From: Bacteroidota bacterium | GTDB lineage: Bacteria > Bacteroidota > Bacteroidia > Sphingobacteriales > Sphingobacteriaceae | Length of the DNA stretch: 49,044 nucleotides | Assembly: GCA_018266935.1 (NCBI GenBank) | Contig: JAFDZL010000493.1 | Span: 1-49,044, forward strand | Reading direction: 5' to 3' | Shown here: in pieces, positions 1 to 49,044 of the stretch | How positions within the stretch are numbered: the first letter of the stretch is position 1 | How the letters are laid out: every line of letters starts with the position of its first letter | Made by a program: the position numbers and the translations under genes | Notes under the pieces: generated by a model | What the model saw: the letters and a program-made list of their open reading frames with translations, nothing else | The model's database searches: none | Told to the model about the DNA's origin: nothing

Positions 1-49
1 TAAGAACCCATTTGATAATATCACGGAACTTGTGCTTAACCAGCCAATG

Positions 50-235
50 CTACACCGCCTCCTGGACCTGGCCATGATGGTGAATGACGCGTTCATCTTT
101 TAAAGCAATAATAAAAACCTCCTCGTGACAGGCGAATGCGGACAGGTTATTTACAGGAATGGGAAAGCCAGGGAAAGGCTCCGGTTCAATGGAGGGATGT
201 CTGCGGGAAAAAATAGTTTTCAAAAAGCGGATCAT
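50..235 (-). CDS. Small hypothetical protein (61 aa)
   Basis: A short complete frame with no recognised domain. It begins with a basic, partly hydrophobic stretch (MIRFLKTIFSRR) followed by a proline-rich part and ends with a His-containing tail. It is divergent from the XRE gene at 374. A possible minus-strand promoter (TTTTG, 21-base spacer, TACTTTCG) lies between them at about 256-287. The function is unknown and the frame could be spurious. Confidence 0.4.
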   Translation of the reverse strand: MIRFLKTIFSRRHPSIEPEPFPGFPIPVNNLSAFACHEEVFIIALKDERVIHHHGQVQEAV

Positions 236-266
236 GGTTTAGGTTAATCTGATGCGAAAGTATGTC

Positions 267-333
267 GTACTTTTGTTAAAGTACAAAATCGAGACGTTGT
301 ATTTTACCGAAATTCGGTTGTATTTTACCAAAA
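267..333. promoter_or_regulatory. Operator-like repeats upstream of the XRE gene
   Basis: Two kinds of repeat sit just upstream of the XRE regulator. The first is an inverted repeat, GTACTTT-TGTT-AAAGTAC, at 267-284. The second is a direct repeat, GTTGTATTTTACCnAAA, at 296-312 and 317-333, with one mismatch and a 21-bp period (two helical turns). The last copy ends about 40 bases before the ATG at 374. The arrangement fits autoregulation by the XRE protein, but this is inferred from position and symmetry only. Confidence 0.45.
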
Positions 334-373
334 ATATATAGCGACCAGGCGCCTCAAATAGAAACACTTGCTT

Positions 374-748
374 ATGAATCATATAGGGAATAATATTGCA
401 CGACTGAGAAATTTCCGTCGCATGCCTCAAAAAGAAATGGCTTCGAAGCTCAGTATGAGTCAGCAGGCTTACTCCACGATTGAAAATAAACAAGACGTTG
501 ATGAAGAGTTGCTCGAACGTATAGCTCAGATACTGGAATTCCCTGTTGAAGCAATTCGTGATTTGGATGCTCATTCCGTTTTAAGCATCAATCAACAAGG
601 GGGCAACGCAGGAAGCGTATTCTATCAATACAATCCTAATGAAAAGATACAGGAACTATATGAACGCCTGCTCAAAGAGAAGGACGACATTATAAAAAGT
701 AAAGATGAAGTGATCGAAATGTACCGCAAACAGCAAAAAGCTTCCTGA
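374..748 (+). CDS. XRE-family helix-turn-helix transcriptional regulator
   Basis: A small DNA-binding regulator of 124 aa. Residues 1-60 form a Cro/C1-type helix-turn-helix (IGNNIARLRNFRRMPQKEMA, then SQQAYSTIENK). The C-terminal third is charged and probably coiled coil (IQELYERLLKEKDDIIKSKD), a common dimerisation tail in Bacteroidota XRE proteins. I chose the ATG at 374 over a TTG two codons earlier because ATG is the stronger start and the domain begins there. Its target is probably its own promoter, given the repeats at 267-333. It converges on the PepSY-like gene across a shared hairpin. Confidence 0.8.
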   Translation: MNHIGNNIARLRNFRRMPQKEMASKLSMSQQAYSTIENKQDVDEELLERIAQILEFPVEAIRDLDAHSVLSINQQGGNAGSVFYQYNPNEKIQELYERLLKEKDDIIKSKDEVIEMYRKQQKAS

Positions 749-784
749 TCAAAGATTTACTGAATAGCTTTCAGATAATAAGAT

Positions 785-813
785 AACGCCGACCTGTTTG
801 CAGCGTCGGCGTT
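785..813. terminator. Hairpin between convergent genes
   Basis: A 9-bp perfect stem AACGCCGAC/GTCGGCGTT with an 11-base loop lies between the stops of the XRE gene and the PepSY-like gene. On the minus strand it is followed by ATCTTATTAT, so it is a weak intrinsic terminator that may act in both directions. Confidence 0.6.
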
Positions 814-820
814 GTGCTGG

Positions 821-1249
821 TTAGTCCTGTTTTAAATAATTGCCATTCTTGTCAAAGATCAGGTCTTTGCCTTTAATCTCGGCCTCGTAGGTGGTTACTC
901 CTTTGGCGTCGGTAACAAGGCCTGCTTCCTTGATCTTTATGCCGGGATAATGTTTTTGTACATAGGCTGCTACTCCTGCGGGTAATTGGGCCGGTGATAT
1001 GGCTACCACCTGTTCCACGAACGCACCTGCAGGTGTAAACTGCATCGACATATCCTCACCTGATTTACCGCCCCAGTTAGCTTCATAGTTCCCCTTTTCT
1101 TTTTCCCATGTTACTTTTGTTGCCTTCGGGTATTTCTTCATTAATGCTTCTTTAACAATCGAAGGCACTTGATTGCTTTTAATGTCCTGGGCGTTCAGTG
1201 TACCTGCAATAGCTGTACATAACAGCATATTTAAAATAATCTTTTTCAT
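821..1249 (-). CDS. PepSY-like (beta-lactamase-inhibitor-like fold) secreted protein
   Basis: A 142-aa exported protein. Residues 1-20 are a signal peptide (MKKIILNMLLCTAIAGTLNA, cleavage before QD). The rest resembles two repeats of the PepSY-like domain common in Bacteroidota: 'VPSIVKEALMKKYPKATKVTW' near residue 28 and 'PAGVAAYVQKHYPGIKIKEA' near residue 90, each followed by a beta strand with a Y-E-A motif (NYEANW, TYEAEI). Such proteins are periplasmic or outer-membrane associated and their biochemical role is not established. The gene stands alone. Confidence 0.75.
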   Translation of the reverse strand: MKKIILNMLLCTAIAGTLNAQDIKSNQVPSIVKEALMKKYPKATKVTWEKEKGNYEANWGGKSGEDMSMQFTPAGAFVEQVVAISPAQLPAGVAAYVQKHYPGIKIKEAGLVTDAKGVTTYEAEIKGKDLIFDKNGNYLKQD

Positions 1250-1516
1250 AACTACAAGTTTTAATACTCAATGATACATGCCCATCCTGAATTTTTCCTG
1301 AAGCTACCAGAAGGGGGGAATTTCTTACTGTTTTTTTGGGGGTGATATTGGATGTTCTTTTGTTACTCCTACGCTGTTTAACTAAAGTGTTCTCCAGCAA
1401 GAACAATTTATTTTTCGCTGATTGGTGTACTGACTATGGTGCCTCGCTATAAAACAGGATGATGGCCTTTCAAGGCGGCGACCCTGTGGCTAATTTAAGA
1501 TATGCTTCCATTCCAA

Positions 1517-2269
1517 TTAGAATACAAGGTTATCCCGATACAGTGTTGGAATCCTATCAGATTGCCAGTATTCTTTCGTGTCCACATCCATAATGGTCAG
1601 TCGGCCTGACGCCCCAGCCCCGGTATCTATATTCCAGATGTTACATGCGTTGAGTGGGTGATGTACACCTAATTGCGCGGTAGCCGTATGTCCAATGTAA
1701 ATTTCACTAAAGCTGGTCTCCACAGCTAAACTGCCGCCCTCGTTATGGCACGAAATAGCTGTTGTCCACAGGTCACGGTCCAAATAATAAGCTGATGTAG
1801 CCTGGCCATGGAAAGGCTTGTCGCGTTTAAAGCCGCCGTGTACGAAACACCGGTTCTGACCGTCGATATAATAAGGCCATTGACCTTCAAAGAATGCTTT
1901 ATGGGTATCCGGTATATCTGAAGATGCCAATGCCGTTTTGTAACCGCTGCCTTTTTTAAAAAAGCGGCCGTTCTTTCCCGCGTGGTTCAAATAGGAGGTC
2001 AGCGTACCTTTCCCGCCAAAATTCCAGAAATACGGATGCAGGTCGACTTGGATAAATTCATGGAACCAATCATCATGGTTGCCCCTGATGGCTACCAGGT
2101 GTTTTATTTTCAATAGTTCTTCCACGCACTCATACACCTGTGCATAACCATCCGCAATATCACCCAGTTGGATCAATAAATCATGTTGATCATCAAACTG
2201 CGAGCGCTCCAGGCATTGCATCATTGCGCTGTAAGCACCATGTACATCACCCATTACCAAAGTTCTCAT
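1517..2269 (-). CDS. Metallophosphoesterase (PPP-type serine/threonine phosphatase family)
   Basis: A calcineurin-like phosphoesterase of about 250 aa, expected to hydrolyse phosphoesters with two metal ions in the cytoplasm. The metal-binding motifs are present in order: GDVHG at about residue 6, GDIADG near 38, GNHDD near 64, a histidine in FVHGG near 143 and GHTAT near 193. This set is typical of bacterial PPP-like phosphatases such as the PrpE/ApaH group. I took the start MRTLVMGDVHG at 2269; an in-frame ATG three codons earlier (2278) is equally possible. The physiological substrate cannot be read from sequence. Confidence 0.85.
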   Translation of the reverse strand: MRTLVMGDVHGAYSAMMQCLERSQFDDQHDLLIQLGDIADGYAQVYECVEELLKIKHLVAIRGNHDDWFHEFIQVDLHPYFWNFGGKGTLTSYLNHAGKNGRFFKKGSGYKTALASSDIPDTHKAFFEGQWPYYIDGQNRCFVHGGFKRDKPFHGQATSAYYLDRDLWTTAISCHNEGGSLAVETSFSEIYIGHTATAQLGVHHPLNACNIWNIDTGAGASGRLTIMDVDTKEYWQSDRIPTLYRDNLVF

Positions 2270-2278
2270 GCCACCCAT

Positions 2279-2866
2279 TCTACTTTCAATTTAACCATTA
2301 CCATCCGGTTCCCAAAATTTTGAGCGGCTAAAATAGCAAGGCCGCGACATTTCTACCAATAGCTAATATGCCATTCCACCACTATCCGGCTTTGGCCCGG
2401 GTAACCGCCTGGCGTTATTAACCAAAGCAGTTTTGAGTGCAGTGTAAATGATTCAGGGATGCTCCTTGTCCTGTAATGAAGCCTTTATTTCCTTTGGCCG
2501 TTTCCTTTCAGGCCGCGCTTTTCGCTGCAATCTTCACCGAAGGATTTCCGCTGCAATCGCTAACGGTAGGGTTTCGGGCGACACCAGCTTATTTTTTTCA
2601 ATCGAAACGGACAAAAAGGGCAGCGAAGTTTGTGTCCGTACGGTCTGACTTCCTTTAAGACCGGCCAAAAGACTACGGCATAACTCGTTCGCTCGTTCCT
2701 CGCTCCCTCGGCCTTTGGCACTTATTCCGTTTCCTTTTGGCGCTTCGGCGGACACACTTCCTGTGCTTTCTTTTTTTCCGTTTTTTCTTTTGAAAAAAGC
2801 TTTTCGGGGCAGCGGGCGAGAGAAAAGAGCCAACAAAACAGTATTCATTTTTTAATCGCAATCGTT
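2279..2866. other. 588-bp gene-free region at the left edge of the mobile island
   Basis: No convincing gene is visible. The short frames here are low in complexity and biased (Arg/Lys/Pro/Ser). The stretch contains a degenerate direct repeat built on CGCTGCAATC (2523-2532 and 2549-2558, 26-bp period). A long pyrimidine-rich run is at 2755-2800. It separates a chromosomal phosphatase from the ssb/PRTRC genes, so the left junction of the island may lie here. No integrase, tRNA or clear att repeat is visible. Confidence 0.4.
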
Positions 2867-3268
2867 ATGCAACAATTCACAGGAAGACTGACAGCAGACG
2901 CAGTCGTAAAGACACTGGACAGCGGAAAGGAAGTGGTGAGCTTCAGTATCGCAGAAAACCAGACGTACAAACGCAAGGGCGACAACGACCCGCAGCAATT
3001 CACCACCTATTTTAATTGCTCCTACTGGACCAGCACGGGCATTGCCCAGGTGCTGCGCAAGGGGGCGGTCGTGCAAATCAACGGGCGGGTCAGCGCACGG
3101 GCTTATATGACCAACACGGGGGACGCAACTGCATCGCTCAACCTCCACGCCAACCGCATAGAGGTACTTTCCTACGCACAGGAAAAGGCAGGCACATCCA
3201 AACCGAAGGCAAAACCCGAAGGCGCAGGTAAGAAAAACAACAACGAAGCCGATGACCTGCCTTTCTAA
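2867..3268 (+). CDS. ssb: Single-stranded DNA-binding protein, mobile-element type
   Basis: A 133-aa SSB. Residues 1-105 form an OB fold (MQQFTGRLTADAVVK... VVSFSIAEN... FNCSYW... GAVVQINGRVSARAY). A flexible Lys/Pro/Gly linker follows, and the protein ends with the acidic tip EADDLPF, the partner-docking tail of bacterial SSBs. It coats single-stranded DNA during replication, repair or conjugal transfer. As the first gene of the ssb-DUF932-PRTRC run it is probably the mobile element's own copy rather than the housekeeping gene. Confidence 0.9.
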   Translation: MQQFTGRLTADAVVKTLDSGKEVVSFSIAENQTYKRKGDNDPQQFTTYFNCSYWTSTGIAQVLRKGAVVQINGRVSARAYMTNTGDATASLNLHANRIEVLSYAQEKAGTSKPKAKPEGAGKKNNNEADDLPF

Positions 3269-3308
3269 ATCCACTCATTCCTATTTCATTCATTAAACAG
3301 TAAAAGCT

Positions 3309-4346
3309 ATGGCACACGAATTAAATTTCAACGAACAGACGGGCAGGTATTCTTTTTATTCACTCCGGGAAAAAGCATGGCATGAACTCGGTCAGGTATC
3401 GGACAAAGAACTGAACAGCCGTCAGGTACTCGAACAGGCACAACTGGCCTACAACGTCATCAAAGCACCGCATATCTACCGCCTGAACTCCGGCACGGAA
3501 ATCGTATCGGGCAGTTCCTTTTTTACCTACCGTGAGGACACCGAACAGATTTTAGGGGACGGCCTCAGCGACGAATACCATGTAGTACAAAACGTTGACG
3601 CATTTTCTTTCTTTGACGGGATCGTTCAGGGTGAGGGCATCATCTACGAAACGGCTGGCGCATTAGGTAACGGTGAGCGCGTTTTCATCACGGCCAAACT
3701 GCCGAACTATATTAAAGTGGGCAGCGATGACCTTATCGAACAATACCTGTTCCTGTCCACCTCCCATGATGGCAGCGAAAGTATCACGCTGGCGTTTACG
3801 CCCGTGCGCATTGTCTGCAACAACACGCTCAACGCAGCCATGCGCAATTGCTCCAACGTATTGAAGATACGGCACTCGGCAGGGGCGGAGCAGAAACTCA
3901 AGGAAGCGCACAAGTTCATGGGCATGGTCAATACGCTGTCCCCGTTAATGGAACAGGCGTTCAACCAGTGGGCGAAAATACGCATTACCGACAAGGAGGT
4001 GCAGCAACTGATACAGATCGCCTTAGCCCCCAACCGCGAAACACTCGACAACCTGCGCAACGACCGCATGGACGACAACTCCGCAGTGTACAAAAATCAG
4101 GTGTACAGCGCCTTTGGCTATGCGATGATGTCGGACACCCAGCAACTCAAGACCACGAAGGGCACTTTGTTTGGCGCCTATAACGGCATCACGGGCTACT
4201 TTCAGAATGTGCGCAACTACAAGGATGCAGACGAAAAGCTGACGTCTATCCTGTATGGTGGCACGGCACAGAAAAAGGCACAATCCGCTTTTGACTTGTG
4301 TACGGCTTTCGCCAAGCAGGGAAGCGTCGCGCTGTTACTCAACTAA
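3309..4346 (+). CDS. DUF932 domain protein (phage/plasmid-like)
   Basis: A 345-aa member of the DUF932 family found on plasmids, phages and integrative elements. Recognisable parts are the N-terminal 'AHELNFNEQTGRYSFYSLREKAWHELG', the central 'ILGDGLSDEYHVVQN' and 'GERVFITAKLP', the core 'ITLAFTPVRIVCNNTLNAA' and the C-terminal 'FGAYNGITGYFQNVRNY'. No enzymatic function is established for the family. It lies 40 bp after ssb and heads the cassette that leads into PRTRC. Its high-GC codon use matches the PRTRC genes but not the A/T-rich defence genes downstream. Confidence 0.85.
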   Translation: MAHELNFNEQTGRYSFYSLREKAWHELGQVSDKELNSRQVLEQAQLAYNVIKAPHIYRLNSGTEIVSGSSFFTYREDTEQILGDGLSDEYHVVQNVDAFSFFDGIVQGEGIIYETAGALGNGERVFITAKLPNYIKVGSDDLIEQYLFLSTSHDGSESITLAFTPVRIVCNNTLNAAMRNCSNVLKIRHSAGAEQKLKEAHKFMGMVNTLSPLMEQAFNQWAKIRITDKEVQQLIQIALAPNRETLDNLRNDRMDDNSAVYKNQVYSAFGYAMMSDTQQLKTTKGTLFGAYNGITGYFQNVRNYKDADEKLTSILYGGTAQKKAQSAFDLCTAFAKQGSVALLLN

Positions 4347-4403
4347 TCTCCTGCGGGACGGCCACCCCGCCGTCCCACTATTTAACCTTCAAAACAATCG
4401 AGC

Positions 4404-4781
4404 ATGAAACCGATAGATGATTTAAACAATGTGGCAAAGGCAAAGCTGCTGCATGAACTGTTCCCGCAGGAGATACCCGCCTTTATCCAATTTGTCGAAA
4501 ATATGTGCCTGACCATTCAGGAAGAAGCAGACCGCCAAAGGACACAATGGAACAATGGTTTGTTCACTTTCGACTTTTGGCTGTCGCTGGTTGCAGAGGC
4601 GCAGCGAAAAATACAACGCTATCAGGCTAAATTGCCACATAACGCCAGTCTGTTCGCCGACCAGCTTTTTGACGGCTACCTGTCAGTGTTCCTCATCCAT
4701 TGCCTGACGCTCTACACCACGGTGCAACAACATCCGAACAGGCAGTTTGTCCTCGCCGTGGAATTACTGTTTACCTGTTAA
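4404..4781 (+). CDS. Hypothetical protein of the DUF932/PRTRC cassette (125 aa)
   Basis: I do not recognise a family. The protein looks wholly alpha-helical, with hydrophobic and aromatic residues spread through it (LLHELFPQEIPAFIQFVENM, TFDFWLSLVAEAQRKIQRY) and no signal peptide or membrane segment. It lies in the same direction as its neighbours and its stop is 10 bases before the ATG of the next small gene. Co-location suggests a role in maintenance or transfer of the element, which is inference only. Confidence 0.65.
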   Translation: MKPIDDLNNVAKAKLLHELFPQEIPAFIQFVENMCLTIQEEADRQRTQWNNGLFTFDFWLSLVAEAQRKIQRYQAKLPHNASLFADQLFDGYLSVFLIHCLTLYTTVQQHPNRQFVLAVELLFTC

Positions 4782-4791
4782 TCGGCAACGC

Positions 4792-4986
4792 ATGAACATC
4801 ACAGACCGCAACGGCTTGGTAATCATAGTCACCGACCTGCCCCAAGCCATCGAACAGGCAGCACTATTCAAAGACCTGGAACACGTAAACGCCACACCGG
4901 AACAGCAGCAGGCGGACGCAGAACGAAAAGCCTACTGGAGCGATATTCACCAACAACTATTACAACTTAAAAAGCAACAACCATGA
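4792..4986 (+). CDS. Small hypothetical protein (64 aa)
   Basis: The start is taken at MNITDRNGLVIIVTDLPQAI (4792). The open frame extends upstream to 4747, but that part overlaps the previous gene and is not protein-like. The product has one predicted beta strand and a charged helical tail (TPEQQQADAERKAYWSDIHQ). Its stop overlaps the ATG of the PRTRC-E gene at 4983, so the two are probably translationally coupled. No domain is recognised. Confidence 0.6.
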   Translation: MNITDRNGLVIIVTDLPQAIEQAALFKDLEHVNATPEQQQADAERKAYWSDIHQQLLQLKKQQP

Positions 4987-5516
4987 CGACGAATTTTTTT
5001 CAATCCATTGCCGACCTGCGGGTAGCAGGCGACTGGAAAATTACCATAGCCAACGAGGAGGCAGGACGCCTGATCGTGTCCGTGCATTTTTACAATGAAC
5101 AGGTAGGCGACGAAGCCCGCAAACTCATCCCGCCATTGCTGCTGAAGGGAACGCCCGCAGAAATCGACGCGGGGTTCTTTGAAGCCATTGCAGCGCCCGT
5201 GCAGGAAACCGCCCAACTGCTGGTGAACATGGAACAGTACCGCCAACAGCAGGAGCAGGCGCGCAAGCAATCGCAGATGGAAAAGGACAAGGCGGAAAAA
5301 GCGGAGAAGGAACGCAAGGAGCGACAGAAGCGCGTCGATGAAGCCCTGAAAAAGGTGGACGAACTGGAAGCCGAGGGCAAGTACCGGGACGCATGGCTGA
5401 AAGTACCCGACCCTGCCGACCATCCCGAACAGGCGGAAGCATTAGCGAAAAGAAAAACGGAACTGGCGAAGCAATTTGCGCCCGACCTCTTTCATGTTGA
5501 ACCCACAAACGAATAA
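4983..5516 (+). CDS. PRTRC system protein E
   Basis: A 177-aa protein matching PRTRC-E (ParB-related, ThiF-related cassette). The N-terminal 80 residues are globular (NFFQSIADLRVAGDWKITIA ... LIPPLLLKGTPAEIDAGFF). From about residue 85 to 130 there is a long charged coiled coil (QQQEQARKQSQMEKDKAEKAE). The C-terminal part contains 'YRDAWLKVPDPADHPEQ'. Its biochemical role is unknown. The order E-C-(F)-B-ThiF that follows is the hallmark of the cassette. Confidence 0.8.
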   Translation: MTTNFFQSIADLRVAGDWKITIANEEAGRLIVSVHFYNEQVGDEARKLIPPLLLKGTPAEIDAGFFEAIAAPVQETAQLLVNMEQYRQQQEQARKQSQMEKDKAEKAEKERKERQKRVDEALKKVDELEAEGKYRDAWLKVPDPADHPEQAEALAKRKTELAKQFAPDLFHVEPTNE

Positions 5517-5519
5517 GCT

Positions 5520-5738
5520 ATGTTAGTAACAAGCAGACTACAACGGGTGTTCCTGTTTGAAGACAGGCAGGAAACCATCAGGCTGGCAGACCCATCCTCG
5601 ACTTTTACGCCTGAAGCGGTGCAGAACTTCTATGCACAGACGTACCCGGTCCTGACAACCGCGAAAATAGAAGGCCCCGACATCCGCAACGATGAAATCC
5701 AGTACCGGTTTATCTCGACCATAGGAACGAAAGGCTAA
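5520..5738 (+). CDS. PRTRC system protein C (ubiquitin-like beta-grasp protein)
   Basis: A 72-aa protein matching PRTRC-C, which family work places in the prokaryotic ubiquitin-like (Prok_Ub) group. The visible pattern fits a small beta-grasp fold: LQRVFLFEDRQ, RLADPSSTFTPEAVQNFYAQ (strand then helix), then TTAKIEGPDI and YRFISTIGTKG. It ends in a C-terminal glycine, as expected of a conjugated or adenylated modifier. It lies 3 bases after PRTRC-E and two genes before the E2-like B and the E1-like ThiF. Modification activity is inferred, not shown. Confidence 0.8.
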   Translation: MLVTSRLQRVFLFEDRQETIRLADPSSTFTPEAVQNFYAQTYPVLTTAKIEGPDIRNDEIQYRFISTIGTKG

Positions 5739-5741
5739 ATC

Positions 5742-5918
5742 ATGGAAACGCATAAGGAACAGGGCAGCATCGTACTGCCACAAAACGAACGGCAATGGCT
5801 ACTGTATCAGCAACTCGCACAATGGGCAGAACAACTGGACGAACTGCCCGACGCACAGGAAATCAAAAAGGACAAAAAAAGGTCAGCCCCACCCGACTTG
5901 CTGCCAATGGTTTTCTAA
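5742..5918 (+). CDS. Small hypothetical protein between PRTRC C and the F-position gene (58 aa)
   Basis: An intact frame starts three bases after the PRTRC-C stop (METHKEQGSIVLPQNERQWL) and ends DLLPMVF. It is Gln/Glu/Leu-rich and probably helical, then has a Lys-rich linker and a proline-rich end. It overlaps the open frame of the next gene by up to 124 bases. In the overlap this frame looks like normal protein while the other reads as Arg/Thr-rich low complexity. I therefore think this one is translated there and the downstream gene starts later. No family is recognised. Confidence 0.55.
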   Translation: METHKEQGSIVLPQNERQWLLYQQLAQWAEQLDELPDAQEIKKDKKRSAPPDLLPMVF

Positions 5919-6886
5919 GGCAGCAGTTCCTGCCGTTGTTCCGCCGGGGAACGGATGTTCCCGACCAACAGCAGGCAGAGGAAGGGTTCTTTCAGTCGCT
6001 GGCGCGTATGCCGGACATTGAACAGGCATCCGCAACGGTGTACCGGGACAAACCCTACCCGTATAATATCCTGCTCAGCTACTGGCACCTCAAACGGCAT
6101 TGCCTGCCACAGCCCGACACAACAGTGTCTATCTTGTCGCAGGACAATGGTACGGTGATGCTGGCAACGCAGAAAATCTACGATACGGGAACGTCCTTTT
6201 ATTTTATCCCTGTCTTACCGCTACACAGGCTGTTATCCGACAGGAAGCGCCGACCTGCTGCCGAACTATTGCTGTCGGTGTTCAGCTACCTCTACCATAT
6301 CGCGGGTGTTCCCTACTACCGCGACAGCCGCTCGGCGATCAGCTATTACTATGAGATGATTGCCGAATGGATATGGGACGACCCCGGCAGTTGTGATGAG
6401 GACGAACAGCGCAGCAGCTTTTCGGAACTGAACAAGGCAGCGCATTGGGGCGATGTCATCTTCCGTAAACTGTTCAGCCGGGTGCAGTTGGAGCAGTTCG
6501 CCACCCGGCTGAACGCTTTGCAGCCCCGTGATGAATGGGAGCGGGATTGCCTTTCGGTCGCTCGTGCCTTTCATGAACTATGGCAGGCATACCCGCAGGC
6601 ATCCCTGTTCCGCAACATGAGCGCAGGCGCGGTAGCCGATGACGACGAGAACGGCTGCATCCATGCAGAGCAGTATATCTCCTTTGTCGCCGACACCGAA
6701 GGCTGGCTCTACGAACAGGTCTCGGAAATGCTCAACTCGGAGTTCAACGAGTGCCTGACGATGGAGCAACCCACCATCCTCGACCTACACGACGGCAGGC
6801 CGAAGGAAGCACACGCACTGGATTTTGAGGAACGGATATTCCCGCTGATAGAAGATGTATGCACCATTTTAAACAACTTACCATGA
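5795..6886 (+). CDS. Hypothetical protein in the PRTRC F position
   Basis: A protein of up to 363 aa lying between PRTRC C and B, the place usually held by PRTRC-F. I cannot confirm that family by motif. The convincing part starts around NGFLRQQFLPLFRRG (about 5906) and runs to the C-terminal 'ALDFEERIFPLIEDVCTILN'. It is rich in aromatic residues and helices and has no signal peptide or membrane segment. The first 37 residues of the open frame overlap the 58-aa gene and look untranslated. The real start may be a non-ATG codon near 5936 or MPDIEQ at 6009. The stop overlaps the ATG of PRTRC-B by four bases. Confidence 0.6.
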   Translation: MATVSATRTMGRTTGRTARRTGNQKGQKKVSPTRLAANGFLRQQFLPLFRRGTDVPDQQQAEEGFFQSLARMPDIEQASATVYRDKPYPYNILLSYWHLKRHCLPQPDTTVSILSQDNGTVMLATQKIYDTGTSFYFIPVLPLHRLLSDRKRRPAAELLLSVFSYLYHIAGVPYYRDSRSAISYYYEMIAEWIWDDPGSCDEDEQRSSFSELNKAAHWGDVIFRKLFSRVQLEQFATRLNALQPRDEWERDCLSVARAFHELWQAYPQASLFRNMSAGAVADDDENGCIHAEQYISFVADTEGWLYEQVSEMLNSEFNECLTMEQPTILDLHDGRPKEAHALDFEERIFPLIEDVCTILNNLP

Positions 6887-7596
6887 CAGACATTACCGCA
6901 TCATTTGGAACACTATACCATCCCGTCAAAGCCATTATGGTGTACCGGGAGCAGGGCAACCAACAGGGCATCTATATCGAAAGCTATGACATGGGCGCGG
7001 ACGGCTGCCCATGCAACGCCCACCCGCTGACCGTCCGCGAAAGCCAGTCGCTGGCAAAGGCGCTGATGACCGGCACCGAGAGCGAGCAACGTTTCTTGCA
7101 GCCATCGGGGTTGTTGCCCCATAACCTGCTGCACATCCGTTACGGCAAAAATGGCTACGCCATCTGGCATACGCCCCCGCAACGGGTGAAGCTGCTGTTT
7201 AAAGACGGGCTGACCATCCCGACAGGAGAGGCTTCCGTCCCTGCCCTGCTATGGCGGGCAGGCAGGGGGCAGCTTGCCCTCTATGCGCTCCGGGATGAAC
7301 CGCTCCAGTTGGACACGCCCCTGTACTTCGCGCCCTTCTTCAACATCTATGCAGATGGGCGGGTGTGCATGGGTTCGGTACAGGTGGACATCAGCGCCGA
7401 TTGTACGCTCGAACATTTTATCAGCCAATGGCAGGACTACTTTTTCGGCAGCTACTTCTCCCACCTCATCGGGCAACGCTCCCCGGTTAAGGGCAATATC
7501 GTCCAGCTATGGAAAGGTCTGGTAGGCAAACGGAAAGCGTTTCCGAACAACGTATTGGTAAAGAATGGTCACACAATTAAAAACCTTTTGCAATGA
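6883..7596 (+). CDS. PRTRC system protein B (E2-like family)
   Basis: A 237-aa protein matching PRTRC-B, assigned by family work to the prokaryotic E2-like (Prok-E2_D) group. It has the N-terminal core 'LYHPVKAIMVYRE' and the block 'TPLYFAPFFNIYADGRVCMG', where Cys162 sits in an E2-like Y-x-D-G-x-x-C context. I took the ATG at 6883, which overlaps the previous stop (ATGA-type coupling), rather than the upstream ATG at 6859. The stop overlaps the ThiF start (ATGAATACC), so B and ThiF are made together. It probably receives or binds the C protein, by inference. Confidence 0.8.
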   Translation: MTDITASFGTLYHPVKAIMVYREQGNQQGIYIESYDMGADGCPCNAHPLTVRESQSLAKALMTGTESEQRFLQPSGLLPHNLLHIRYGKNGYAIWHTPPQRVKLLFKDGLTIPTGEASVPALLWRAGRGQLALYALRDEPLQLDTPLYFAPFFNIYADGRVCMGSVQVDISADCTLEHFISQWQDYFFGSYFSHLIGQRSPVKGNIVQLWKGLVGKRKAFPNNVLVKNGHTIKNLLQ

Positions 7597-8396
7597 ATAC
7601 CAAAACAGCCATGCACTTTGCGCACAGTTATTTGCTGCGTCCCTACAATCCTTTAACGGTAAACCTCATCGGCGCAGGGGGAACGGGCTCGCAGATGCTC
7701 ACCGCCCTCGCGCGTATCAATGAGTCGCTGGTCGCTTTAGGGCATCCCGGCTTGCAGTTGACGTTGTTCGACGACGATACCGTTTCGGAAGCCAACCTGT
7801 CCCGGCAGCTTTTTGCGACCTGTGAATTAGGGTTGCCTAAAGCGGTGGCTTTGGTCAACAGGGTGAACCGTTTCTTCGGCACTAACTGGAAAGCGGTAAC
7901 GAAGCGGTTCAACCAAAAAACAGTCAGCCGATTGCCCGAACACGGGCGAGCCAACATCTTCATTTCGTGTGTCGATACGGTAGCTGCCCGCTATGAGATC
8001 GCAGCCATCCTCAAAGAATTTAAGAACACCCATGAGACGGGCAGGAACAGGGCGTTGTACTGGATGGACTGCGGTAATGCGCAGTACACGGGTCAGGTCA
8101 TCCTCTCGACTATTTCAGACATACTCCAACCGAAGTCAGAACAGTTTGAGCCTGTGGGTACACTGGCATTTGTTACGGACGAGTTTAAACCTTTACTGGA
8201 TAAGGAGGTCGATAACCAGGAGCCGAGTTGCTCACTGGCGGAGGCGTTGGTCAAGCAGGATTTGTTTATCAACTCGGCTGTAGCCAACCTCGGCGCTTCC
8301 CTGTTATGGCAGTTGTTCCGTGAGGGGATGACGGAAAACCGCGGGTTCTTTCTTAACCTGAAGGATTTCAGGACACAGCCGCTAAAGGTAGCGTAG
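7593..8396 (+). CDS. PRTRC system ThiF-family (E1-like) protein
   Basis: A 267-aa adenylating-type enzyme. Residues 23-33 form the Rossmann nucleotide-binding loop (VNLIGAGGTGS), followed by LTLFDDDTVSEANLSRQLF at 57-74, the ATP/Mg signature of ThiF/MoeB/E1 proteins. A later cysteine in 'EPSCSLAEALVKQDLFINS' is placed like the catalytic or linker Cys of this family. E1-like enzymes adenylate the C-terminus of a beta-grasp protein; the likely partner here is PRTRC-C. It is the last gene of the cassette, with no ParB, A or D gene in the window, so the cassette is partial or split. Confidence 0.85.
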   Translation: MNTKTAMHFAHSYLLRPYNPLTVNLIGAGGTGSQMLTALARINESLVALGHPGLQLTLFDDDTVSEANLSRQLFATCELGLPKAVALVNRVNRFFGTNWKAVTKRFNQKTVSRLPEHGRANIFISCVDTVAARYEIAAILKEFKNTHETGRNRALYWMDCGNAQYTGQVILSTISDILQPKSEQFEPVGTLAFVTDEFKPLLDKEVDNQEPSCSLAEALVKQDLFINSAVANLGASLLWQLFREGMTENRGFFLNLKDFRTQPLKVA

Positions 8397-8421
8397 CCCG
8401 GTGGAGTTGCCACCTGCGGGC

Positions 8422-8459
8422 GCTTCTTTTCTTTGTCCCGCGCAACGAAGAAAAGAAGC
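8422..8459. repeat. Polypyrimidine/polypurine hairpin after the PRTRC cassette
   Basis: Twelve-base perfect arms GCTTCTTTTCTT / AAGAAAAGAAGC surround a 14-base loop, 25 bases after the ThiF stop. No T-run follows on the plus strand. It may stabilise the 3' end of the PRTRC mRNA or act as a weak terminator. Similar purine/pyrimidine hairpins are common in Bacteroidota mobile elements. Confidence 0.55.
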
Positions 8460-8539
8460 AAAAGAAAATGCGTGGATGATAGGACATGCCGAAAAAGGGC
8501 ATTATTTTTTTACTTAAACTTGTACAAAAGGAGGCGATT

Positions 8540-8815
8540 ATGACGATGATGATAACAGGCATCCTGGTTCTATTAGTAGGTATTGCCTTACGCTACAGCT
8601 ACGGCAGGCAGCGGTACAACAGACGATTTGAACCGATCAGAAAGGTGTCGTATGAACGCAAGCTGCTGTCCAATGCAGGACAGGAGTTCAAGTACTTTTT
8701 ATACATCGCCTGCATCATCGTGGGCCTGATCCTGCTGGTCATGGGCTGGATCATCCATAAAGACCCACACGCGCACGACCTGAAAAACCCAACCGCTACG
8801 CACCTAAAATCTTAA
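8540..8815 (+). CDS. Small two-helix membrane protein
   Basis: A 91-aa protein with two membrane segments, about residues 3-19 (MITGILVLLVGIALRYSYG) and 54-74 (FLYIACIIVGLILLVMGWII), separated by a basic loop and followed by a His/Lys-rich tail. I chose the ATG at 8540 because AAAGGAGG lies at 8527-8534. That is an unusually strong Shine-Dalgarno for Bacteroidota. The upstream in-frame ATG at 8486 gives a less membrane-like leader. Function unknown; it lies between PRTRC and the mobilization genes. Confidence 0.65.
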   Translation: MTMMITGILVLLVGIALRYSYGRQRYNRRFEPIRKVSYERKLLSNAGQEFKYFLYIACIIVGLILLVMGWIIHKDPHAHDLKNPTATHLKS

Positions 8816-8903
8816 ACCGGGCGCAAGCACATCCTGCGGAAGCGCTTGCCTGCCCTTGACGGGCAGCCAGCAGCCCGAACCGCGATTATTTTACTACCAA
8901 AAA

Positions 8904-9046
8904 TGTGCGGGCGTTTCAGCCTACAGGCTGCTGAGAAAGGATTAATTTTTTATAATTATATCGTCAGGACTATTGACGATAATTTCAGGCTTGTCCCGGT
9001 ATTGGTGCGGCTGACCTATAACACAGATTGTCTTCCCTTGAAATAA
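8904..9046 (+). pseudogene. Truncated N-terminal remnant of an SRAP (HMCES/YedK-like) protein
   Basis: The 47-codon frame starts with MCGRFSL, the invariant N-terminus of SRAP proteins, whose Cys2 becomes the catalytic residue that crosslinks to abasic sites. It ends with 'RLTYNTDCLP', which resembles the family's 'PRYNIAPTQ-LP' block at the right distance. A stop follows at once and I find no continuation in the other frames, whereas intact SRAP proteins are about 200 aa. I therefore call it a decayed fragment. It could also be a chance ORF, but the coincidence of both motifs argues against that. Confidence 0.5.
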
Positions 9047-9169
9047 TCCGCCGGGGAAATTTTTACACCATAGCTAACAGGGGAACAAAGAGAAATTATT
9101 ATTCGCATACAACATGTTTTTACGTTGCATAAGCTAATTGCGCGGCGAAAAAGGAATGCCAACGGTGAT

Positions 9170-9208
9170 AAAAAAGACGCCCCCGGTCACTTGCTGAATG
9201 GGGGCGTC
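9170..9208 (-). terminator. Intrinsic terminator for the 96-aa gene
   Basis: A 9-bp perfect stem GACGCCCCC / GGGGGCGTC at 9176-9208 has a 15-base loop. On the minus strand it is followed by six T residues (AAAAAA at 9170-9175 on the plus strand). It lies about 80 bases beyond the stop of the gene at 9291-9581, in the right orientation. Confidence 0.75.
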
Positions 9209-9290
9209 AACCTAAACCTTATCACAAATATTAGTGTGAGATTTCAAATATAAGATTTAAGATTTCAGAATTGCAAATAAGATATTCAAC

Positions 9291-9581
9291 TTACTTGCTG
9301 TTGAGCGATTTTAGCTTCTCATTGAGCTCGCCCAGCCCTGCTTTTTGCAGGCAGTCCGTTGCGATCTGGTTAAGCTCTGCGAAGGTTTCTTTGGGCAGCT
9401 TGGATAGCAACCCGGCATCGCCGTCTTCGCCCACTTTCTTCAGGCCTGACTCCAGCACATTGCTTAATAGCAGCACATTTTTTCTGGAGATTTTCAGATC
9501 GATCTTCACCATTTCATTCATTCCGGGAATACTCAGCACGGTATCAAATACCTTCCCTGCTTCACTTGTCGATAACATAAC
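9291..9581 (-). CDS. Hypothetical helical protein (96 aa)
   Basis: The likely start is MLSTSEAGKVFDTVLSIPGM at 9581. The frame is open further upstream to 9725, but that part is Ser/Thr/Val-rich and less protein-like. The product is a compact, mainly helical protein with repeated leucines (NVLLLSNVLESGLKKV, LNEKLKSLN), no Cys cluster and no signal peptide. It ends in a good terminator at 9170-9208. No family is recognised. It lies opposite to the mobilization operon, so it may be cargo or a small regulator. Confidence 0.6.
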   Translation of the reverse strand, partial: VMLSTSEAGKVFDTVLSIPGMNEMVKIDLKISRKNVLLLSNVLESGLKKVGEDGDAGLLSKLPKETFAELNQIATDCLQKAGLGELNEKLKSLNSK

Positions 9582-9971
9582 TTTTGAATTTAATTGGACA
9601 ATATTGTTTTTATCAGCGAAGCTAACCGCCTCAGATTGATTAACAGGCAGCAGTTCAAAGTTTGAACTGCTGGTGATGGGTAGTGTGACACACGATACCT
9701 TCGTAGCAACAAAGCAATCAGACAAAATTTCAGTGCTTTTTCATAGTGGTTGTTGGTAGTGGCTATATACTATTATCTGGACTGCTTAGCTCCAAACCGA
9801 AGGTTGACTAATTGCAATCGGAGCAGCTAAACTGAATAGGTTAACCCACTTGCAATTTGTCTTATTGCCGCTGCTAATAGTAGTCCAGAAATAACAGTAA
9901 AAAAATGGCTCAAATGGTAATTTTTTCAATAGTTCGGTTAATCAGGCGGAGATTGCTGTTTCGGTTGCAAT

Positions 9972-10010
9972 CGGCAAGATGTCCGCTTGTGTCACAATCG
10001 CATCTTGCCG
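9972..10010. other. Candidate origin of transfer (oriT) upstream of mobA
   Basis: A 10-bp perfect inverted repeat CGGCAAGATG / CATCTTGCCG has a 19-base spacer and lies 85 bases before mobA, in a 513-bp gene-free stretch (9582-10094). The element TTGCAATCGG also occurs twice (9812-9821 and 9965-9974), the second copy overlapping the left arm. An inverted repeat with adjacent direct repeats just ahead of the relaxase genes is the usual layout of oriT in mobilizable elements. The nic site cannot be placed from sequence alone. Confidence 0.5.
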
Positions 10011-10094
10011 CCGGTCACTCGGAACTCGTTGGCGGTTATTACCGGAGCTGGTTGCAATAGATTTTGGAAGATGTACTGAAAATGATGTGTGCGG

Positions 10095-10499
10095 ATGGAA
10101 CAGGAAAACAAGAATACATGGCTCAATATCCGGTTGAGCGTCGATGAAAAAAACCGGCTGAAGAAAGAACTCAAGGGTACGACCTGCCGCAAATTAAGCG
10201 AGCTGGCCCGGAATAAATTGCTGACTAAACCCATTACTTATTACACCCGAGACCAGTCCCTCGATGACTTTATGGCAGCGCTTCAATTGCTGCTGCGGGA
10301 GCTGAATGCGGTCGGTAACAACTTCAACCAGGCGGTCAAAAAGTTAAATGCAATGCCCGTCGATGGGAATGTCCGTCAATGGATTTTATTGTACGAAAAG
10401 GATAAAGACCGGCTATTGGAACTGGTCGCTTCCATCCATGTGCACATCAAAATATTTGCGGAACAATGGTTGCAAAATTTGAAACGGGATCATCATTGA
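10095..10499 (+). CDS. mobA: Mobilization accessory protein MobA (MobC-like, ribbon-helix-helix)
   Basis: A 134-aa relaxosome accessory protein. The N-terminal 45 residues (WLNIRLSVDEKNRLKKELKG ... KLSELARNKLL) form a ribbon-helix-helix DNA-binding region, followed by 'LDDFMAALQLLLRELNAVGN', typical of the bacterial mobilization protein family. It probably binds oriT and helps the relaxase. The ATG at 10095 is chosen over a GTG two codons earlier. Its 3' end overlaps mobB by 34 bases, as usual for MobA/MobB pairs of Bacteroidota mobilizable elements. Confidence 0.85.
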   Translation: MEQENKNTWLNIRLSVDEKNRLKKELKGTTCRKLSELARNKLLTKPITYYTRDQSLDDFMAALQLLLRELNAVGNNFNQAVKKLNAMPVDGNVRQWILLYEKDKDRLLELVASIHVHIKIFAEQWLQNLKRDHH

Positions 10500-11701
10500 G
10501 GCAGACGCTTAATTACAATGAACAGAAGGTCAGGAAGGGCACAGCCGAGTTTTTAGGTGCGGTTAACTACCTGCTTTCTGATCCTGCTTTGACTTTCGAA
10601 CGGAAGCTGGCCGGGCTCGAAAACCTGGCGCAATTGAATGAACGGGTGACGCGGAACAGCATTCATATCTCGCTCAATTTTGATCCCTCCGAGCAGTTGA
10701 CCAATGAGCAGTTAAAGAGTATCGCAGAAGCCTACATGGAACAGATCAGGCTGGGCGAACAGCCTTACCTGGTGTACCGCCACCGTGATGCCGGGCACCC
10801 GCACATACACGTGGTATCGGTGAAAGTACGGCCGGATGGCAGGCGGGTAGATACGCAAAACATCGGGCGTAATGAGTCGGAGGTGGCGCGTAAAAATATT
10901 GAGCGACAGTTCGGACTGGTCAGGGCGGAGGATCAAAAAGCCAAGGAAAGTTATCAATTGCAGCCCGTCCAGGTTGCCAGGATCATCTACGGAAAGACAG
11001 AGACTAAAAAGGCAATTGGCCATGTGCTGCGCCATATAGTGGACGGGTACAGGTATACTTCCTTGCCGGAGCTGAATGCGGTGTTGCGACTGTATAATGT
11101 CGTAGCCGACCGGGGCAATGAAGGCTCCCACATGTTCCGCAACAACGGGCTGGTGTACCGGGTATTGGATGAGCAGGGCAACAAGGTGGGTGTCCCGATT
11201 AAAGCAAGCTCTTTCTATAACCGGCCTACGCTAGATTATCTGCAACAAAAGTTTACGGCCAATGAACCATTGAAAAACCCCTTTAAAGCCGGGGTGAAAA
11301 ATGTCATTGACCTGGCTTTCCTAAGACAGACAAAGCCAAGTATTAACGGTTTGATTGCATCCCTCAACAAGGCGGGTATAACTGCAATCCTACGGCAAAA
11401 TGAACAGGGTTACCTGTACGGCATTACCTATGTTGATCATCGCAATAAATGCGTGTTCAATGGCAGTGACCTGGGTAAGTCTTATTCCGCAAAGGGGATT
11501 ACGGAACGTTGTGGGATTGCACAAAAGCCAACGTCCGACAATGTACAGACAGTACGTAGCCATGCCCATGAAAGCGATCATCAATCGCCGACTTTTACCG
11601 GACTGGCAGATGACCTTTTGCACCAGGAATTTACCGGCGACACACTACCCTACGACTTGAAACGCAGGCGTAAGAAAAGAAAGCGATTAAACAACGATTA
11701 A
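10466..11701 (+). CDS. mobB: Relaxase/mobilization nuclease MobB
   Basis: A 411-aa relaxase of the MobA/VirD2-like family. The likely catalytic tyrosine is Tyr17 in LNYNEQKV. A beta strand with His67 (NSIHISLNFDP) and the HPHIHVV metal-binding triad (His111, His113, His115) complete the nuclease domain within the first 120 residues. The remainder is an accessory region ending in a strongly basic tail (KRRRKKRKRLNN). It nicks one strand at oriT and stays bound to the 5' end for transfer. It overlaps mobA and is followed 11 bases later by the coupling protein. Confidence 0.9.
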   Translation: MVAKFETGSSLRQTLNYNEQKVRKGTAEFLGAVNYLLSDPALTFERKLAGLENLAQLNERVTRNSIHISLNFDPSEQLTNEQLKSIAEAYMEQIRLGEQPYLVYRHRDAGHPHIHVVSVKVRPDGRRVDTQNIGRNESEVARKNIERQFGLVRAEDQKAKESYQLQPVQVARIIYGKTETKKAIGHVLRHIVDGYRYTSLPELNAVLRLYNVVADRGNEGSHMFRNNGLVYRVLDEQGNKVGVPIKASSFYNRPTLDYLQQKFTANEPLKNPFKAGVKNVIDLAFLRQTKPSINGLIASLNKAGITAILRQNEQGYLYGITYVDHRNKCVFNGSDLGKSYSAKGITERCGIAQKPTSDNVQTVRSHAHESDHQSPTFTGLADDLLHQEFTGDTLPYDLKRRRKKRKRLNND

Positions 11702-11712
11702 AATTCATAGTC

Positions 11713-13698
11713 ATGCAAACAGGTGAAAACGAACAGGCGCTACGAAAGATTTTAGACATGACCCGCTTTATCAGTTTATTCCTACTGGGGCTACATGGAT
11801 ACTACTATTGCTACGGCGCTTTCCGGGAATGGCATTTGACAGCGACGATCTCGGACAACATTTTAAAGAATATTGTGCGCACCGGCTTGTTCCATAGCTT
11901 CCTCACTTCAAAGCTGATGGCGCTTGGTTTTTTGGCCGTGTCGTTATTAGGTTCCAGGGGCAGGAAGGACGAAAAGCTCAATTACAAAACAGCCCTTGCT
12001 TACGCGATTGCAGGTCTGTGTTTATACTTCGTGAGCTACTTTATATTGTTATGGCAGGGCTCATTGAAAATGGTGGCGATCGGCTATATGCTCATCACAG
12101 GAATTGGCTACCTGCTCATCATGAGCGGTGGCGCAATTCTGTCCAGGATCATCAAAAACAGGCTCAGCAATGACATATTCAACAAAGAAAATGAAACGTT
12201 CCCGCAGGAAGAACGGCTGTTGGAAAATGAATACTCGATCAACCTACCGGCACAATACCAGCTTAAAAACAAGGTCCGGAAAAGCTGGATCAATATCATC
12301 AATCCATTCCGGGGACTATTGGTATTAGGCACACCCGGATCAGGCAAATCTTATTTTGTGATCCGTCATGTGATCACGCAGCACATCAAAAAGGGATTCT
12401 CGATGTTCGTTTATGACTTCAAGTTCGACGACCTGACGACAATTGTTTACAACACCTGGCTGCAGAACAAGGACAAGTATCAATCACCTTCCGAATTCTA
12501 CGTGATCAACTTCGACGACCTTTCCAAGAGCCACCGCTGCAACCCACTTGACCCAGCGTCCATGTTTGATATTACGGATGCGGCGGAATCGGCACGGACC
12601 ATTTTGTTAGGGCTTAACCGTGAATGGATCAAACGCCAGGGCGACTTCTTCGTCGAATCACCCATCAATTTTTTAACCGCCATTATCTGGTTCCTGAAGA
12701 AATATCGGGACGGCGAGTTCTGCACCCTGCCCCATGTCATCGAACTCATGCAAATGGATTACGATAGCTTGTTTACCGTATTGCGTACCGAAAAGGAAAT
12801 AGAGGTATTGATCAATCCATTTGTGAACGCTTACCTAAACGATGTGATGGAACAGCTCGAAGGCCAGATCGCTTCTGCGAAAATCGCTATGGCCCGGCTC
12901 TCGTCACCACAACTTTATTATGCGCTTTCCGACAATGACTTTACGCTGGATATTAACGACCCCGAAAAGCCGAAGCTGGTTTGCATGGGCAATAATCCCC
13001 AGAAGATACAAATCTATGGTGCAGTGCTGTCGCTTTACGTAAACAGGCTAATAAAGCTGGTTAATCAAAAAGGTAAGTTGAAAAGCAGCCTGGTGTTTGA
13101 TGAGTTCCCAACCATTTATTTAAATAATATCGATAGCCTGATCGCTACAGCCCGGAGTAACAAAGTGGCGACTTGCCTCGGTATACAGGACTTAGCCCAG
13201 CTGCGTAAGGACTATGGCAGGGAGCAGGCTGATGTGATCATGAATATCGTTGGGAATGTAATCTCTGGGCAGGTTACAGGTGATACTGCGAGACAATTAT
13301 CAGAACGATTTGGCAAGATTATGCAGGAGCGCGAGAGCCTTTCGATCAATAGCCAGGATACATCGTTGAGTAAGTCAAAGCAGTTGGAAGCCGCAATACC
13401 TCCATCAGCTATTTCTTCGTTGAGCTCGGGCGAGTTTGTAGGCATGGTTGCTGACGAACCGGACAGTAAAATAGAATTGAAAACCTTCCATTGCGAAATA
13501 CTCAACGATCATGCCGCTATAAAAGCAGAACAGGCAAAATTCAATGATATACCCATCGTTAGGCACCTTGATAGTTCTATTGTGCAAAGGAACTATCTGC
13601 AGGTAAAGAATGACATTGAAGACATTGTAAATTCTGAAATCAACCGACTGGTTTCAGATCCGGCATTAGGCCATATGATAGTTAAAAGAATGCATTAG
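11713..13698 (+). CDS. mobC: Type IV coupling protein (VirD4/TraG-like), MobC
   Basis: A 661-aa coupling ATPase that delivers the relaxosome to a conjugation channel. There are four hydrophobic segments in the first 150 residues, then the Walker A loop GTPGSGKS at 206-213 and Walker B LVFDEF near 460-465. 'ARSNKVATCLGIQDLAQLRK' and the TraM-recognition-like C-terminus follow. No other transfer-channel gene is present, so the element is predicted to be mobilized by a helper conjugative element rather than self-transmissible. It closes the mobA-mobB-mobC operon; 130 A/T-rich bases separate it from the restriction gene. Confidence 0.9.
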   Translation: MQTGENEQALRKILDMTRFISLFLLGLHGYYYCYGAFREWHLTATISDNILKNIVRTGLFHSFLTSKLMALGFLAVSLLGSRGRKDEKLNYKTALAYAIAGLCLYFVSYFILLWQGSLKMVAIGYMLITGIGYLLIMSGGAILSRIIKNRLSNDIFNKENETFPQEERLLENEYSINLPAQYQLKNKVRKSWINIINPFRGLLVLGTPGSGKSYFVIRHVITQHIKKGFSMFVYDFKFDDLTTIVYNTWLQNKDKYQSPSEFYVINFDDLSKSHRCNPLDPASMFDITDAAESARTILLGLNREWIKRQGDFFVESPINFLTAIIWFLKKYRDGEFCTLPHVIELMQMDYDSLFTVLRTEKEIEVLINPFVNAYLNDVMEQLEGQIASAKIAMARLSSPQLYYALSDNDFTLDINDPEKPKLVCMGNNPQKIQIYGAVLSLYVNRLIKLVNQKGKLKSSLVFDEFPTIYLNNIDSLIATARSNKVATCLGIQDLAQLRKDYGREQADVIMNIVGNVISGQVTGDTARQLSERFGKIMQERESLSINSQDTSLSKSKQLEAAIPPSAISSLSSGEFVGMVADEPDSKIELKTFHCEILNDHAAIKAEQAKFNDIPIVRHLDSSIVQRNYLQVKNDIEDIVNSEINRLVSDPALGHMIVKRMH

Positions 13699-13828
13699 CT
13701 TGAGCTCTAAAGACTGCCAAAAAACGGTGTCATTTGATATACAGCTGAATTTAGATTAATTGGGTAAATTTATCATTCCGTGAAAAGTTTATATTTTTAA
13801 ACCTAATTAATATTTTTCTCCTTTTCAG

Positions 13829-16800
13829 ATGATAATAGAATTAATTAGTCCCAAAAAGGCACTTAATAAAGCCTACCTTAAGGAGAAAGTAAGCCGGATT
13901 GAAATACAAAATTTTAAGCATAACCTAAAAGTTTTAATTGGGAAAATTAACGAAAAGGAATCGGAAGAGCATCTAAAGAATCTGGTATCTGACTTTTTAA
14001 AAAACACCTGGTATCGGGATACCAATGAAATAAATACGAAAGGCAGAAATGACTTAGTTATTCATACAGGCAAGTCAACAACCGATCCTGTTGGTGTATT
14101 GCTGGAAGTTAAACATCCAACCAATAAGGCTGAGATGGTTAGCACAGATCGGATTAATGTAAAGGCATTTCACGAGCTTATTCTCTATTATTTGCGGGAA
14201 CGATTTGAAAACAATAATATTCATTTAAGACACTTAATTTTTACTAATATATATGAATGGTATATCGTCGACGAAAATTGGTTTGAACGAAATATTTACC
14301 GAAATACCAAATTAAAAAAAGATTTTGAAAGCTGGAAAGTTAGTGGTAAAGACACCAGAGCATTTTATGACGATATTGCAAAAGCTCATTTGAATGAGAT
14401 TTCTGAACATTTTCAATGTGCCTATTTTGACATTAGGGATTTCAAAAACATTGTTGACGCTAATGATGAGCAGGAAGATATAAAACTGATAGCATTATAT
14501 AAGTTACTTTCTCCCGTAAACCTTCTAAAATTACCATTCGCTAACGACAGTAACTCTTTGGATAAAAGCTTTTATTCCGAATTATTGCACATTATTGGTT
14601 TAGAAGAAAAAAAGGTTCGGGGTCGAAGATTAATTCAAAGAAAGGACAAACCGTCCCACGCCTCGATTCTGGAAAACTGTATTATTCAGTTAGAGGATAG
14701 AGAGTGCATTAATAACATTGAAAGCCTCTATGAATATGGTAACAAAAAGGCGGATCAAGTGTATGCAGTTGCCTTGGAATTAACAATTACATGGATAAAT
14801 CGAATTCTTTTTTTAAAACTATTAGAGGCACAGCTTTATCAGTACCACGACAATGACCGCTCATATCGCTTTTTGAATATTGCCTCCGTTAGGGATTACA
14901 GTGAACTCAATACATTGTTTTTTCAGGTTTTGGCCCAAACGCCGAAAAAAAGACACGACCACTTAAAAGAGCGATATCGCAAAGTACCTTATCTAAATAG
15001 CTCCCTATTTGAAAGAACTGAACTGGAAAGAAAGACAATCGACATTGGGTCATTGTTGAATGACACTTATTTAGATTTAGCAACGTCGACAGTGTTGAAG
15101 GATGAGCGAGGCTTCAGGAAGAATGGAAGTGTTCTGACCCTTCAATATTTATTTGATTTTCTTGACGCTTATGATTTTAGCTCGGAGGGACCAGAGGACA
15201 TTCAGGAAGAAAACAAAAGCTTAATAAATGCTTCCGTACTTGGCCTGATTTTCGAAAAAATCAATGGTTATAAAGACGGGTCGTTTTTTACGCCCGGCAG
15301 CATAACAATGTTTATTTGTCGCGAAACGATTAGGAAAGCTGTATTGAGAAAATTCAATGAGGTTTACAACTTGGATTGTCGAGAATTTGGTGATTTAAAA
15401 AATTATATAGCTTCAAAGTATCATGCCCAAAATATTCTAGAGTTTAACCGAACCTTAAATGAGCTAAAGATTTGCGACCCGGCAGTTGGATCCGGACATT
15501 TCTTGGTTTCTGCGCTCAATGAAATTATCACAATTAAAGCTGAACTAGGGATTTTGGCCGATACAAATGGCCATCGACTGGGTGGCTATGAAATCAGGGC
15601 AGAGAATGATGAGCTAATCATCACTTATAATGACAACACTGAAATATTCCAATATAAAATTCGAAATCATTCCATAAATTCTGAAGTTCAGAGAGTACAA
15701 AAAACCATATTTCACGAAAAAGAAGCGATTATTGAACAATGTTTGTTTGGCGTCGACCTTAACCCAAATTCTGTTAAAATATGCCGGTTAAGGCTTTGGA
15801 TAGAATTGCTTAAAAATACGTATTATACAGAAGACTCAGGATTTTCAGAACTTGAAACGCTGCCAAACATCGATATCAATATTAAGTCTGGGAATTCTTT
15901 AATTAGCCGATTTCCTATCAATAATAAAGCAATAAACTCATTCGATTCCAAATATAGCATTGAGGAATACAAGCAAGCCTTTCATGACTATCACAGGGCC
16001 GAATCAAAAACAAAACGCGCTGAAATAGAAGACTTGCTAAGAAAAATAAAAAGCGATTATACTTCAGTTATCAATAGCAGAGATCCATTAATCATTCGAT
16101 TGTCTAACCTTCGGGGACGTCACGCGAATCTGTATAATAAGGTTAAGATTGGCGACTTATTTTCAAAAACCAAAAAGTCCGAGGTTCAACCAGATCTGGA
16201 TAAGTTAGAATTGAATATTAAGAAGCTTGAGACCACAATTGAGAATATACGCAAGAACCAAGTATTTGACCGAGCATTTGAATGGCGCTTGGAGTTTCCG
16301 GATTCTATGAATCACGATGGCAGCTTTCAAGGCTTCGATGTTATAATCGGCAATCCGCCATATGTATTCGGAGGCAACGAAGGTATCACAACAATTGACA
16401 AAGAGTATTTTAAGGATCACTATATTACAGGCAAAGGCAAAGTAAATCTTTTCACACTCTTTATTGAAAGAAGCTTTGAACTTTTAGTTGACGGTGGTCA
16501 ATTCGCTTTTGTTATTCCAAATACCTTTTTAAGGGTAACTTCCTACCACGACGCTCGGCGACATTTGATAGAAAACTATACAGTAGATACCATCGTCGAT
16601 CTCGGAGATTCTGTTTTTGAAGATGCGATTACTACTGCCATCATAATAGTAGCAAATAAAGCAACACCCAATGATGACCATAAGATCAATATCTCGACTC
16701 AAGACAACGAAAACTCCATCGGCCAACGCCAATTAAAAAATGCGAATTATGTTATTGCAACCAATATTAATGATCAAAAACGTATTACGTTAGATAAGAT

Positions 16801-17656
16801 AGAGTCCAATTCAATTGCCCTTGGTGAAATTTGCAAGGAATTAATATTTGGAATTGTTATTACAAAAAACAAAGACGAAGTAGTAAGTAATCAATCTTTG
16901 CCTGGATGGAAGCCATTTTTAGAGGGAAGAGATATTGGCCCTTTTTTCATAAAACCGGTTCACAATTTTATAAATTACAAACCCGAGCTTTTGCACCGGC
17001 CTCGCACGAAAGAAATTTTTGAAGTCCCTGAAAAAATATTGTTGCAGCGTATCACTGGTGGATCTCGGCCTTTGAAAGCGGCCTATGATAAAAACCAGTA
17101 TTATAATAAAGAGTCAATTAATAACTTGATTCTTCACGAATACAGTGGTTTTGACTATAAGTACATATTAGGGTTACTGAATTCAAAGTTAATTAACTGG
17201 TATTATTCAAATCAATTTACAAACGAATCCAAGCTAACAGTAAATCTTTCCAAAGAATATCTCTCCCAAATCCCAATTTACCCCGCTTCGTTTACTGAGC
17301 AAAAACCATTTGTTAAAATTGTCGACTACCTGTTATTTCTAAGCCAGCCAAATTTAAAACAGGTTGACGAGTATGTGCCAAATACTTATTTAATAAATCT
17401 TTTCTCTGAGATCCTGGACGCGATGGTCTTTGAGATTTATTTTAAGTATGATTTTGATAATGCCTCATTAAATTTCATTGGATTTGTAGAACATGATTTT
17501 TTCGACCTAAGTATCACCGACGAAAAAGAGAATATCCAAAAAATTCAGATTGTTTATCAGTTTTTACGGAACCAAGCCAATAAGATAAGGAACAACCTAA
17601 AACTAATGGACATCCGCGTTCCAGAGTTAGTAATGCCAATTAAAACTATCAGATAA
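13829..17656 (+). CDS. Type IIG-like restriction-modification protein (Eco57I-type methylase with N-terminal nuclease)
   Basis: A 1275-aa fused enzyme. An N-terminal PD-(D/E)xK nuclease-like region is suggested by Asp75 (GRNDLVIH) and Glu93-x-Lys95 (LLEVKHP). The SAM-binding motif I is DPAVGSGHF starting at Asp550. The catalytic adenine-methyltransferase motif NPPY starts at Asn842 (FDVIIGNPPYVF). A C-terminal target-recognition region contains 'GWKPFLEGRDIGPFF' and 'LLQRITGGSRP'. It should methylate adenine at a specific site and cut unmodified DNA. It is notably more A/T-rich than the mobilization genes, a sign of separate origin. The next gene encodes an AAA ATPase. A PglX-type role is an alternative, but no other BREX gene is present. 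Confidence 0.85.
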   Translation: MIIELISPKKALNKAYLKEKVSRIEIQNFKHNLKVLIGKINEKESEEHLKNLVSDFLKNTWYRDTNEINTKGRNDLVIHTGKSTTDPVGVLLEVKHPTNKAEMVSTDRINVKAFHELILYYLRERFENNNIHLRHLIFTNIYEWYIVDENWFERNIYRNTKLKKDFESWKVSGKDTRAFYDDIAKAHLNEISEHFQCAYFDIRDFKNIVDANDEQEDIKLIALYKLLSPVNLLKLPFANDSNSLDKSFYSELLHIIGLEEKKVRGRRLIQRKDKPSHASILENCIIQLEDRECINNIESLYEYGNKKADQVYAVALELTITWINRILFLKLLEAQLYQYHDNDRSYRFLNIASVRDYSELNTLFFQVLAQTPKKRHDHLKERYRKVPYLNSSLFERTELERKTIDIGSLLNDTYLDLATSTVLKDERGFRKNGSVLTLQYLFDFLDAYDFSSEGPEDIQEENKSLINASVLGLIFEKINGYKDGSFFTPGSITMFICRETIRKAVLRKFNEVYNLDCREFGDLKNYIASKYHAQNILEFNRTLNELKICDPAVGSGHFLVSALNEIITIKAELGILADTNGHRLGGYEIRAENDELIITYNDNTEIFQYKIRNHSINSEVQRVQKTIFHEKEAIIEQCLFGVDLNPNSVKICRLRLWIELLKNTYYTEDSGFSELETLPNIDINIKSGNSLISRFPINNKAINSFDSKYSIEEYKQAFHDYHRAESKTKRAEIEDLLRKIKSDYTSVINSRDPLIIRLSNLRGRHANLYNKVKIGDLFSKTKKSEVQPDLDKLELNIKKLETTIENIRKNQVFDRAFEWRLEFPDSMNHDGSFQGFDVIIGNPPYVFGGNEGITTIDKEYFKDHYITGKGKVNLFTLFIERSFELLVDGGQFAFVIPNTFLRVTSYHDARRHLIENYTVDTIVDLGDSVFEDAITTAIIIVANKATPNDDHKINISTQDNENSIGQRQLKNANYVIATNINDQKRITLDKIESNSIALGEICKELIFGIVITKNKDEVVSNQSLPGWKPFLEGRDIGPFFIKPVHNFINYKPELLHRPRTKEIFEVPEKILLQRITGGSRPLKAAYDKNQYYNKESINNLILHEYSGFDYKYILGLLNSKLINWYYSNQFTNESKLTVNLSKEYLSQIPIYPASFTEQKPFVKIVDYLLFLSQPNLKQVDEYVPNTYLINLFSEILDAMVFEIYFKYDFDNASLNFIGFVEHDFFDLSITDEKENIQKIQIVYQFLRNQANKIRNNLKLMDIRVPELVMPIKTIR

Positions 17657-17680
17657 ATGCCAATTAAAACTATCAGATAA
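17633..17680 (+). repeat. Perfect 24-bp tandem duplication at a gene junction
   Basis: Two identical 24-base units (17633-17656 and 17657-17680) follow each other without mismatch. The first encodes the last residues MPIKTIR plus the stop of the restriction protein. The second repeats an ATG, the same seven codons and a stop that overlaps the ATG of the ATPase gene (TAATG). With a single unit the two genes would overlap directly; the duplication inserts an in-frame seven-codon mini-ORF between them. Confidence 0.9.
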
Positions 17681-19515
17681 TGCACAAAGTCCATAAAGTC
17701 TGCCTTAAAAATTTTAAATATTTTTTTGGTGAAACTGCATTAGTAATTGATTCAAAAAATCTACTGATCTACGGAGAAAATGGCTCTGGAAAAAGTTCAA
17801 TCTATTGGGCATTATACACTTTCCTACATAGCGTTTTCAAGCCAGATGACCGGGATATCCAAAAATATTTTGAACATGCAAATGATCAAAGCCTTTTAAA
17901 TCGATTTGCAGCTCCAAACGAAACTGGCTCAATAATAATTGAGTTTATTGACGAAACGGCGACGGTTATTACAAAGACACTCTCCTATTTGTCGATCAAT
18001 ACAAAATCGGGAACATTAGTCAAAGAGGCCGCAGCATCAAGCGACTTTATCAATTACAGAATATTGTCTCGTCTTTATGATTTTACCAATCGTGAAAAAA
18101 TAGATCTTTTCCCTCTATTTGTAAGGGAAATCTTGATGTTTATAAACTTCTCAGTTGAGTTGGCCCCTGGCGTTACCAACGCCGCTGACTGGTGGGCGTT
18201 TCTGGAACCCGGACAGCAACCAAAAAGTAATATAAACACTCCGGAATATCAGGATTTCCAGAGCAAGATGGCGACATTCAATCAGGAGTTGAATAATTAT
18301 TTGCTTTCAATTCTTCAAACGGCAAATGAGTATCTTCAAAATGAGTTCAAGCAAGATTTGCGAATTGGATTCGCTTTTTTGCCCGGCACTTACAATCAGT
18401 TTGAAGATGGAAGTACAACAAAAAGAAATCATAAAACTATACGTCCAAAAATTCTTTTGAACGTAGAATACCAAGATCCAAGACCAGGAGGCACAAGCTT
18501 TAATTTAGGGCGACCGCAATCCTTTCTTAATGAAGCAAAGTTGACAGCTATAGCATTATCGATCAGATTTGCGATTTTAGAACAAAAAAATATTGCTAAT
18601 GCTACTAAGATCTTGGTCCTTGATGACCTGCTCATCAGTCTCGATATGAGCAATCGTGAAATCGTTCTGGAAATAATATTAAAAAGATTTACAGCCTACC
18701 AAATCATTCTTTTAACACATGACCGTTCATTCTTTGAATTGGCGAAACATAAAGCAAAAAGGGCTGGTATCGTCGAATGGCTATACTATGAGATGTACGA
18801 GTCACAAGTTAATGGAACTCCCCAACCTTTTATCAAAGCCTCAGATACATATTTAGAGAAAGCAAAGGCAAACTTCTATGAAAAGGAATATGAAATTGCC
18901 GGCAACTTTTTACGTAAACAGGCCGAAGCATTTTGCAAGTCATTTTTACCACGCAAACTTCAATTTAAAGACGATCTCAGTCCTAGGGACTTAAGTGAAA
19001 TGATTAATCAGTGTGTAAAATATGGAGGGGAATGCGGATTAACTACTGATGTATTTAAAGATTTGGATGGTCATCGTAAATTTGTTCTGAACCCAGCGAG
19101 CCATGATAGTTATGGCGTTGCGAAATTCAATCACGAAGTCGGAAATTGCATTCGCACTTTCGAAAAACTCTCTGAGTTACGATTTGATACTACCATCCCA
19201 ATTGGCGAAAAATTTGAATTCGAAATTACAGGTGACTCGGACGGTGCGTTGTATAAATTTGAGATTACGCTAGATGAACCGGCAATCTTAATCAAGGAGC
19301 CTGGAGAGGATAGCGTTTTAAGTAAGGTTAAATTTGGTCACAAGATGTATAGGAACGGCGTTCAGAAATATGACTGGACGTACACCAGAAGCACGATCGG
19401 TAGTTTCTATAAGAAATTTTATGACAAATCTGATAAAGCCAAGTCGGCAGACTATTGGGATGAAGTTGTCCAGGTTTCGACTGGACAAAAAATGCAAACC
19501 TTGCGTATTTACTAA
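17680..19515 (+). CDS. AAA-family ATPase (RecF/SMC-like) coupled to the restriction protein
   Basis: A 611-aa P-loop ATPase. Walker A is GENGSGKSS at residues 32-40, preceded by 'VCLKNFKYFFGETALVID', the usual N-terminus of RecF/SMC-like ABC ATPases. Walker B is 'ILVLDDLLISLDMSNR' near 309-324, followed by an H-loop-like 'ILLTHDRSFF'. There is no long coiled coil. A helical region follows (YLEKAKANFYEKEYEIAGNF), then a C-terminal beta-rich part. The start overlaps the stop of the second tandem unit (TAATG), so it is translated with the restriction gene. It probably senses DNA or DNA ends, or controls the nuclease, by analogy with ATPases paired with restriction enzymes. Confidence 0.8.
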   Translation: MHKVHKVCLKNFKYFFGETALVIDSKNLLIYGENGSGKSSIYWALYTFLHSVFKPDDRDIQKYFEHANDQSLLNRFAAPNETGSIIIEFIDETATVITKTLSYLSINTKSGTLVKEAAASSDFINYRILSRLYDFTNREKIDLFPLFVREILMFINFSVELAPGVTNAADWWAFLEPGQQPKSNINTPEYQDFQSKMATFNQELNNYLLSILQTANEYLQNEFKQDLRIGFAFLPGTYNQFEDGSTTKRNHKTIRPKILLNVEYQDPRPGGTSFNLGRPQSFLNEAKLTAIALSIRFAILEQKNIANATKILVLDDLLISLDMSNREIVLEIILKRFTAYQIILLTHDRSFFELAKHKAKRAGIVEWLYYEMYESQVNGTPQPFIKASDTYLEKAKANFYEKEYEIAGNFLRKQAEAFCKSFLPRKLQFKDDLSPRDLSEMINQCVKYGGECGLTTDVFKDLDGHRKFVLNPASHDSYGVAKFNHEVGNCIRTFEKLSELRFDTTIPIGEKFEFEITGDSDGALYKFEITLDEPAILIKEPGEDSVLSKVKFGHKMYRNGVQKYDWTYTRSTIGSFYKKFYDKSDKAKSADYWDEVVQVSTGQKMQTLRIY

Positions 19516-19533
19516 AATTTACCGCTTTGCTAT

Positions 19534-19845
19534 TTATCTTTCACCTGATTTACGAACAATATCAGGGACCGTAGTGACCAATGATCGAAATATCAGCGGC
19601 GCTGAAAGTCCGACGTGGAAATAAACGATTTTGTTGAGTTTTTGCGTATCGTCAAAATACACAAACCCGAGTATTGCGCTCAGGCTAAGATTAAATAAAA
19701 TAACCAAATAATACTCAACAGATCGAAAATCGGGTCGCCTGTCTGGCGGCGCTGAGAGAGCATCAATCAAATTCAAAAGTTGAAGGGCGACGCCACCGAG
19801 TAAACAAAGGTAAACAGATTGAGGAATTGCCATAAGTTTAATCAA
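19534..19845 (-). CDS. Small three-helix membrane protein ending the Argonaute operon
   Basis: A 103-aa protein with three likely membrane segments: about residues 9-29 (QSVYLCLLGGVALQLLNLID), 43-64 (VEYYLVILFNLSLSAILGFV) and 74-94 (VYFHVGLSAPLIFRSLVTTV). There is no signal-peptidase site and no known family. Its start overlaps the end of the 90-aa gene by 8 bases. It is the last gene of the operon and faces the ATPase stop with only 18 bases between them. Small membrane proteins at the end of defence operons often act as effectors or inhibitors, but here that is a guess. Confidence 0.7.
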   Translation of the reverse strand: MIKLMAIPQSVYLCLLGGVALQLLNLIDALSAPPDRRPDFRSVEYYLVILFNLSLSAILGFVYFDDTQKLNKIVYFHVGLSAPLIFRSLVTTVPDIVRKSGER

Positions 19846-20110
19846 TTCGATTTTTAAATGCCCCCAGAACTTTATCCATTAACGGAGCCTTGTGACGAAA
19901 AAGAGTCCGCGATGTGTACAATGGCTCGCCATGTTTCATTCTGTATGATGAGCGAACGAAATCTCCTGAAGTCATGATTATCTCTGCAACGGTTGTAGCA
20001 TCAATTTTTGTGGCTTTGGATATTTCCTCGAGAGTCTTCCAGTAGTCATCATCCTGCGAGTCAAAAAAGTTCAGGATCAAATTCTTATCACTTTCTAGTT
20101 TTGTTTCCAT
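19838..20110 (-). CDS. Small winged-helix-like protein of the Argonaute operon (90 aa)
   Basis: No family is recognised with certainty. The order of elements suggests a winged helix: helix 'DKNLILNFFDSQ', helix-turn-helix 'WKTLEEISKATKIDATTVAEII', then wing strands 'VRSSYRMKHGEPLYTSRTLF' and a C-terminal helix. The protein could bind DNA or another operon product. It lies 11 bases after the metallopeptidase gene and overlaps the membrane-protein gene by 8 bases, so the three are co-translated. Confidence 0.7.
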   Translation of the reverse strand: METKLESDKNLILNFFDSQDDDYWKTLEEISKATKIDATTVAEIIMTSGDFVRSSYRMKHGEPLYTSRTLFRHKAPLMDKVLGAFKNRID

Positions 20111-20121
20111 TTGGTTGACGT

Positions 20122-21255
20122 TTACAAGATTTGTTTAAAAGCAGCTACGGCTGTCCTTTCCCATTCGTAAAATTCAATCGGATTGGTCCAGAATTGTTGC
20201 CACGAATCGTTTAATAAGCGATTAACCTTATCACTTGGTGCTGATGTTGCTAGCTGACAGCCGATTTGCTTTAAGCCTGTAAAGCAAAATTCTGCTGCGC
20301 TTTTTAGCAAGGATTCCGGGTAAGCAATTGAATATTCTTCAGTTCGTTTTTGACCAATAATCTCAATAAATTCATCCCATTTGGCTTTAATATCCACCGC
20401 ATCTTCCTCAAAGCCAAGTTGTTCCAGGGCTAAAATACAGCACCGCATACGCGCATCCGCGGCCGGATGTGTTGACATTTCATAAGCTGGTGTTTTAAAT
20501 ACATCCCAGGCCATTTTCGTACACATATGCAAATTCGACCAAAGATAGGCAGGCCCCAATGTGTAGGTGGCAAACAAATCACAGAAAAACTCAACCGACC
20601 ATTTTTCCACCCAGGAGTCTTTATAGATGTAAATTGGATCGTAACCGCCTGAATCCAATTTATTCATCTCCCTTCTTTTGATTTCCTCTTCGAAATGTTT
20701 CCTGACAGCCAGGTTGAAATAACCAAGATTATTTTGAAAGGGTTCAACTTTTGGATTATCCCGTTCTATCAATGGATGACCAAGTTCGTGGTAAAGGTCC
20801 GGGATATGCAAGACAAATTCGGATTCTAGTAGCGGTATGCAAATCAATCCATAGTCGGGGTAAATATGATAGTAATTTTGAGAAAGACACGATGCAACCG
20901 GTGGCGGCAAAGGATAATTAACCTCGTTGCAAATTTCTTGTACTAACTTATTGACAAAGTCATCGTCGTCCGATTTTCTGTTCAAAGCGGCAATCACGAT
21001 ATTTTCAATCTTGGATAGAAAAAACGAAAGCTGCTTAAATCTCGTAAATTTTGACTTAAGGTTTTTAGGATCGCAATAGTCTGAATCAGCTAAAAGATTG
21101 TCAAGATCATCAATAATTCGCCCTATCTCATCGTTGGCAAAATTAGCTAACGACGCAAAATGTGTCCCCAAAGTCCTTGAGCCAGGAATTTTAGTCATTA
21201 AAGCCCTTCCCTTGCCTATTGCTTCCCTAATTGCGCCGTTGATGTAGTTGACCAT
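20122..21255 (-). CDS. Zinc metallopeptidase-like protein (HELGH) in the Argonaute operon
   Basis: A 377-aa protein with a zincin signature. HELGH is at residues 156-160, with glutamate/aspartate candidates for the third zinc ligand in EFFCD at 222-226 and the block 'STHPAADAR' at 261-269. The H-E-x-x-H ... E-x-x-x-D ... H-P-x-x-x-R order recalls M48-type gluzincins. The N-terminal 110 residues are helical. There is no signal peptide or membrane anchor, so it would act in the cytoplasm. Its start directly abuts the stop of the 121-aa gene. It could process a partner protein on activation, but the substrate is unknown and I do not know a named family for it. Confidence 0.75.
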   Translation of the reverse strand: MVNYINGAIREAIGKGRALMTKIPGSRTLGTHFASLANFANDEIGRIIDDLDNLLADSDYCDPKNLKSKFTRFKQLSFFLSKIENIVIAALNRKSDDDDFVNKLVQEICNEVNYPLPPPVASCLSQNYYHIYPDYGLICIPLLESEFVLHIPDLYHELGHPLIERDNPKVEPFQNNLGYFNLAVRKHFEEEIKRREMNKLDSGGYDPIYIYKDSWVEKWSVEFFCDLFATYTLGPAYLWSNLHMCTKMAWDVFKTPAYEMSTHPAADARMRCCILALEQLGFEEDAVDIKAKWDEFIEIIGQKRTEEYSIAYPESLLKSAAEFCFTGLKQIGCQLATSAPSDKVNRLLNDSWQQFWTNPIEFYEWERTAVAAFKQIL

Positions 21256-21621
21256 TTATTCGCCAATTATCTTTGATAATGCTTGACTATTTTCAGTATC
21301 CAGTATGTCAGCAAGGAACTCTATTTTTGGCAAATAGCCACCGACATTACCGCTTTCGATATCGTTTATGACCAACTGCAGATAATTTCCAAAATCTTTG
21401 GTAGTCGGACGAAGTTCTCGTTCCACAATATTTGATAATAACTGAAACTGTGGTTGTGCGTTATTCTCGTCTTTTAGCTTGGCTATGAATTCAATTAATT
21501 GTCCTTTTTGGCCGTCTTCGATGTCTTCATTTATTCTTACTCTGACAACAAAATCATTTAAAAGATCAAGGTATTTACCTGTGATCCTAAAGGTATTGGT
21601 ATTTAATCCGATGCTACTCAT
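21256..21621 (-). CDS. Hypothetical helical protein downstream of Argonaute (121 aa)
   Basis: I do not recognise a family. The protein appears alpha-helical and acidic, without Cys/His clusters, signal peptide or membrane segments ('NDFVVRVRINEDIEDGQKGQ', 'NYLQLVINDIESGNVGGYLP', 'IEFLADILDTENSQALSKII'). It sits 10 bases after the Argonaute stop and its own stop touches the start of the metallopeptidase gene. That tight packing implies co-expression. It may link Argonaute and the peptidase or be the peptidase's substrate or adaptor, which is inference only. Confidence 0.7.
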   Translation of the reverse strand: MSSIGLNTNTFRITGKYLDLLNDFVVRVRINEDIEDGQKGQLIEFIAKLKDENNAQPQFQLLSNIVERELRPTTKDFGNYLQLVINDIESGNVGGYLPKIEFLADILDTENSQALSKIIGE

Positions 21622-21631
21622 TTTATTGTCT

Positions 21632-24061
21632 TTAAAAGTTAACTGATTTTAAGATCTCCAATGATTCAAAGTCAAAATCACTTCCAAGGATATTTATTCG
21701 ACGATCTGTTATTCTGATTGTTATCGGAAACCTTGAACAATCATCAGGCTTGCTATATGGGAGGCAAGACAGGTAATATAAGTCCTTTAATATTTTTTCA
21801 AACTCCATATCACCAGTATTGTATTTTACATATAGCGGAATTGAAGTCCCTTGATGCTTAAATTCACGACCCGTCGTACACAAAAACGCTTCTCGTGAAT
21901 TAATCATTACATAAGAGCCAATCTCAGGATTCAACACTTTTCCATTATCGTTACGCACAGATCTCATATCAAAATTTTCAGTAACCTCAAAAAGCCGAAA
22001 CGGAATAACAGAGTGTTTGGGAATTTCTACAATATTTACCGAGCAAGTCATCGAAACAATCCCCTTCTCTTTCAAAGTATTTATCGCCTGCATGATGCCC
22101 TCTTTTTCTCTTTGAAAAAGGCGGCCATCGCGATGAATGACGACTGTTTCAATTGCATAGCCCAGGTGCCTCTTTAATAGAATGATGTTGGGGACGAGCA
22201 TCTTTACCATTTGAGCAACAGTAAGCCGTTCCTTGTTGCTTGACTTGTCGAGCCTTGTTAGAATGTTTTTTGAATACTTATCGACGAATGTGACGCCTGC
22301 AATTTGCTTTTTCACATCGATTCCAATTGTTAAATCGGCATTCAAAGGTGTATTTAGTACAAATGGCCAACGTTCATTATTTAATAGCACCTGGTTAATT
22401 GCGACTCCTAAAACATATCTACGATATTTCCCTTCACTCTCTCTTCTGAGTTGATATGTACCACTACCATTCATTGACCGATAGACAAAACACTCCTCTA
22501 ATGTCTCGGTGTGCATGATGCTTGCAGTCATATTGTGCTCACTTAAGCACTCAGACACCACCAAGGCAGCCAACTGGTCATGCTGACGTTTTATCCTTTC
22601 TACATTAGACGGTAACATGACAACTGCATAACCACCTTTTTTATCGTTAACCGTTTCCTTAATTTGTTTGAGAATCTCAAATCCTATATCTACGGAATCC
22701 TTTTTGTTTCTGTTATCATAAACGACAACTTGAGGGTCCCAACCAACTTCACTTGGATGCATTTTATTAACTTGTTCAACCAGATGTGACAAAAAGTGTT
22801 CTCGATTCCCATACATATGAAAAATTGTCTCAGGAACAACGAAATACTGTTTTTGAAAGGTTGCAACCGTGTAACAACCTTTATCCATCAATAATGCTTT
22901 TCGCGCTTTCCCCAGGTCTTTCATGGTTGTAAAGGTCGCATCTCCAAGATTGGGATTTACAGTCAATAAAGCATCTCCACCAAAAAGTGTATCGGGCACC
23001 TCAAATTTCTTTTTTTCAATGATTACTGGAGTGTCATCAAATTCAAGCTTGATATTTCCAAATCTTATATTCTTAAAGAAGCGGCTAAATGCTGAACGAA
23101 TAAATAGTCTCCTATAAAACGGATCCAAAATTGATTGTCTATGAATCTTACTTACTTTTCGATCTTCGGTATCAAAAACTTGGTAACAGAGGCCAGCTAT
23201 CGCGTGACGCTCCTCATTATCATTTGTCTTATAAGTTAAAGCCGAAGCATTATCAGGTAATTTTGCTACCTCTGGCGGCATAGCTCTTCCAAATTTCGAT
23301 CTAACATCCTCTAGTAGTGTTACAATCTTGTTATCTCCACGTCTTGGGAATTTAAGCTGTGTCGCATTGAGATCATTAAATCTTACCGACCGAAGCTCAT
23401 ACTTTTGATTTCCATAACGATAAATATAATGAGGTTTTGATCCTCCCAATTTTTCAAACTCTCTGCGTGTAACGTTGACATTAAGCGGTTCTTGAGAAAC
23501 ATATTTCTTAGTAACGTCAATCGAGACGCCCAGCCCGCCGTTTGGTATTTCTACAACACGTGCAAAGAAACCATTGTAGATACTTATCCCATTGACAACT
23601 TTATATGCCTCTTGATTGAAAAATGCGTCTCCAGATGTTGGTTGCCATAAAGTCGGTAGGTCATTTAAATTTGACTGTATATCAAATTGAAGAAATCGCA
23701 AAACGATTTCTTTAACTGAATGATACTTTGCAAAATCAATAGGAAAAGACTCATTTACTTGTTTGAAGTAAACGATTTCACTCCGTTTTACAAGGAATTC
23801 AGAAGGAATACTGGCAATCACTTGTTTTTCGTCTCTCACAACCAAAAACGGCTTATTTTGCCGATGAATTACGGTAACCGGATGCTTCAATTTGTATGAG
23901 AGCGTCTCAATAATAAATTGAATGTTGTTATCGTAGTCGTCATCTACATCGCGCAAACCGATTATTTCAAACAGCACATAGTTTGCTGACAACTGATGCA
24001 AATTTTTTATAGGAAAAACATCGGTCTCGTATTCTCCAATATTAGTTCGACATTGTTGCAT
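21632..24061 (-). CDS. ago: Prokaryotic Argonaute (long form, PIWI acidic residues present)
   Basis: An 809-aa Argonaute. The N-terminal half would hold the N, L1, PAZ and L2 parts, though PAZ is not clear by eye. The MID region is around 475-525. The PIWI domain spans about 570-809, with Asp582 in 'LTIGIDVKKQIAGVTFVDK', a possible glutamate finger at Glu611, Asp645 in 'VVIHRDGRLFQ' and Asp786 in 'FPITIRITDR'. That fits a DEDD catalytic tetrad, so target cleavage is predicted. The usual Y/K...Q guide 5'-phosphate motif in MID is not obvious. The length fits long pAgos; Sphingobacteriaceae Argonautes of this size have been studied. Its start overlaps the nuclease gene by 20 bases. Whether guides and targets are DNA or RNA cannot be told. 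Confidence 0.9.
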   Translation of the reverse strand: MQQCRTNIGEYETDVFPIKNLHQLSANYVLFEIIGLRDVDDDYDNNIQFIIETLSYKLKHPVTVIHRQNKPFLVVRDEKQVIASIPSEFLVKRSEIVYFKQVNESFPIDFAKYHSVKEIVLRFLQFDIQSNLNDLPTLWQPTSGDAFFNQEAYKVVNGISIYNGFFARVVEIPNGGLGVSIDVTKKYVSQEPLNVNVTRREFEKLGGSKPHYIYRYGNQKYELRSVRFNDLNATQLKFPRRGDNKIVTLLEDVRSKFGRAMPPEVAKLPDNASALTYKTNDNEERHAIAGLCYQVFDTEDRKVSKIHRQSILDPFYRRLFIRSAFSRFFKNIRFGNIKLEFDDTPVIIEKKKFEVPDTLFGGDALLTVNPNLGDATFTTMKDLGKARKALLMDKGCYTVATFQKQYFVVPETIFHMYGNREHFLSHLVEQVNKMHPSEVGWDPQVVVYDNRNKKDSVDIGFEILKQIKETVNDKKGGYAVVMLPSNVERIKRQHDQLAALVVSECLSEHNMTASIMHTETLEECFVYRSMNGSGTYQLRRESEGKYRRYVLGVAINQVLLNNERWPFVLNTPLNADLTIGIDVKKQIAGVTFVDKYSKNILTRLDKSSNKERLTVAQMVKMLVPNIILLKRHLGYAIETVVIHRDGRLFQREKEGIMQAINTLKEKGIVSMTCSVNIVEIPKHSVIPFRLFEVTENFDMRSVRNDNGKVLNPEIGSYVMINSREAFLCTTGREFKHQGTSIPLYVKYNTGDMEFEKILKDLYYLSCLPYSKPDDCSRFPITIRITDRRINILGSDFDFESLEILKSVNF

Positions 24062-25004
24062 ATTCTTTCGTTTTACAAATCGTTTTAAATTGGCAATTGT
24101 TGCAATTCTCTATATAATTAGTTGTTTCAAAATTCTCTGGGTCAGCTTCGCCATATTTTTTGTGACACCCTTTCATATACATTTCAATGATCCCTTTGGA
24201 CATCTTGTCATTTAGTTCTTCAAGACTGTCTTTCGTAACCTCATAATCTCTCCTGATGCGGTCTGGATGTAGCAGCTGATATTCAGTTAATTTATAATCG
24301 AAAATCTGATGGCTTCCTAAATTCATAGGAAAATCAGCATGCGGTTTCGTCATGGCAACTTTATATAGGGCTACAGCATAAAACATCAATTGCTCGTCGT
24401 AAGTATTCAGTCCGTAGGTATGTACTTTCCAATCAATAATATGAGGAGCCCTGTCATCAAAAAATACAATCAAGTCCGGTTTTGAAGAAACAGGCAAACC
24501 GCTGAACGTATAGTGCAATGGTCGCTGGCTAGCTAAGAATCTTGCCGATTGTAAATACTTTATGAACTCCGCATCATCCAACAGATTGTTCAGCGCAGCA
24601 TGAATGTCAGTGCGAGCCGTATTTATCATTTCATCAGTGTAATCAAGACCAAACTCATAGTTGACCAGCGCCGCAAAATCTTTATCCTTTGTATATTTCC
24701 GACCAGGTTCCCTATATTTCTGAAAAGCAGCATATTCCAACTGGGAGTCAAACATTTTGTCTGCTTCATTTACCAAATAAGTCCTGTCAATGGGATATTT
24801 TTTGTTTATTGAATTTATCAATAGCCTACTAACTACATCATCGACAATGTTTCCACGCCAGGCTTCCAACGTGTTTAGTTTGGCCAGAATTGTTATCTCT
24901 TTCCGGAACTCGTCGTTCTTAACGCGACCATCGGCGACAATATTCTTAAGATACCATTGTAATTGGCATCTTTTGAAAAGCTTATATCCTGTCGGAGTAA
25001 ACAT
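24042..25004 (-). CDS. Cas4/AddB-like PD-(D/E)xK nuclease with Fe-S cysteines
   Basis: A 320-aa nuclease. One N-terminal cysteine (Cys13 in FKRCQLQWYL) and three C-terminal ones (Cys301, Cys304 and Cys310, spacing C-x2-C-x5-C) match the 4Fe-4S cage of Cas4 and AddB nucleases. The catalytic core is Asp177 (SSKPDLIVFFD), Asp191-x-Lys193 (IIDWKVHTYG) and the QxxxY motif Gln205/Tyr209. Cas4-like enzymes cut or resect DNA ends. Next to Argonaute, a role in guide generation or target degradation is plausible. Its stop lies inside the start of Argonaute, so the two are translationally coupled. CRISPR genes are absent, so this is not a CRISPR adaptation Cas4. Confidence 0.85.
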   Translation of the reverse strand: MFTPTGYKLFKRCQLQWYLKNIVADGRVKNDEFRKEITILAKLNTLEAWRGNIVDDVVSRLLINSINKKYPIDRTYLVNEADKMFDSQLEYAAFQKYREPGRKYTKDKDFAALVNYEFGLDYTDEMINTARTDIHAALNNLLDDAEFIKYLQSARFLASQRPLHYTFSGLPVSSKPDLIVFFDDRAPHIIDWKVHTYGLNTYDEQLMFYAVALYKVAMTKPHADFPMNLGSHQIFDYKLTEYQLLHPDRIRRDYEVTKDSLEELNDKMSKGIIEMYMKGCHKKYGEADPENFETTNYIENCNNCQFKTICKTKEYATMSN

Positions 25005-25009
25005 TGATA

Positions 25010-25345
25010 CTATTTTTTTCTTGACCTGATAAACTTCAAATAATTGAGTAACTCAACCTCCTCGTCTTCTGATATTTCGCCGATTCGATAAGCGACGGAA
25101 TTGCTGTGCCTAACACGCTCTGCTTTTTTGGGTGTAGGATAACCCACTTTTTCCATTAACAGCTCATACGCTACTCCATAGAATTCTGCTAATTTATGCA
25201 AGGTCAACGGCGACGGTTGTTTTATCTTTCCCGATTCCAATTGGCTTAAATATGCATTGGAAACGTCGGTTGCTTTTTCAACTTCTCTAAGCGTCAATTG
25301 CTTAGATTCTCTCAGGGCTCTAAAATATTCACCGTAGTTCTCCAT
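25010..25345 (-). CDS. XRE-family regulator, first gene of the Argonaute operon
   Basis: A 111-aa DNA-binding protein. Residues 5-62 form a classical Cro/C1 helix-turn-helix (YFRALRESKQLTLREVEKA, VSNAYLSQLESGK, LTLHKLAEFYGV). A short basic linker and an acidic helical C-terminus follow (ISEDEEVELLNYLKFIRSRK). It is separated by 5 bases from the nuclease gene, so it is the first cistron. Paired operator-like repeats overlap its own promoter at 25366-25417, which makes it the probable autoregulator of the whole operon. Confidence 0.85.
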   Translation of the reverse strand: MENYGEYFRALRESKQLTLREVEKATDVSNAYLSQLESGKIKQPSPLTLHKLAEFYGVAYELLMEKVGYPTPKKAERVRHSNSVAYRIGEISEDEEVELLNYLKFIRSRKK

Positions 25346-25365
25346 CTTTTGCGCTTTTTATTGCA

Positions 25366-25417
25366 TTGCTAAGTATTGCAAGCAAAGATATGGAACGTTG
25401 CTAAATTTTGCAAGCAA
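25366..25417 (-). promoter_or_regulatory. Promoter with two operator-like dyads for the Argonaute operon
   Basis: On the minus strand a Bacteroidota-type promoter is visible: TTG (25411-25413), a 20-base spacer, and TATCTTTG (25383-25390, consensus TAnnTTTG), 38 bases before the XRE start. Two copies of the dyad TTGCT-N10-AGCAA lie at 25366-25385 and 25398-25417, 32 bp apart start to start (about three helical turns). One copy overlaps the -7 box and the other the -33 box. Repressor binding there would block polymerase, so the XRE protein is the likely ligand. Confidence 0.7.
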
Positions 25418-25457
25418 ATCCTAAGGTTTTTTTTATCTTACCATTATACCCGGAAAT

Positions 25458-27563
25458 CTATTTTCTTAAATGGACACTTAACGCGAGTAATTGGCCCATT
25501 GAAAGCCTGCTACCTAAGATCGGTCGTAAGCGCGCCACAGTCGGTTGATTATCAAAATCCGGTAATAGATTTAAAGTATCGTTCAGTAATTGTTGCGGTA
25601 TTATATCAGTTATCTTGACCTCTCCTGTAGGTATAAAAAATGCAAGGTGGGACTCAATTGCGGAAATTCCTAGTTTTCGTTTGTCCGCTATTTCTGCAAG
25701 GGAATTACCTGCTAAAAACAGCTTCAATGTCTGCTTTTCTGTTGTTTCATTTGTTTCGGCAACCTTGCCATAGGACTTGGCTTCGGAAGTAACTACAGGT
25801 ATAAGTGAATTTTCTCCTAAATTTGGGAAATAGGGGATTCCATTTTCAACTTTCGGAACTAGTTCGGTCGCCATCTTAATTGCCCGCTCCTTTTCCTGGA
25901 ACGATTGAACAATATTATTAACTAGGTTTACTTCCGATCTGAACTTATAGTCAGCTTTATTTCTTTTAATATAATCCTTTAAAGGCGATATGCAGTTTGA
26001 ATTAATCTCATTGGAAAAGTACTCAGCTGCCCTAAAGCACCGCTCTTTTAGCAAGAGCCAGTCTATATTGCCTGGAATATAAAGTAATCCCCGAATTTCT
26101 TTTGCAAATGCTGAAGCATGTTTTTCTAGCTTAAGTGACGTTTCTTTTATACTTGCAAAATTCGATCTATCGAGCGTCGGTTGCTCAAGCTTCACTTTTA
26201 TCGAGCTCCAGTCGAAAATTTTATTTAGCAAATTCATTAGGTATTCTTTTTTCCCCTCCACCAATGTCAATAACAATTCCGGGATATTTCCAACTTTGCT
26301 AAAAACAGTTTCGGTGATTTTGGGCCTAATTATAGCTGAAGCGGGTATTTTAGACTTCAGGAACAAGCCCTCCGGTGTCTTAATTCGACTCAATGCAACA
26401 TAAACCTGGCCAGGAGCAAACGCCCCCGCAACATCTATTACTGCCGTCTCAAAAGTCAAACCCTGACTCTTGTGAACGGTTATTGACCACGCCAATTTTA
26501 ATGGAAATTGTTGGAAAGTTCCTAAAACCTCTTCTTTGACAGTATTGGTTTCAGAGCTGAATGTATAAGTAATATTCGACCAAATTTCTTTTTGAATTGT
26601 AGTTTTTGATGTGTCGTCAAAAGTGACTTCGATTGTTTCTTCGTTGAACGCTGTGATTGTACCAATTTTCCCATTATAGTATTGTGGATTCACCGATTTG
26701 TCGTTTTTTAGAACCATCACGCGACAACCTTGCTTTAATTGAAGATTCAATTCAACCGGGAATTGCTCTTCAGAAAATACACCATTTAGCACGGCATTAA
26801 AGATATGCCCCTCCCCAGGCAAGCCGCGCAATTGACTCACATTTATTTGAGCGGCATTTTGATTGTGAGTTGTTAGTATAATGGAATTTTTATCTGCCCA
26901 TTCAGGTGTATAAAATGTATTAAGTTGCGACAATTCGAAATCTGAAATATTTCCTGTCCTTACTGCATTGAGCAAGCTGATAAAATCTGCATCTGATTGC
27001 CGATGTACCTTAGTTAGTTCTAGCATTAGTACGTCTAGGTCGCCAATTATCCTTGAAGAAGTGAAATAAAGTGTCGGATAAAGTCCACTCAATGTTTCCC
27101 TGTCTTCGGTGGTTTCAATAGGTGGCAACTGAAAAAGGTCGCCGATAAATACAATTTGTAAACCTCCCAATGGCCGTCGATTCTGACGCACTTCTTTTAG
27201 CAAATAGTCCATTGCGTCTAATACATCTGCCCGTAACATGGAGACTTCGTCGACAACTAGCAAATCTAGTTCACGCAAAAGCAAACGAGCTTGACTTGAA
27301 ATTCGAATGCCTTTAACCGTCTCTTCATCAAGCGGTCGCGGAGGCAGTGCAAACAAAGAGTGGATTGTGGTTCCACCAACATTTACTGCAGCTACACCAG
27401 TCGGCGCAGCAATTGCCATTTTTTTCTGGGTACAGCCTTTCAAGAATTTCAAAAATGTGCTTTTGCCAGTACCCGCTCCGCCGGTTAAAAACACGTTCCG
27501 CGCAGTATGATTTATGAAATCCAGTGCCATCGAGGCAATGTCGCTAACGCTATCATTGTTCAT
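25458..27563 (-). CDS. Pif1/RecD-like helicase with helix-turn-helix C-terminus
   Basis: A helicase of about 701 aa. Walker A is 'FLTGGAGTGKSTFLKF', followed by 'IAAPTGVAAVNVGGTTIHSLF', Walker B 'LDLLVVDEVSMLRADVL', and the late motifs 'LAWSITVHKSQGLTFETAVID' and 'GQVYVALSRIKTPEGLFLKS', all typical of superfamily 1B Pif1-type enzymes. The C-terminal 80 residues include an HTH-like part (LFLAGNSLAEIADKRKLGIS). I prefer the start MNNDSVSDIA at 27563, because family members begin just before the P-loop; an ATG at 27605 adds 14 residues. It lies 112 bases upstream of the XRE gene on the same strand. It may be part of the Argonaute system or a separate gene. Confidence 0.8.
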   Translation of the reverse strand: MNNDSVSDIASMALDFINHTARNVFLTGGAGTGKSTFLKFLKGCTQKKMAIAAPTGVAAVNVGGTTIHSLFALPPRPLDEETVKGIRISSQARLLLRELDLLVVDEVSMLRADVLDAMDYLLKEVRQNRRPLGGLQIVFIGDLFQLPPIETTEDRETLSGLYPTLYFTSSRIIGDLDVLMLELTKVHRQSDADFISLLNAVRTGNISDFELSQLNTFYTPEWADKNSIILTTHNQNAAQINVSQLRGLPGEGHIFNAVLNGVFSEEQFPVELNLQLKQGCRVMVLKNDKSVNPQYYNGKIGTITAFNEETIEVTFDDTSKTTIQKEIWSNITYTFSSETNTVKEEVLGTFQQFPLKLAWSITVHKSQGLTFETAVIDVAGAFAPGQVYVALSRIKTPEGLFLKSKIPASAIIRPKITETVFSKVGNIPELLLTLVEGKKEYLMNLLNKIFDWSSIKVKLEQPTLDRSNFASIKETSLKLEKHASAFAKEIRGLLYIPGNIDWLLLKERCFRAAEYFSNEINSNCISPLKDYIKRNKADYKFRSEVNLVNNIVQSFQEKERAIKMATELVPKVENGIPYFPNLGENSLIPVVTSEAKSYGKVAETNETTEKQTLKLFLAGNSLAEIADKRKLGISAIESHLAFFIPTGEVKITDIIPQQLLNDTLNLLPDFDNQPTVARLRPILGSRLSMGQLLALSVHLRK

Positions 27564-27992
27564 CTTTTGCAAATATAATTTGTCGGGACTATTAATAATT
27601 TTCATAGTAGGGGCGAATTAAAAAAAGCGAGGAAATTTTTAAGAAAATAAATTGAGCACAACAGATCACAACGCATAATGCGTTAAAATTTAAGAAAGGC
27701 CCCAAAACATTGATTCTATTAGATTTAAGCTCGAATTTCGAATTTCGATTTTCAAAATGCGTCATGACCTTTATGGGCAAAATTGACCAAATCGAAATTC
27801 ACAGACTATTGATCCTACTATTACTGACCTACTTAAATCTTTGGGAATTTGAGAACACATAACTGATGTGGTCGAAGGTGGGCGAAGAAACCTTTAAAAA
27901 CCGCGAAAAAAAATATGGGTTCACTAAGTAATAGGAACTCTCAAGAATTGTGAATTTTTAATAAGGTTAAGAGCTTGAATATCCTCCAAAAT

Positions 27993-28012
27993 GTTCGACT
28001 TTTCGCCGCTTC
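27993..28012 (+). repeat. Left copy of a 20-bp direct repeat flanking the CBASS module
   Basis: GTTCGACTTTTCGCCGCTTC occurs here and again, identical and in the same orientation, at 33235-33254. Both copies are also preceded by AAAA plus one variable base. The two copies bracket the sigma-like/ImmA genes and the CBASS operon (28177-32953) and lie in gene-free DNA. The surrounding 27606-28176 stretch holds no gene that I can support; it is A/T-rich, with short GAATTTC reiterations near 27730. Confidence 0.75.
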
Positions 28013-28029
28013 GCCACTACTCATTACCA

Positions 28030-28061
28030 GGCAGTTACGAGGATTGTAACTGCCTTTATTT
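28030..28061 (+). terminator. Hairpin with T-rich tail next to the left repeat
   Basis: A 9-bp perfect stem GGCAGTTAC / GTAACTGCC (28030-28038, 28046-28054) with a 7-base loop is followed by TTTATTTT on the plus strand. It looks like an intrinsic terminator, yet no plus-strand gene is visible upstream. It may end an unrecognised small transcript or be left over from the insertion site. Confidence 0.55.
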
Positions 28062-28176
28062 TCTGGTCAAACAATGTTCATACACATCCGGCTGCTGTAT
28101 GAAATGAACTAACTTTAATTGAATTCTCCTTAATTGGGATCAAAAAATTTCAAGGAATTTACTGCTGTACTGCGTG

Positions 28177-28956
28177 TTAATATGTCCATAAGCAGGACAC
28201 CAGTGCATGCCGTCCTACCTGGTAACATTGCTCCCAAAGTTTCCAGTCCGACTTATATTTAATCTGAAAATCTTCGGGAAACCATTCAATAGCGTCAACT
28301 TTCTCCGGTTGAGCTTCGAGTGTGCCTTTCGCAAAATAGTCACCCGCTACCGTCCAAGCTGGAACTTTTGAATTGAGCGGCAGATAGGTGAACGGGAAGT
28401 CGTAGGAGTGGAATTTCCACTTCACCATATTATCTTCCATAAAAATGATCATTGCAGGAAAATCCCCTATCGATACATACTTGATAAATGTAGCCAATAA
28501 AGAGGTATGAAAGTACCCGCTTACATCTTCGATCAGTTTAATGCTTAATTTCTTTCCAGCAACCATTCCTTTAAATAGCGATTCCGGCATCAGCAGCTCG
28601 GACGCGAAGCTGTTGGCCTGCTGTTCTTGAGCACCTTTCTTATACCATTCTGCAAGTGTGAGGTCGGTATCGGAGAACAAAGCCGATGTATCCTTATGGA
28701 GCAGGAAGTGCCCGATCTCATGCCCTAATACAAAATTTCTTTTCCCGAGCTGCGTGATCGTATCGCTTACGGAAACAATGGCCGAGTCCCCTTTGATCAA
28801 AATTCTTCCCTCAGACCCTTCTATGGGCACTTGTTTGACCAGTATTCCTAACGCCCCGGCGATTTCGTCCAGGGTAAGATCTGAAGGCTGGGTCCATCCC
28901 AAAAAGGAATGTACCTCCCGTGCGGCGTTTACCGGGTTCCTACTTTGAATCCTCAT
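28177..28956 (-). CDS. ImmA/IrrE-family metallopeptidase
   Basis: A 259-aa protein with the ImmA/IrrE (COG2856) zinc site: HEIGH at residues 79-83 in 'RNFVLGHEIGHFLLH', and Glu111 in 'EQQANSFASELLMP' as third ligand. The C-terminal 120 residues are an additional domain. Such peptidases cleave helix-turn-helix repressors in response to a signal. CapP, a member that controls CBASS operons, is a known example. Here it is encoded divergently from a CBASS operon, and its start overlaps the 134-aa gene by 17 bases. The expected partner repressor is not a standard XRE protein; the sigma-like protein at 29346 is the candidate. Confidence 0.85.
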   Translation of the reverse strand: MRIQSRNPVNAAREVHSFLGWTQPSDLTLDEIAGALGILVKQVPIEGSEGRILIKGDSAIVSVSDTITQLGKRNFVLGHEIGHFLLHKDTSALFSDTDLTLAEWYKKGAQEQQANSFASELLMPESLFKGMVAGKKLSIKLIEDVSGYFHTSLLATFIKYVSIGDFPAMIIFMEDNMVKWKFHSYDFPFTYLPLNSKVPAWTVAGDYFAKGTLEAQPEKVDAIEWFPEDFQIKYKSDWKLWEQCYQVGRHALVSCLWTY

Positions 28957-29344
28957 CCAACTTGTTCTTCAATATTTCAATCAGATGAAGTAATTCCTGG
29001 TCTTCCCCAATAGCCGCTTCATCCTTTTCCGTCAATTCATCAAACTTCCGGAATAACGGCACAAGTTGTGCCTGCTCTTGCGGGGAGATCAGTCTCTTTA
29101 ATTCCTCGAGTCCCTTTTCTTTTAAAACTTTTATTTGATCTACCGCTTTTTGAAAACGCTCCTGGTTTGCCTGTGCCTTCAGCTTGGCATTGAGTTGTTT
29201 GATCTTAACGAGGTGCGCGTCCAGTTGCGCATCGGGTTTTTGCTCAAGCTCCTCCAGTATCTCTTTGTCCGGCCGGTAATAATTAATCTCCATCATCAAG
29301 CCATAAAGATTACTTAAAACCTGCTTTGAATTTAAAGTTGCCAT
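28940..29344 (-). CDS. Hypothetical coiled-coil protein (134 aa)
   Basis: An almost entirely helical, highly charged protein with long heptad-like stretches (EILEELEQKPDAQLDAHLVK, LKAQANQERFQKAVDQIKVL). It has no membrane segment and no Cys pairs. It overlaps the ImmA/IrrE gene start and lies one base after the sigma-like gene stop, so the three genes form one coupled operon. It is probably an adaptor or oligomerisation partner of the other two. No family is recognised. Confidence 0.7.
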   Translation of the reverse strand: MATLNSKQVLSNLYGLMMEINYYRPDKEILEELEQKPDAQLDAHLVKIKQLNAKLKAQANQERFQKAVDQIKVLKEKGLEELKRLISPQEQAQLVPLFRKFDELTEKDEAAIGEDQELLHLIEILKNKLDEDSK

Positions 29345-29345
29345 A

Positions 29346-29942
29346 TTACCTGAATGATGATTGTTGTTGATTTTTAATTCGTCTCATTAATTTTTCCCGC
29401 AGCTTGTCGAACTGCCTCACATTGATACCCAATAAATCGGCGATACCAGCTCTTTTTTTGCCGTCCTTCAATCCCTCGATCATAAACTCCAGGTCTTCAT
29501 CGCCTGCGACGGCGGTTTCAATCACAGCCAGCTTCCGCTCTATCTCTTCACGCTCCCGCTCGTCTGTCGGCGGGGCAGCAAGGTCGTAAAACTCTTCTTC
29601 CACATCTTTATATACGATTTTCAGCGCTTCGCTCTTGGCAGAGGTTGTCTGTTCCACCTGCTTACTGATATAGCTGTCGGCGATTCTGATCATCTGCTGG
29701 CTCAGCGTAAAATCATCTTTCCACTCCCATATGCCCGCCAGTATTTTTTCATAGGCAATACCAAGATAATGATCAACCGGTTCGGCCCCAAGATTGGAGG
29801 CTGAATGCGCGCCGGACAAGGTACGCTGCTTCAGTCGCCACTTAATATGTTCCTTGCATTTTGCCATGGCCACCTTCCAGTCTGCATCTGTCAGTCTTTC
29901 AACCTTGCGCTGGTTTGCGTGATAGTACTTACCTGTTTCCAT
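29346..29942 (-). CDS. Sigma-70-like / helix-turn-helix regulator
   Basis: A 198-aa protein with the layout of a small sigma-like factor. The N-terminal helical region resembles region 2 ('DHYLGIAYEKILAGIWEWKD', 'QQMIRIADSYISKQVEQ'). A charged linker follows, and the C-terminal helix-turn-helix is 'RAGIADLLGINVRQFDKLRE' with a basic end. It could direct RNA polymerase or act as a repressor. It starts the three-gene operon divergent from CBASS, and its ATG is 10 bases from the palindrome at 29953-29979, where it may bind. The assignment rests on secondary-structure pattern, not on clear sigma signature motifs. Confidence 0.6.
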   Translation of the reverse strand: METGKYYHANQRKVERLTDADWKVAMAKCKEHIKWRLKQRTLSGAHSASNLGAEPVDHYLGIAYEKILAGIWEWKDDFTLSQQMIRIADSYISKQVEQTTSAKSEALKIVYKDVEEEFYDLAAPPTDEREREEIERKLAVIETAVAGDEDLEFMIEGLKDGKKRAGIADLLGINVRQFDKLREKLMRRIKNQQQSSFR

Positions 29943-29952
29943 GATTATAATA

Positions 29953-29979
29953 ACCGGTAAAAAATTTTTTTACACCGGT
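29953..29979. promoter_or_regulatory. Palindrome in the divergent CBASS control region
   Basis: ACCGGT at 29953-29958 and again at 29974-29979 (itself palindromic) flanks an A6/T7 core, giving a long imperfect inverted repeat of 27 bases. It lies in the 125-bp gap between the divergent sigma-like operon and the CBASS operon, 10 bases from the sigma-like ATG. This is a good candidate operator for both promoters. It could form a hairpin in RNA, but its position favours a protein-binding site. Confidence 0.55.
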
Positions 29980-30067
29980 GGGGGAATTTTTAAAAGGTTC
30001 GGTTATATAACTGTTGGAGCGGCACTTATTGCTACTCAGATCAAAAATAATATAAAATAATAATATC

Positions 30068-30340
30068 ATGGCTATAATAATTACCTACGACATTCTATCG
30101 AAACATGTGGAATTCAAAAAAGAAATGTTTCAGTTGGGCTACAAGGACCAGATTCCGGGAGAGAACTGCAAAATCATCTATTTCCCAAACACCACTTTAT
30201 ACCACGCAACCAGAGAAGCAGAAACTGCAAGAGATGAGGCTAAAATTGTTTGCAAGAAGCTCAACATTCAATTAGAACGCTGCGTTGCGACGATATGGAA
30301 GGATTGGGCTGCCGTTTGCGGTGAACCATTTAAGCAATAA
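30068..30340 (+). CDS. Small ferredoxin-fold-like protein opening the CBASS operon (90 aa)
   Basis: The predicted order is strand (MAIIITYDIL), helix (HVEFKKEMFQLGY), strand (CKIIYFPNTTLYH), helix (REAETARDEAKIVCKKL) and strand (LERCVATIWKDW). This resembles the beta-alpha-beta-beta-alpha-beta fold of Cas2/VapD-type small proteins, including an early aspartate (Asp8) at the end of strand 1 as in Cas2. It is one base upstream of the phospholipase gene, so it is clearly part of the operon. It could be a nuclease, an inhibitor of the effector or an inert subunit. No CBASS role for such a protein is known to me. Confidence 0.7.
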   Translation: MAIIITYDILSKHVEFKKEMFQLGYKDQIPGENCKIIYFPNTTLYHATREAETARDEAKIVCKKLNIQLERCVATIWKDWAAVCGEPFKQ

Positions 30341-30341
30341 G

Positions 30342-31364
30342 ATGGCTGAAGTAAATAAAAAATTCAGGATACTTTCCATCGATGGAGGCGGCATACGCGG
30401 GTTGATACCCGCAAAGGTACTCATGGAACTGGAACGGGAGCTCGACAAAATCGAATCTGGCAAAAGGCTCCATGAGCATTTTGATCTGATCTGCGGCACC
30501 TCAACCGGCGCCATCCTCGCTATCGCAATTGCCCTAGGTGTACCGGCATCCGAATTGGTGGAGTTTTATAAGGAAAACGCCAGGGTGATTTTTCCAAAAT
30601 GGTATTTTAAAGTAGTGCCCAGCAAGGCGCGCGCATTCATCACTTCAATTTACAGTAATAAGGCTTTGCACAAAAAGCTGGAAGAGGTGTATACAAAAGC
30701 AAATGGCGGTACAAAGCCACTTCTAAATGACCTGAAGACCAACGTTTGCATCCCTGCTTTCAATGGAAACGACGGCCAGATAAACGTAATGAAGACCCGT
30801 CACCACGAGGATTACATGCGCGACTATAAACTCCCCGCACATGAAGTAGCGCTTTCCAGCGCATCGGCACCGATTTATTTCCCGCCGCATTCATTCAGTT
30901 TTGCAAATGAGTTCGGCAGCGGCAAAAATGTGAATATGATCGATGGAGGCATCTTTGCCAACAATCCTTCCCTCATCGGCATACTGGAAGCGACCGAGAA
31001 ATTCGGTCACGCATTTTCTGATATCAGTTTATTGTCATTAGGCACCGGTAAAGGCAAGCACGTCATAAAAACTGGCTGGAAGCCCAAAGATATTTGGTAC
31101 TGGCTGTTTCCAAAACCGCGGCTGCTCGATATCATCCTTGACAGTCAGGCGCAGATCACTGAGCAGTACATCAATTTTATCAGGCGGCTTTGCGATAAAA
31201 ATGATGATGCCTTGGATTACCTGCGTGTCCAGTATGATATGGGCGGCTCGACCATAGACCTTAACGCATCCGCGAAAAAGGACATTGATAGGTTGGAAGC
31301 CATAGGCGACGAACTGGCGAAAAACAATATAGTTAACATAATTAAATTTTTAACATCAAAATAA
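30342..31364 (+). CDS. capV: Patatin-like phospholipase, CBASS effector
   Basis: A 340-aa lipid hydrolase. The oxyanion-hole motif DGGGIRG is at residues 14-20, the nucleophile Ser54 is in GTSTG, and the catalytic-dyad Asp201 is in the DGG of 'MIDGGIFANNP'. In CBASS, patatin effectors (CapV type) are switched on by a cyclic nucleotide and degrade membrane phospholipids, killing the infected cell. The start MAEVNKKF at 30342 follows the previous stop by one base. The next gene, the nucleotidyltransferase, starts two bases after this stop. The gene symbol reflects function and context, not a sequence search. Confidence 0.9.
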   Translation: MAEVNKKFRILSIDGGGIRGLIPAKVLMELERELDKIESGKRLHEHFDLICGTSTGAILAIAIALGVPASELVEFYKENARVIFPKWYFKVVPSKARAFITSIYSNKALHKKLEEVYTKANGGTKPLLNDLKTNVCIPAFNGNDGQINVMKTRHHEDYMRDYKLPAHEVALSSASAPIYFPPHSFSFANEFGSGKNVNMIDGGIFANNPSLIGILEATEKFGHAFSDISLLSLGTGKGKHVIKTGWKPKDIWYWLFPKPRLLDIILDSQAQITEQYINFIRRLCDKNDDALDYLRVQYDMGGSTIDLNASAKKDIDRLEAIGDELAKNNIVNIIKFLTSK

Positions 31365-31365
31365 T

Positions 31366-32316
31366 ATGGCAAACTGTCACGACCTTTTCCTGGGGTATCA
31401 GGAGGACATCTGTATCGGCAAATCAAAAAAAGACAGGATGGTAGCCTCAAAAGAGGCTTTGAGAAAACGCATCCGCAAATGGTTCAAGGATAATCATTCT
31501 GATTACGAACCAAAATTCTTTATTCAGGGCTCGCATAAAATGAAGTCTGGCATTCGTACCAAAGAAGATATTTGCGACCTGGATGACGGCATCTATTTCT
31601 TCCGGGAGCCGGATGTCACCGCGACCACTTTGCAGAGTTGGGTATGGGATGCTGTAAATGGTTATACGGCTACAACGCCGGAACATCGCAAAAAATGCAT
31701 TCGCTCCATCTTTGCGGGAGATTACGAGGTAGATCATCCGGTCTATTACAAAATCGACGGGCAAGACTATCGTATCGCTGTAAAAGACAATGGGTTTGAA
31801 GATAGCGATCCGAAAGCGATGGTCGAATGGTTCAATGGGAAAAAAGATAAGGATGGCAAGTTGATACTGCACGTCATGTACTTAAAGGGCTGGTGTGATG
31901 AGCGCCGTCACAAAATGCCTAGTGGCTTGGCAATGACGATCCTTGCAGCAAACGCCAAAGACAGAATTGTTTTGAACGACCGGGATGATATTACCTTGCG
32001 CGACATATTGAAGGAAATAAAGAAGGAGCTGGACCGCGACTTCAAATGCATCGTGCCGGCTGTGCCCAAAGACGACCTATTCGCTGGCTATGATGAGACC
32101 CGCAAAAATAATTTCCTCGGCGCTTTGAAGGAATTTATCGATGATGCTGATGCGGCGTTACGGGAGGAGAACCAGCTGACGGCCAGTAAGCTCTGGAAAA
32201 AACATTTGGGGAGCCGGTTCCCAGAGGGCAAAGACGAGAAACAGCAGAACAATAGCCGTGTCGCTGCAGCGGTAGCTGCGGGTGCGGTAAGATCAAATCC
32301 TTGGGCTAATGAATAA
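31366..32316 (+). CDS. CD-NTase (cGAS/DncV-like nucleotidyltransferase) of CBASS
   Basis: A 316-aa cyclic-oligonucleotide synthase. The nucleotidyltransferase signature is visible: 'FFIQGSHKMKSG' (Gly55-Ser56), then 'ICDLDDGIYFF' with the metal-binding Asp71 and Asp73, and Asp123 in 'DYEVDHPVY' as the third acid. On phage infection it should make a cyclic di- or trinucleotide that activates the patatin. The C-terminus is a long Ala-rich, unstructured tail ending NPWANE, as in CD-NTases whose C-terminus is handled by a ubiquitin-like machinery. The stop overlaps the next start (ATGAATAA). The clade and product cannot be set by eye. Confidence 0.85.
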   Translation: MANCHDLFLGYQEDICIGKSKKDRMVASKEALRKRIRKWFKDNHSDYEPKFFIQGSHKMKSGIRTKEDICDLDDGIYFFREPDVTATTLQSWVWDAVNGYTATTPEHRKKCIRSIFAGDYEVDHPVYYKIDGQDYRIAVKDNGFEDSDPKAMVEWFNGKKDKDGKLILHVMYLKGWCDERRHKMPSGLAMTILAANAKDRIVLNDRDDITLRDILKEIKKELDRDFKCIVPAVPKDDLFAGYDETRKNNFLGALKEFIDDADAALREENQLTASKLWKKHLGSRFPEGKDEKQQNNSRVAAAVAAGAVRSNPWANE

Positions 32317-32953
32317 TTTAGCCGTATTCAGGCAGGAAGCTGCAATTTGGTGCGCACAAAACCCGGGCTTTGTGTGCAGCGATAATCAGCAAGGGGTGCC
32401 TGAATTGACGGGAAAGCTGCAATTGTCGGATGGTCAGGGTGAGTGGGTAGACACTTATGAGGTCAGAATCGTTTGCACGCCCGACTATCCGTTAAGTTTC
32501 CCGTTGGTATATGAAACAGGTGGCAGAATACCCATGAACATCGAATGGCATGTTTACCCGGACGGACACGCCTGTATTTGCGCTATTCCGGAGGAAATGA
32601 TTGTTTGCAGTAGAGGTATAACCATGCAAACTTTTATTAATGATTGGATGAGCCCCTACTTTTTTAATCAAAAACATCGGGAAATGCATGGTTTCTTTTT
32701 GAAAGAACGTCCACATGGCCCTGCCGGAAACATCCAATTCTTCCACGAGATATTTAAAACGGATGACCTTCGGTATATCGCTGAGATGCTATTTTATATA
32801 CGTTCAAAACAGGAACCCAACCGTGTTCAGAACTGTTTTTGTGGAAGCGGTGAAAAATATCGGCGATGTCATCGCGACGCCTTCCGTTTGTTCAGGGCAC
32901 TACCCGTAGATAAACTAGATCAATGTATCCGGTTCGTGCAATCCTGGGTATAA
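32309..32953 (+). CDS. E2-like protein with C-terminal SEC-C zinc motif (CBASS type II-short)
   Basis: A 214-aa protein. Residues 1-135 look like a UBC/E2 fold with the block 'YPDGHACICAIPEE', where Cys89 or Cys91 is the likely thioester cysteine. The C-terminal part carries a full SEC-C motif, CFCGSGEKYRRCH (Cys176, Cys178, Cys187, His188), a zinc-binding module. Minimal type II CBASS systems carry an E2 alone, without E1 or JAB genes, and use it to modify or prime the CD-NTase. This operon has that shape. It overlaps the CD-NTase gene by 8 bases. The SEC-C tail could recruit nucleic acid or partner proteins. Confidence 0.75.
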   Translation: MNNLAVFRQEAAIWCAQNPGFVCSDNQQGVPELTGKLQLSDGQGEWVDTYEVRIVCTPDYPLSFPLVYETGGRIPMNIEWHVYPDGHACICAIPEEMIVCSRGITMQTFINDWMSPYFFNQKHREMHGFFLKERPHGPAGNIQFFHEIFKTDDLRYIAEMLFYIRSKQEPNRVQNCFCGSGEKYRRCHRDAFRLFRALPVDKLDQCIRFVQSWV

Positions 32954-33234
32954 CGCCGGAAAAGATTCAGGAACTGGTTATTGAGAGTCAGCAATTAAGA
33001 AACCATATTTCCTGGTTTGCATTTAATTGTTGAATCCTATTCGGCTAATTCCTCCAATGACACTTTGCAAGGATAACATATATGTCCATTCTTTTGATGA
33101 GTTTATTTAAAGTCCAACATGAACGGCTTATTTGAATTTTTTTTTCCGATAAAACAGGTATCGAAATATGTTTATAAATAATTCTAAGAGAAAGCATTTT
33201 GAGCGTCAACAATCAACTGAAAATCAATCAAAAA

Positions 33235-33254
33235 GTTCGACTTTTCGCCGCTTC
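33235..33254 (+). repeat. Right copy of the 20-bp direct repeat flanking the CBASS module
   Basis: Identical to 27993-28012 and in the same orientation. It lies in the 527-bp gene-free stretch (32954-33480) after the E2 gene, a stretch in which I see no gene and no terminator. The two copies are 5.24 kb apart and could be recombination footprints of module gain. Confidence 0.75.
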
Positions 33255-33480
33255 CCTCTACCTTTCGTCAAAAGCAGGAACAACAGTGACGTTGTGAGTA
33301 TGCATTTGGGTTCTGTCCAGCTCCTACCATTCTAAAAACAGTATCGAAAATGACAACCAAAAGGAAAAAGCTCTAAACAATAGATGACTACCTTTTGAGG
33401 AATGCTGGCATTGGGCGTTGGAGAAGGCTTAACGGAGTTAGACTATAATAATAAATTCGTTACTTAGTTTTACTATTTCT

Positions 33481-33795
33481 ATGAAGCTCCAAAATCAAGC
33501 TTTTGGCAAACCGATTCTAGCTAATAAATATTTTTGGGACTTTGATGTCGACCAAATAGACTGGCAAGCATCCTATAAAACAATTATCGCTCGAATAGTT
33601 GAACGTGGTGGAGAAAACGAATGGAACGAGTTGGTGCGCTTTTACGGAAGAGAAACGATAGTGAATACACTGAAAATGGAAATTAATTTCCTCCCAGATT
33701 TCGCTATTACCGCGGCGTCACAATATTTCCAAATTGATAAAGAGGACATGCTGTGTTATATACGTAAACAGTCCAATCCGCCAACCTGGATTTGA
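33481..33795 (+). CDS. DUF6922-like small protein (104 aa)
   Basis: A small cytoplasmic protein that begins 'KLQNQAFGKPILANKYFWDF' and ends with helices 'ETIVNTLKMEINFLPDFAIT' and 'YFQIDKEDMLCYIRKQ'. The F-W-D-x-D/W pattern near residue 18 followed by helices is what I associate with DUF6922, often found as the antitoxin-like partner of a nucleotidyltransferase toxin. Here no partner gene is adjacent, so it may be an orphan. It is the last gene of the island before chromosomal DNA. Confidence 0.6.
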   Translation: MKLQNQAFGKPILANKYFWDFDVDQIDWQASYKTIIARIVERGGENEWNELVRFYGRETIVNTLKMEINFLPDFAITAASQYFQIDKEDMLCYIRKQSNPPTWI

Positions 33796-34041
33796 GCGAA
33801 CCAATCTTACGGTAAGTAATCTGAAACGGGCTATCGATAAAAAAGTAAAAGAACCTTTTTGCAACCTTAAAAAATTGGTATTTTTGACTTGAATTGTAGT
33901 TTTTTGACATCAATTGTATATGCAGCTTTTTTTGAAGTTACAATCACTTGCGTCATTCGTGGCGTACTTTAAAATCTGATTTGTAACTTCCTAATATACT
34001 GGACGTTTCGCACTCGGTTCGGGTCCCGTCCATTCCGCTTA

Positions 34042-34069
34042 AAGGCTTCGCAGACGCGAGGCCTTTTTT
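34042..34069 (+). terminator. Strong intrinsic terminator at the right edge of the island
   Basis: A 10-bp stem (AAGGCTTCGC / GCGAGGCCTT, one G-T wobble), loop AGAC, is followed by a run of six T residues (34064-34069). A second short hairpin, GGACG / CGTCC, lies just upstream at 34001-34031. The pair looks like the 3' end of a small transcript; the nearest plus-strand gene ends at 33795. Between 33796 and 34404 I see no other gene. Confidence 0.75.
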
Positions 34070-34404
34070 GTTTATCTCAGCCCACACTTATTAACAAGAG
34101 TTTTATTATTTTATTGAGCTTCAGGGTTGGCGCCTGCTGGATGGATAAGCCGGTAAAATATATTTCATTCAGCACTGCACACCTTGGCAGTAATTTGGAA
34201 CAATATCTTTATGGGAGGTCACGCTGGCTATTGCCGCAGGCGTTTCGACGGGTTTGTTGACCTTTGTGTCGCTGAAGATGGGCAGGGCAGCGAAATAACA
34301 TCGCATGACGGCCAGGCTTAAAAAAAGCATTATGAACTAAATGGTTTAACATTAAAATATTTGTATCTTTATATACATATTTACCGTTAAACACGTGTAA
34401 TTAT

Positions 34405-34566
34405 ATGATGAAGTGTTTGGTGTATGCAGCATTTATTATATTGATGCCGGTTTGCCTGGCTTCGTGCAAAGCTCAGAGCCGCCAATACGCCAAACAAAGC
34501 ATAAAATCAGGCACATATGTGCAGGGCGGTTATTCGGCCGTGCATGATCGCCCGCCGATCAATTGA
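34405..34566 (+). CDS. Small predicted lipoprotein (53 aa)
   Basis: A short frame with a lipoprotein signal: MMKCLVYAAFIILMPVCLASC, lipobox LASC with Cys21. A short hydrophilic mature part follows (KAQSRQYAKQSIKSGTYVQG, ending HDRPPIN). The mature peptide would be only 33 residues and would sit in the outer membrane. It overlaps no real gene and has an A/T-rich leader. No family is recognised. Confidence 0.6.
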   Translation: MMKCLVYAAFIILMPVCLASCKAQSRQYAKQSIKSGTYVQGGYSAVHDRPPIN

Positions 34567-34675
34567 AATGTGCTGCGTGAACAAGAATATATTGCCGGGC
34601 AGTCCCCCTGTAGTGCCCGGCGGATTTAAACTTTTGTTTTTTTTAATATATTTGAATATTATTCACGATAATAAT

Positions 34676-35056
34676 ATGACGATCAATAAGCCGGGAAAAA
34701 TATCGAACGCCAGGAGCGTGATGGTATTAGTTCTGGCGGTTGTCTATTTGCTCGTATCAGGCACCCATCTTTTCTTAGCGAAAAAGCATTCGTCCAAATC
34801 CGCGCATCATTACAATTCTATCTTCAAAAGAAAACACGGCAGCCGTGCTGCTATTGTTCAGCGGGTTGATAAAACTGTCAGGGAAAGAAATAAGAAAGTA
34901 ATCAACCGGGGGTCGCAGAGCCCGCCCAAGGTCGCTGCGTTTGCTACATACTATGCTACTGTAAAGTCTCCGGTTATAAAATCTCCACCCTATATTTACC
35001 TCCACTGGATCGATCACCATCAGAGCTTTCTGAAAAACCGGGTCTTTAGGATCTGA
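34676..35056 (+). CDS. Hypothetical membrane-anchored basic protein (126 aa)
   Basis: The start is taken at MTINKPGKIS (34676), after an A/T-rich leader. The frame is open upstream, but that part looks random. One hydrophobic segment, about residues 15-35 (SVMVLVLAVVYLLVSGTHLF), is a signal anchor. The remaining 90 residues are basic (HHYNSIFKRKHGSRAAIVQR) and end with an aromatic patch (YIYLHWIDHHQSFL). It is probably exported or inserted with its C-terminus outside. No family is recognised. Confidence 0.6.
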   Translation: MTINKPGKISNARSVMVLVLAVVYLLVSGTHLFLAKKHSSKSAHHYNSIFKRKHGSRAAIVQRVDKTVRERNKKVINRGSQSPPKVAAFATYYATVKSPVIKSPPYIYLHWIDHHQSFLKNRVFRI

Positions 35057-35277
35057 CCAACACATCGTTAAGGGGTTAGCTGTTTAAGCGGTAATGCGTT
35101 TGCGTGTCTATTTTGTCTGTTTCGGACGATGGCCACAGCAATCTATTATCGGCGTTTTCAAATGGCAGCCTCTATGGTTTCCCTAACTTATCAAACTGTA
35201 TGATGCTTTTACTAAGTGTTAATAGCATCATATTGGCTTTTAGGAAATATGTGTTGATCAGCTGATAGACTAATTAA

Positions 35278-35499
35278 ATGGAAAAAGAGACCATTATCTT
35301 GTTACTAACGAGTATAAACGAAAAAAATCGAATAGACGTGCCTTTGCCGACCGATCAAATAATTGATGCGATTCGCTTTGCCACGGCCAAAGACCTGGTT
35401 ACAAGAACAGATCAGGGTAATTTCCTGCTTTCAACCCGGGGACTTTCCCTGGTAAATAACGAACTGCCGTGGGAAAAGATCGTAGCAGGCATTAGCTGA
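35278..35499 (+). CDS. Hypothetical protein (73 aa), winged-helix-like
   Basis: A small cytoplasmic protein. The pattern helix 'EKETIILLLTSI', helix 'TDQIIDAIRFATAKDLVTRT' and strand pair 'GNFLLSTRGLSLVNN' resembles a mini winged helix. It starts with a clear ATG after an A/T-rich leader. The family is unknown. It lies 32 bases before a zinc-ribbon gene. Confidence 0.55.
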   Translation: MEKETIILLLTSINEKNRIDVPLPTDQIIDAIRFATAKDLVTRTDQGNFLLSTRGLSLVNNELPWEKIVAGIS

Positions 35500-35531
35500 T
35501 AAGAATGAATTAAGGGTAAACAAATTTAGAA

Positions 35532-35726
35532 ATGCCGATAAAAAACGATAGCGGCTTTTTAAGCAATACAAAGTGTTCCAGGTGCGGCCGGTATTTCCAA
35601 TACCGGCAACCCAGGCACTTTGCCATTCGCTACCTCCTTTTTTTTCTGCCATTGAGAAGATATTACTGCGGTCATTGCCTTAGCAGTCGGTATGTTTGGC
35701 GTCGCGGCAGGAACCGGCACGAGTGA
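35532..35726 (+). CDS. Small zinc-ribbon-like protein (64 aa)
   Basis: Two Cys pairs, CSRCGRYF (residues 15-18) and CGHC (46-49), frame a hydrophobic, basic middle (FAIRYLLFFLPLRRYY). This suggests a zinc ribbon, possibly membrane-associated. It ends RRGRNRHE. The pattern is plausible but the protein is short and no family is recognised. Confidence 0.5.
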   Translation: MPIKNDSGFLSNTKCSRCGRYFQYRQPRHFAIRYLLFFLPLRRYYCGHCLSSRYVWRRGRNRHE

Positions 35727-36065
35727 TCGCAGGGCCGGGTTGCCTTAAACGCTGCCGGGAGTGACAAAAGAGATTGTTATAACTCTCCCTCAAAGAGTTG
35801 CAAAACGCCGCAAAGTGTATTTCTTCCATGTATTGGGGAAACAATTCCCCTGAATCCCCATTTGCGCGAATAGTAACAATTATGCCTAATAATTAATTGG
35901 CATTTAACTTCCGTTTATTGATAGTCTTCACAATATGCTGTTATTCTGTGGGGTATAATAGTTAACTAAAGCTTAAAGTTTAAGGCTCAGGTTGGATAGC
36001 GCATCATACCGTACACATGGTATAATAATTGGCTGATATGTGGTACCCTAATTATGTAAAATAAA
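35727..36065. other. 339-bp gene-free stretch
   Basis: A/T-rich DNA before the lipoprotein at 36066. I see no gene, RNA gene or terminator; the promoter of the lipoprotein is presumably here but no clear TTG/TAnnTTTG pair is visible. Confidence 0.5.
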
Positions 36066-36869
36066 ATGGAACGGAAACCTGAAAAAACACAAAAAGTAAC
36101 CAGAACATTCACCAAACTGGCGCTGCCTTTACTGGCCTGCGCAGTGATGCTCTATACTTCGTGCCGCAAAACCGAGAACGCTCCGGCGCCGGTAAATAAA
36201 GCGGGACAAACCACCACACCAACCAACGCTGCGCTGGCAAAACAGATAGCGATGAACCTGGCGCACTCTGTTAGCGGCAGATTCGGCGGTATAAACCTGA
36301 TGGGCGGCATGAATTCGCTCTCGCTGGGTCAGCATAACGCCGGGCTGGAGAACCCCCTGCTTTGCGGCTTGTTCACCGACTCATTGGTAGATCTCAACTC
36401 TACACAAGGCGACACTACTACGCACATTGGCGGTAACCAGACTTTCTTCTTCAACTGCGACAGCGGCAAGACCAAGGGTTACGTTGCCTACGATTCGCTG
36501 AACACCACACGCAAAGTGCCCAACGGCTGGTACCAGGGCTTTTACGTGAAGCAGGCCTATACGATCAAATGTCTCGACTCCAGGAACCGCTTTATCGGCG
36601 TAAACGGCGACAACTACTTTTACCAGTACATGAACCTGATCTGCGATTGCGGCAAAAACGTTGTCGATATAGAGAATTGCAACTTTGTACTGAACAACCT
36701 GAAGATCTGTTTAGACTGTAGTGATATTGTGAGCGGTACGGCAACCTTTACCGCCTACGGCGAAGGCTGGCACGTGTCGGGTACGCTGGAATTTATCGGC
36801 AACCACACGGCAAACGTAACCATCGGCGGCGATACCTTCCAGATCAATACGCTGGATTACAGTTGGTAA
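36066..36869 (+). CDS. Secreted lipoprotein of unknown function (267 aa)
   Basis: An exported protein with a long N-terminal signal and lipobox (LACAVMLYTSC, Cys33). A Pro/Thr-rich linker follows, then a beta-rich domain with about ten cysteines (LLCGLF, FFNCDSG, LICDCGKN, ENCNFV, KICLDCSD). The paired cysteines point to disulphides outside the cytoplasm. The repeated 'GTATFTAYGEGWHVSGTLEF' strands suggest a jelly-roll or lipocalin-like fold. No family is recognised. It ends in a strong terminator. Confidence 0.7.
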   Translation: MERKPEKTQKVTRTFTKLALPLLACAVMLYTSCRKTENAPAPVNKAGQTTTPTNAALAKQIAMNLAHSVSGRFGGINLMGGMNSLSLGQHNAGLENPLLCGLFTDSLVDLNSTQGDTTTHIGGNQTFFFNCDSGKTKGYVAYDSLNTTRKVPNGWYQGFYVKQAYTIKCLDSRNRFIGVNGDNYFYQYMNLICDCGKNVVDIENCNFVLNNLKICLDCSDIVSGTATFTAYGEGWHVSGTLEFIGNHTANVTIGGDTFQINTLDYSW

Positions 36870-36942
36870 TTAATCAGAGCCAGAACAAAGTTCAAAAACA
36901 TACAAACCAAACCCAAAAGAAAGCGATATAGATAGAGGACGA

Positions 36943-36973
36943 AGGACTGCGGAGCGATCTGCGGTCCTTTTTT
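36943..36973 (+). terminator. Intrinsic terminator after the lipoprotein gene
   Basis: An 8-bp stem AGGACTGC / GCGGTCCT (one wobble), with a 10-base loop, is followed by a T6 run. Confidence 0.8.
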
Positions 36974-37026
36974 GTTTTTGGGGCGTGATGCCGGGTGCCG
37001 AATAGAGGCGCCGTTCTGTCGTTTAC

Positions 37027-39003
37027 TCACTTCTTTACCAACCTCACAAGGAACCCGCCACCCGGCGCAAGTTTAATCTTTAACGAATCACCTTTTTTGA
37101 CATTGCCTTCGCTGATCAAATAATCCGCCGGGTAACGATCAGCGTTTACGCCGTCTTTACAGACGGTTACGGTATAATTCGCATTCTCCTCCAGGAAATC
37201 AAATTTCAGTTCAATTTCGCGCGGCGTCCAGTTACTCATTCCGCCGATGTACCAATTGGCGCCGTGCTGCCGGGCGGTGACGATGAATTCACCCACTTTG
37301 CCATCGATCACATGGGTTTGGTCCCAGGTGGTCGGCAGGCTGCCCAGTAATTCCATGAACTTAGGTTCGAGCAAGGCCTGGGAGGGGTTCCCCGAGAATA
37401 TCTGCATCGGGTTGTCATACACCACGAACATGGCCAGCTGGTGGCAGCGCGTTCCCTGGCTCATGGGCATACCTTCTATCATTCGGAAGCCTTTTTGCGA
37501 GGCATTATTCAGCAAGCCCGGCTCATAATCGAACGAACCCGCCAGCATGCGTGTGAAAGGCAGCGTAACGTCGTGTGCGGGCGTCACCTTGTCGCTCCAG
37601 ATATTATACTCGGAGCCCATCACCCCTTCGCGCGTGATGTTATTGGGATATGTGCGATTGAAACCCTTAGGCGGATAAGCGCCGTGGTACATGATCATGA
37701 TGTGATGTTCGGCGCAGGCTTTGGCGATGCGATGATAAAAGTTTACCGTTTTCTGGTCATCCCGGTCTATGAAGTCGGTCATGATGAAATCTACGCCCCA
37801 TTTGTTGAACCGGTCGAGCGCGCTGTCCAATTGCCTGTTCAACGCATAAGATAGCGTCCACATGCTTAACTTGATACCCTTCTCTTTGGCATAAGCCACC
37901 AGCGTATCCATATTGATGTCGGGATTCATTTTGAACAGGTCGGCGGCATCGCTCCAGCCTGCGTCCATCATGATTCGGTCGAAGCCGAAGCGTTTGGCAA
38001 AATCGATATAATACTTGTAGCTGGCAGTGTTTACGCCCGACCGGAACGGCACATTGAACAGGTTTACGTTGACGATCCATTCGTCCGTAGCTTTACCCGG
38101 ATGCACCCAATCGGCATCGCCAATGCGCGAGGGCGAAGCCAGCCGATATACGATGTCGTTGGAAGGAAGTTCTTTGTCTTCATCGGCTATCATCAGCACC
38201 CGCCATGGGAATGAACGTGTGCCTTTGGTTCGGGCGATATAGCCGGCTCTTTTGGTGACGACCAATTCGGGGTATTCACCCCCAGTTAACTTTTCTTGGA
38301 GAGGGTAATGGGCGAATCTGGCGTCAAGCTCTGATGAAGCCGTCCCGCCAAGGAACATGCCCGGATAATCCTCAAGGTCCGATTCAACTACGGCGACCTT
38401 CGGGCCGCCTGGTTCGGTTACAAGTATAGGCGTGTAGCCGATGGTTCCGGGAGCTACAGAATCAAGCATTTTCAGCGGGTATTGTTCCTCGTAGCTGGTG
38501 TGAAAAACATCTGCGTCATCTCGTTTGTGAACAGCCGGGAACCATGCGGCAGAAGAATTTGCAAAGCGGAATTTCGCAACCTCACTCTGAACGATAATAG
38601 AATCTCTGAATGATGTGAGGAAACGATAAGCGACGCCATCGTCATAAGCGCGGAACTCCACCCTATAAGGTTTGCTGAAAGTGATCGTAAGCAGATTGTA
38701 GTCGTCCCTGATCTTTTTGCGCTTTTCGGGCGCAGGCGATATGATCACATCATTGACGGATTTCCTGGCTGAGGACCGGATCCGGTTGCCCGCGGAAAAA
38801 CCAGGGCCATTTTCCAGCAACATATTGGCCTCAGACGGCTGCAGGATAAGTGTGCCATGCTCATAAACGGCGTACCTCATGTCTTTGTCAAACCACACTT
38901 TTACGCAGATCTTTCCTGAAGGTGAACAAACAGTCAATGTATCGGCGCTTTTAGCCACATAAGAGATCGACAAAAGGGCAAGCCAAAGGAGGTATCTTTT
39001 CAT
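37027..39003 (-). CDS. Glycoside hydrolase family 97 (alpha-glucosidase/alpha-galactosidase-like)
   Basis: A 658-aa exported glycosidase. The signal peptide covers residues 1-19. An N-terminal beta-sandwich (to about 270) precedes a TIM barrel with 'RIMMDAGWSD', 'KLSMWTLSYALNRQLD', and the segment 'VDFIMTDFIDRDDQ' where Asp410 stands at the place of the nucleophile in retaining GH97 members. Glu465 in 'VMGSEYN' is the likely acid/base. That favours the retaining (galactosidase-type) subgroup over the inverting SusB type. A C-terminal beta domain follows. It stands alone, with no SusC/SusD genes next to it. The substrate is not certain. Confidence 0.85.
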   Translation of the reverse strand: MKRYLLWLALLSISYVAKSADTLTVCSPSGKICVKVWFDKDMRYAVYEHGTLILQPSEANMLLENGPGFSAGNRIRSSARKSVNDVIISPAPEKRKKIRDDYNLLTITFSKPYRVEFRAYDDGVAYRFLTSFRDSIIVQSEVAKFRFANSSAAWFPAVHKRDDADVFHTSYEEQYPLKMLDSVAPGTIGYTPILVTEPGGPKVAVVESDLEDYPGMFLGGTASSELDARFAHYPLQEKLTGGEYPELVVTKRAGYIARTKGTRSFPWRVLMIADEDKELPSNDIVYRLASPSRIGDADWVHPGKATDEWIVNVNLFNVPFRSGVNTASYKYYIDFAKRFGFDRIMMDAGWSDAADLFKMNPDINMDTLVAYAKEKGIKLSMWTLSYALNRQLDSALDRFNKWGVDFIMTDFIDRDDQKTVNFYHRIAKACAEHHIMIMYHGAYPPKGFNRTYPNNITREGVMGSEYNIWSDKVTPAHDVTLPFTRMLAGSFDYEPGLLNNASQKGFRMIEGMPMSQGTRCHQLAMFVVYDNPMQIFSGNPSQALLEPKFMELLGSLPTTWDQTHVIDGKVGEFIVTARQHGANWYIGGMSNWTPREIELKFDFLEENANYTVTVCKDGVNADRYPADYLISEGNVKKGDSLKIKLAPGGGFLVRLVKK

Positions 39004-39090
39004 AAAGCGACAAGCGGGTGATTTATAATACCGAAAGTTAGGTATTTATATGACGGGCTGAACCGTTTTTACAAAATAAGGCGAGCCTCC

Positions 39091-39155
39091 GGCTCTGAGC
39101 CTGTGTAAGAGGCGTAGCCTCGGCCGATCTTGTAACAACGGATTTTAATCCGTTG
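39091..39155. repeat. REP-like cluster of small palindromes
   Basis: Three short hairpins lie in a row in the gap between the GH97 and DnaJ-like genes: GAGCC-TCC-GGCTC, GAGGC-GTA-GCCTC and the longer CAACGGATT-TT-AATCCGTTG (39136-39155, 9-bp arms). This pattern resembles extragenic palindromic repeats scattered in Bacteroidota chromosomes. Whether it recurs elsewhere cannot be judged from one window. Confidence 0.5.
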
Positions 39156-39169
39156 AAAACCGAAAGCCA

Positions 39170-39880
39170 CTAATGTTCCACCGCGCTTTTGATCACATAA
39201 CCATCCTGCCCGTTGAAGCTTACCTTGTACCAATCCGCACCTTTTTGCAGTACGCGCACTTCAGTAGCGTCGGGAAGTTTGGCCAGGACAGCAGAACCGT
39301 AATCGGGTGATCGATGGAGATAAATGATACCGGTAACGTTGGCATGGAGCATTGTTGTATAAGTTGAGTCAGGTGGAACGGGCGTCGCCGGATGAGCGGC
39401 GGGAACGGTTTTTACTGCAGCCGGTGCTTCTGCCTGTTTTTCTTTGGCTTTGGCAGGAGCAATCACAAACTTATGGTGCTTTTTAGCATGGCCCGGCATT
39501 GCTGATGCAGCAACTGTGGTTTGCGTCGTTGGTTGAGACGTGGTATTCTTAGGATGCCCTTGCAGGTTTCGCATAACGTACGCTGCAAATAATCCGGTTA
39601 CTACAAGGAAAGTCAGCGTAACAGCAACGTTGATGTATTTGAGCCGAAACGCCGCAAGGTGGCGTCTTTGAGAGCGCCGCAAAGCTGTATCATATTTGCG
39701 GCGACGGCGCTCATCGCGCAGGATGTCGTAGGCTTCGGTGATCTCGCAGAAGTGCGCATTCATGAATGCGTCCTGCTCATCCATAAACTTGCGCGCAAGC
39801 TTCTGGTAGGCCGCCTCAATCTCGTCGGTGCCGGCGTCGCTGGCGGTTCCGAGGATGTAGTAAAAGTCCTTCATACTCAA
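39170..39880 (-). CDS. DnaJ-like membrane protein with SH3 domain
   Basis: A 236-aa protein with three parts. Residues 1-65 resemble a J domain (FYYILGTASDAGTDEIEAAY ... EITEAYDILRDERRRRKYD). A membrane segment spans about 83-103 (INVAVTLTFLVVTGLFAAYV). After a Thr/Pro/Ala-rich linker, a C-terminal bacterial SH3 domain follows (VTGIIYLHRSPDYG ... VRVLQKGADWYKVSFNGQDG). The HPD tripeptide needed to stimulate DnaK is absent; residues 33-35 read MDE. It is unlikely to be a DnaK co-chaperone and may be a structural or envelope protein. It lies alone, 73 bases before the GNAT gene on the same strand. Confidence 0.75.
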   Translation of the reverse strand: MSMKDFYYILGTASDAGTDEIEAAYQKLARKFMDEQDAFMNAHFCEITEAYDILRDERRRRKYDTALRRSQRRHLAAFRLKYINVAVTLTFLVVTGLFAAYVMRNLQGHPKNTTSQPTTQTTVAASAMPGHAKKHHKFVIAPAKAKEKQAEAPAAVKTVPAAHPATPVPPDSTYTTMLHANVTGIIYLHRSPDYGSAVLAKLPDATEVRVLQKGADWYKVSFNGQDGYVIKSAVEH

Positions 39881-39953
39881 CGATTGTTGGATGGCCTTTC
39901 ACCGTGAAAGTTTAATATAAAATTAGGAATTTTGATAACCTGCGGTCAATAGA

Positions 39954-40517
39954 TTATAGAGCCGTCATGTCCCAGGCGACAATGTCCCAGGTTTCATTAT
40001 CGTCGCCGGGATACGTCCTTATAATTTCGAACCCCATTTTTTGATGCGCTCTCAGCGATCTTGGATTTCGTTGAGCTATCTCCGTAAGGCAAAGCCGATA
40101 GTCGTTTTTTACTTGGTCGGCCAAGGCATGATATAGTCCGGGAAGAATCCCCATGCCCCTAAAGCCTTCGGCTACGCAGACCTGCCCGCCGACTACAAAG
40201 GCGTATTCGCGAAGTGGCCTGCCATTGTAAACGCACTGGTCAAATTGTTCAAACATGGGAGTTAAACTAGCAATATGATCTTTCATCGCTGAAGTCATGG
40301 CCAGGGTATAGCCGATCACTTTTCCGTCCTTTACGGCGATGGTCTGCGGCAGGTATTCAGACATGGTTTTCAGCAATTCCAGCGTATGTTCAACGAAAAC
40401 AAAACCTTCCCGGTCAAGCGTCTCCTGGCTGATCGACGTATAATGATTCTTCCGCTGAAGCGATAAGATCTGTTCCAGGTCAGCATCAGTATGAGCAGCA
40501 CGAAAGACAATATCCAT
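39954..40517 (-). CDS. GNAT-family N-acetyltransferase
   Basis: A 187-aa acetyltransferase. The fold elements are in order: N-terminal strand 'DIVFRAAHTDADLEQILSLQ', 'KDGKVIGYTLAM', and the acetyl-CoA loop near 'VCVAEGFRGMGILPGLYHAL', followed by 'IAQRNPRSLRAHQKMGFEII'. The G-F-R-G-M-G loop fits the Q/RxxGxG/A motif. The acceptor is unknown. It starts one base after the OsmC stop, so the two are co-expressed. Confidence 0.8.
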   Translation of the reverse strand: MDIVFRAAHTDADLEQILSLQRKNHYTSISQETLDREGFVFVEHTLELLKTMSEYLPQTIAVKDGKVIGYTLAMTSAMKDHIASLTPMFEQFDQCVYNGRPLREYAFVVGGQVCVAEGFRGMGILPGLYHALADQVKNDYRLCLTEIAQRNPRSLRAHQKMGFEIIRTYPGDDNETWDIVAWDMTAL

Positions 40518-40518
40518 T

Positions 40519-41025
40519 TTATTGCAGGTGATACGCGGTTTCGACCTTAACGCCGTTGCAAAGTGTCTGATAAACCACGCAATATCGTTCGGTCAATTTT
40601 TCCAGGCTGGCCATTTGCTCTTCGCCGGCGTCAGTGTCAAGGTTGAAGCTCAGCCTGATCTGCCTGAAACCTACCGGCGCTTCTTTGGATACGCCCAACG
40701 TTCCCCGAAAATCGAGGTCGCCCTCAGCCATTACTGTTCCGCCTTTGATGTCGACGCCGATAGCCGTTGCGACGGCGCGGAGCGTCACACCGGCACAGGC
40801 TACGAGAGCCTCGAGCAGCATATCGCCCGAGCAAGCCAGCATACCGGTGCCACCGGTAGCAGGGTGAAGCCCGGCCTCGACCAGCGCCTTGCCGGTTTCA
40901 ACTTTGCAGGAAATGCCTTCACCCAGGTTGCCTTCGGCTTTCAGGGTGATCAGCGCCGAATCCGGATCGGTTTTGTATTTTTCTTTTAATGGGGCCTGTA
41001 AATTTTTCAGGGCAGAAGCGTCCAT
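40519..41025 (-). CDS. OsmC family protein
   Basis: A 168-aa OsmC/Ohr-superfamily protein, expected to reduce organic peroxides through paired cysteines. The core motif 'MLACSGDMLLEALVACAGVT' holds Cys65 and Cys77, and a further cysteine lies in 'RYCVVYQTL' (Cys149). Several family members have only a pair, so which ones are catalytic is not certain. It lies 12 bases after the cytochrome-type gene at 41038 and one base before GNAT, so it may be read through from the operon upstream. Confidence 0.85.
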   Translation of the reverse strand: MDASALKNLQAPLKEKYKTDPDSALITLKAEGNLGEGISCKVETGKALVEAGLHPATGGTGMLACSGDMLLEALVACAGVTLRAVATAIGVDIKGGTVMAEGDLDFRGTLGVSKEAPVGFRQIRLSFNLDTDAGEEQMASLEKLTERYCVVYQTLCNGVKVETAYHLQ

Positions 41026-41037
41026 ATAATATTCGAT

Positions 41038-43197
41038 TTAGTTCACTAAAACTTCATCTACAAAAACCCACGAGGGTTTACCTTTAGCCGGGTGCCAGTC
41101 GGGCAGCTTATAGATAGGTTTGGCAACAACGCGGAGGCAAGTAACCGGCGCCCCGCCCCGAAGCTTACAATTAAGGCCCATAGCAATATCAGGCTCGCCT
41201 TTTTTCTGTGTAGCCGTCGTCAGGCTTCCCATTGGCCGCATGTGCTGCGCGTCTGTGCCGCCCCAGACCTCAATTTCTGTGGGCAGAAATATCTGGCTGC
41301 CGATCATTTTCAGGCAGTTCAGCGTTAGAGCATGCGGTGTAACCGGGTTCTTGAAATACAGCATAAATTCCATGTCCTGCTGCGTACCCAGCCATTTGTT
41401 GTTGCCGAAATTCATGCCGCCAAGCTCACCATCGATGATCGTGTGAGCGCCGTCAGCGCTGTAGCGTTCGTTCACGGGTTTGACGAGTGACACGCTGTCC
41501 GGCCAAAGGCTATCTTTATAAAATGCATTCGTCACCACATCGCTGCCGTACCAGCCGGTTTTGTAGGAACGGGCCTTGATGGTAATATTGTCGCTGATAA
41601 TGATGCCGGGTTTGTACACGGGCGAATTGACGCTGTCAGGATCTTTGCCGTCGGTAGTATAGCGGATGTCGGTGCCTTTGATCGGGTTTGAAATGATCAA
41701 CTCGACCGGCTTTTTAAATACAAAAGCGGTGTTCTTCAATTGCGGCGGTATCAGCTTCATCGGCTTACCGTTGTCCTTGAAGCCCTGTATGAATTCGACG
41801 TTTTTATTGGCGCTTTGCAGTTTGGCAATATCACCCGCATTGAGCCCCGTGTTCCAAACCGTTACTTCCTTCAGGCTTTTGAACGAATGCAATGAGGCCA
41901 AAGCCTGCGTGGTCAATTTATCACCCGCAAGCGATAGCGAACGCAGGCATTTTAGTGAAGACAAATTGTTCAGCGTACTGCCGGTGATGTCTGTAAAATC
42001 GAGATTCAGCGTCCGCAGGTTTTCAAACTGCGCGATGATTTTCAGCTCGGCGTCTTTCACAGGCATCTTATCCACGTTAAGCGCAACGATCTGTTTCTTG
42101 ATGGGCGCCAGGTCCTCTAAAACTTTAGGGTTATATGCCGCTTTGTTGTAAATATCAACAGAAAGTGCGGGCGAGCCCTGGGCCAGTTGGTTGATCACCC
42201 GGTAATTATTCCCCAATTTTTTGATCGTTTTTTCATCCGCTGCTGAGAAGTTATATTGCTCGTCACTTTCTTCAGCCGGTTTTAAGAATGATGTTGAGGC
42301 AAGGCGCAGGGAATCGCTCAAAGGCAAGTCGGTCACCTTTTCCTTGAAATCGGCATTTTCCTTCACCCATTGAAAAAGCACGGCCATTTCGGCATGCGTC
42401 AATTGTGGTTTGCCGACCGGAGGCATGTGTTTTTTCTCTTCCTCGGGCAAATGAATGCGCTGTAACAACAGGCTTACCTGCGGCTGGCCGGGAACGATCA
42501 GCTTGCCGTCTTTTCCGCCTTTCAGTATCGATTTTTCGTCGATCAGCATCAGTCCCCCTTTGAGCTTGCTCTCATTATGGCAGCCGATACACTTGGTATC
42601 GAATATGGGCTGAACAACGTCGCGGTAAACCAGCGCCTGGTCGATGGGTACCAGTTTTCGACTGTTATTCATTACCGGGGCAAGCAGGAAATCGTCGCCA
42701 TGCGTTACACTCGCTCCGTAATGGCCGGCGACGAACAGAAAAGCGACTGTGGCAATCGAACCGGATCGTGCCAGGCTCAAGCTGTACCAGGGTTTGGACC
42801 GTGCCCAATAAATAAGTGATGAAACAAAAACTATGCTCACCCCGAACCACTTGTGCCATTCCACATCGCTGCCCTCGTAGCCGGGTTCACGCGCCAGGAA
42901 GAGGCCCATAATCGCTGTTATGGCCGAAAATAATGCACCAAGCAGGAGTAACAGCGTTGCAAAATCCTGGTAAAGTTTTTCGCCCGAAAATGTTGATCTG
43001 AAGCGGAAAAACTCCATTAGCATCGCCAGGATCAGCAATACGATAGGAAAGTGCAGGATAAGCGGGTGCATTCTTCCCACGGGCTGCAGCCAGCGGGGAA
43101 TCACCAGGTGGTCGCCGGCAAGCAGCAGAACAATGATGAAAATATTAAGTGCAAATAAGATGTTATCTGCAAAAGCTTTATGGGTGCTTTTGATCAT
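41038..43197 (-). CDS. Membrane c-type cytochrome with DUF2231-like, LRR-like and CHB_HEX_C-like parts
   Basis: A 719-aa protein. The N-terminal 170 residues carry five membrane segments (DUF2231-like, 'MHPLILHFPIVLLILAMLME'). A single haem-binding CIGCH (Cys203, Cys206, His207) lies in the planctomycete-type cytochrome pattern 'VVQPIFDTKCIGCHNESKLK'. A leucine-rich-repeat-like stretch at about 350-450 follows (LRTLNLDFTDITG, LRSLSLAGDKLTT). Then comes a CHB_HEX_C-like beta domain ('VELIISNPIKGTDIRYTTDG') and a C-terminal discoidin-like region. It is likely an electron-transfer or surface protein at the cytoplasmic membrane. It lies 6 bases after the NHL-type gene in a four-gene operon. Confidence 0.8.
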   Translation of the reverse strand: MIKSTHKAFADNILFALNIFIIVLLLAGDHLVIPRWLQPVGRMHPLILHFPIVLLILAMLMEFFRFRSTFSGEKLYQDFATLLLLLGALFSAITAIMGLFLAREPGYEGSDVEWHKWFGVSIVFVSSLIYWARSKPWYSLSLARSGSIATVAFLFVAGHYGASVTHGDDFLLAPVMNNSRKLVPIDQALVYRDVVQPIFDTKCIGCHNESKLKGGLMLIDEKSILKGGKDGKLIVPGQPQVSLLLQRIHLPEEEKKHMPPVGKPQLTHAEMAVLFQWVKENADFKEKVTDLPLSDSLRLASTSFLKPAEESDEQYNFSAADEKTIKKLGNNYRVINQLAQGSPALSVDIYNKAAYNPKVLEDLAPIKKQIVALNVDKMPVKDAELKIIAQFENLRTLNLDFTDITGSTLNNLSSLKCLRSLSLAGDKLTTQALASLHSFKSLKEVTVWNTGLNAGDIAKLQSANKNVEFIQGFKDNGKPMKLIPPQLKNTAFVFKKPVELIISNPIKGTDIRYTTDGKDPDSVNSPVYKPGIIISDNITIKARSYKTGWYGSDVVTNAFYKDSLWPDSVSLVKPVNERYSADGAHTIIDGELGGMNFGNNKWLGTQQDMEFMLYFKNPVTPHALTLNCLKMIGSQIFLPTEIEVWGGTDAQHMRPMGSLTTATQKKGEPDIAMGLNCKLRGGAPVTCLRVVAKPIYKLPDWHPAKGKPSWVFVDEVLVN

Positions 43198-43203
43198 CTG
43201 GAA

Positions 43204-44232
43204 TTAAACGCGGGTAAATTTATACGGATACACTTTGCCCGAGGCCCATTGCGCCACGTACAGGTTCTCATCGTCATCCACCAATACGTCGTGCGGGTTG
43301 CGGAAGATCTTTTCGGCCTGCGACATAGGCTGTAGAACGCCATCTTTATAAACAGGCTCGGTCCCGCCGATATTGGAAACTACCTTATTGTGCTTGTCGA
43401 GTATGGTTACAAAACCTGAATCCGCTTCATTCAGACTTGGCGAACGAAGTACTGCGGCATACAAATGGTTGCCTTTGATCACCGGGCGGCAAACGCAGGC
43501 CCCGGGCAGTTTGATCACCTCGATCAGTTTGCCATCCATGCTGAAGCGTTTGAAGCAGTTGCGAGTACGGTCGGTCACCAAAAGGGTAGGTGTGGATTTC
43601 CGGCGGTCGATCAAAATGCCGTGGCAGTTGTCGAGGTGCTCGTCGCCGTCACCACGCCCGCCGAAAAAGTTCAGTAGCTTGCCGTTTTTGTCATAATGCG
43701 TCACGTATTGTGCGCAATAACCATCGGCAATGAAGAAATCGCCGTTTGTATCCACCGTAGTTTCCGTCGGCACAAATTCTTCGGCTTTTTTATAAACGCC
43801 GGTCTCCAGCGGCACGTCGATGGTCATCAATATTTTCCCGTCGATGGTAGCCTTATAAACCTGGTGTTTTACCGTATCGGTGATAAACAAAACCTCGGTG
43901 CCATTCTCATCGAAGCGGGTGAAACCGTGCGCGCCGGGGAATTCATGTCCCCAGGTGTCCAGCAGCTTGCCCGATTTATCGAAGATGAGCACGTTGTTTT
44001 TCGTCTCATTGGTCAGCAGCATAATGCGGCCCTGATTGTCCTGCACAAACTCATGGCAATCGTTCACGGGGTTGATGTTCGGGTCGGCCTTGGCCCACTT
44101 ATTATCCATACGGTAGCGCATATTGCCATGACCGTAAATCGTATCGTCACTTTTTGCAAAAAGATCCTTTGTGATAAAAAAGGTGGCTGCCGATGCCAGC
44201 GCTGTTTGTTTAATAAAACTTCTTCTTTCCAT
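43204..44232 (-). CDS. Tat-exported NHL-type beta-propeller protein
   Basis: A 342-aa secreted protein with a twin-arginine signal at the N-terminus (MERRSFIKQTALASAATFF) and about six repeats of the NHL type ('GAHGFTRFDENGTEVLFITD', 'NPHDVLVDDDENLYVAQWAS'). These probably form a six-bladed propeller of the 6-phosphogluconolactonase-like kind. I chose MERRS at 44232 rather than an ATG nine codons upstream, because the RR motif belongs at the N-terminus. It is 10 bases after the DUF1501 gene. Its function probably lies in the same extracytoplasmic pathway as its neighbours. Confidence 0.8.
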   Translation of the reverse strand: MERRSFIKQTALASAATFFITKDLFAKSDDTIYGHGNMRYRMDNKWAKADPNINPVNDCHEFVQDNQGRIMLLTNETKNNVLIFDKSGKLLDTWGHEFPGAHGFTRFDENGTEVLFITDTVKHQVYKATIDGKILMTIDVPLETGVYKKAEEFVPTETTVDTNGDFFIADGYCAQYVTHYDKNGKLLNFFGGRGDGDEHLDNCHGILIDRRKSTPTLLVTDRTRNCFKRFSMDGKLIEVIKLPGACVCRPVIKGNHLYAAVLRSPSLNEADSGFVTILDKHNKVVSNIGGTEPVYKDGVLQPMSQAEKIFRNPHDVLVDDDENLYVAQWASGKVYPYKFTRV

Positions 44233-44242
44233 AGCTAAATTA

Positions 44243-45700
44243 TCAGGAAACAATATCACGTACTACATTGCCGGCCACGTCGGTCAGCCTGTACCGGCGA
44301 CCCAAACTCTTGAACGTCAGTTTGGTATGATCAATGCCAAGCTGATTTAAAACTGTCGCGTGAAAATCATGCACATGCACCGGGTTGCTTACAATGTTAT
44401 AGCCGAAATCATCGGTCTCACCATAAACCATCCCCGGTTTAATCCCTCCGCCGGCCATCCAGATGCAGAAGCAGCGCGGGTGATGGTCGCGCCCGTAGTT
44501 GTCTTTTTCCAGTTTGCCCTGGCTGTAGTTCGTCCGGCCGAATTCGCCGCCCCAGATCACCAGTGTTTCATCGAGCAAGCCACGTTGCTTCAGGTCGGTC
44601 ACCAACGCGGCCGATGCCTGATCGACATCTTTGGCCTGGCCGGCCATTTCTTTAGGCAGGTTGGAGTGCTGATCCCATCCCTGGTGATACAGCTGAACGA
44701 AACGAACGCCGTTCTCCGAAAGCTTCCGCGCCAGCAGACAATTAGCCGCATAAGTTCCGGGCACCAAACATTCAGGACCGTAAAGCTTCACAATATCATC
44801 TGATTCCCTGGATACATCCATAATATCAGGCACTGCCGTCTGCATACGGAAGGCCATTTCGTATTGCTGCACCTTGGTTGTGATCTCCGGATCGTGGAAT
44901 TCTTTGGCTGATAGGTCATTCAACTCAGCCAGCTTATCGAGCATTTTGCGGCGCTCCTGTTTATTCAGGCCCTCGGGGTTATTGAGGTAAAGCACCGGGT
45001 TTTCGCTGCTGCTGAACAATACCCCCTGGTGAATGGAATCGAGAAAACCGTTGCTCCACAGCTTGGAATAAACGCCCTGCCCGTTGCCTTTCCCCTTGGA
45101 TAAAAGGACGCAAAACGCAGGGAGATTCTTATTCTCACTGCCCAGGCCATAACTCACCCACGAACCCATACTTGGGCGATTGCCCTGCTGCGCGCCTGTT
45201 TGGAAGAAGGTGAGCGCCGGGTCGTGATTGATGGCCTCGGTGTAAATGGTTTTGATGATACAGATATCGTCGGCTATACCCCCGATATAAGGGAACAGGT
45301 CGCTTACCCAGGCCTTTGAGCGCCCGTATTGTTTGAAATCGTAAAATGAACCAGCCAAAGGATACGACTTTTGAAGCGCGGTCATCCCGGTTAGTATCTG
45401 GTTGCCGCGAACGGATGCAGGCAGTTCCTGTCCCATCATTTCACGCAGTTTGGGTTTATAGTCAAATGATTCCAGTTGCGAAGGTGCGCCATCCTGGAAC
45501 AGGTAGATCACCCGTTTTGCCTTCGGAGCGAAGTTGGGTATGCCCGGTATAAAATCACCGGCGCTATCGCCGCCAATGCCCGACAACAAGTCGGGGATCA
45601 ATAGCGAACCCAATGCAACGCTGCCTATACCCAAACTCAGTTTGGATAAAAATTTGCGCCGGTTGTAGCTCAAAGCATGCTCTAAAAACTCTTTATCCAT
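44243..45700 (-). CDS. DUF1501 domain protein (Tat-exported sulfatase-like)
   Basis: A 485-aa exported protein. A Tat-like signal (SYNRRKFLSKLSLGIGSVAL) precedes the DUF1501 domain, which runs through 'VIYLFQDGAPSQLESFDYKP', 'GSWVSYGLGSENKNLPAFCV' and 'LVIWGGEFGRTNYSQGK'. It ends with 'NYGRDHHPRCFCIWMAGGGI'. The family is related to alkaline-phosphatase-superfamily enzymes and is nearly always paired with DUF1549/DUF1553 cytochromes. Its catalysis is unproven. It follows the DUF1553 gene by 4 bases. Confidence 0.85.
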   Translation of the reverse strand: MDKEFLEHALSYNRRKFLSKLSLGIGSVALGSLLIPDLLSGIGGDSAGDFIPGIPNFAPKAKRVIYLFQDGAPSQLESFDYKPKLREMMGQELPASVRGNQILTGMTALQKSYPLAGSFYDFKQYGRSKAWVSDLFPYIGGIADDICIIKTIYTEAINHDPALTFFQTGAQQGNRPSMGSWVSYGLGSENKNLPAFCVLLSKGKGNGQGVYSKLWSNGFLDSIHQGVLFSSSENPVLYLNNPEGLNKQERRKMLDKLAELNDLSAKEFHDPEITTKVQQYEMAFRMQTAVPDIMDVSRESDDIVKLYGPECLVPGTYAANCLLARKLSENGVRFVQLYHQGWDQHSNLPKEMAGQAKDVDQASAALVTDLKQRGLLDETLVIWGGEFGRTNYSQGKLEKDNYGRDHHPRCFCIWMAGGGIKPGMVYGETDDFGYNIVSNPVHVHDFHATVLNQLGIDHTKLTFKSLGRRYRLTDVAGNVVRDIVS

Positions 45701-45704
45701 GGCA

Positions 45705-48035
45705 TCAGGTTTTAGTGATGGCTTCCTCTAAGTTATATATCGTGTCGATCACCTTCATCATAGCGGCCTGTGTAATTTTATCTATTCCGGCAGGATTTGG
45801 AAATTCGCCAACGCTGATCAGTTTGTCCGCATTCTTTTCGGTCATCGTCTGCAGCTGGTCCTGGTAATAGCTCACCAGGATACTCATTTCTTTTTCGGTC
45901 GGCTTACGGCAAATGATGCGCCTGAAAGCCTCGGATATTTTATCCTTTGGCTGATTATTTTCCAAGACAACCTTTGCCGCGAGAACCCGTGCGGCCTCAA
46001 GCATGGTCGGATCGTTTTCCATTTCCAGGGCCTGCAGCGGCGTATTGGTTTTAAGGCGCTGCACTTCGCACTGGTCGCGGTTGCTGGCATCGAAAATGGC
46101 CATCTCAACCGGAGGCGAGGTTCGTTTGATCAGGGTGTACATACCTCTTCGATATAAGTTTGGCCCGTGCACCTGGCGGTAGCTGGCCAATTGGCCCCTG
46201 CCGGATGTGGTGCTTTCCCACAGACCCGCCGGCTGGTACGGATTTACGCTTGGGCCGCCAATGGTTTTGTTCAATAGGCCACTGCTCGCCAATACCATAT
46301 CGCGGATAAATTCCGCGGGCAGACGATTGCGTGGCCCGCGGGAGAGCAGTACATTGTCTGGATCATTTTTTAGCTTATCCGGCGTGATGACCGCCGATTG
46401 CCGGTACGTCGCCGACATGACAATTTCTTTTACCAGCCGTTTCATGTCCCAGCCGTGCGTCTTAAAATCGACCGCAAGCCAGTCGAGCAGCGGCTGGTTT
46501 GAGGGCAATTCGCCCTGCGAGCCGAAGTCGCCTTCGGTTTTTACGATACCCCTGCCGAAAAATTCTCCCCACATTTGGTTCACTAAAACCCTTGCGGTAA
46601 GCGGGTTCTTATCGTCGAACACCCATTCAGCCAGACCGAGCCTGTTTTTTGGATATTTTGGATCGAATGCTAAAATCGATTTTGGCGTACCCGGGAATAC
46701 TTCGTCGCCGTGGGTATCGTAGTTACCGCGTTTTAAAACGTACGTCCGGCGGTAAACCTCGCTGTCCCCCATTACCGACACGATCAAGCGACCAGTATCT
46801 TGTTTATTGATAAACTTCAGTATGTTTTTCACATCGCTGTTGCTGATCTGCATCATCGGCCGCTTGGCGTAGGTTTCCGGCCCGCCAACAGTCGATTGCA
46901 AGCCCGCCTCTTTTACGCTATTAAAAAAAGCGAAGACCGAGTAGTACTCCTTCTGCGAGAACGGGTCAAACTTATGATCATGGCAATGGGCGCATTCCAG
47001 GGTTATACCCATAATTCCCTTGCCGAAGGTATTGGTACGATCGGTGACATAAGCCACCCTGTATTCTTCGTCTATTACGCCGCCTTCTTCTGTTATCTTA
47101 TGATTACGGTTAAAACCGGTCGCCAGCAGTTGTTCTTCGGTATGATTGGGTATCAGGTCGCCTGCAAGCTGCCAGGTGATAAAATCTTTGTAAGAAAGGT
47201 TCTCGTTGTAAGCGTGTATCACCCAGTCGCGCCATGGCCATTGCGTGCGGTAATTGTCGTCCTGGTAACCGTGCGAATCGGCGTAGCGGGCGACATCCAT
47301 CCAGTGCAGCGCCATTTTTTCGCCGTATTGCGGCCGCGCCATCAGTTCATCGACGATCTTTTCATAAGCATTCGGGCTTTTATCGGCCAAAAACTTATTC
47401 ATCAAAGCTATATCAGGCGGGAGGCCGTTCAGGTCGAAACAGAGCCGTTTCAGCAGCCGTTCTTTATCGGCTTCAGGGTTTGGAGCAAAGCCTTTTTGTT
47501 CCATCTTGTTCAGCACGAAATGGTCGATCTCGTTCTTTGGCCATGCCTTATCTTTCACATCGGGAACCGGCTGAGGTTCAGGCGGAACAAATGCCCAGTG
47601 CTTTTCATATTTCGCGCCCTGTTTGATCCATTTTTTAATCAAAGCCACTTCATAGGGCGAAAGCCGCTTCAGGTTCGATTTGGGTTCCGGCATCATTTCG
47701 CTCGAATCACTTGTCGTGATCCTGCGGTACAGTTCTGAGGCTCCGGGGTCGCCGGGAACAAGGGCATGCAACGATGGGTCGTCCTTTAAAGCTGCATAGG
47801 CACTTTCGGGAATATCCAAACGCAGATTGGCTTTGCGCTTGTTGGCGTCAGGTCCGTGGCATTTGAAACATTTGTCGGAAAGGATGGGCCGGATATTATA
47901 ATTGTAGCTGACCACATCGGGGATATCCTCGGACGCTATCGATTTTTCGGATGAACTATGGCAAGCGCCGATGCCCGTCATTACCCCCGCACCACATAAC
48001 AGTAAACAAAATGCCCTTAGACGCATTCTAATCAA
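45705..48035 (-). CDS. DUF1549/DUF1553 cytochrome lipoprotein (PSCyt1-PSCyt2-PSD1)
   Basis: A 776-aa protein. A lipoprotein signal with Cys25 (GIGAC) is followed by a haem motif CFKCH (Cys56, Cys59, His60, 'DKCFKCHGPDANKRKANLRL'). Then come the DUF1549 part ('NEIDHFVLNKMEQKGFAPNP' to 'LATGFNRNHKITEEGGVIDE') and the DUF1553 part ('GFHPKYPKN'-type region from about 440, with 'RVLVNQMWGEFFGRGIVKTE' and 'PLQALEMENDPTMLEAARVL'). It also has a second haem-type motif, 'CAHCHDHKFDP'. It starts the four-gene exported cytochrome operon. The pathway is not known in Bacteroidota; a role in degrading complex polymers has been proposed for related clusters. Confidence 0.85.
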   Translation of the reverse strand: MIRMRLRAFCLLLCGAGVMTGIGACHSSSEKSIASEDIPDVVSYNYNIRPILSDKCFKCHGPDANKRKANLRLDIPESAYAALKDDPSLHALVPGDPGASELYRRITTSDSSEMMPEPKSNLKRLSPYEVALIKKWIKQGAKYEKHWAFVPPEPQPVPDVKDKAWPKNEIDHFVLNKMEQKGFAPNPEADKERLLKRLCFDLNGLPPDIALMNKFLADKSPNAYEKIVDELMARPQYGEKMALHWMDVARYADSHGYQDDNYRTQWPWRDWVIHAYNENLSYKDFITWQLAGDLIPNHTEEQLLATGFNRNHKITEEGGVIDEEYRVAYVTDRTNTFGKGIMGITLECAHCHDHKFDPFSQKEYYSVFAFFNSVKEAGLQSTVGGPETYAKRPMMQISNSDVKNILKFINKQDTGRLIVSVMGDSEVYRRTYVLKRGNYDTHGDEVFPGTPKSILAFDPKYPKNRLGLAEWVFDDKNPLTARVLVNQMWGEFFGRGIVKTEGDFGSQGELPSNQPLLDWLAVDFKTHGWDMKRLVKEIVMSATYRQSAVITPDKLKNDPDNVLLSRGPRNRLPAEFIRDMVLASSGLLNKTIGGPSVNPYQPAGLWESTTSGRGQLASYRQVHGPNLYRRGMYTLIKRTSPPVEMAIFDASNRDQCEVQRLKTNTPLQALEMENDPTMLEAARVLAAKVVLENNQPKDKISEAFRRIICRKPTEKEMSILVSYYQDQLQTMTEKNADKLISVGEFPNPAGIDKITQAAMMKVIDTIYNLEEAITKT

Positions 48036-48150
48036 ATAAATACAAATCCTGGTTTACAATTGAGATTAAACTAAGGTAGCAATTTATTGGGGGAATAAAA
48101 AAAATGTATCGAATTTGATACCTCAATTGCGTTGCTTGTGTCCGCGCACA

Positions 48151-48918
48151 CTATGCTCCGAAGACCACCTTTGAATTCGCCGTAGTTATCTCCGCGACAT
48201 GCTCTATCGAAGTCATTTTAAGATCAGCTACTTTTTGGGCGATATAAGTGATGTAGGAACTTTCATTAGGCTTACCGCGGAAGGGTACCGGCGCAAGATA
48301 TGGTGAATCAGTTTCCAGTACGATGTGTTTCAGGTCCACCTGTTCCACGACTTTATCCAGACCGGAATTCTTATAAGTAACCACGCCACCGATGCCAAGA
48401 TAGAAACCGATACTGATCAGTTTCTGCGCCTGCTCAAGCGTACCCGTGAAACAATGCAAAATACCGCGCAGGTTCTCGTCGTATTCCTGCTCCAGCACCT
48501 CAAAAACTTCGTCGTATGAATTGCGGCAATGGATGACGATGGGCAGTTTCAACTCCTTTGCCCAGCCTATCTGGATTTTAAAGGCTTCGACCTGGATACC
48601 AAGCGTAGTTTTATCCCAATACAGGTCGATGCCGATCTCGCCGATGGCGTATATTTTACGCCCGGGGATGGCTTTATATATGGTATCTAACTCTTCATGC
48701 CAGTTTTCCTTTACATCGCAGGGATGCAGCCCAAGCATGGGGAAGCAATTTTCGGGAAAGGCATCCGCCAAAGCAAAAACTTTTTCTATCGACGAGGAAT
48801 CCACGTTTGGTAAAAACAAACGCCCGACGCCATTGTCAAAGCAGCGCTGCATTAACGCCTGTCTTTTGGCAGGCTCGGTTTCGTAATATTGATGGGTATG
48901 CGTGTCTGTTAATAGCAT
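48151..48918 (-). CDS. tatD: TatD-family metal-dependent hydrolase
   Basis: A 255-aa TIM-barrel nuclease. The N-terminal metal site is 'LLTDTHTHQYY' (His7, His9). Further ligands and family blocks are 'LGLHPCDVKENW', 'AIGEIGIDLYWD' (Glu), 'PIVIHCRNSYDE', 'GILHCFTGT' and 'IVLETDSPYLAP' (Asp). TatD enzymes are 3'-5' DNases with roles in repair and in DNA breakdown. It lies 115 bases upstream of the cytochrome operon on the same strand, probably as a separate unit. Confidence 0.9.
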   Translation of the reverse strand: MLLTDTHTHQYYETEPAKRQALMQRCFDNGVGRLFLPNVDSSSIEKVFALADAFPENCFPMLGLHPCDVKENWHEELDTIYKAIPGRKIYAIGEIGIDLYWDKTTLGIQVEAFKIQIGWAKELKLPIVIHCRNSYDEVFEVLEQEYDENLRGILHCFTGTLEQAQKLISIGFYLGIGGVVTYKNSGLDKVVEQVDLKHIVLETDSPYLAPVPFRGKPNESSYITYIAQKVADLKMTSIEHVAEITTANSKVVFGA

Positions 48919-49044
48919 AGTGTAACGTCCTGAAATAAGTTGACGGATTTAAGATAGTCCCGATGGCTGTAAAGTTATCGGGATTTTTTGTTGATGCACC
49001 ATTTGAGGTGTATTCAAGTTCAAAGATAAATGAGGTCTTCTGTT

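Follow-up and report, generated by a model that had tools for sequence, protein, structure and literature searches.

The window analysed here, a stretch of 49,044 nucleotides, carries on its minus strand an operon in which the gene for a prokaryotic Argonaute (Ago) is followed by those for a small protein (S) and a putative metallopeptidase (MP). From the regulator at the head of the operon to two accessory genes at its other end, the features are:

25010..25345, minus strand: XRE-type helix-turn-helix regulator, 111 aa, the operon's first gene (HTH_3, E 6.4e-13; PADLOC capH, E 1e-10)
24042..25004, minus strand: Cas4-like PD-(D/E)XK nuclease (NUC), 320 aa (PF12705, E 4.1e-11; PADLOC Aga_Cas4-like_Nuc, 408 bits)
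21632..24061, minus strand: D-R type prokaryotic Argonaute, 809 aa (PADLOC pAgo class II, 1039.8 bits)
21256..21621, minus strand: small partner S, 121 aa, no known family; directly upstream of MP in 19/19 contiguous Ago loci
20122..21255, minus strand: putative metallopeptidase MP, 377 aa, ATG start; motifs invariant in homologues
19838..20110, minus strand: accessory 90-aa gene, non-core, no family; present only here and in locus L002
19534..19845, minus strand: accessory 103-aa membrane protein, non-core, with a hydrophobic segment (Kyte-Doolittle 2.03); present only here and in L002

The Argonaute label of the preliminary description is borne out by the pAgo class II match and by the Cas4-like, Argonaute-associated nuclease upstream. 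The catalytic tetrad (D582, E611, D645, D786) is intact, K584, two residues after D582, is the lysine diagnostic of the PliAgo group, and a profile of 22 Argonautes matches PDB Argonautes (7r8f-k, 8xih/9wmd) at E 1e-167 or lower. An assignment to the long-B Argonautes, which have an inactivated PIWI tetrad, was rejected. D-R Argonautes use a DNA guide against an RNA target, a specificity demonstrated for a relative, RslAgo; they form two groups (PliAgo/RslAgo and PnyAgo/HpeAgo), with an HTH regulator or a sigma70 factor and, in both, a Cas4-like nuclease upstream (Lisitskaya et al. 2022, PMC9360449). The window operon was placed in the first, HTH-regulator group, and RslAgo itself (WP_013921749.1) is encoded in a Runella locus of our set (L010). 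The published D-R operons have the DEDD tetrad clade, the upstream Cas4-like nuclease and the HTH or sigma70 regulators in common with the MP loci. Since that paper names no protease or partner protein in its text and figure legend, and the texts of the two large pAgo surveys searched mention neither a protease nor a peptidase, the S-MP pair is, as far as searched, an unrecognised part of the published D-R operon. D-R Argonautes have so far been studied as isolated RNA-cutting tools; that their operons universally conserve a protease with its partner would imply a proteolytic arm of the natural D-R system.

There are 0 bases between the MP and S genes and 11 between MP and the 90-aa gene, just as had been described. 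Of the three neighbours whose products had been suggested for cleavage tests, the 121-aa gene is a conserved partner; the 90-aa and the membrane gene were rejected as parts of the system, being found here and in the nearest relative, Spirosoma (L002), alone. The 90-aa protein, previously called winged-helix-like, gave no significant match to support that name (best DnaD_N, E 0.16). The XRE regulator matches the capH profile over residues 5-107, a weak pointer since generic HTH models match it too. Promoter and terminator sites were no commoner in the operon than in shuffles. Upstream of the regulator lies a gene for a PIF1-like helicase of ~700 aa (25458-27605), seen in 5/19 Ago loci (here, L002, L033, L034 and L020); beyond the accessory genes, a Type IIG restriction-methylase and then a RecF/SMC-like ATPase (13829-19515) possibly form one defence unit.

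MP as a putative gluzincin

Translation of the open reading frame confirmed HELGH (156-160), EFFCD (222-226) and HPAADAR (263-269) at the positions first reported for the 377-aa protein. Of 20,000 shuffles of MP's own composition, 1.2% contained HExxH and 0 contained all three motifs in order. In the wider MP family, 31/31 complete members carry HExxH, Exx[AC]D and HPxxxxR in this order (a 32nd protein is cut by its locus end), which argues that MP catalysis is under selection; loss of the motif in homologues, named beforehand as the observation that would overturn the claim, was thus looked for and not seen in any complete member. The columns invariant in a 24-row alignment (P141, H156, E157, H160, E222, D226, G234, H263, P264, R269 and W352) are what one would expect if the protein is a functional gluzincin. 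MP has no hydrophobic stretch on the Kyte-Doolittle scale (best 19-residue mean 1.26; family maximum 1.44), in agreement with the proposed lack of a membrane segment, and its N-terminal region, about residues 1-114, is predicted to be helical. Relatives occur in Spirosoma, on six plasmids, in 8/395 genomes of the phylum and elsewhere in the order; no close relative of the window MP was found in IMG/VR or the phage records.

M48 enzymes usually carry a membrane or signal segment. With this family (PF01435) MP shares the order HExxH, ExxxD, HPxxxxR, but it falls below the curated cut-off, is without a membrane or signal segment and has an N-terminal helical region of its own. Neither MP nor S has a significant match in Pfam, NCBIfam or PADLOC; the window MP is unmatched by the M48 profile, and the best family member (L022) reaches E 0.011 across the motif region, scoring 16.0 bits where the cut-off is 20.3. 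Compared by hhalign with M48 proteins of related genomes, the MP branch associated with dCTP deaminase (see below) aligned at all three motifs with a probability of 58.7%, and the Ago branch at the last two with 53%, weak values both; unrelated profiles gave <1%, and M78 gave 54-70% with an alignment confined to the HExxH region. No match to PF06114 (M78) or to the capP profile was found. Given the weak hhalign probabilities and scores below every curated cut-off, MP is probably best described as M48-like in motif order and not as a member of M48. The cytoplasmic metallopeptidase with M48-like motifs that was first proposed is supported, with the motif order kept in 31/31 homologues.

Structural comparison supports no particular fold. 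Two AlphaFold2 models, built from 2 and 4 sequences, had a mean pLDDT of 57-58 with confident N-terminal helices alone, and Foldseek with these poor models returned no PDB match at E <= 0.001. Searching PDB sequences with the MP profile brought up chance helical matches only, and in the VIA-align rows the match to MP was limited to the N-terminal helical bundle, residues 1-114.

S and MP as core components of D-R Argonaute operons

Profile searches recovered NUC, Ago, S and MP in the same order and on one strand in 19/19 contiguous Ago loci, which span Bacteroidota, Alphaproteobacteria and Cyanobacteria and in which the S-MP gap ranges from -4 to +9 bases. The distance matrices of the four proteins correlate at 0.91-0.96 (MP-Ago 0.96, MP-S 0.94, MP-NUC 0.92), with 0/5000 permutations as high; nuclease, Argonaute, S and MP have co-evolved. 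Among 395 genomes of the phylum, all strong class II Argonaute matches (7/7) have MP, the eighth MP genome being L021, described below, and three weak Ago matches (E about 1e-4, short proteins) are without it. S and MP are likewise present on each of the nine plasmid records (9/9) matched by the window Argonaute query. A metallopeptidase within an Argonaute operon, the central claim of the preliminary description, is upheld by this conserved order, co-evolution and all-or-none co-occurrence. Nearly all bacterial Ago operons start with an XRE regulator or with a sigma70 factor and its partner; none was seen for L011. Downstream of MP, on the opposite strand, an AAA ATPase and a gene of ~280 aa were noted in the sigma-type loci L013, L014, L017 and L018.

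The pair outside Argonaute operons

The MP tree splits, with full support, into the Ago branch and one other. Members of this other branch sit between a protein of ~100-130 aa and a dCTP deaminase (PF22769) in 9/9 loci read:

S-MP-dCTP deaminase trio loci: L039, L040, L041, L042, L043, L044, L048, L102 and L014:15852-16873

The hosts of this trio are Bacteroidota, Rhizobiales and plasmids of about 90 kb in E. coli and Salmonella; it is present in 8/5426 complete E. coli genomes, always on plasmids, which makes the module accessible to experiments in a common laboratory species with no Argonaute involved. The trio has no PADLOC match, and we consider it a candidate defence operon. One relative of its E. 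coli MP is found in IMG/VR and none in the cultured-phage records. No regulator stands consistently beside the trio, a sigma-like gene near it in L041 being too weak to use. On the Emticicia plasmid pEMTOL01 (L014), an Ago operon and a trio lie about 8 kb apart.

In L021 (6577-9834) the sigma factor, its partner of ~200 aa, S and MP are kept, and Argonaute and nuclease are absent; their place is taken by a 136-aa protein, GIY-YIG-like by eye and without a Pfam match. The L021 MP nests in the sigma group of the tree, and the locus is possibly an in-place swap of the nuclease module. A further arrangement is found on four haloarchaeal plasmids (L045, L046, L015 and L047, the last a near copy of L045), where S and MP are convergent with an Argonaute. 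Catalytic residues are lost in 3/3 aligned haloarchaeal Ago rows (G-hydrophobic-S, HRNG). TFIIB-family and MarR-type genes lie near the haloarchaeal pair in L045.

The S-MP pair is thus a portable module, found with dCTP deaminase, in L021 and beside haloarchaeal Argonautes. No homology could be detected among the small proteins that accompany MP in the Ago, archaeal and dCTP branches, so the inhibitory role proposed for S is deduced from gene position. Operons of multiubiquitin, ThiF (E1-like) and DUF6527 were observed near both Ago and dCTP versions (L010, L013, L021, L041, L043 and L048; by eye in L021 and L041).

A candidate proteolytic switch and its rivals

The reading that we favour, at a probability of roughly 40%, is that S-MP is a portable proteolytic switch controlling differing defence enzymes. 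MP would be an active, soluble zinc metallopeptidase, with gluzincin-type motifs in M48-like order, forming an obligate pair with the S encoded upstream of it. In the resting cell it would be kept inactive, probably by S, and an infection-linked signal would activate it. Activated MP would then cleave a co-encoded control protein, either S itself or the operon regulator, candidate substrates of the latter kind being the CapH-like XRE repressor in the window and, in the other group, the sigma factor with its ~190-aa partner. Cleavage would raise or release the adjacent harmful enzyme, namely the guide-making nuclease and RNA-cutting Argonaute in the D-R operons and a dCTP-depleting enzyme in the trio. 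Such a scheme would follow the logic of CBASS regulation, in which CapP cleaves CapH, or of the CRISPR-linked Lon proteases that cleave an anti-sigma factor.

Several features bear on this switch. In the trio, the deaminase is a full toxic enzyme in its own right and needs a trigger, which makes S-MP more naturally a control element than a second effector. L021, which has kept sigma factor, partner, S and MP while losing Argonaute and nuclease, also speaks for the switch. A regulator at the head of nearly all bacterial Ago operons, an XRE protein resembling CapH and a CapP-like peptidase elsewhere in the window make regulator cleavage by MP plausible by analogy; since the trio is without a consistent regulator, such cleavage would not be the universal reaction. 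As with CapP and CapH, an XRE regulator and a zinc peptidase are found at one immune operon, but MP is not an M78 enzyme, is larger, is paired with a small partner and is encoded at the operon's other end. That MP is not M78 like CapP counts against the switch, as do the haloarchaeal pair, which is convergent with Argonaute and not in its operon, the absence of detectable homology among the small proteins, and the low quality of the structure models.

The main rival lies close to the idea of the preliminary description, and we regard it as rather unlikely. A DNA-guided Argonaute, with guides made by the Cas4-like nuclease, would find invader RNA and thereby free MP from S, and MP would cleave host or invader proteins, leading to dormancy or death. 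MP is indeed the last gene of the operon and tightly coupled to Ago, and the haloarchaeal S and MP are retained beside Argonautes of which the three aligned are without catalytic residues. Other inactive Argonautes do the sensing and leave the action to a separate effector, as in the long-B systems BPAN, BPAS and BPAM, in which Argonaute is likewise co-encoded with effector candidates (PMC10620215). The long-B Argonautes, however, are catalytically inactive and have nucleases, Sir2 or membrane proteins as effectors, and the paper names no peptidase (PMC10620215). An earlier link between metallopeptidase and PIWI was reported as pPIWI-RE fusions with a zincin, which are rare, involve a different PIWI family and were suspected by their authors to be an annotation artefact (PMC3702460). 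Against a gated effector, the slicer tetrad is intact in the bacterial members, so their Argonaute already has an output, and S-MP also serves operons that have no Argonaute. An Argonaute-only relay is therefore not what the pair provides. It is possible that MP passes on target recognition by Argonaute; the order could also be the reverse, with the protease upstream and the enzyme downstream. A combined form, in which invader RNA recognised by the D-R Argonaute gates MP via S and the module has also been coupled to further immune enzymes, the dCTP deaminase among them, seems to us doubtful. If true, guide-directed proteolysis would be a portable immune switch not described before.

Guided RNA recognition is coupled to proteases in CRISPR systems, where Craspase is caspase-like and CalpL, a Lon protease, acts on a sigma/anti-sigma pair. 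Their folds are unrelated to that of MP, no CRISPR or cyclic nucleotide is known here, and no cas effector was found among the window genes scanned against Pfam, NCBIfam and PADLOC.

Alternatively, MP could serve maturation or turnover, trimming or clearing Ago, the nuclease or S, either to allow guide loading or to keep self-damage low, with no signalling involved. The strict co-evolution of MP with Ago and NUC is consistent with such a role, and how the DNA guides required by the D-R class are made is unexplained (PMC9360449). RslAgo, however, was active in vitro when purified after expression without MP (PMC9360449), and the dCTP-deaminase trio is left unexplained, which together make this role improbable. 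More improbable still is a zinc-binding scaffold, with MP structural or binding nucleic acids and not proteolytic. A scaffold would accord with the finding that MP reaches the curated cut-off of no peptidase family and with the low-confidence fold models; against it, the HExxH glutamate, which is dispensable for mere zinc binding, and the third-ligand glutamate are both invariant across Bacteroidota, Proteobacteria, Cyanobacteria and haloarchaea. That MP is a chance neighbour in a defence island, other defence genes being present in the window, is refuted by the constant order and strand (19/19) and the 7/7 genome and 9/9 plasmid counts, along with the co-evolution, and retains next to no probability.

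Apart from the Ago operon, the window contains a CBASS locus (28177-32953, 7-12 kb from the operon) with its own CapP-like M78 peptidase (PADLOC capP, E 1.4e-58). The sigma factor and partner beside it have no detectable homology with those of the other Ago group. The capP-like gene is accompanied by one for a 134-aa protein and by an ORF that looks sigma-factor-like by eye; the genes for a patatin phospholipase and a DncV-like cyclase, together with one more ORF, are divergent from these.

Follow-up and report, generated by a model that had tools for sequence, protein, structure and literature searches.

According to the accessible part of PMC9360449, RslAgo of Runella slithyformis and PliAgo carry out DNA-guided cleavage of RNA, and genes of the PliAgo group are associated in operons with a nuclease gene and a helix-turn-helix gene; the helix-turn-helix gene in operons of this Argonaute group is thus already known. 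The same is true of CapH and CapP beside Bub operons: in the accessible part of PMC13373217 they are described as a repressor and an ssDNA-activated peptidase found next to CBASS and Bub operons, and CapP is said to cut CapH on binding single-stranded DNA. A study of XRE palindromes distinguishes 223 motif clusters, and TGCT-N10-AGCA may be among them, as far as its accessible part shows (PMC12565409). Regarding the control of operons for DNA-guided, RNA-cleaving Argonautes, our search returned no literature beyond the presence of a helix-turn-helix gene or a sigma factor; no operator of an Argonaute operon was found in the literature covered, the main texts of freely accessible papers. Here an Argonaute operon is considered from a Bacteroidota bacterium, within the window (the whole stretch of 49,044 nucleotides that was analysed); the operator, the way it interlocks with the promoter, its occurrence in two systems, and a predicted metallopeptidase as the constant fifth gene are taken as new.

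The Argonaute operon and the promoter of its XRE gene

The operon (Table 1) runs in the order XRE regulator, Cas4-like nuclease, Argonaute, 121-aa protein and 377-aa HExxH protein, followed by a 90-aa protein. The Argonaute matches the solved structure 7r8k, which we take to be PliAgo, at 8.8e-107 over residues 12-798, and is 43.9% identical to RslAgo of Runella, whose gene WP_013921749.1 is contained in locus L017, from R. slithyformis DSM 19594, of the survey below; both its sequence and its operon, with a Cas4-like nuclease and a helix-turn-helix gene beside a relative of PliAgo and RslAgo, place it in the PliAgo group. The best near-full-length matches to the XRE of the window in 100 related genomes are only 42-43% identical, and the XRE family is also found on plasmids in other hosts; together these suggest an accessory operon that is probably moving horizontally.

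Table 1. Features of the Argonaute operon, its promoter and the neighbouring CBASS locus, with positions in the window
Feature	Positions	Strand	Remarks
90-aa protein, no assigned family	19838-20110	-	downstream in six related loci too (L024-L028, L033)
HExxH protein, 377 aa, predicted gluzincin-type metallopeptidase	20122-21255	-	conserved fifth gene; candidate inducer
Small protein, 121 aa, no known family	21256-21621	-	conserved fourth gene
Argonaute, 809 aa, PliAgo/RslAgo group	21632-24061	-	PADLOC pAgo_II; best solved relative 7r8k
Cas4-like PD-(D/E)XK nuclease, 320 aa	24042-25004	-	
XRE (CapH-like) regulator, 111 aa	25010-25345	-	first gene of operon; Pfam HTH_3 6.4e-13; PADLOC capH 1e-10
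Operator 2 (putative)	25366-25385	-	TTGCT-N10-AGCAA dyad TTGCTAAGTATTGCAAGCAA; core 25367-25384 = TGCTTGCAATACTTAGCA (minus strand)
-7 box TATCTTTG (predicted)	25383-25390	-	final two bases are the first two of operator 2; geometry in 27/28 clade loci
Operator 1 (putative)	25398-25417	-	TTGCT-N10-AGCAA dyad TTGCTAAATTTTGCAAGCAA; core 25399-25416 = TGCTTGCAAAATTTAGCA (minus strand); over -33 box
-33 box TTG (predicted)	25411-25413	-	from the TGCTTG half-site of operator 1; read from the sequence and from geometry in 27/28 clade loci
CapP	28177-28956	-	full-length match, 1.4e-58
Weak capH-like protein, 134 aa	28940-29344	-	0.0018
CBASS locus: patatin-type phospholipase, DncV-like cyclase, E2 protein	30285-32953	+	divergent from the CapP and capH-like genes

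Ahead of the XRE gene, the preliminary description had placed two TTGCT-N10-AGCAA dyads at 32-bp spacing, overlapping a TTG-N20-TATCTTTG promoter; both dyads are present and exact, 32 bp apart from start to start, and the overlap was borne out, with operator 1 on the -33 box and operator 2 starting inside the -7 box and extending across the likely transcript start. The promoter of the XRE gene reads TTG - 20 bp - TATCTTTG on the minus strand, a form that we take to be the Bacteroidota -33/-7 promoter; promoter match and operator are not wholly independent, since they have letters in common (the TTG of TGCTTG and the TG of TGCT). The dyads form two 21-nt direct copies that are 90% alike, and the 21-mer with up to three mismatches occurs twice in the window where 0.05 occurrences are expected. 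The bare dyad with up to two mismatches is found 26 times in the window against 31.6 expected, so that nothing beyond the two exact copies is remarkable and rarity in the window alone proves little. Across the 4.8-Mb draft genome the bare dyad occurs in nine places and the refined operator TGCTWR-N6-YWAGCA in three, two of them in each case lying at the XRE promoter, and a control pattern occurs in five; the scarcity of refined sites points to a local regulator. Conservation centres on a TGCT-N10-AGCA core whose interior is asymmetric, roughly TGCTTG-M-N-AWA-Y-TT-AGCA.

A PIF1-like helicase gene (25458-27605, minus strand) lies 112 bp upstream of the XRE gene and in the same direction. No terminator was found between this gene and the Argonaute operon, so read-through is possible and could bypass the switch.

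Distribution and geometry of the probable operator among XRE relatives

The survey set combined the window and six plasmid loci with 80 XRE relatives, the best of 347 in the genome collection; it yielded 88 upstream regions, as locus L053 has two such XREs and counts twice. The preliminary description had staked its reading on the dyads recurring before homologous operons, and they do recur: an exact TGCT-N10-AGCA precedes 73 of the 88 XRE genes, and all 88 have a site with at most one mismatch. By type, exact sites are found for 46 of 47 Argonaute-type XREs and for 27 of the 41 others. A motif-blind scan of all 4-letter dyads with gaps of 0-16 (4,352 dyads), run on the 73 regions left after removal of 15 near-copies, ranks the same dyad first, in 59/73 regions against a mean of 0.68 and a maximum of 3 in shuffles; the second-ranked dyad (26/73) is a displaced version of the first. 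One Rhizobium operon is represented twice, as L018 and L059; L059 was left out of the scan and the trees and kept for the 88-region counts. The sites are concentrated at the XRE genes: within the same 80 loci, exact matches number 102 in 20,250 bases upstream of these genes versus 25 in 1,101,722 bases elsewhere, and none was found in 148 windows upstream of later genes: Argonaute (0/40), the small protein (0/30), the HExxH protein (0/43) and ImmA/IrrE (0/35). XRE relatives in viral contigs, mostly more distant and used as a control, have an exact site in 3 of 44 loci; no close relative of the Argonaute was found in viral contigs.

The XRE of the window aligns through residues 5-107 to positions 8-99 of the 103 of the PADLOC capH profile; all 31 aligned XRE sequences match this profile, which is broad and also has matches in all 14 control genomes. 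All 31 rows of the alignment have the same SNAYLSQ stretch in the helix-turn-helix, and the nearest relatives of the window XRE are from Bacteroidota. Judged by sequence comparison, it is this XRE subfamily that the dyad follows and not the Argonaute. The dyad is absent (0/5) before Argonaute operons with a sigma-like first gene (four) or a different XRE (one, L152), and before a cyanobacterial Argonaute operon in which no such XRE was found; it is present before Bub-type loci, whose part in common with the Argonaute loci is a related XRE. These Bub-type loci hold multiubiquitin, ThiF and often DUF6527 genes, then an ImmA/IrrE gene. In the XRE tree, 46 Argonaute-type rows are separated from 40 Bub-type rows and one contig-end row by a branch with support of 95/98, drawn from few columns for many rows; as the operator is common to both sides, it is probably older than the split between the two types. 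It is kept from Bacteroidota to Chloroflexota and Pseudomonadota.

In four loci (L017, L053, L065, L082) the Argonaute operon stands beside ThiF-type genes, with multiubiquitin as well in L017 and L065. In L017 and L065 no good site could be found ahead of the ubiquitin-like genes, and the surroundings of the ThiF gene in L082 gave none either; in L053 a single imperfect site precedes the CapP-type XRE. Use of the operator by both systems of a single cell was rejected.

The four operons with a sigma-like first gene (L148-L151) are likely to represent the PnyAgo group of PMC9360449, judging by that gene and by the accessible part of the report. They share the nuclease, Argonaute, small-protein and HExxH genes with the operon of the window; where that operon has the XRE, they have a sigma-70-type protein and a 185-202-aa protein, and no dyads precede them. 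The Sigma70_r4-type first gene was confirmed with Pfam in the three loci scanned and assigned by resemblance in L150; the 185-202-aa protein before the nuclease gave no Pfam match in the three scanned. A sigma/anti-sigma switch before the same Argonaute core is possible in these loci.

The window belongs to an XRE clade of 28 rows (tree support 99/91) in which paired sites lie exactly 32 bp apart in all 28 loci, with one mismatch in one of the two sites in L024, L026 and L041. The interlocked promoter recurs in 27 of the 28, with TTG at site 1 +3, TAnnTTTG at site 2 -6 and a spacer of 20 bp; the exception, L025, has TCG in place of TTG. Given this fixed geometry, the promoter boxes are partly built from operator half-sites. 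Among the remaining 60 regions a looser promoter form is found in four, and the 20-bp spacer in none; many sites outside the clade read TGCTTGACA, which contains a TTGACA hexamer. There the sites are single or paired, at a spacing of 19-20 bp in seven Argonaute-type loci and 28-30 bp in 26 other loci, and, given this variation, regulation as such does not call for a pair 32 bp apart.

Probable autorepression and candidate routes to induction

The conserved dyads lie over promoter elements of the XRE's own gene; the homologue counts and the fixed geometry of the clade make autoregulation by the XRE well supported. Comparison gave the sites, their conservation, their tie to the XRE subfamily and their placement on the promoter, and from these we infer binding, repression, cooperativity and relief. 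The dyads are very probably operators of the XRE encoded by the first gene, which would act as an autorepressor shutting its own promoter. An XRE dimer on each dyad would cover the -33 box and the -7 box with the start point, and bound XRE would keep RNA polymerase off the promoter; the operon of XRE, Cas4-like nuclease, Argonaute, small protein and HExxH protein would thereby be held down, the XRE itself included (negative autoregulation). As 32 bp is roughly three helical turns of B-DNA, the two dimers would lie on the same face, an arrangement suggestive of cooperative binding; repression would be expected to lift once the XRE is lost or cleaved. The preliminary description predicted an operon that stays silent until needed; its induction at need is likely, and the best candidate for an inducer is the predicted metallopeptidase encoded by its fifth gene, though that gene is present without this XRE too.

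It may tentatively be proposed, in addition to autorepression, that this metallopeptidase is activated on infection, cuts the XRE and opens the promoter. Residues H156, E157, H160 and E222 of the HExxH protein are invariant in 31/31 rows, and in the structural model (pLDDT 94 for the whole protein, 92 for the domain) the HExxH motif is predicted on a helix of residues 153-164 and the glutamate on a helix of residues 208-233, the arrangement of gluzincins. Helical bundles dominated the structural matches of the whole model, and the catalytic domain was therefore modelled separately; its best neighbours are all Zn metallopeptidases, namely BepA (Z 8.3, 4.1 Å, 131 residues aligned), ZMPSTE24 (Z 8.3, 7.3 Å, 151), Ste24p (Z 8.2, 7.2 Å, 164), abylysin (Z 6.7, 3.0 Å, 95) and BlaR1 (Z 6.2, 6.1 Å, 135), the top scores of 8.2-8.3 being middling by the tool's own scale. 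Foldseek returned no match with E < 0.001 for the whole or domain model, and no Pfam peptidase match was found among 34 members of the fifth-gene family. M78/ImmA-IrrE, to which the protein may all the same be related, is absent from the structural neighbours listed, as is CapP. The proposal also draws on loci in which the XRE, small protein and HExxH genes stand together with the operator and without Argonaute: L062 (7956-9869), L091 (7947-10202), where the nuclease is reduced to a 109-aa fragment, and the similar L093; L043 has the same three genes and is cut by the contig end. Against it, the HExxH gene is present in Argonaute operons without this XRE (the four sigma-like operons, L152 and the cyanobacterial L019), all six genomes with a strong Argonaute match in one class carry it too, and profile comparison with the ImmA/IrrE of Bub loci gives a probability of 3%, which is not significant. 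Being present regardless of the XRE, the HExxH gene belongs to the core of the Argonaute system, and the protein may have another substrate. If the proposal were proven, it would provide a second repressor-protease pair beside CapH-CapP.

Negative autoregulation alone also fits every sequence result: the XRE would keep its own amount constant, with continuous low expression of the operon and no induction, and the proposed inducer is a candidate. This simpler reading is considered rather unlikely, as both promoter boxes are covered and CapH with CapP is described, in the accessible part of the source, as a DNA-damage switch (PMC13373217). A broader version of the peptidase proposal, which we regard as unlikely, would make the system a self-contained fuse: a gluzincin-type peptidase from the same operon would cut the promoter-interlocked XRE or, in the sigma-factor group, the anti-sigma protein. 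One conserved protease would then arm two unrelated switches before the same Argonaute core.

Cleavage of the Argonaute XRE in trans, by the CapP of the CBASS locus nearby, is distinctly improbable. That full-length match is the sole capP match found in the genome, of which the Argonaute XRE is the best capH match, and the Bub-type relatives of the XRE are followed by capP in 22 of 22 loci scanned; however, this CapP adjoins a weak capH-like gene of its own, and a capP match is missing in four of the nine genomes with the Argonaute operon that were searched. By the same count, CapP in trans was rejected as a general inducer. The idea that the dyads serve another, unlinked regulator is scarcely credible: XRE binding to them is predicted from sequence, but the sites track the XRE subfamily through different phyla and both kinds of operon, and none of the Argonaute operons examined that lack such an XRE has them.

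A 198-aa protein (29346-29942, minus strand) adjoins the CapP genes; its C-terminal end resembles sigma region 4 by eye, and it gave no Pfam or PADLOC match.

Comparison with known systems

A precise operator for the putative autorepressor indicates which DNA to footprint, offers a way of expressing the system under native control and points to a stimulus to try; it also sets one repressor lineage before two unrelated defence systems that each have a metallopeptidase of their own. The PliAgo group of PMC9360449 has the same operon type as the window; the accessible part of that report gives no operator, promoter or peptidase and leaves the fourth and fifth genes unnamed, unlike the description given here.

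CapH is an XRE repressor at the promoter of a defence operon, as the XRE of the window is the first gene of an Argonaute operon, and it is the Bub-type sister clade of the window XRE that is followed by CapP. In contrast, no CapP adjoins the Argonaute XRE, and the fifth gene encodes a different kind of metallopeptidase; PADLOC found no capP match inside the Argonaute operon, the nearest (Table 1) adjoining another gene, and the XRE is therefore filed as CapH-like rather than as part of a CapH-CapP pair. DdrO, which is among the solved relatives of the window XRE, is likewise an XRE-type repressor relieved by a metallopeptidase, IrrE/PprI, in Deinococcus; as described in the accessible part of PMC10904395, that system pairs an IrrE-type peptidase with a regulon, whereas the XRE of the window is predicted to govern one local operon.
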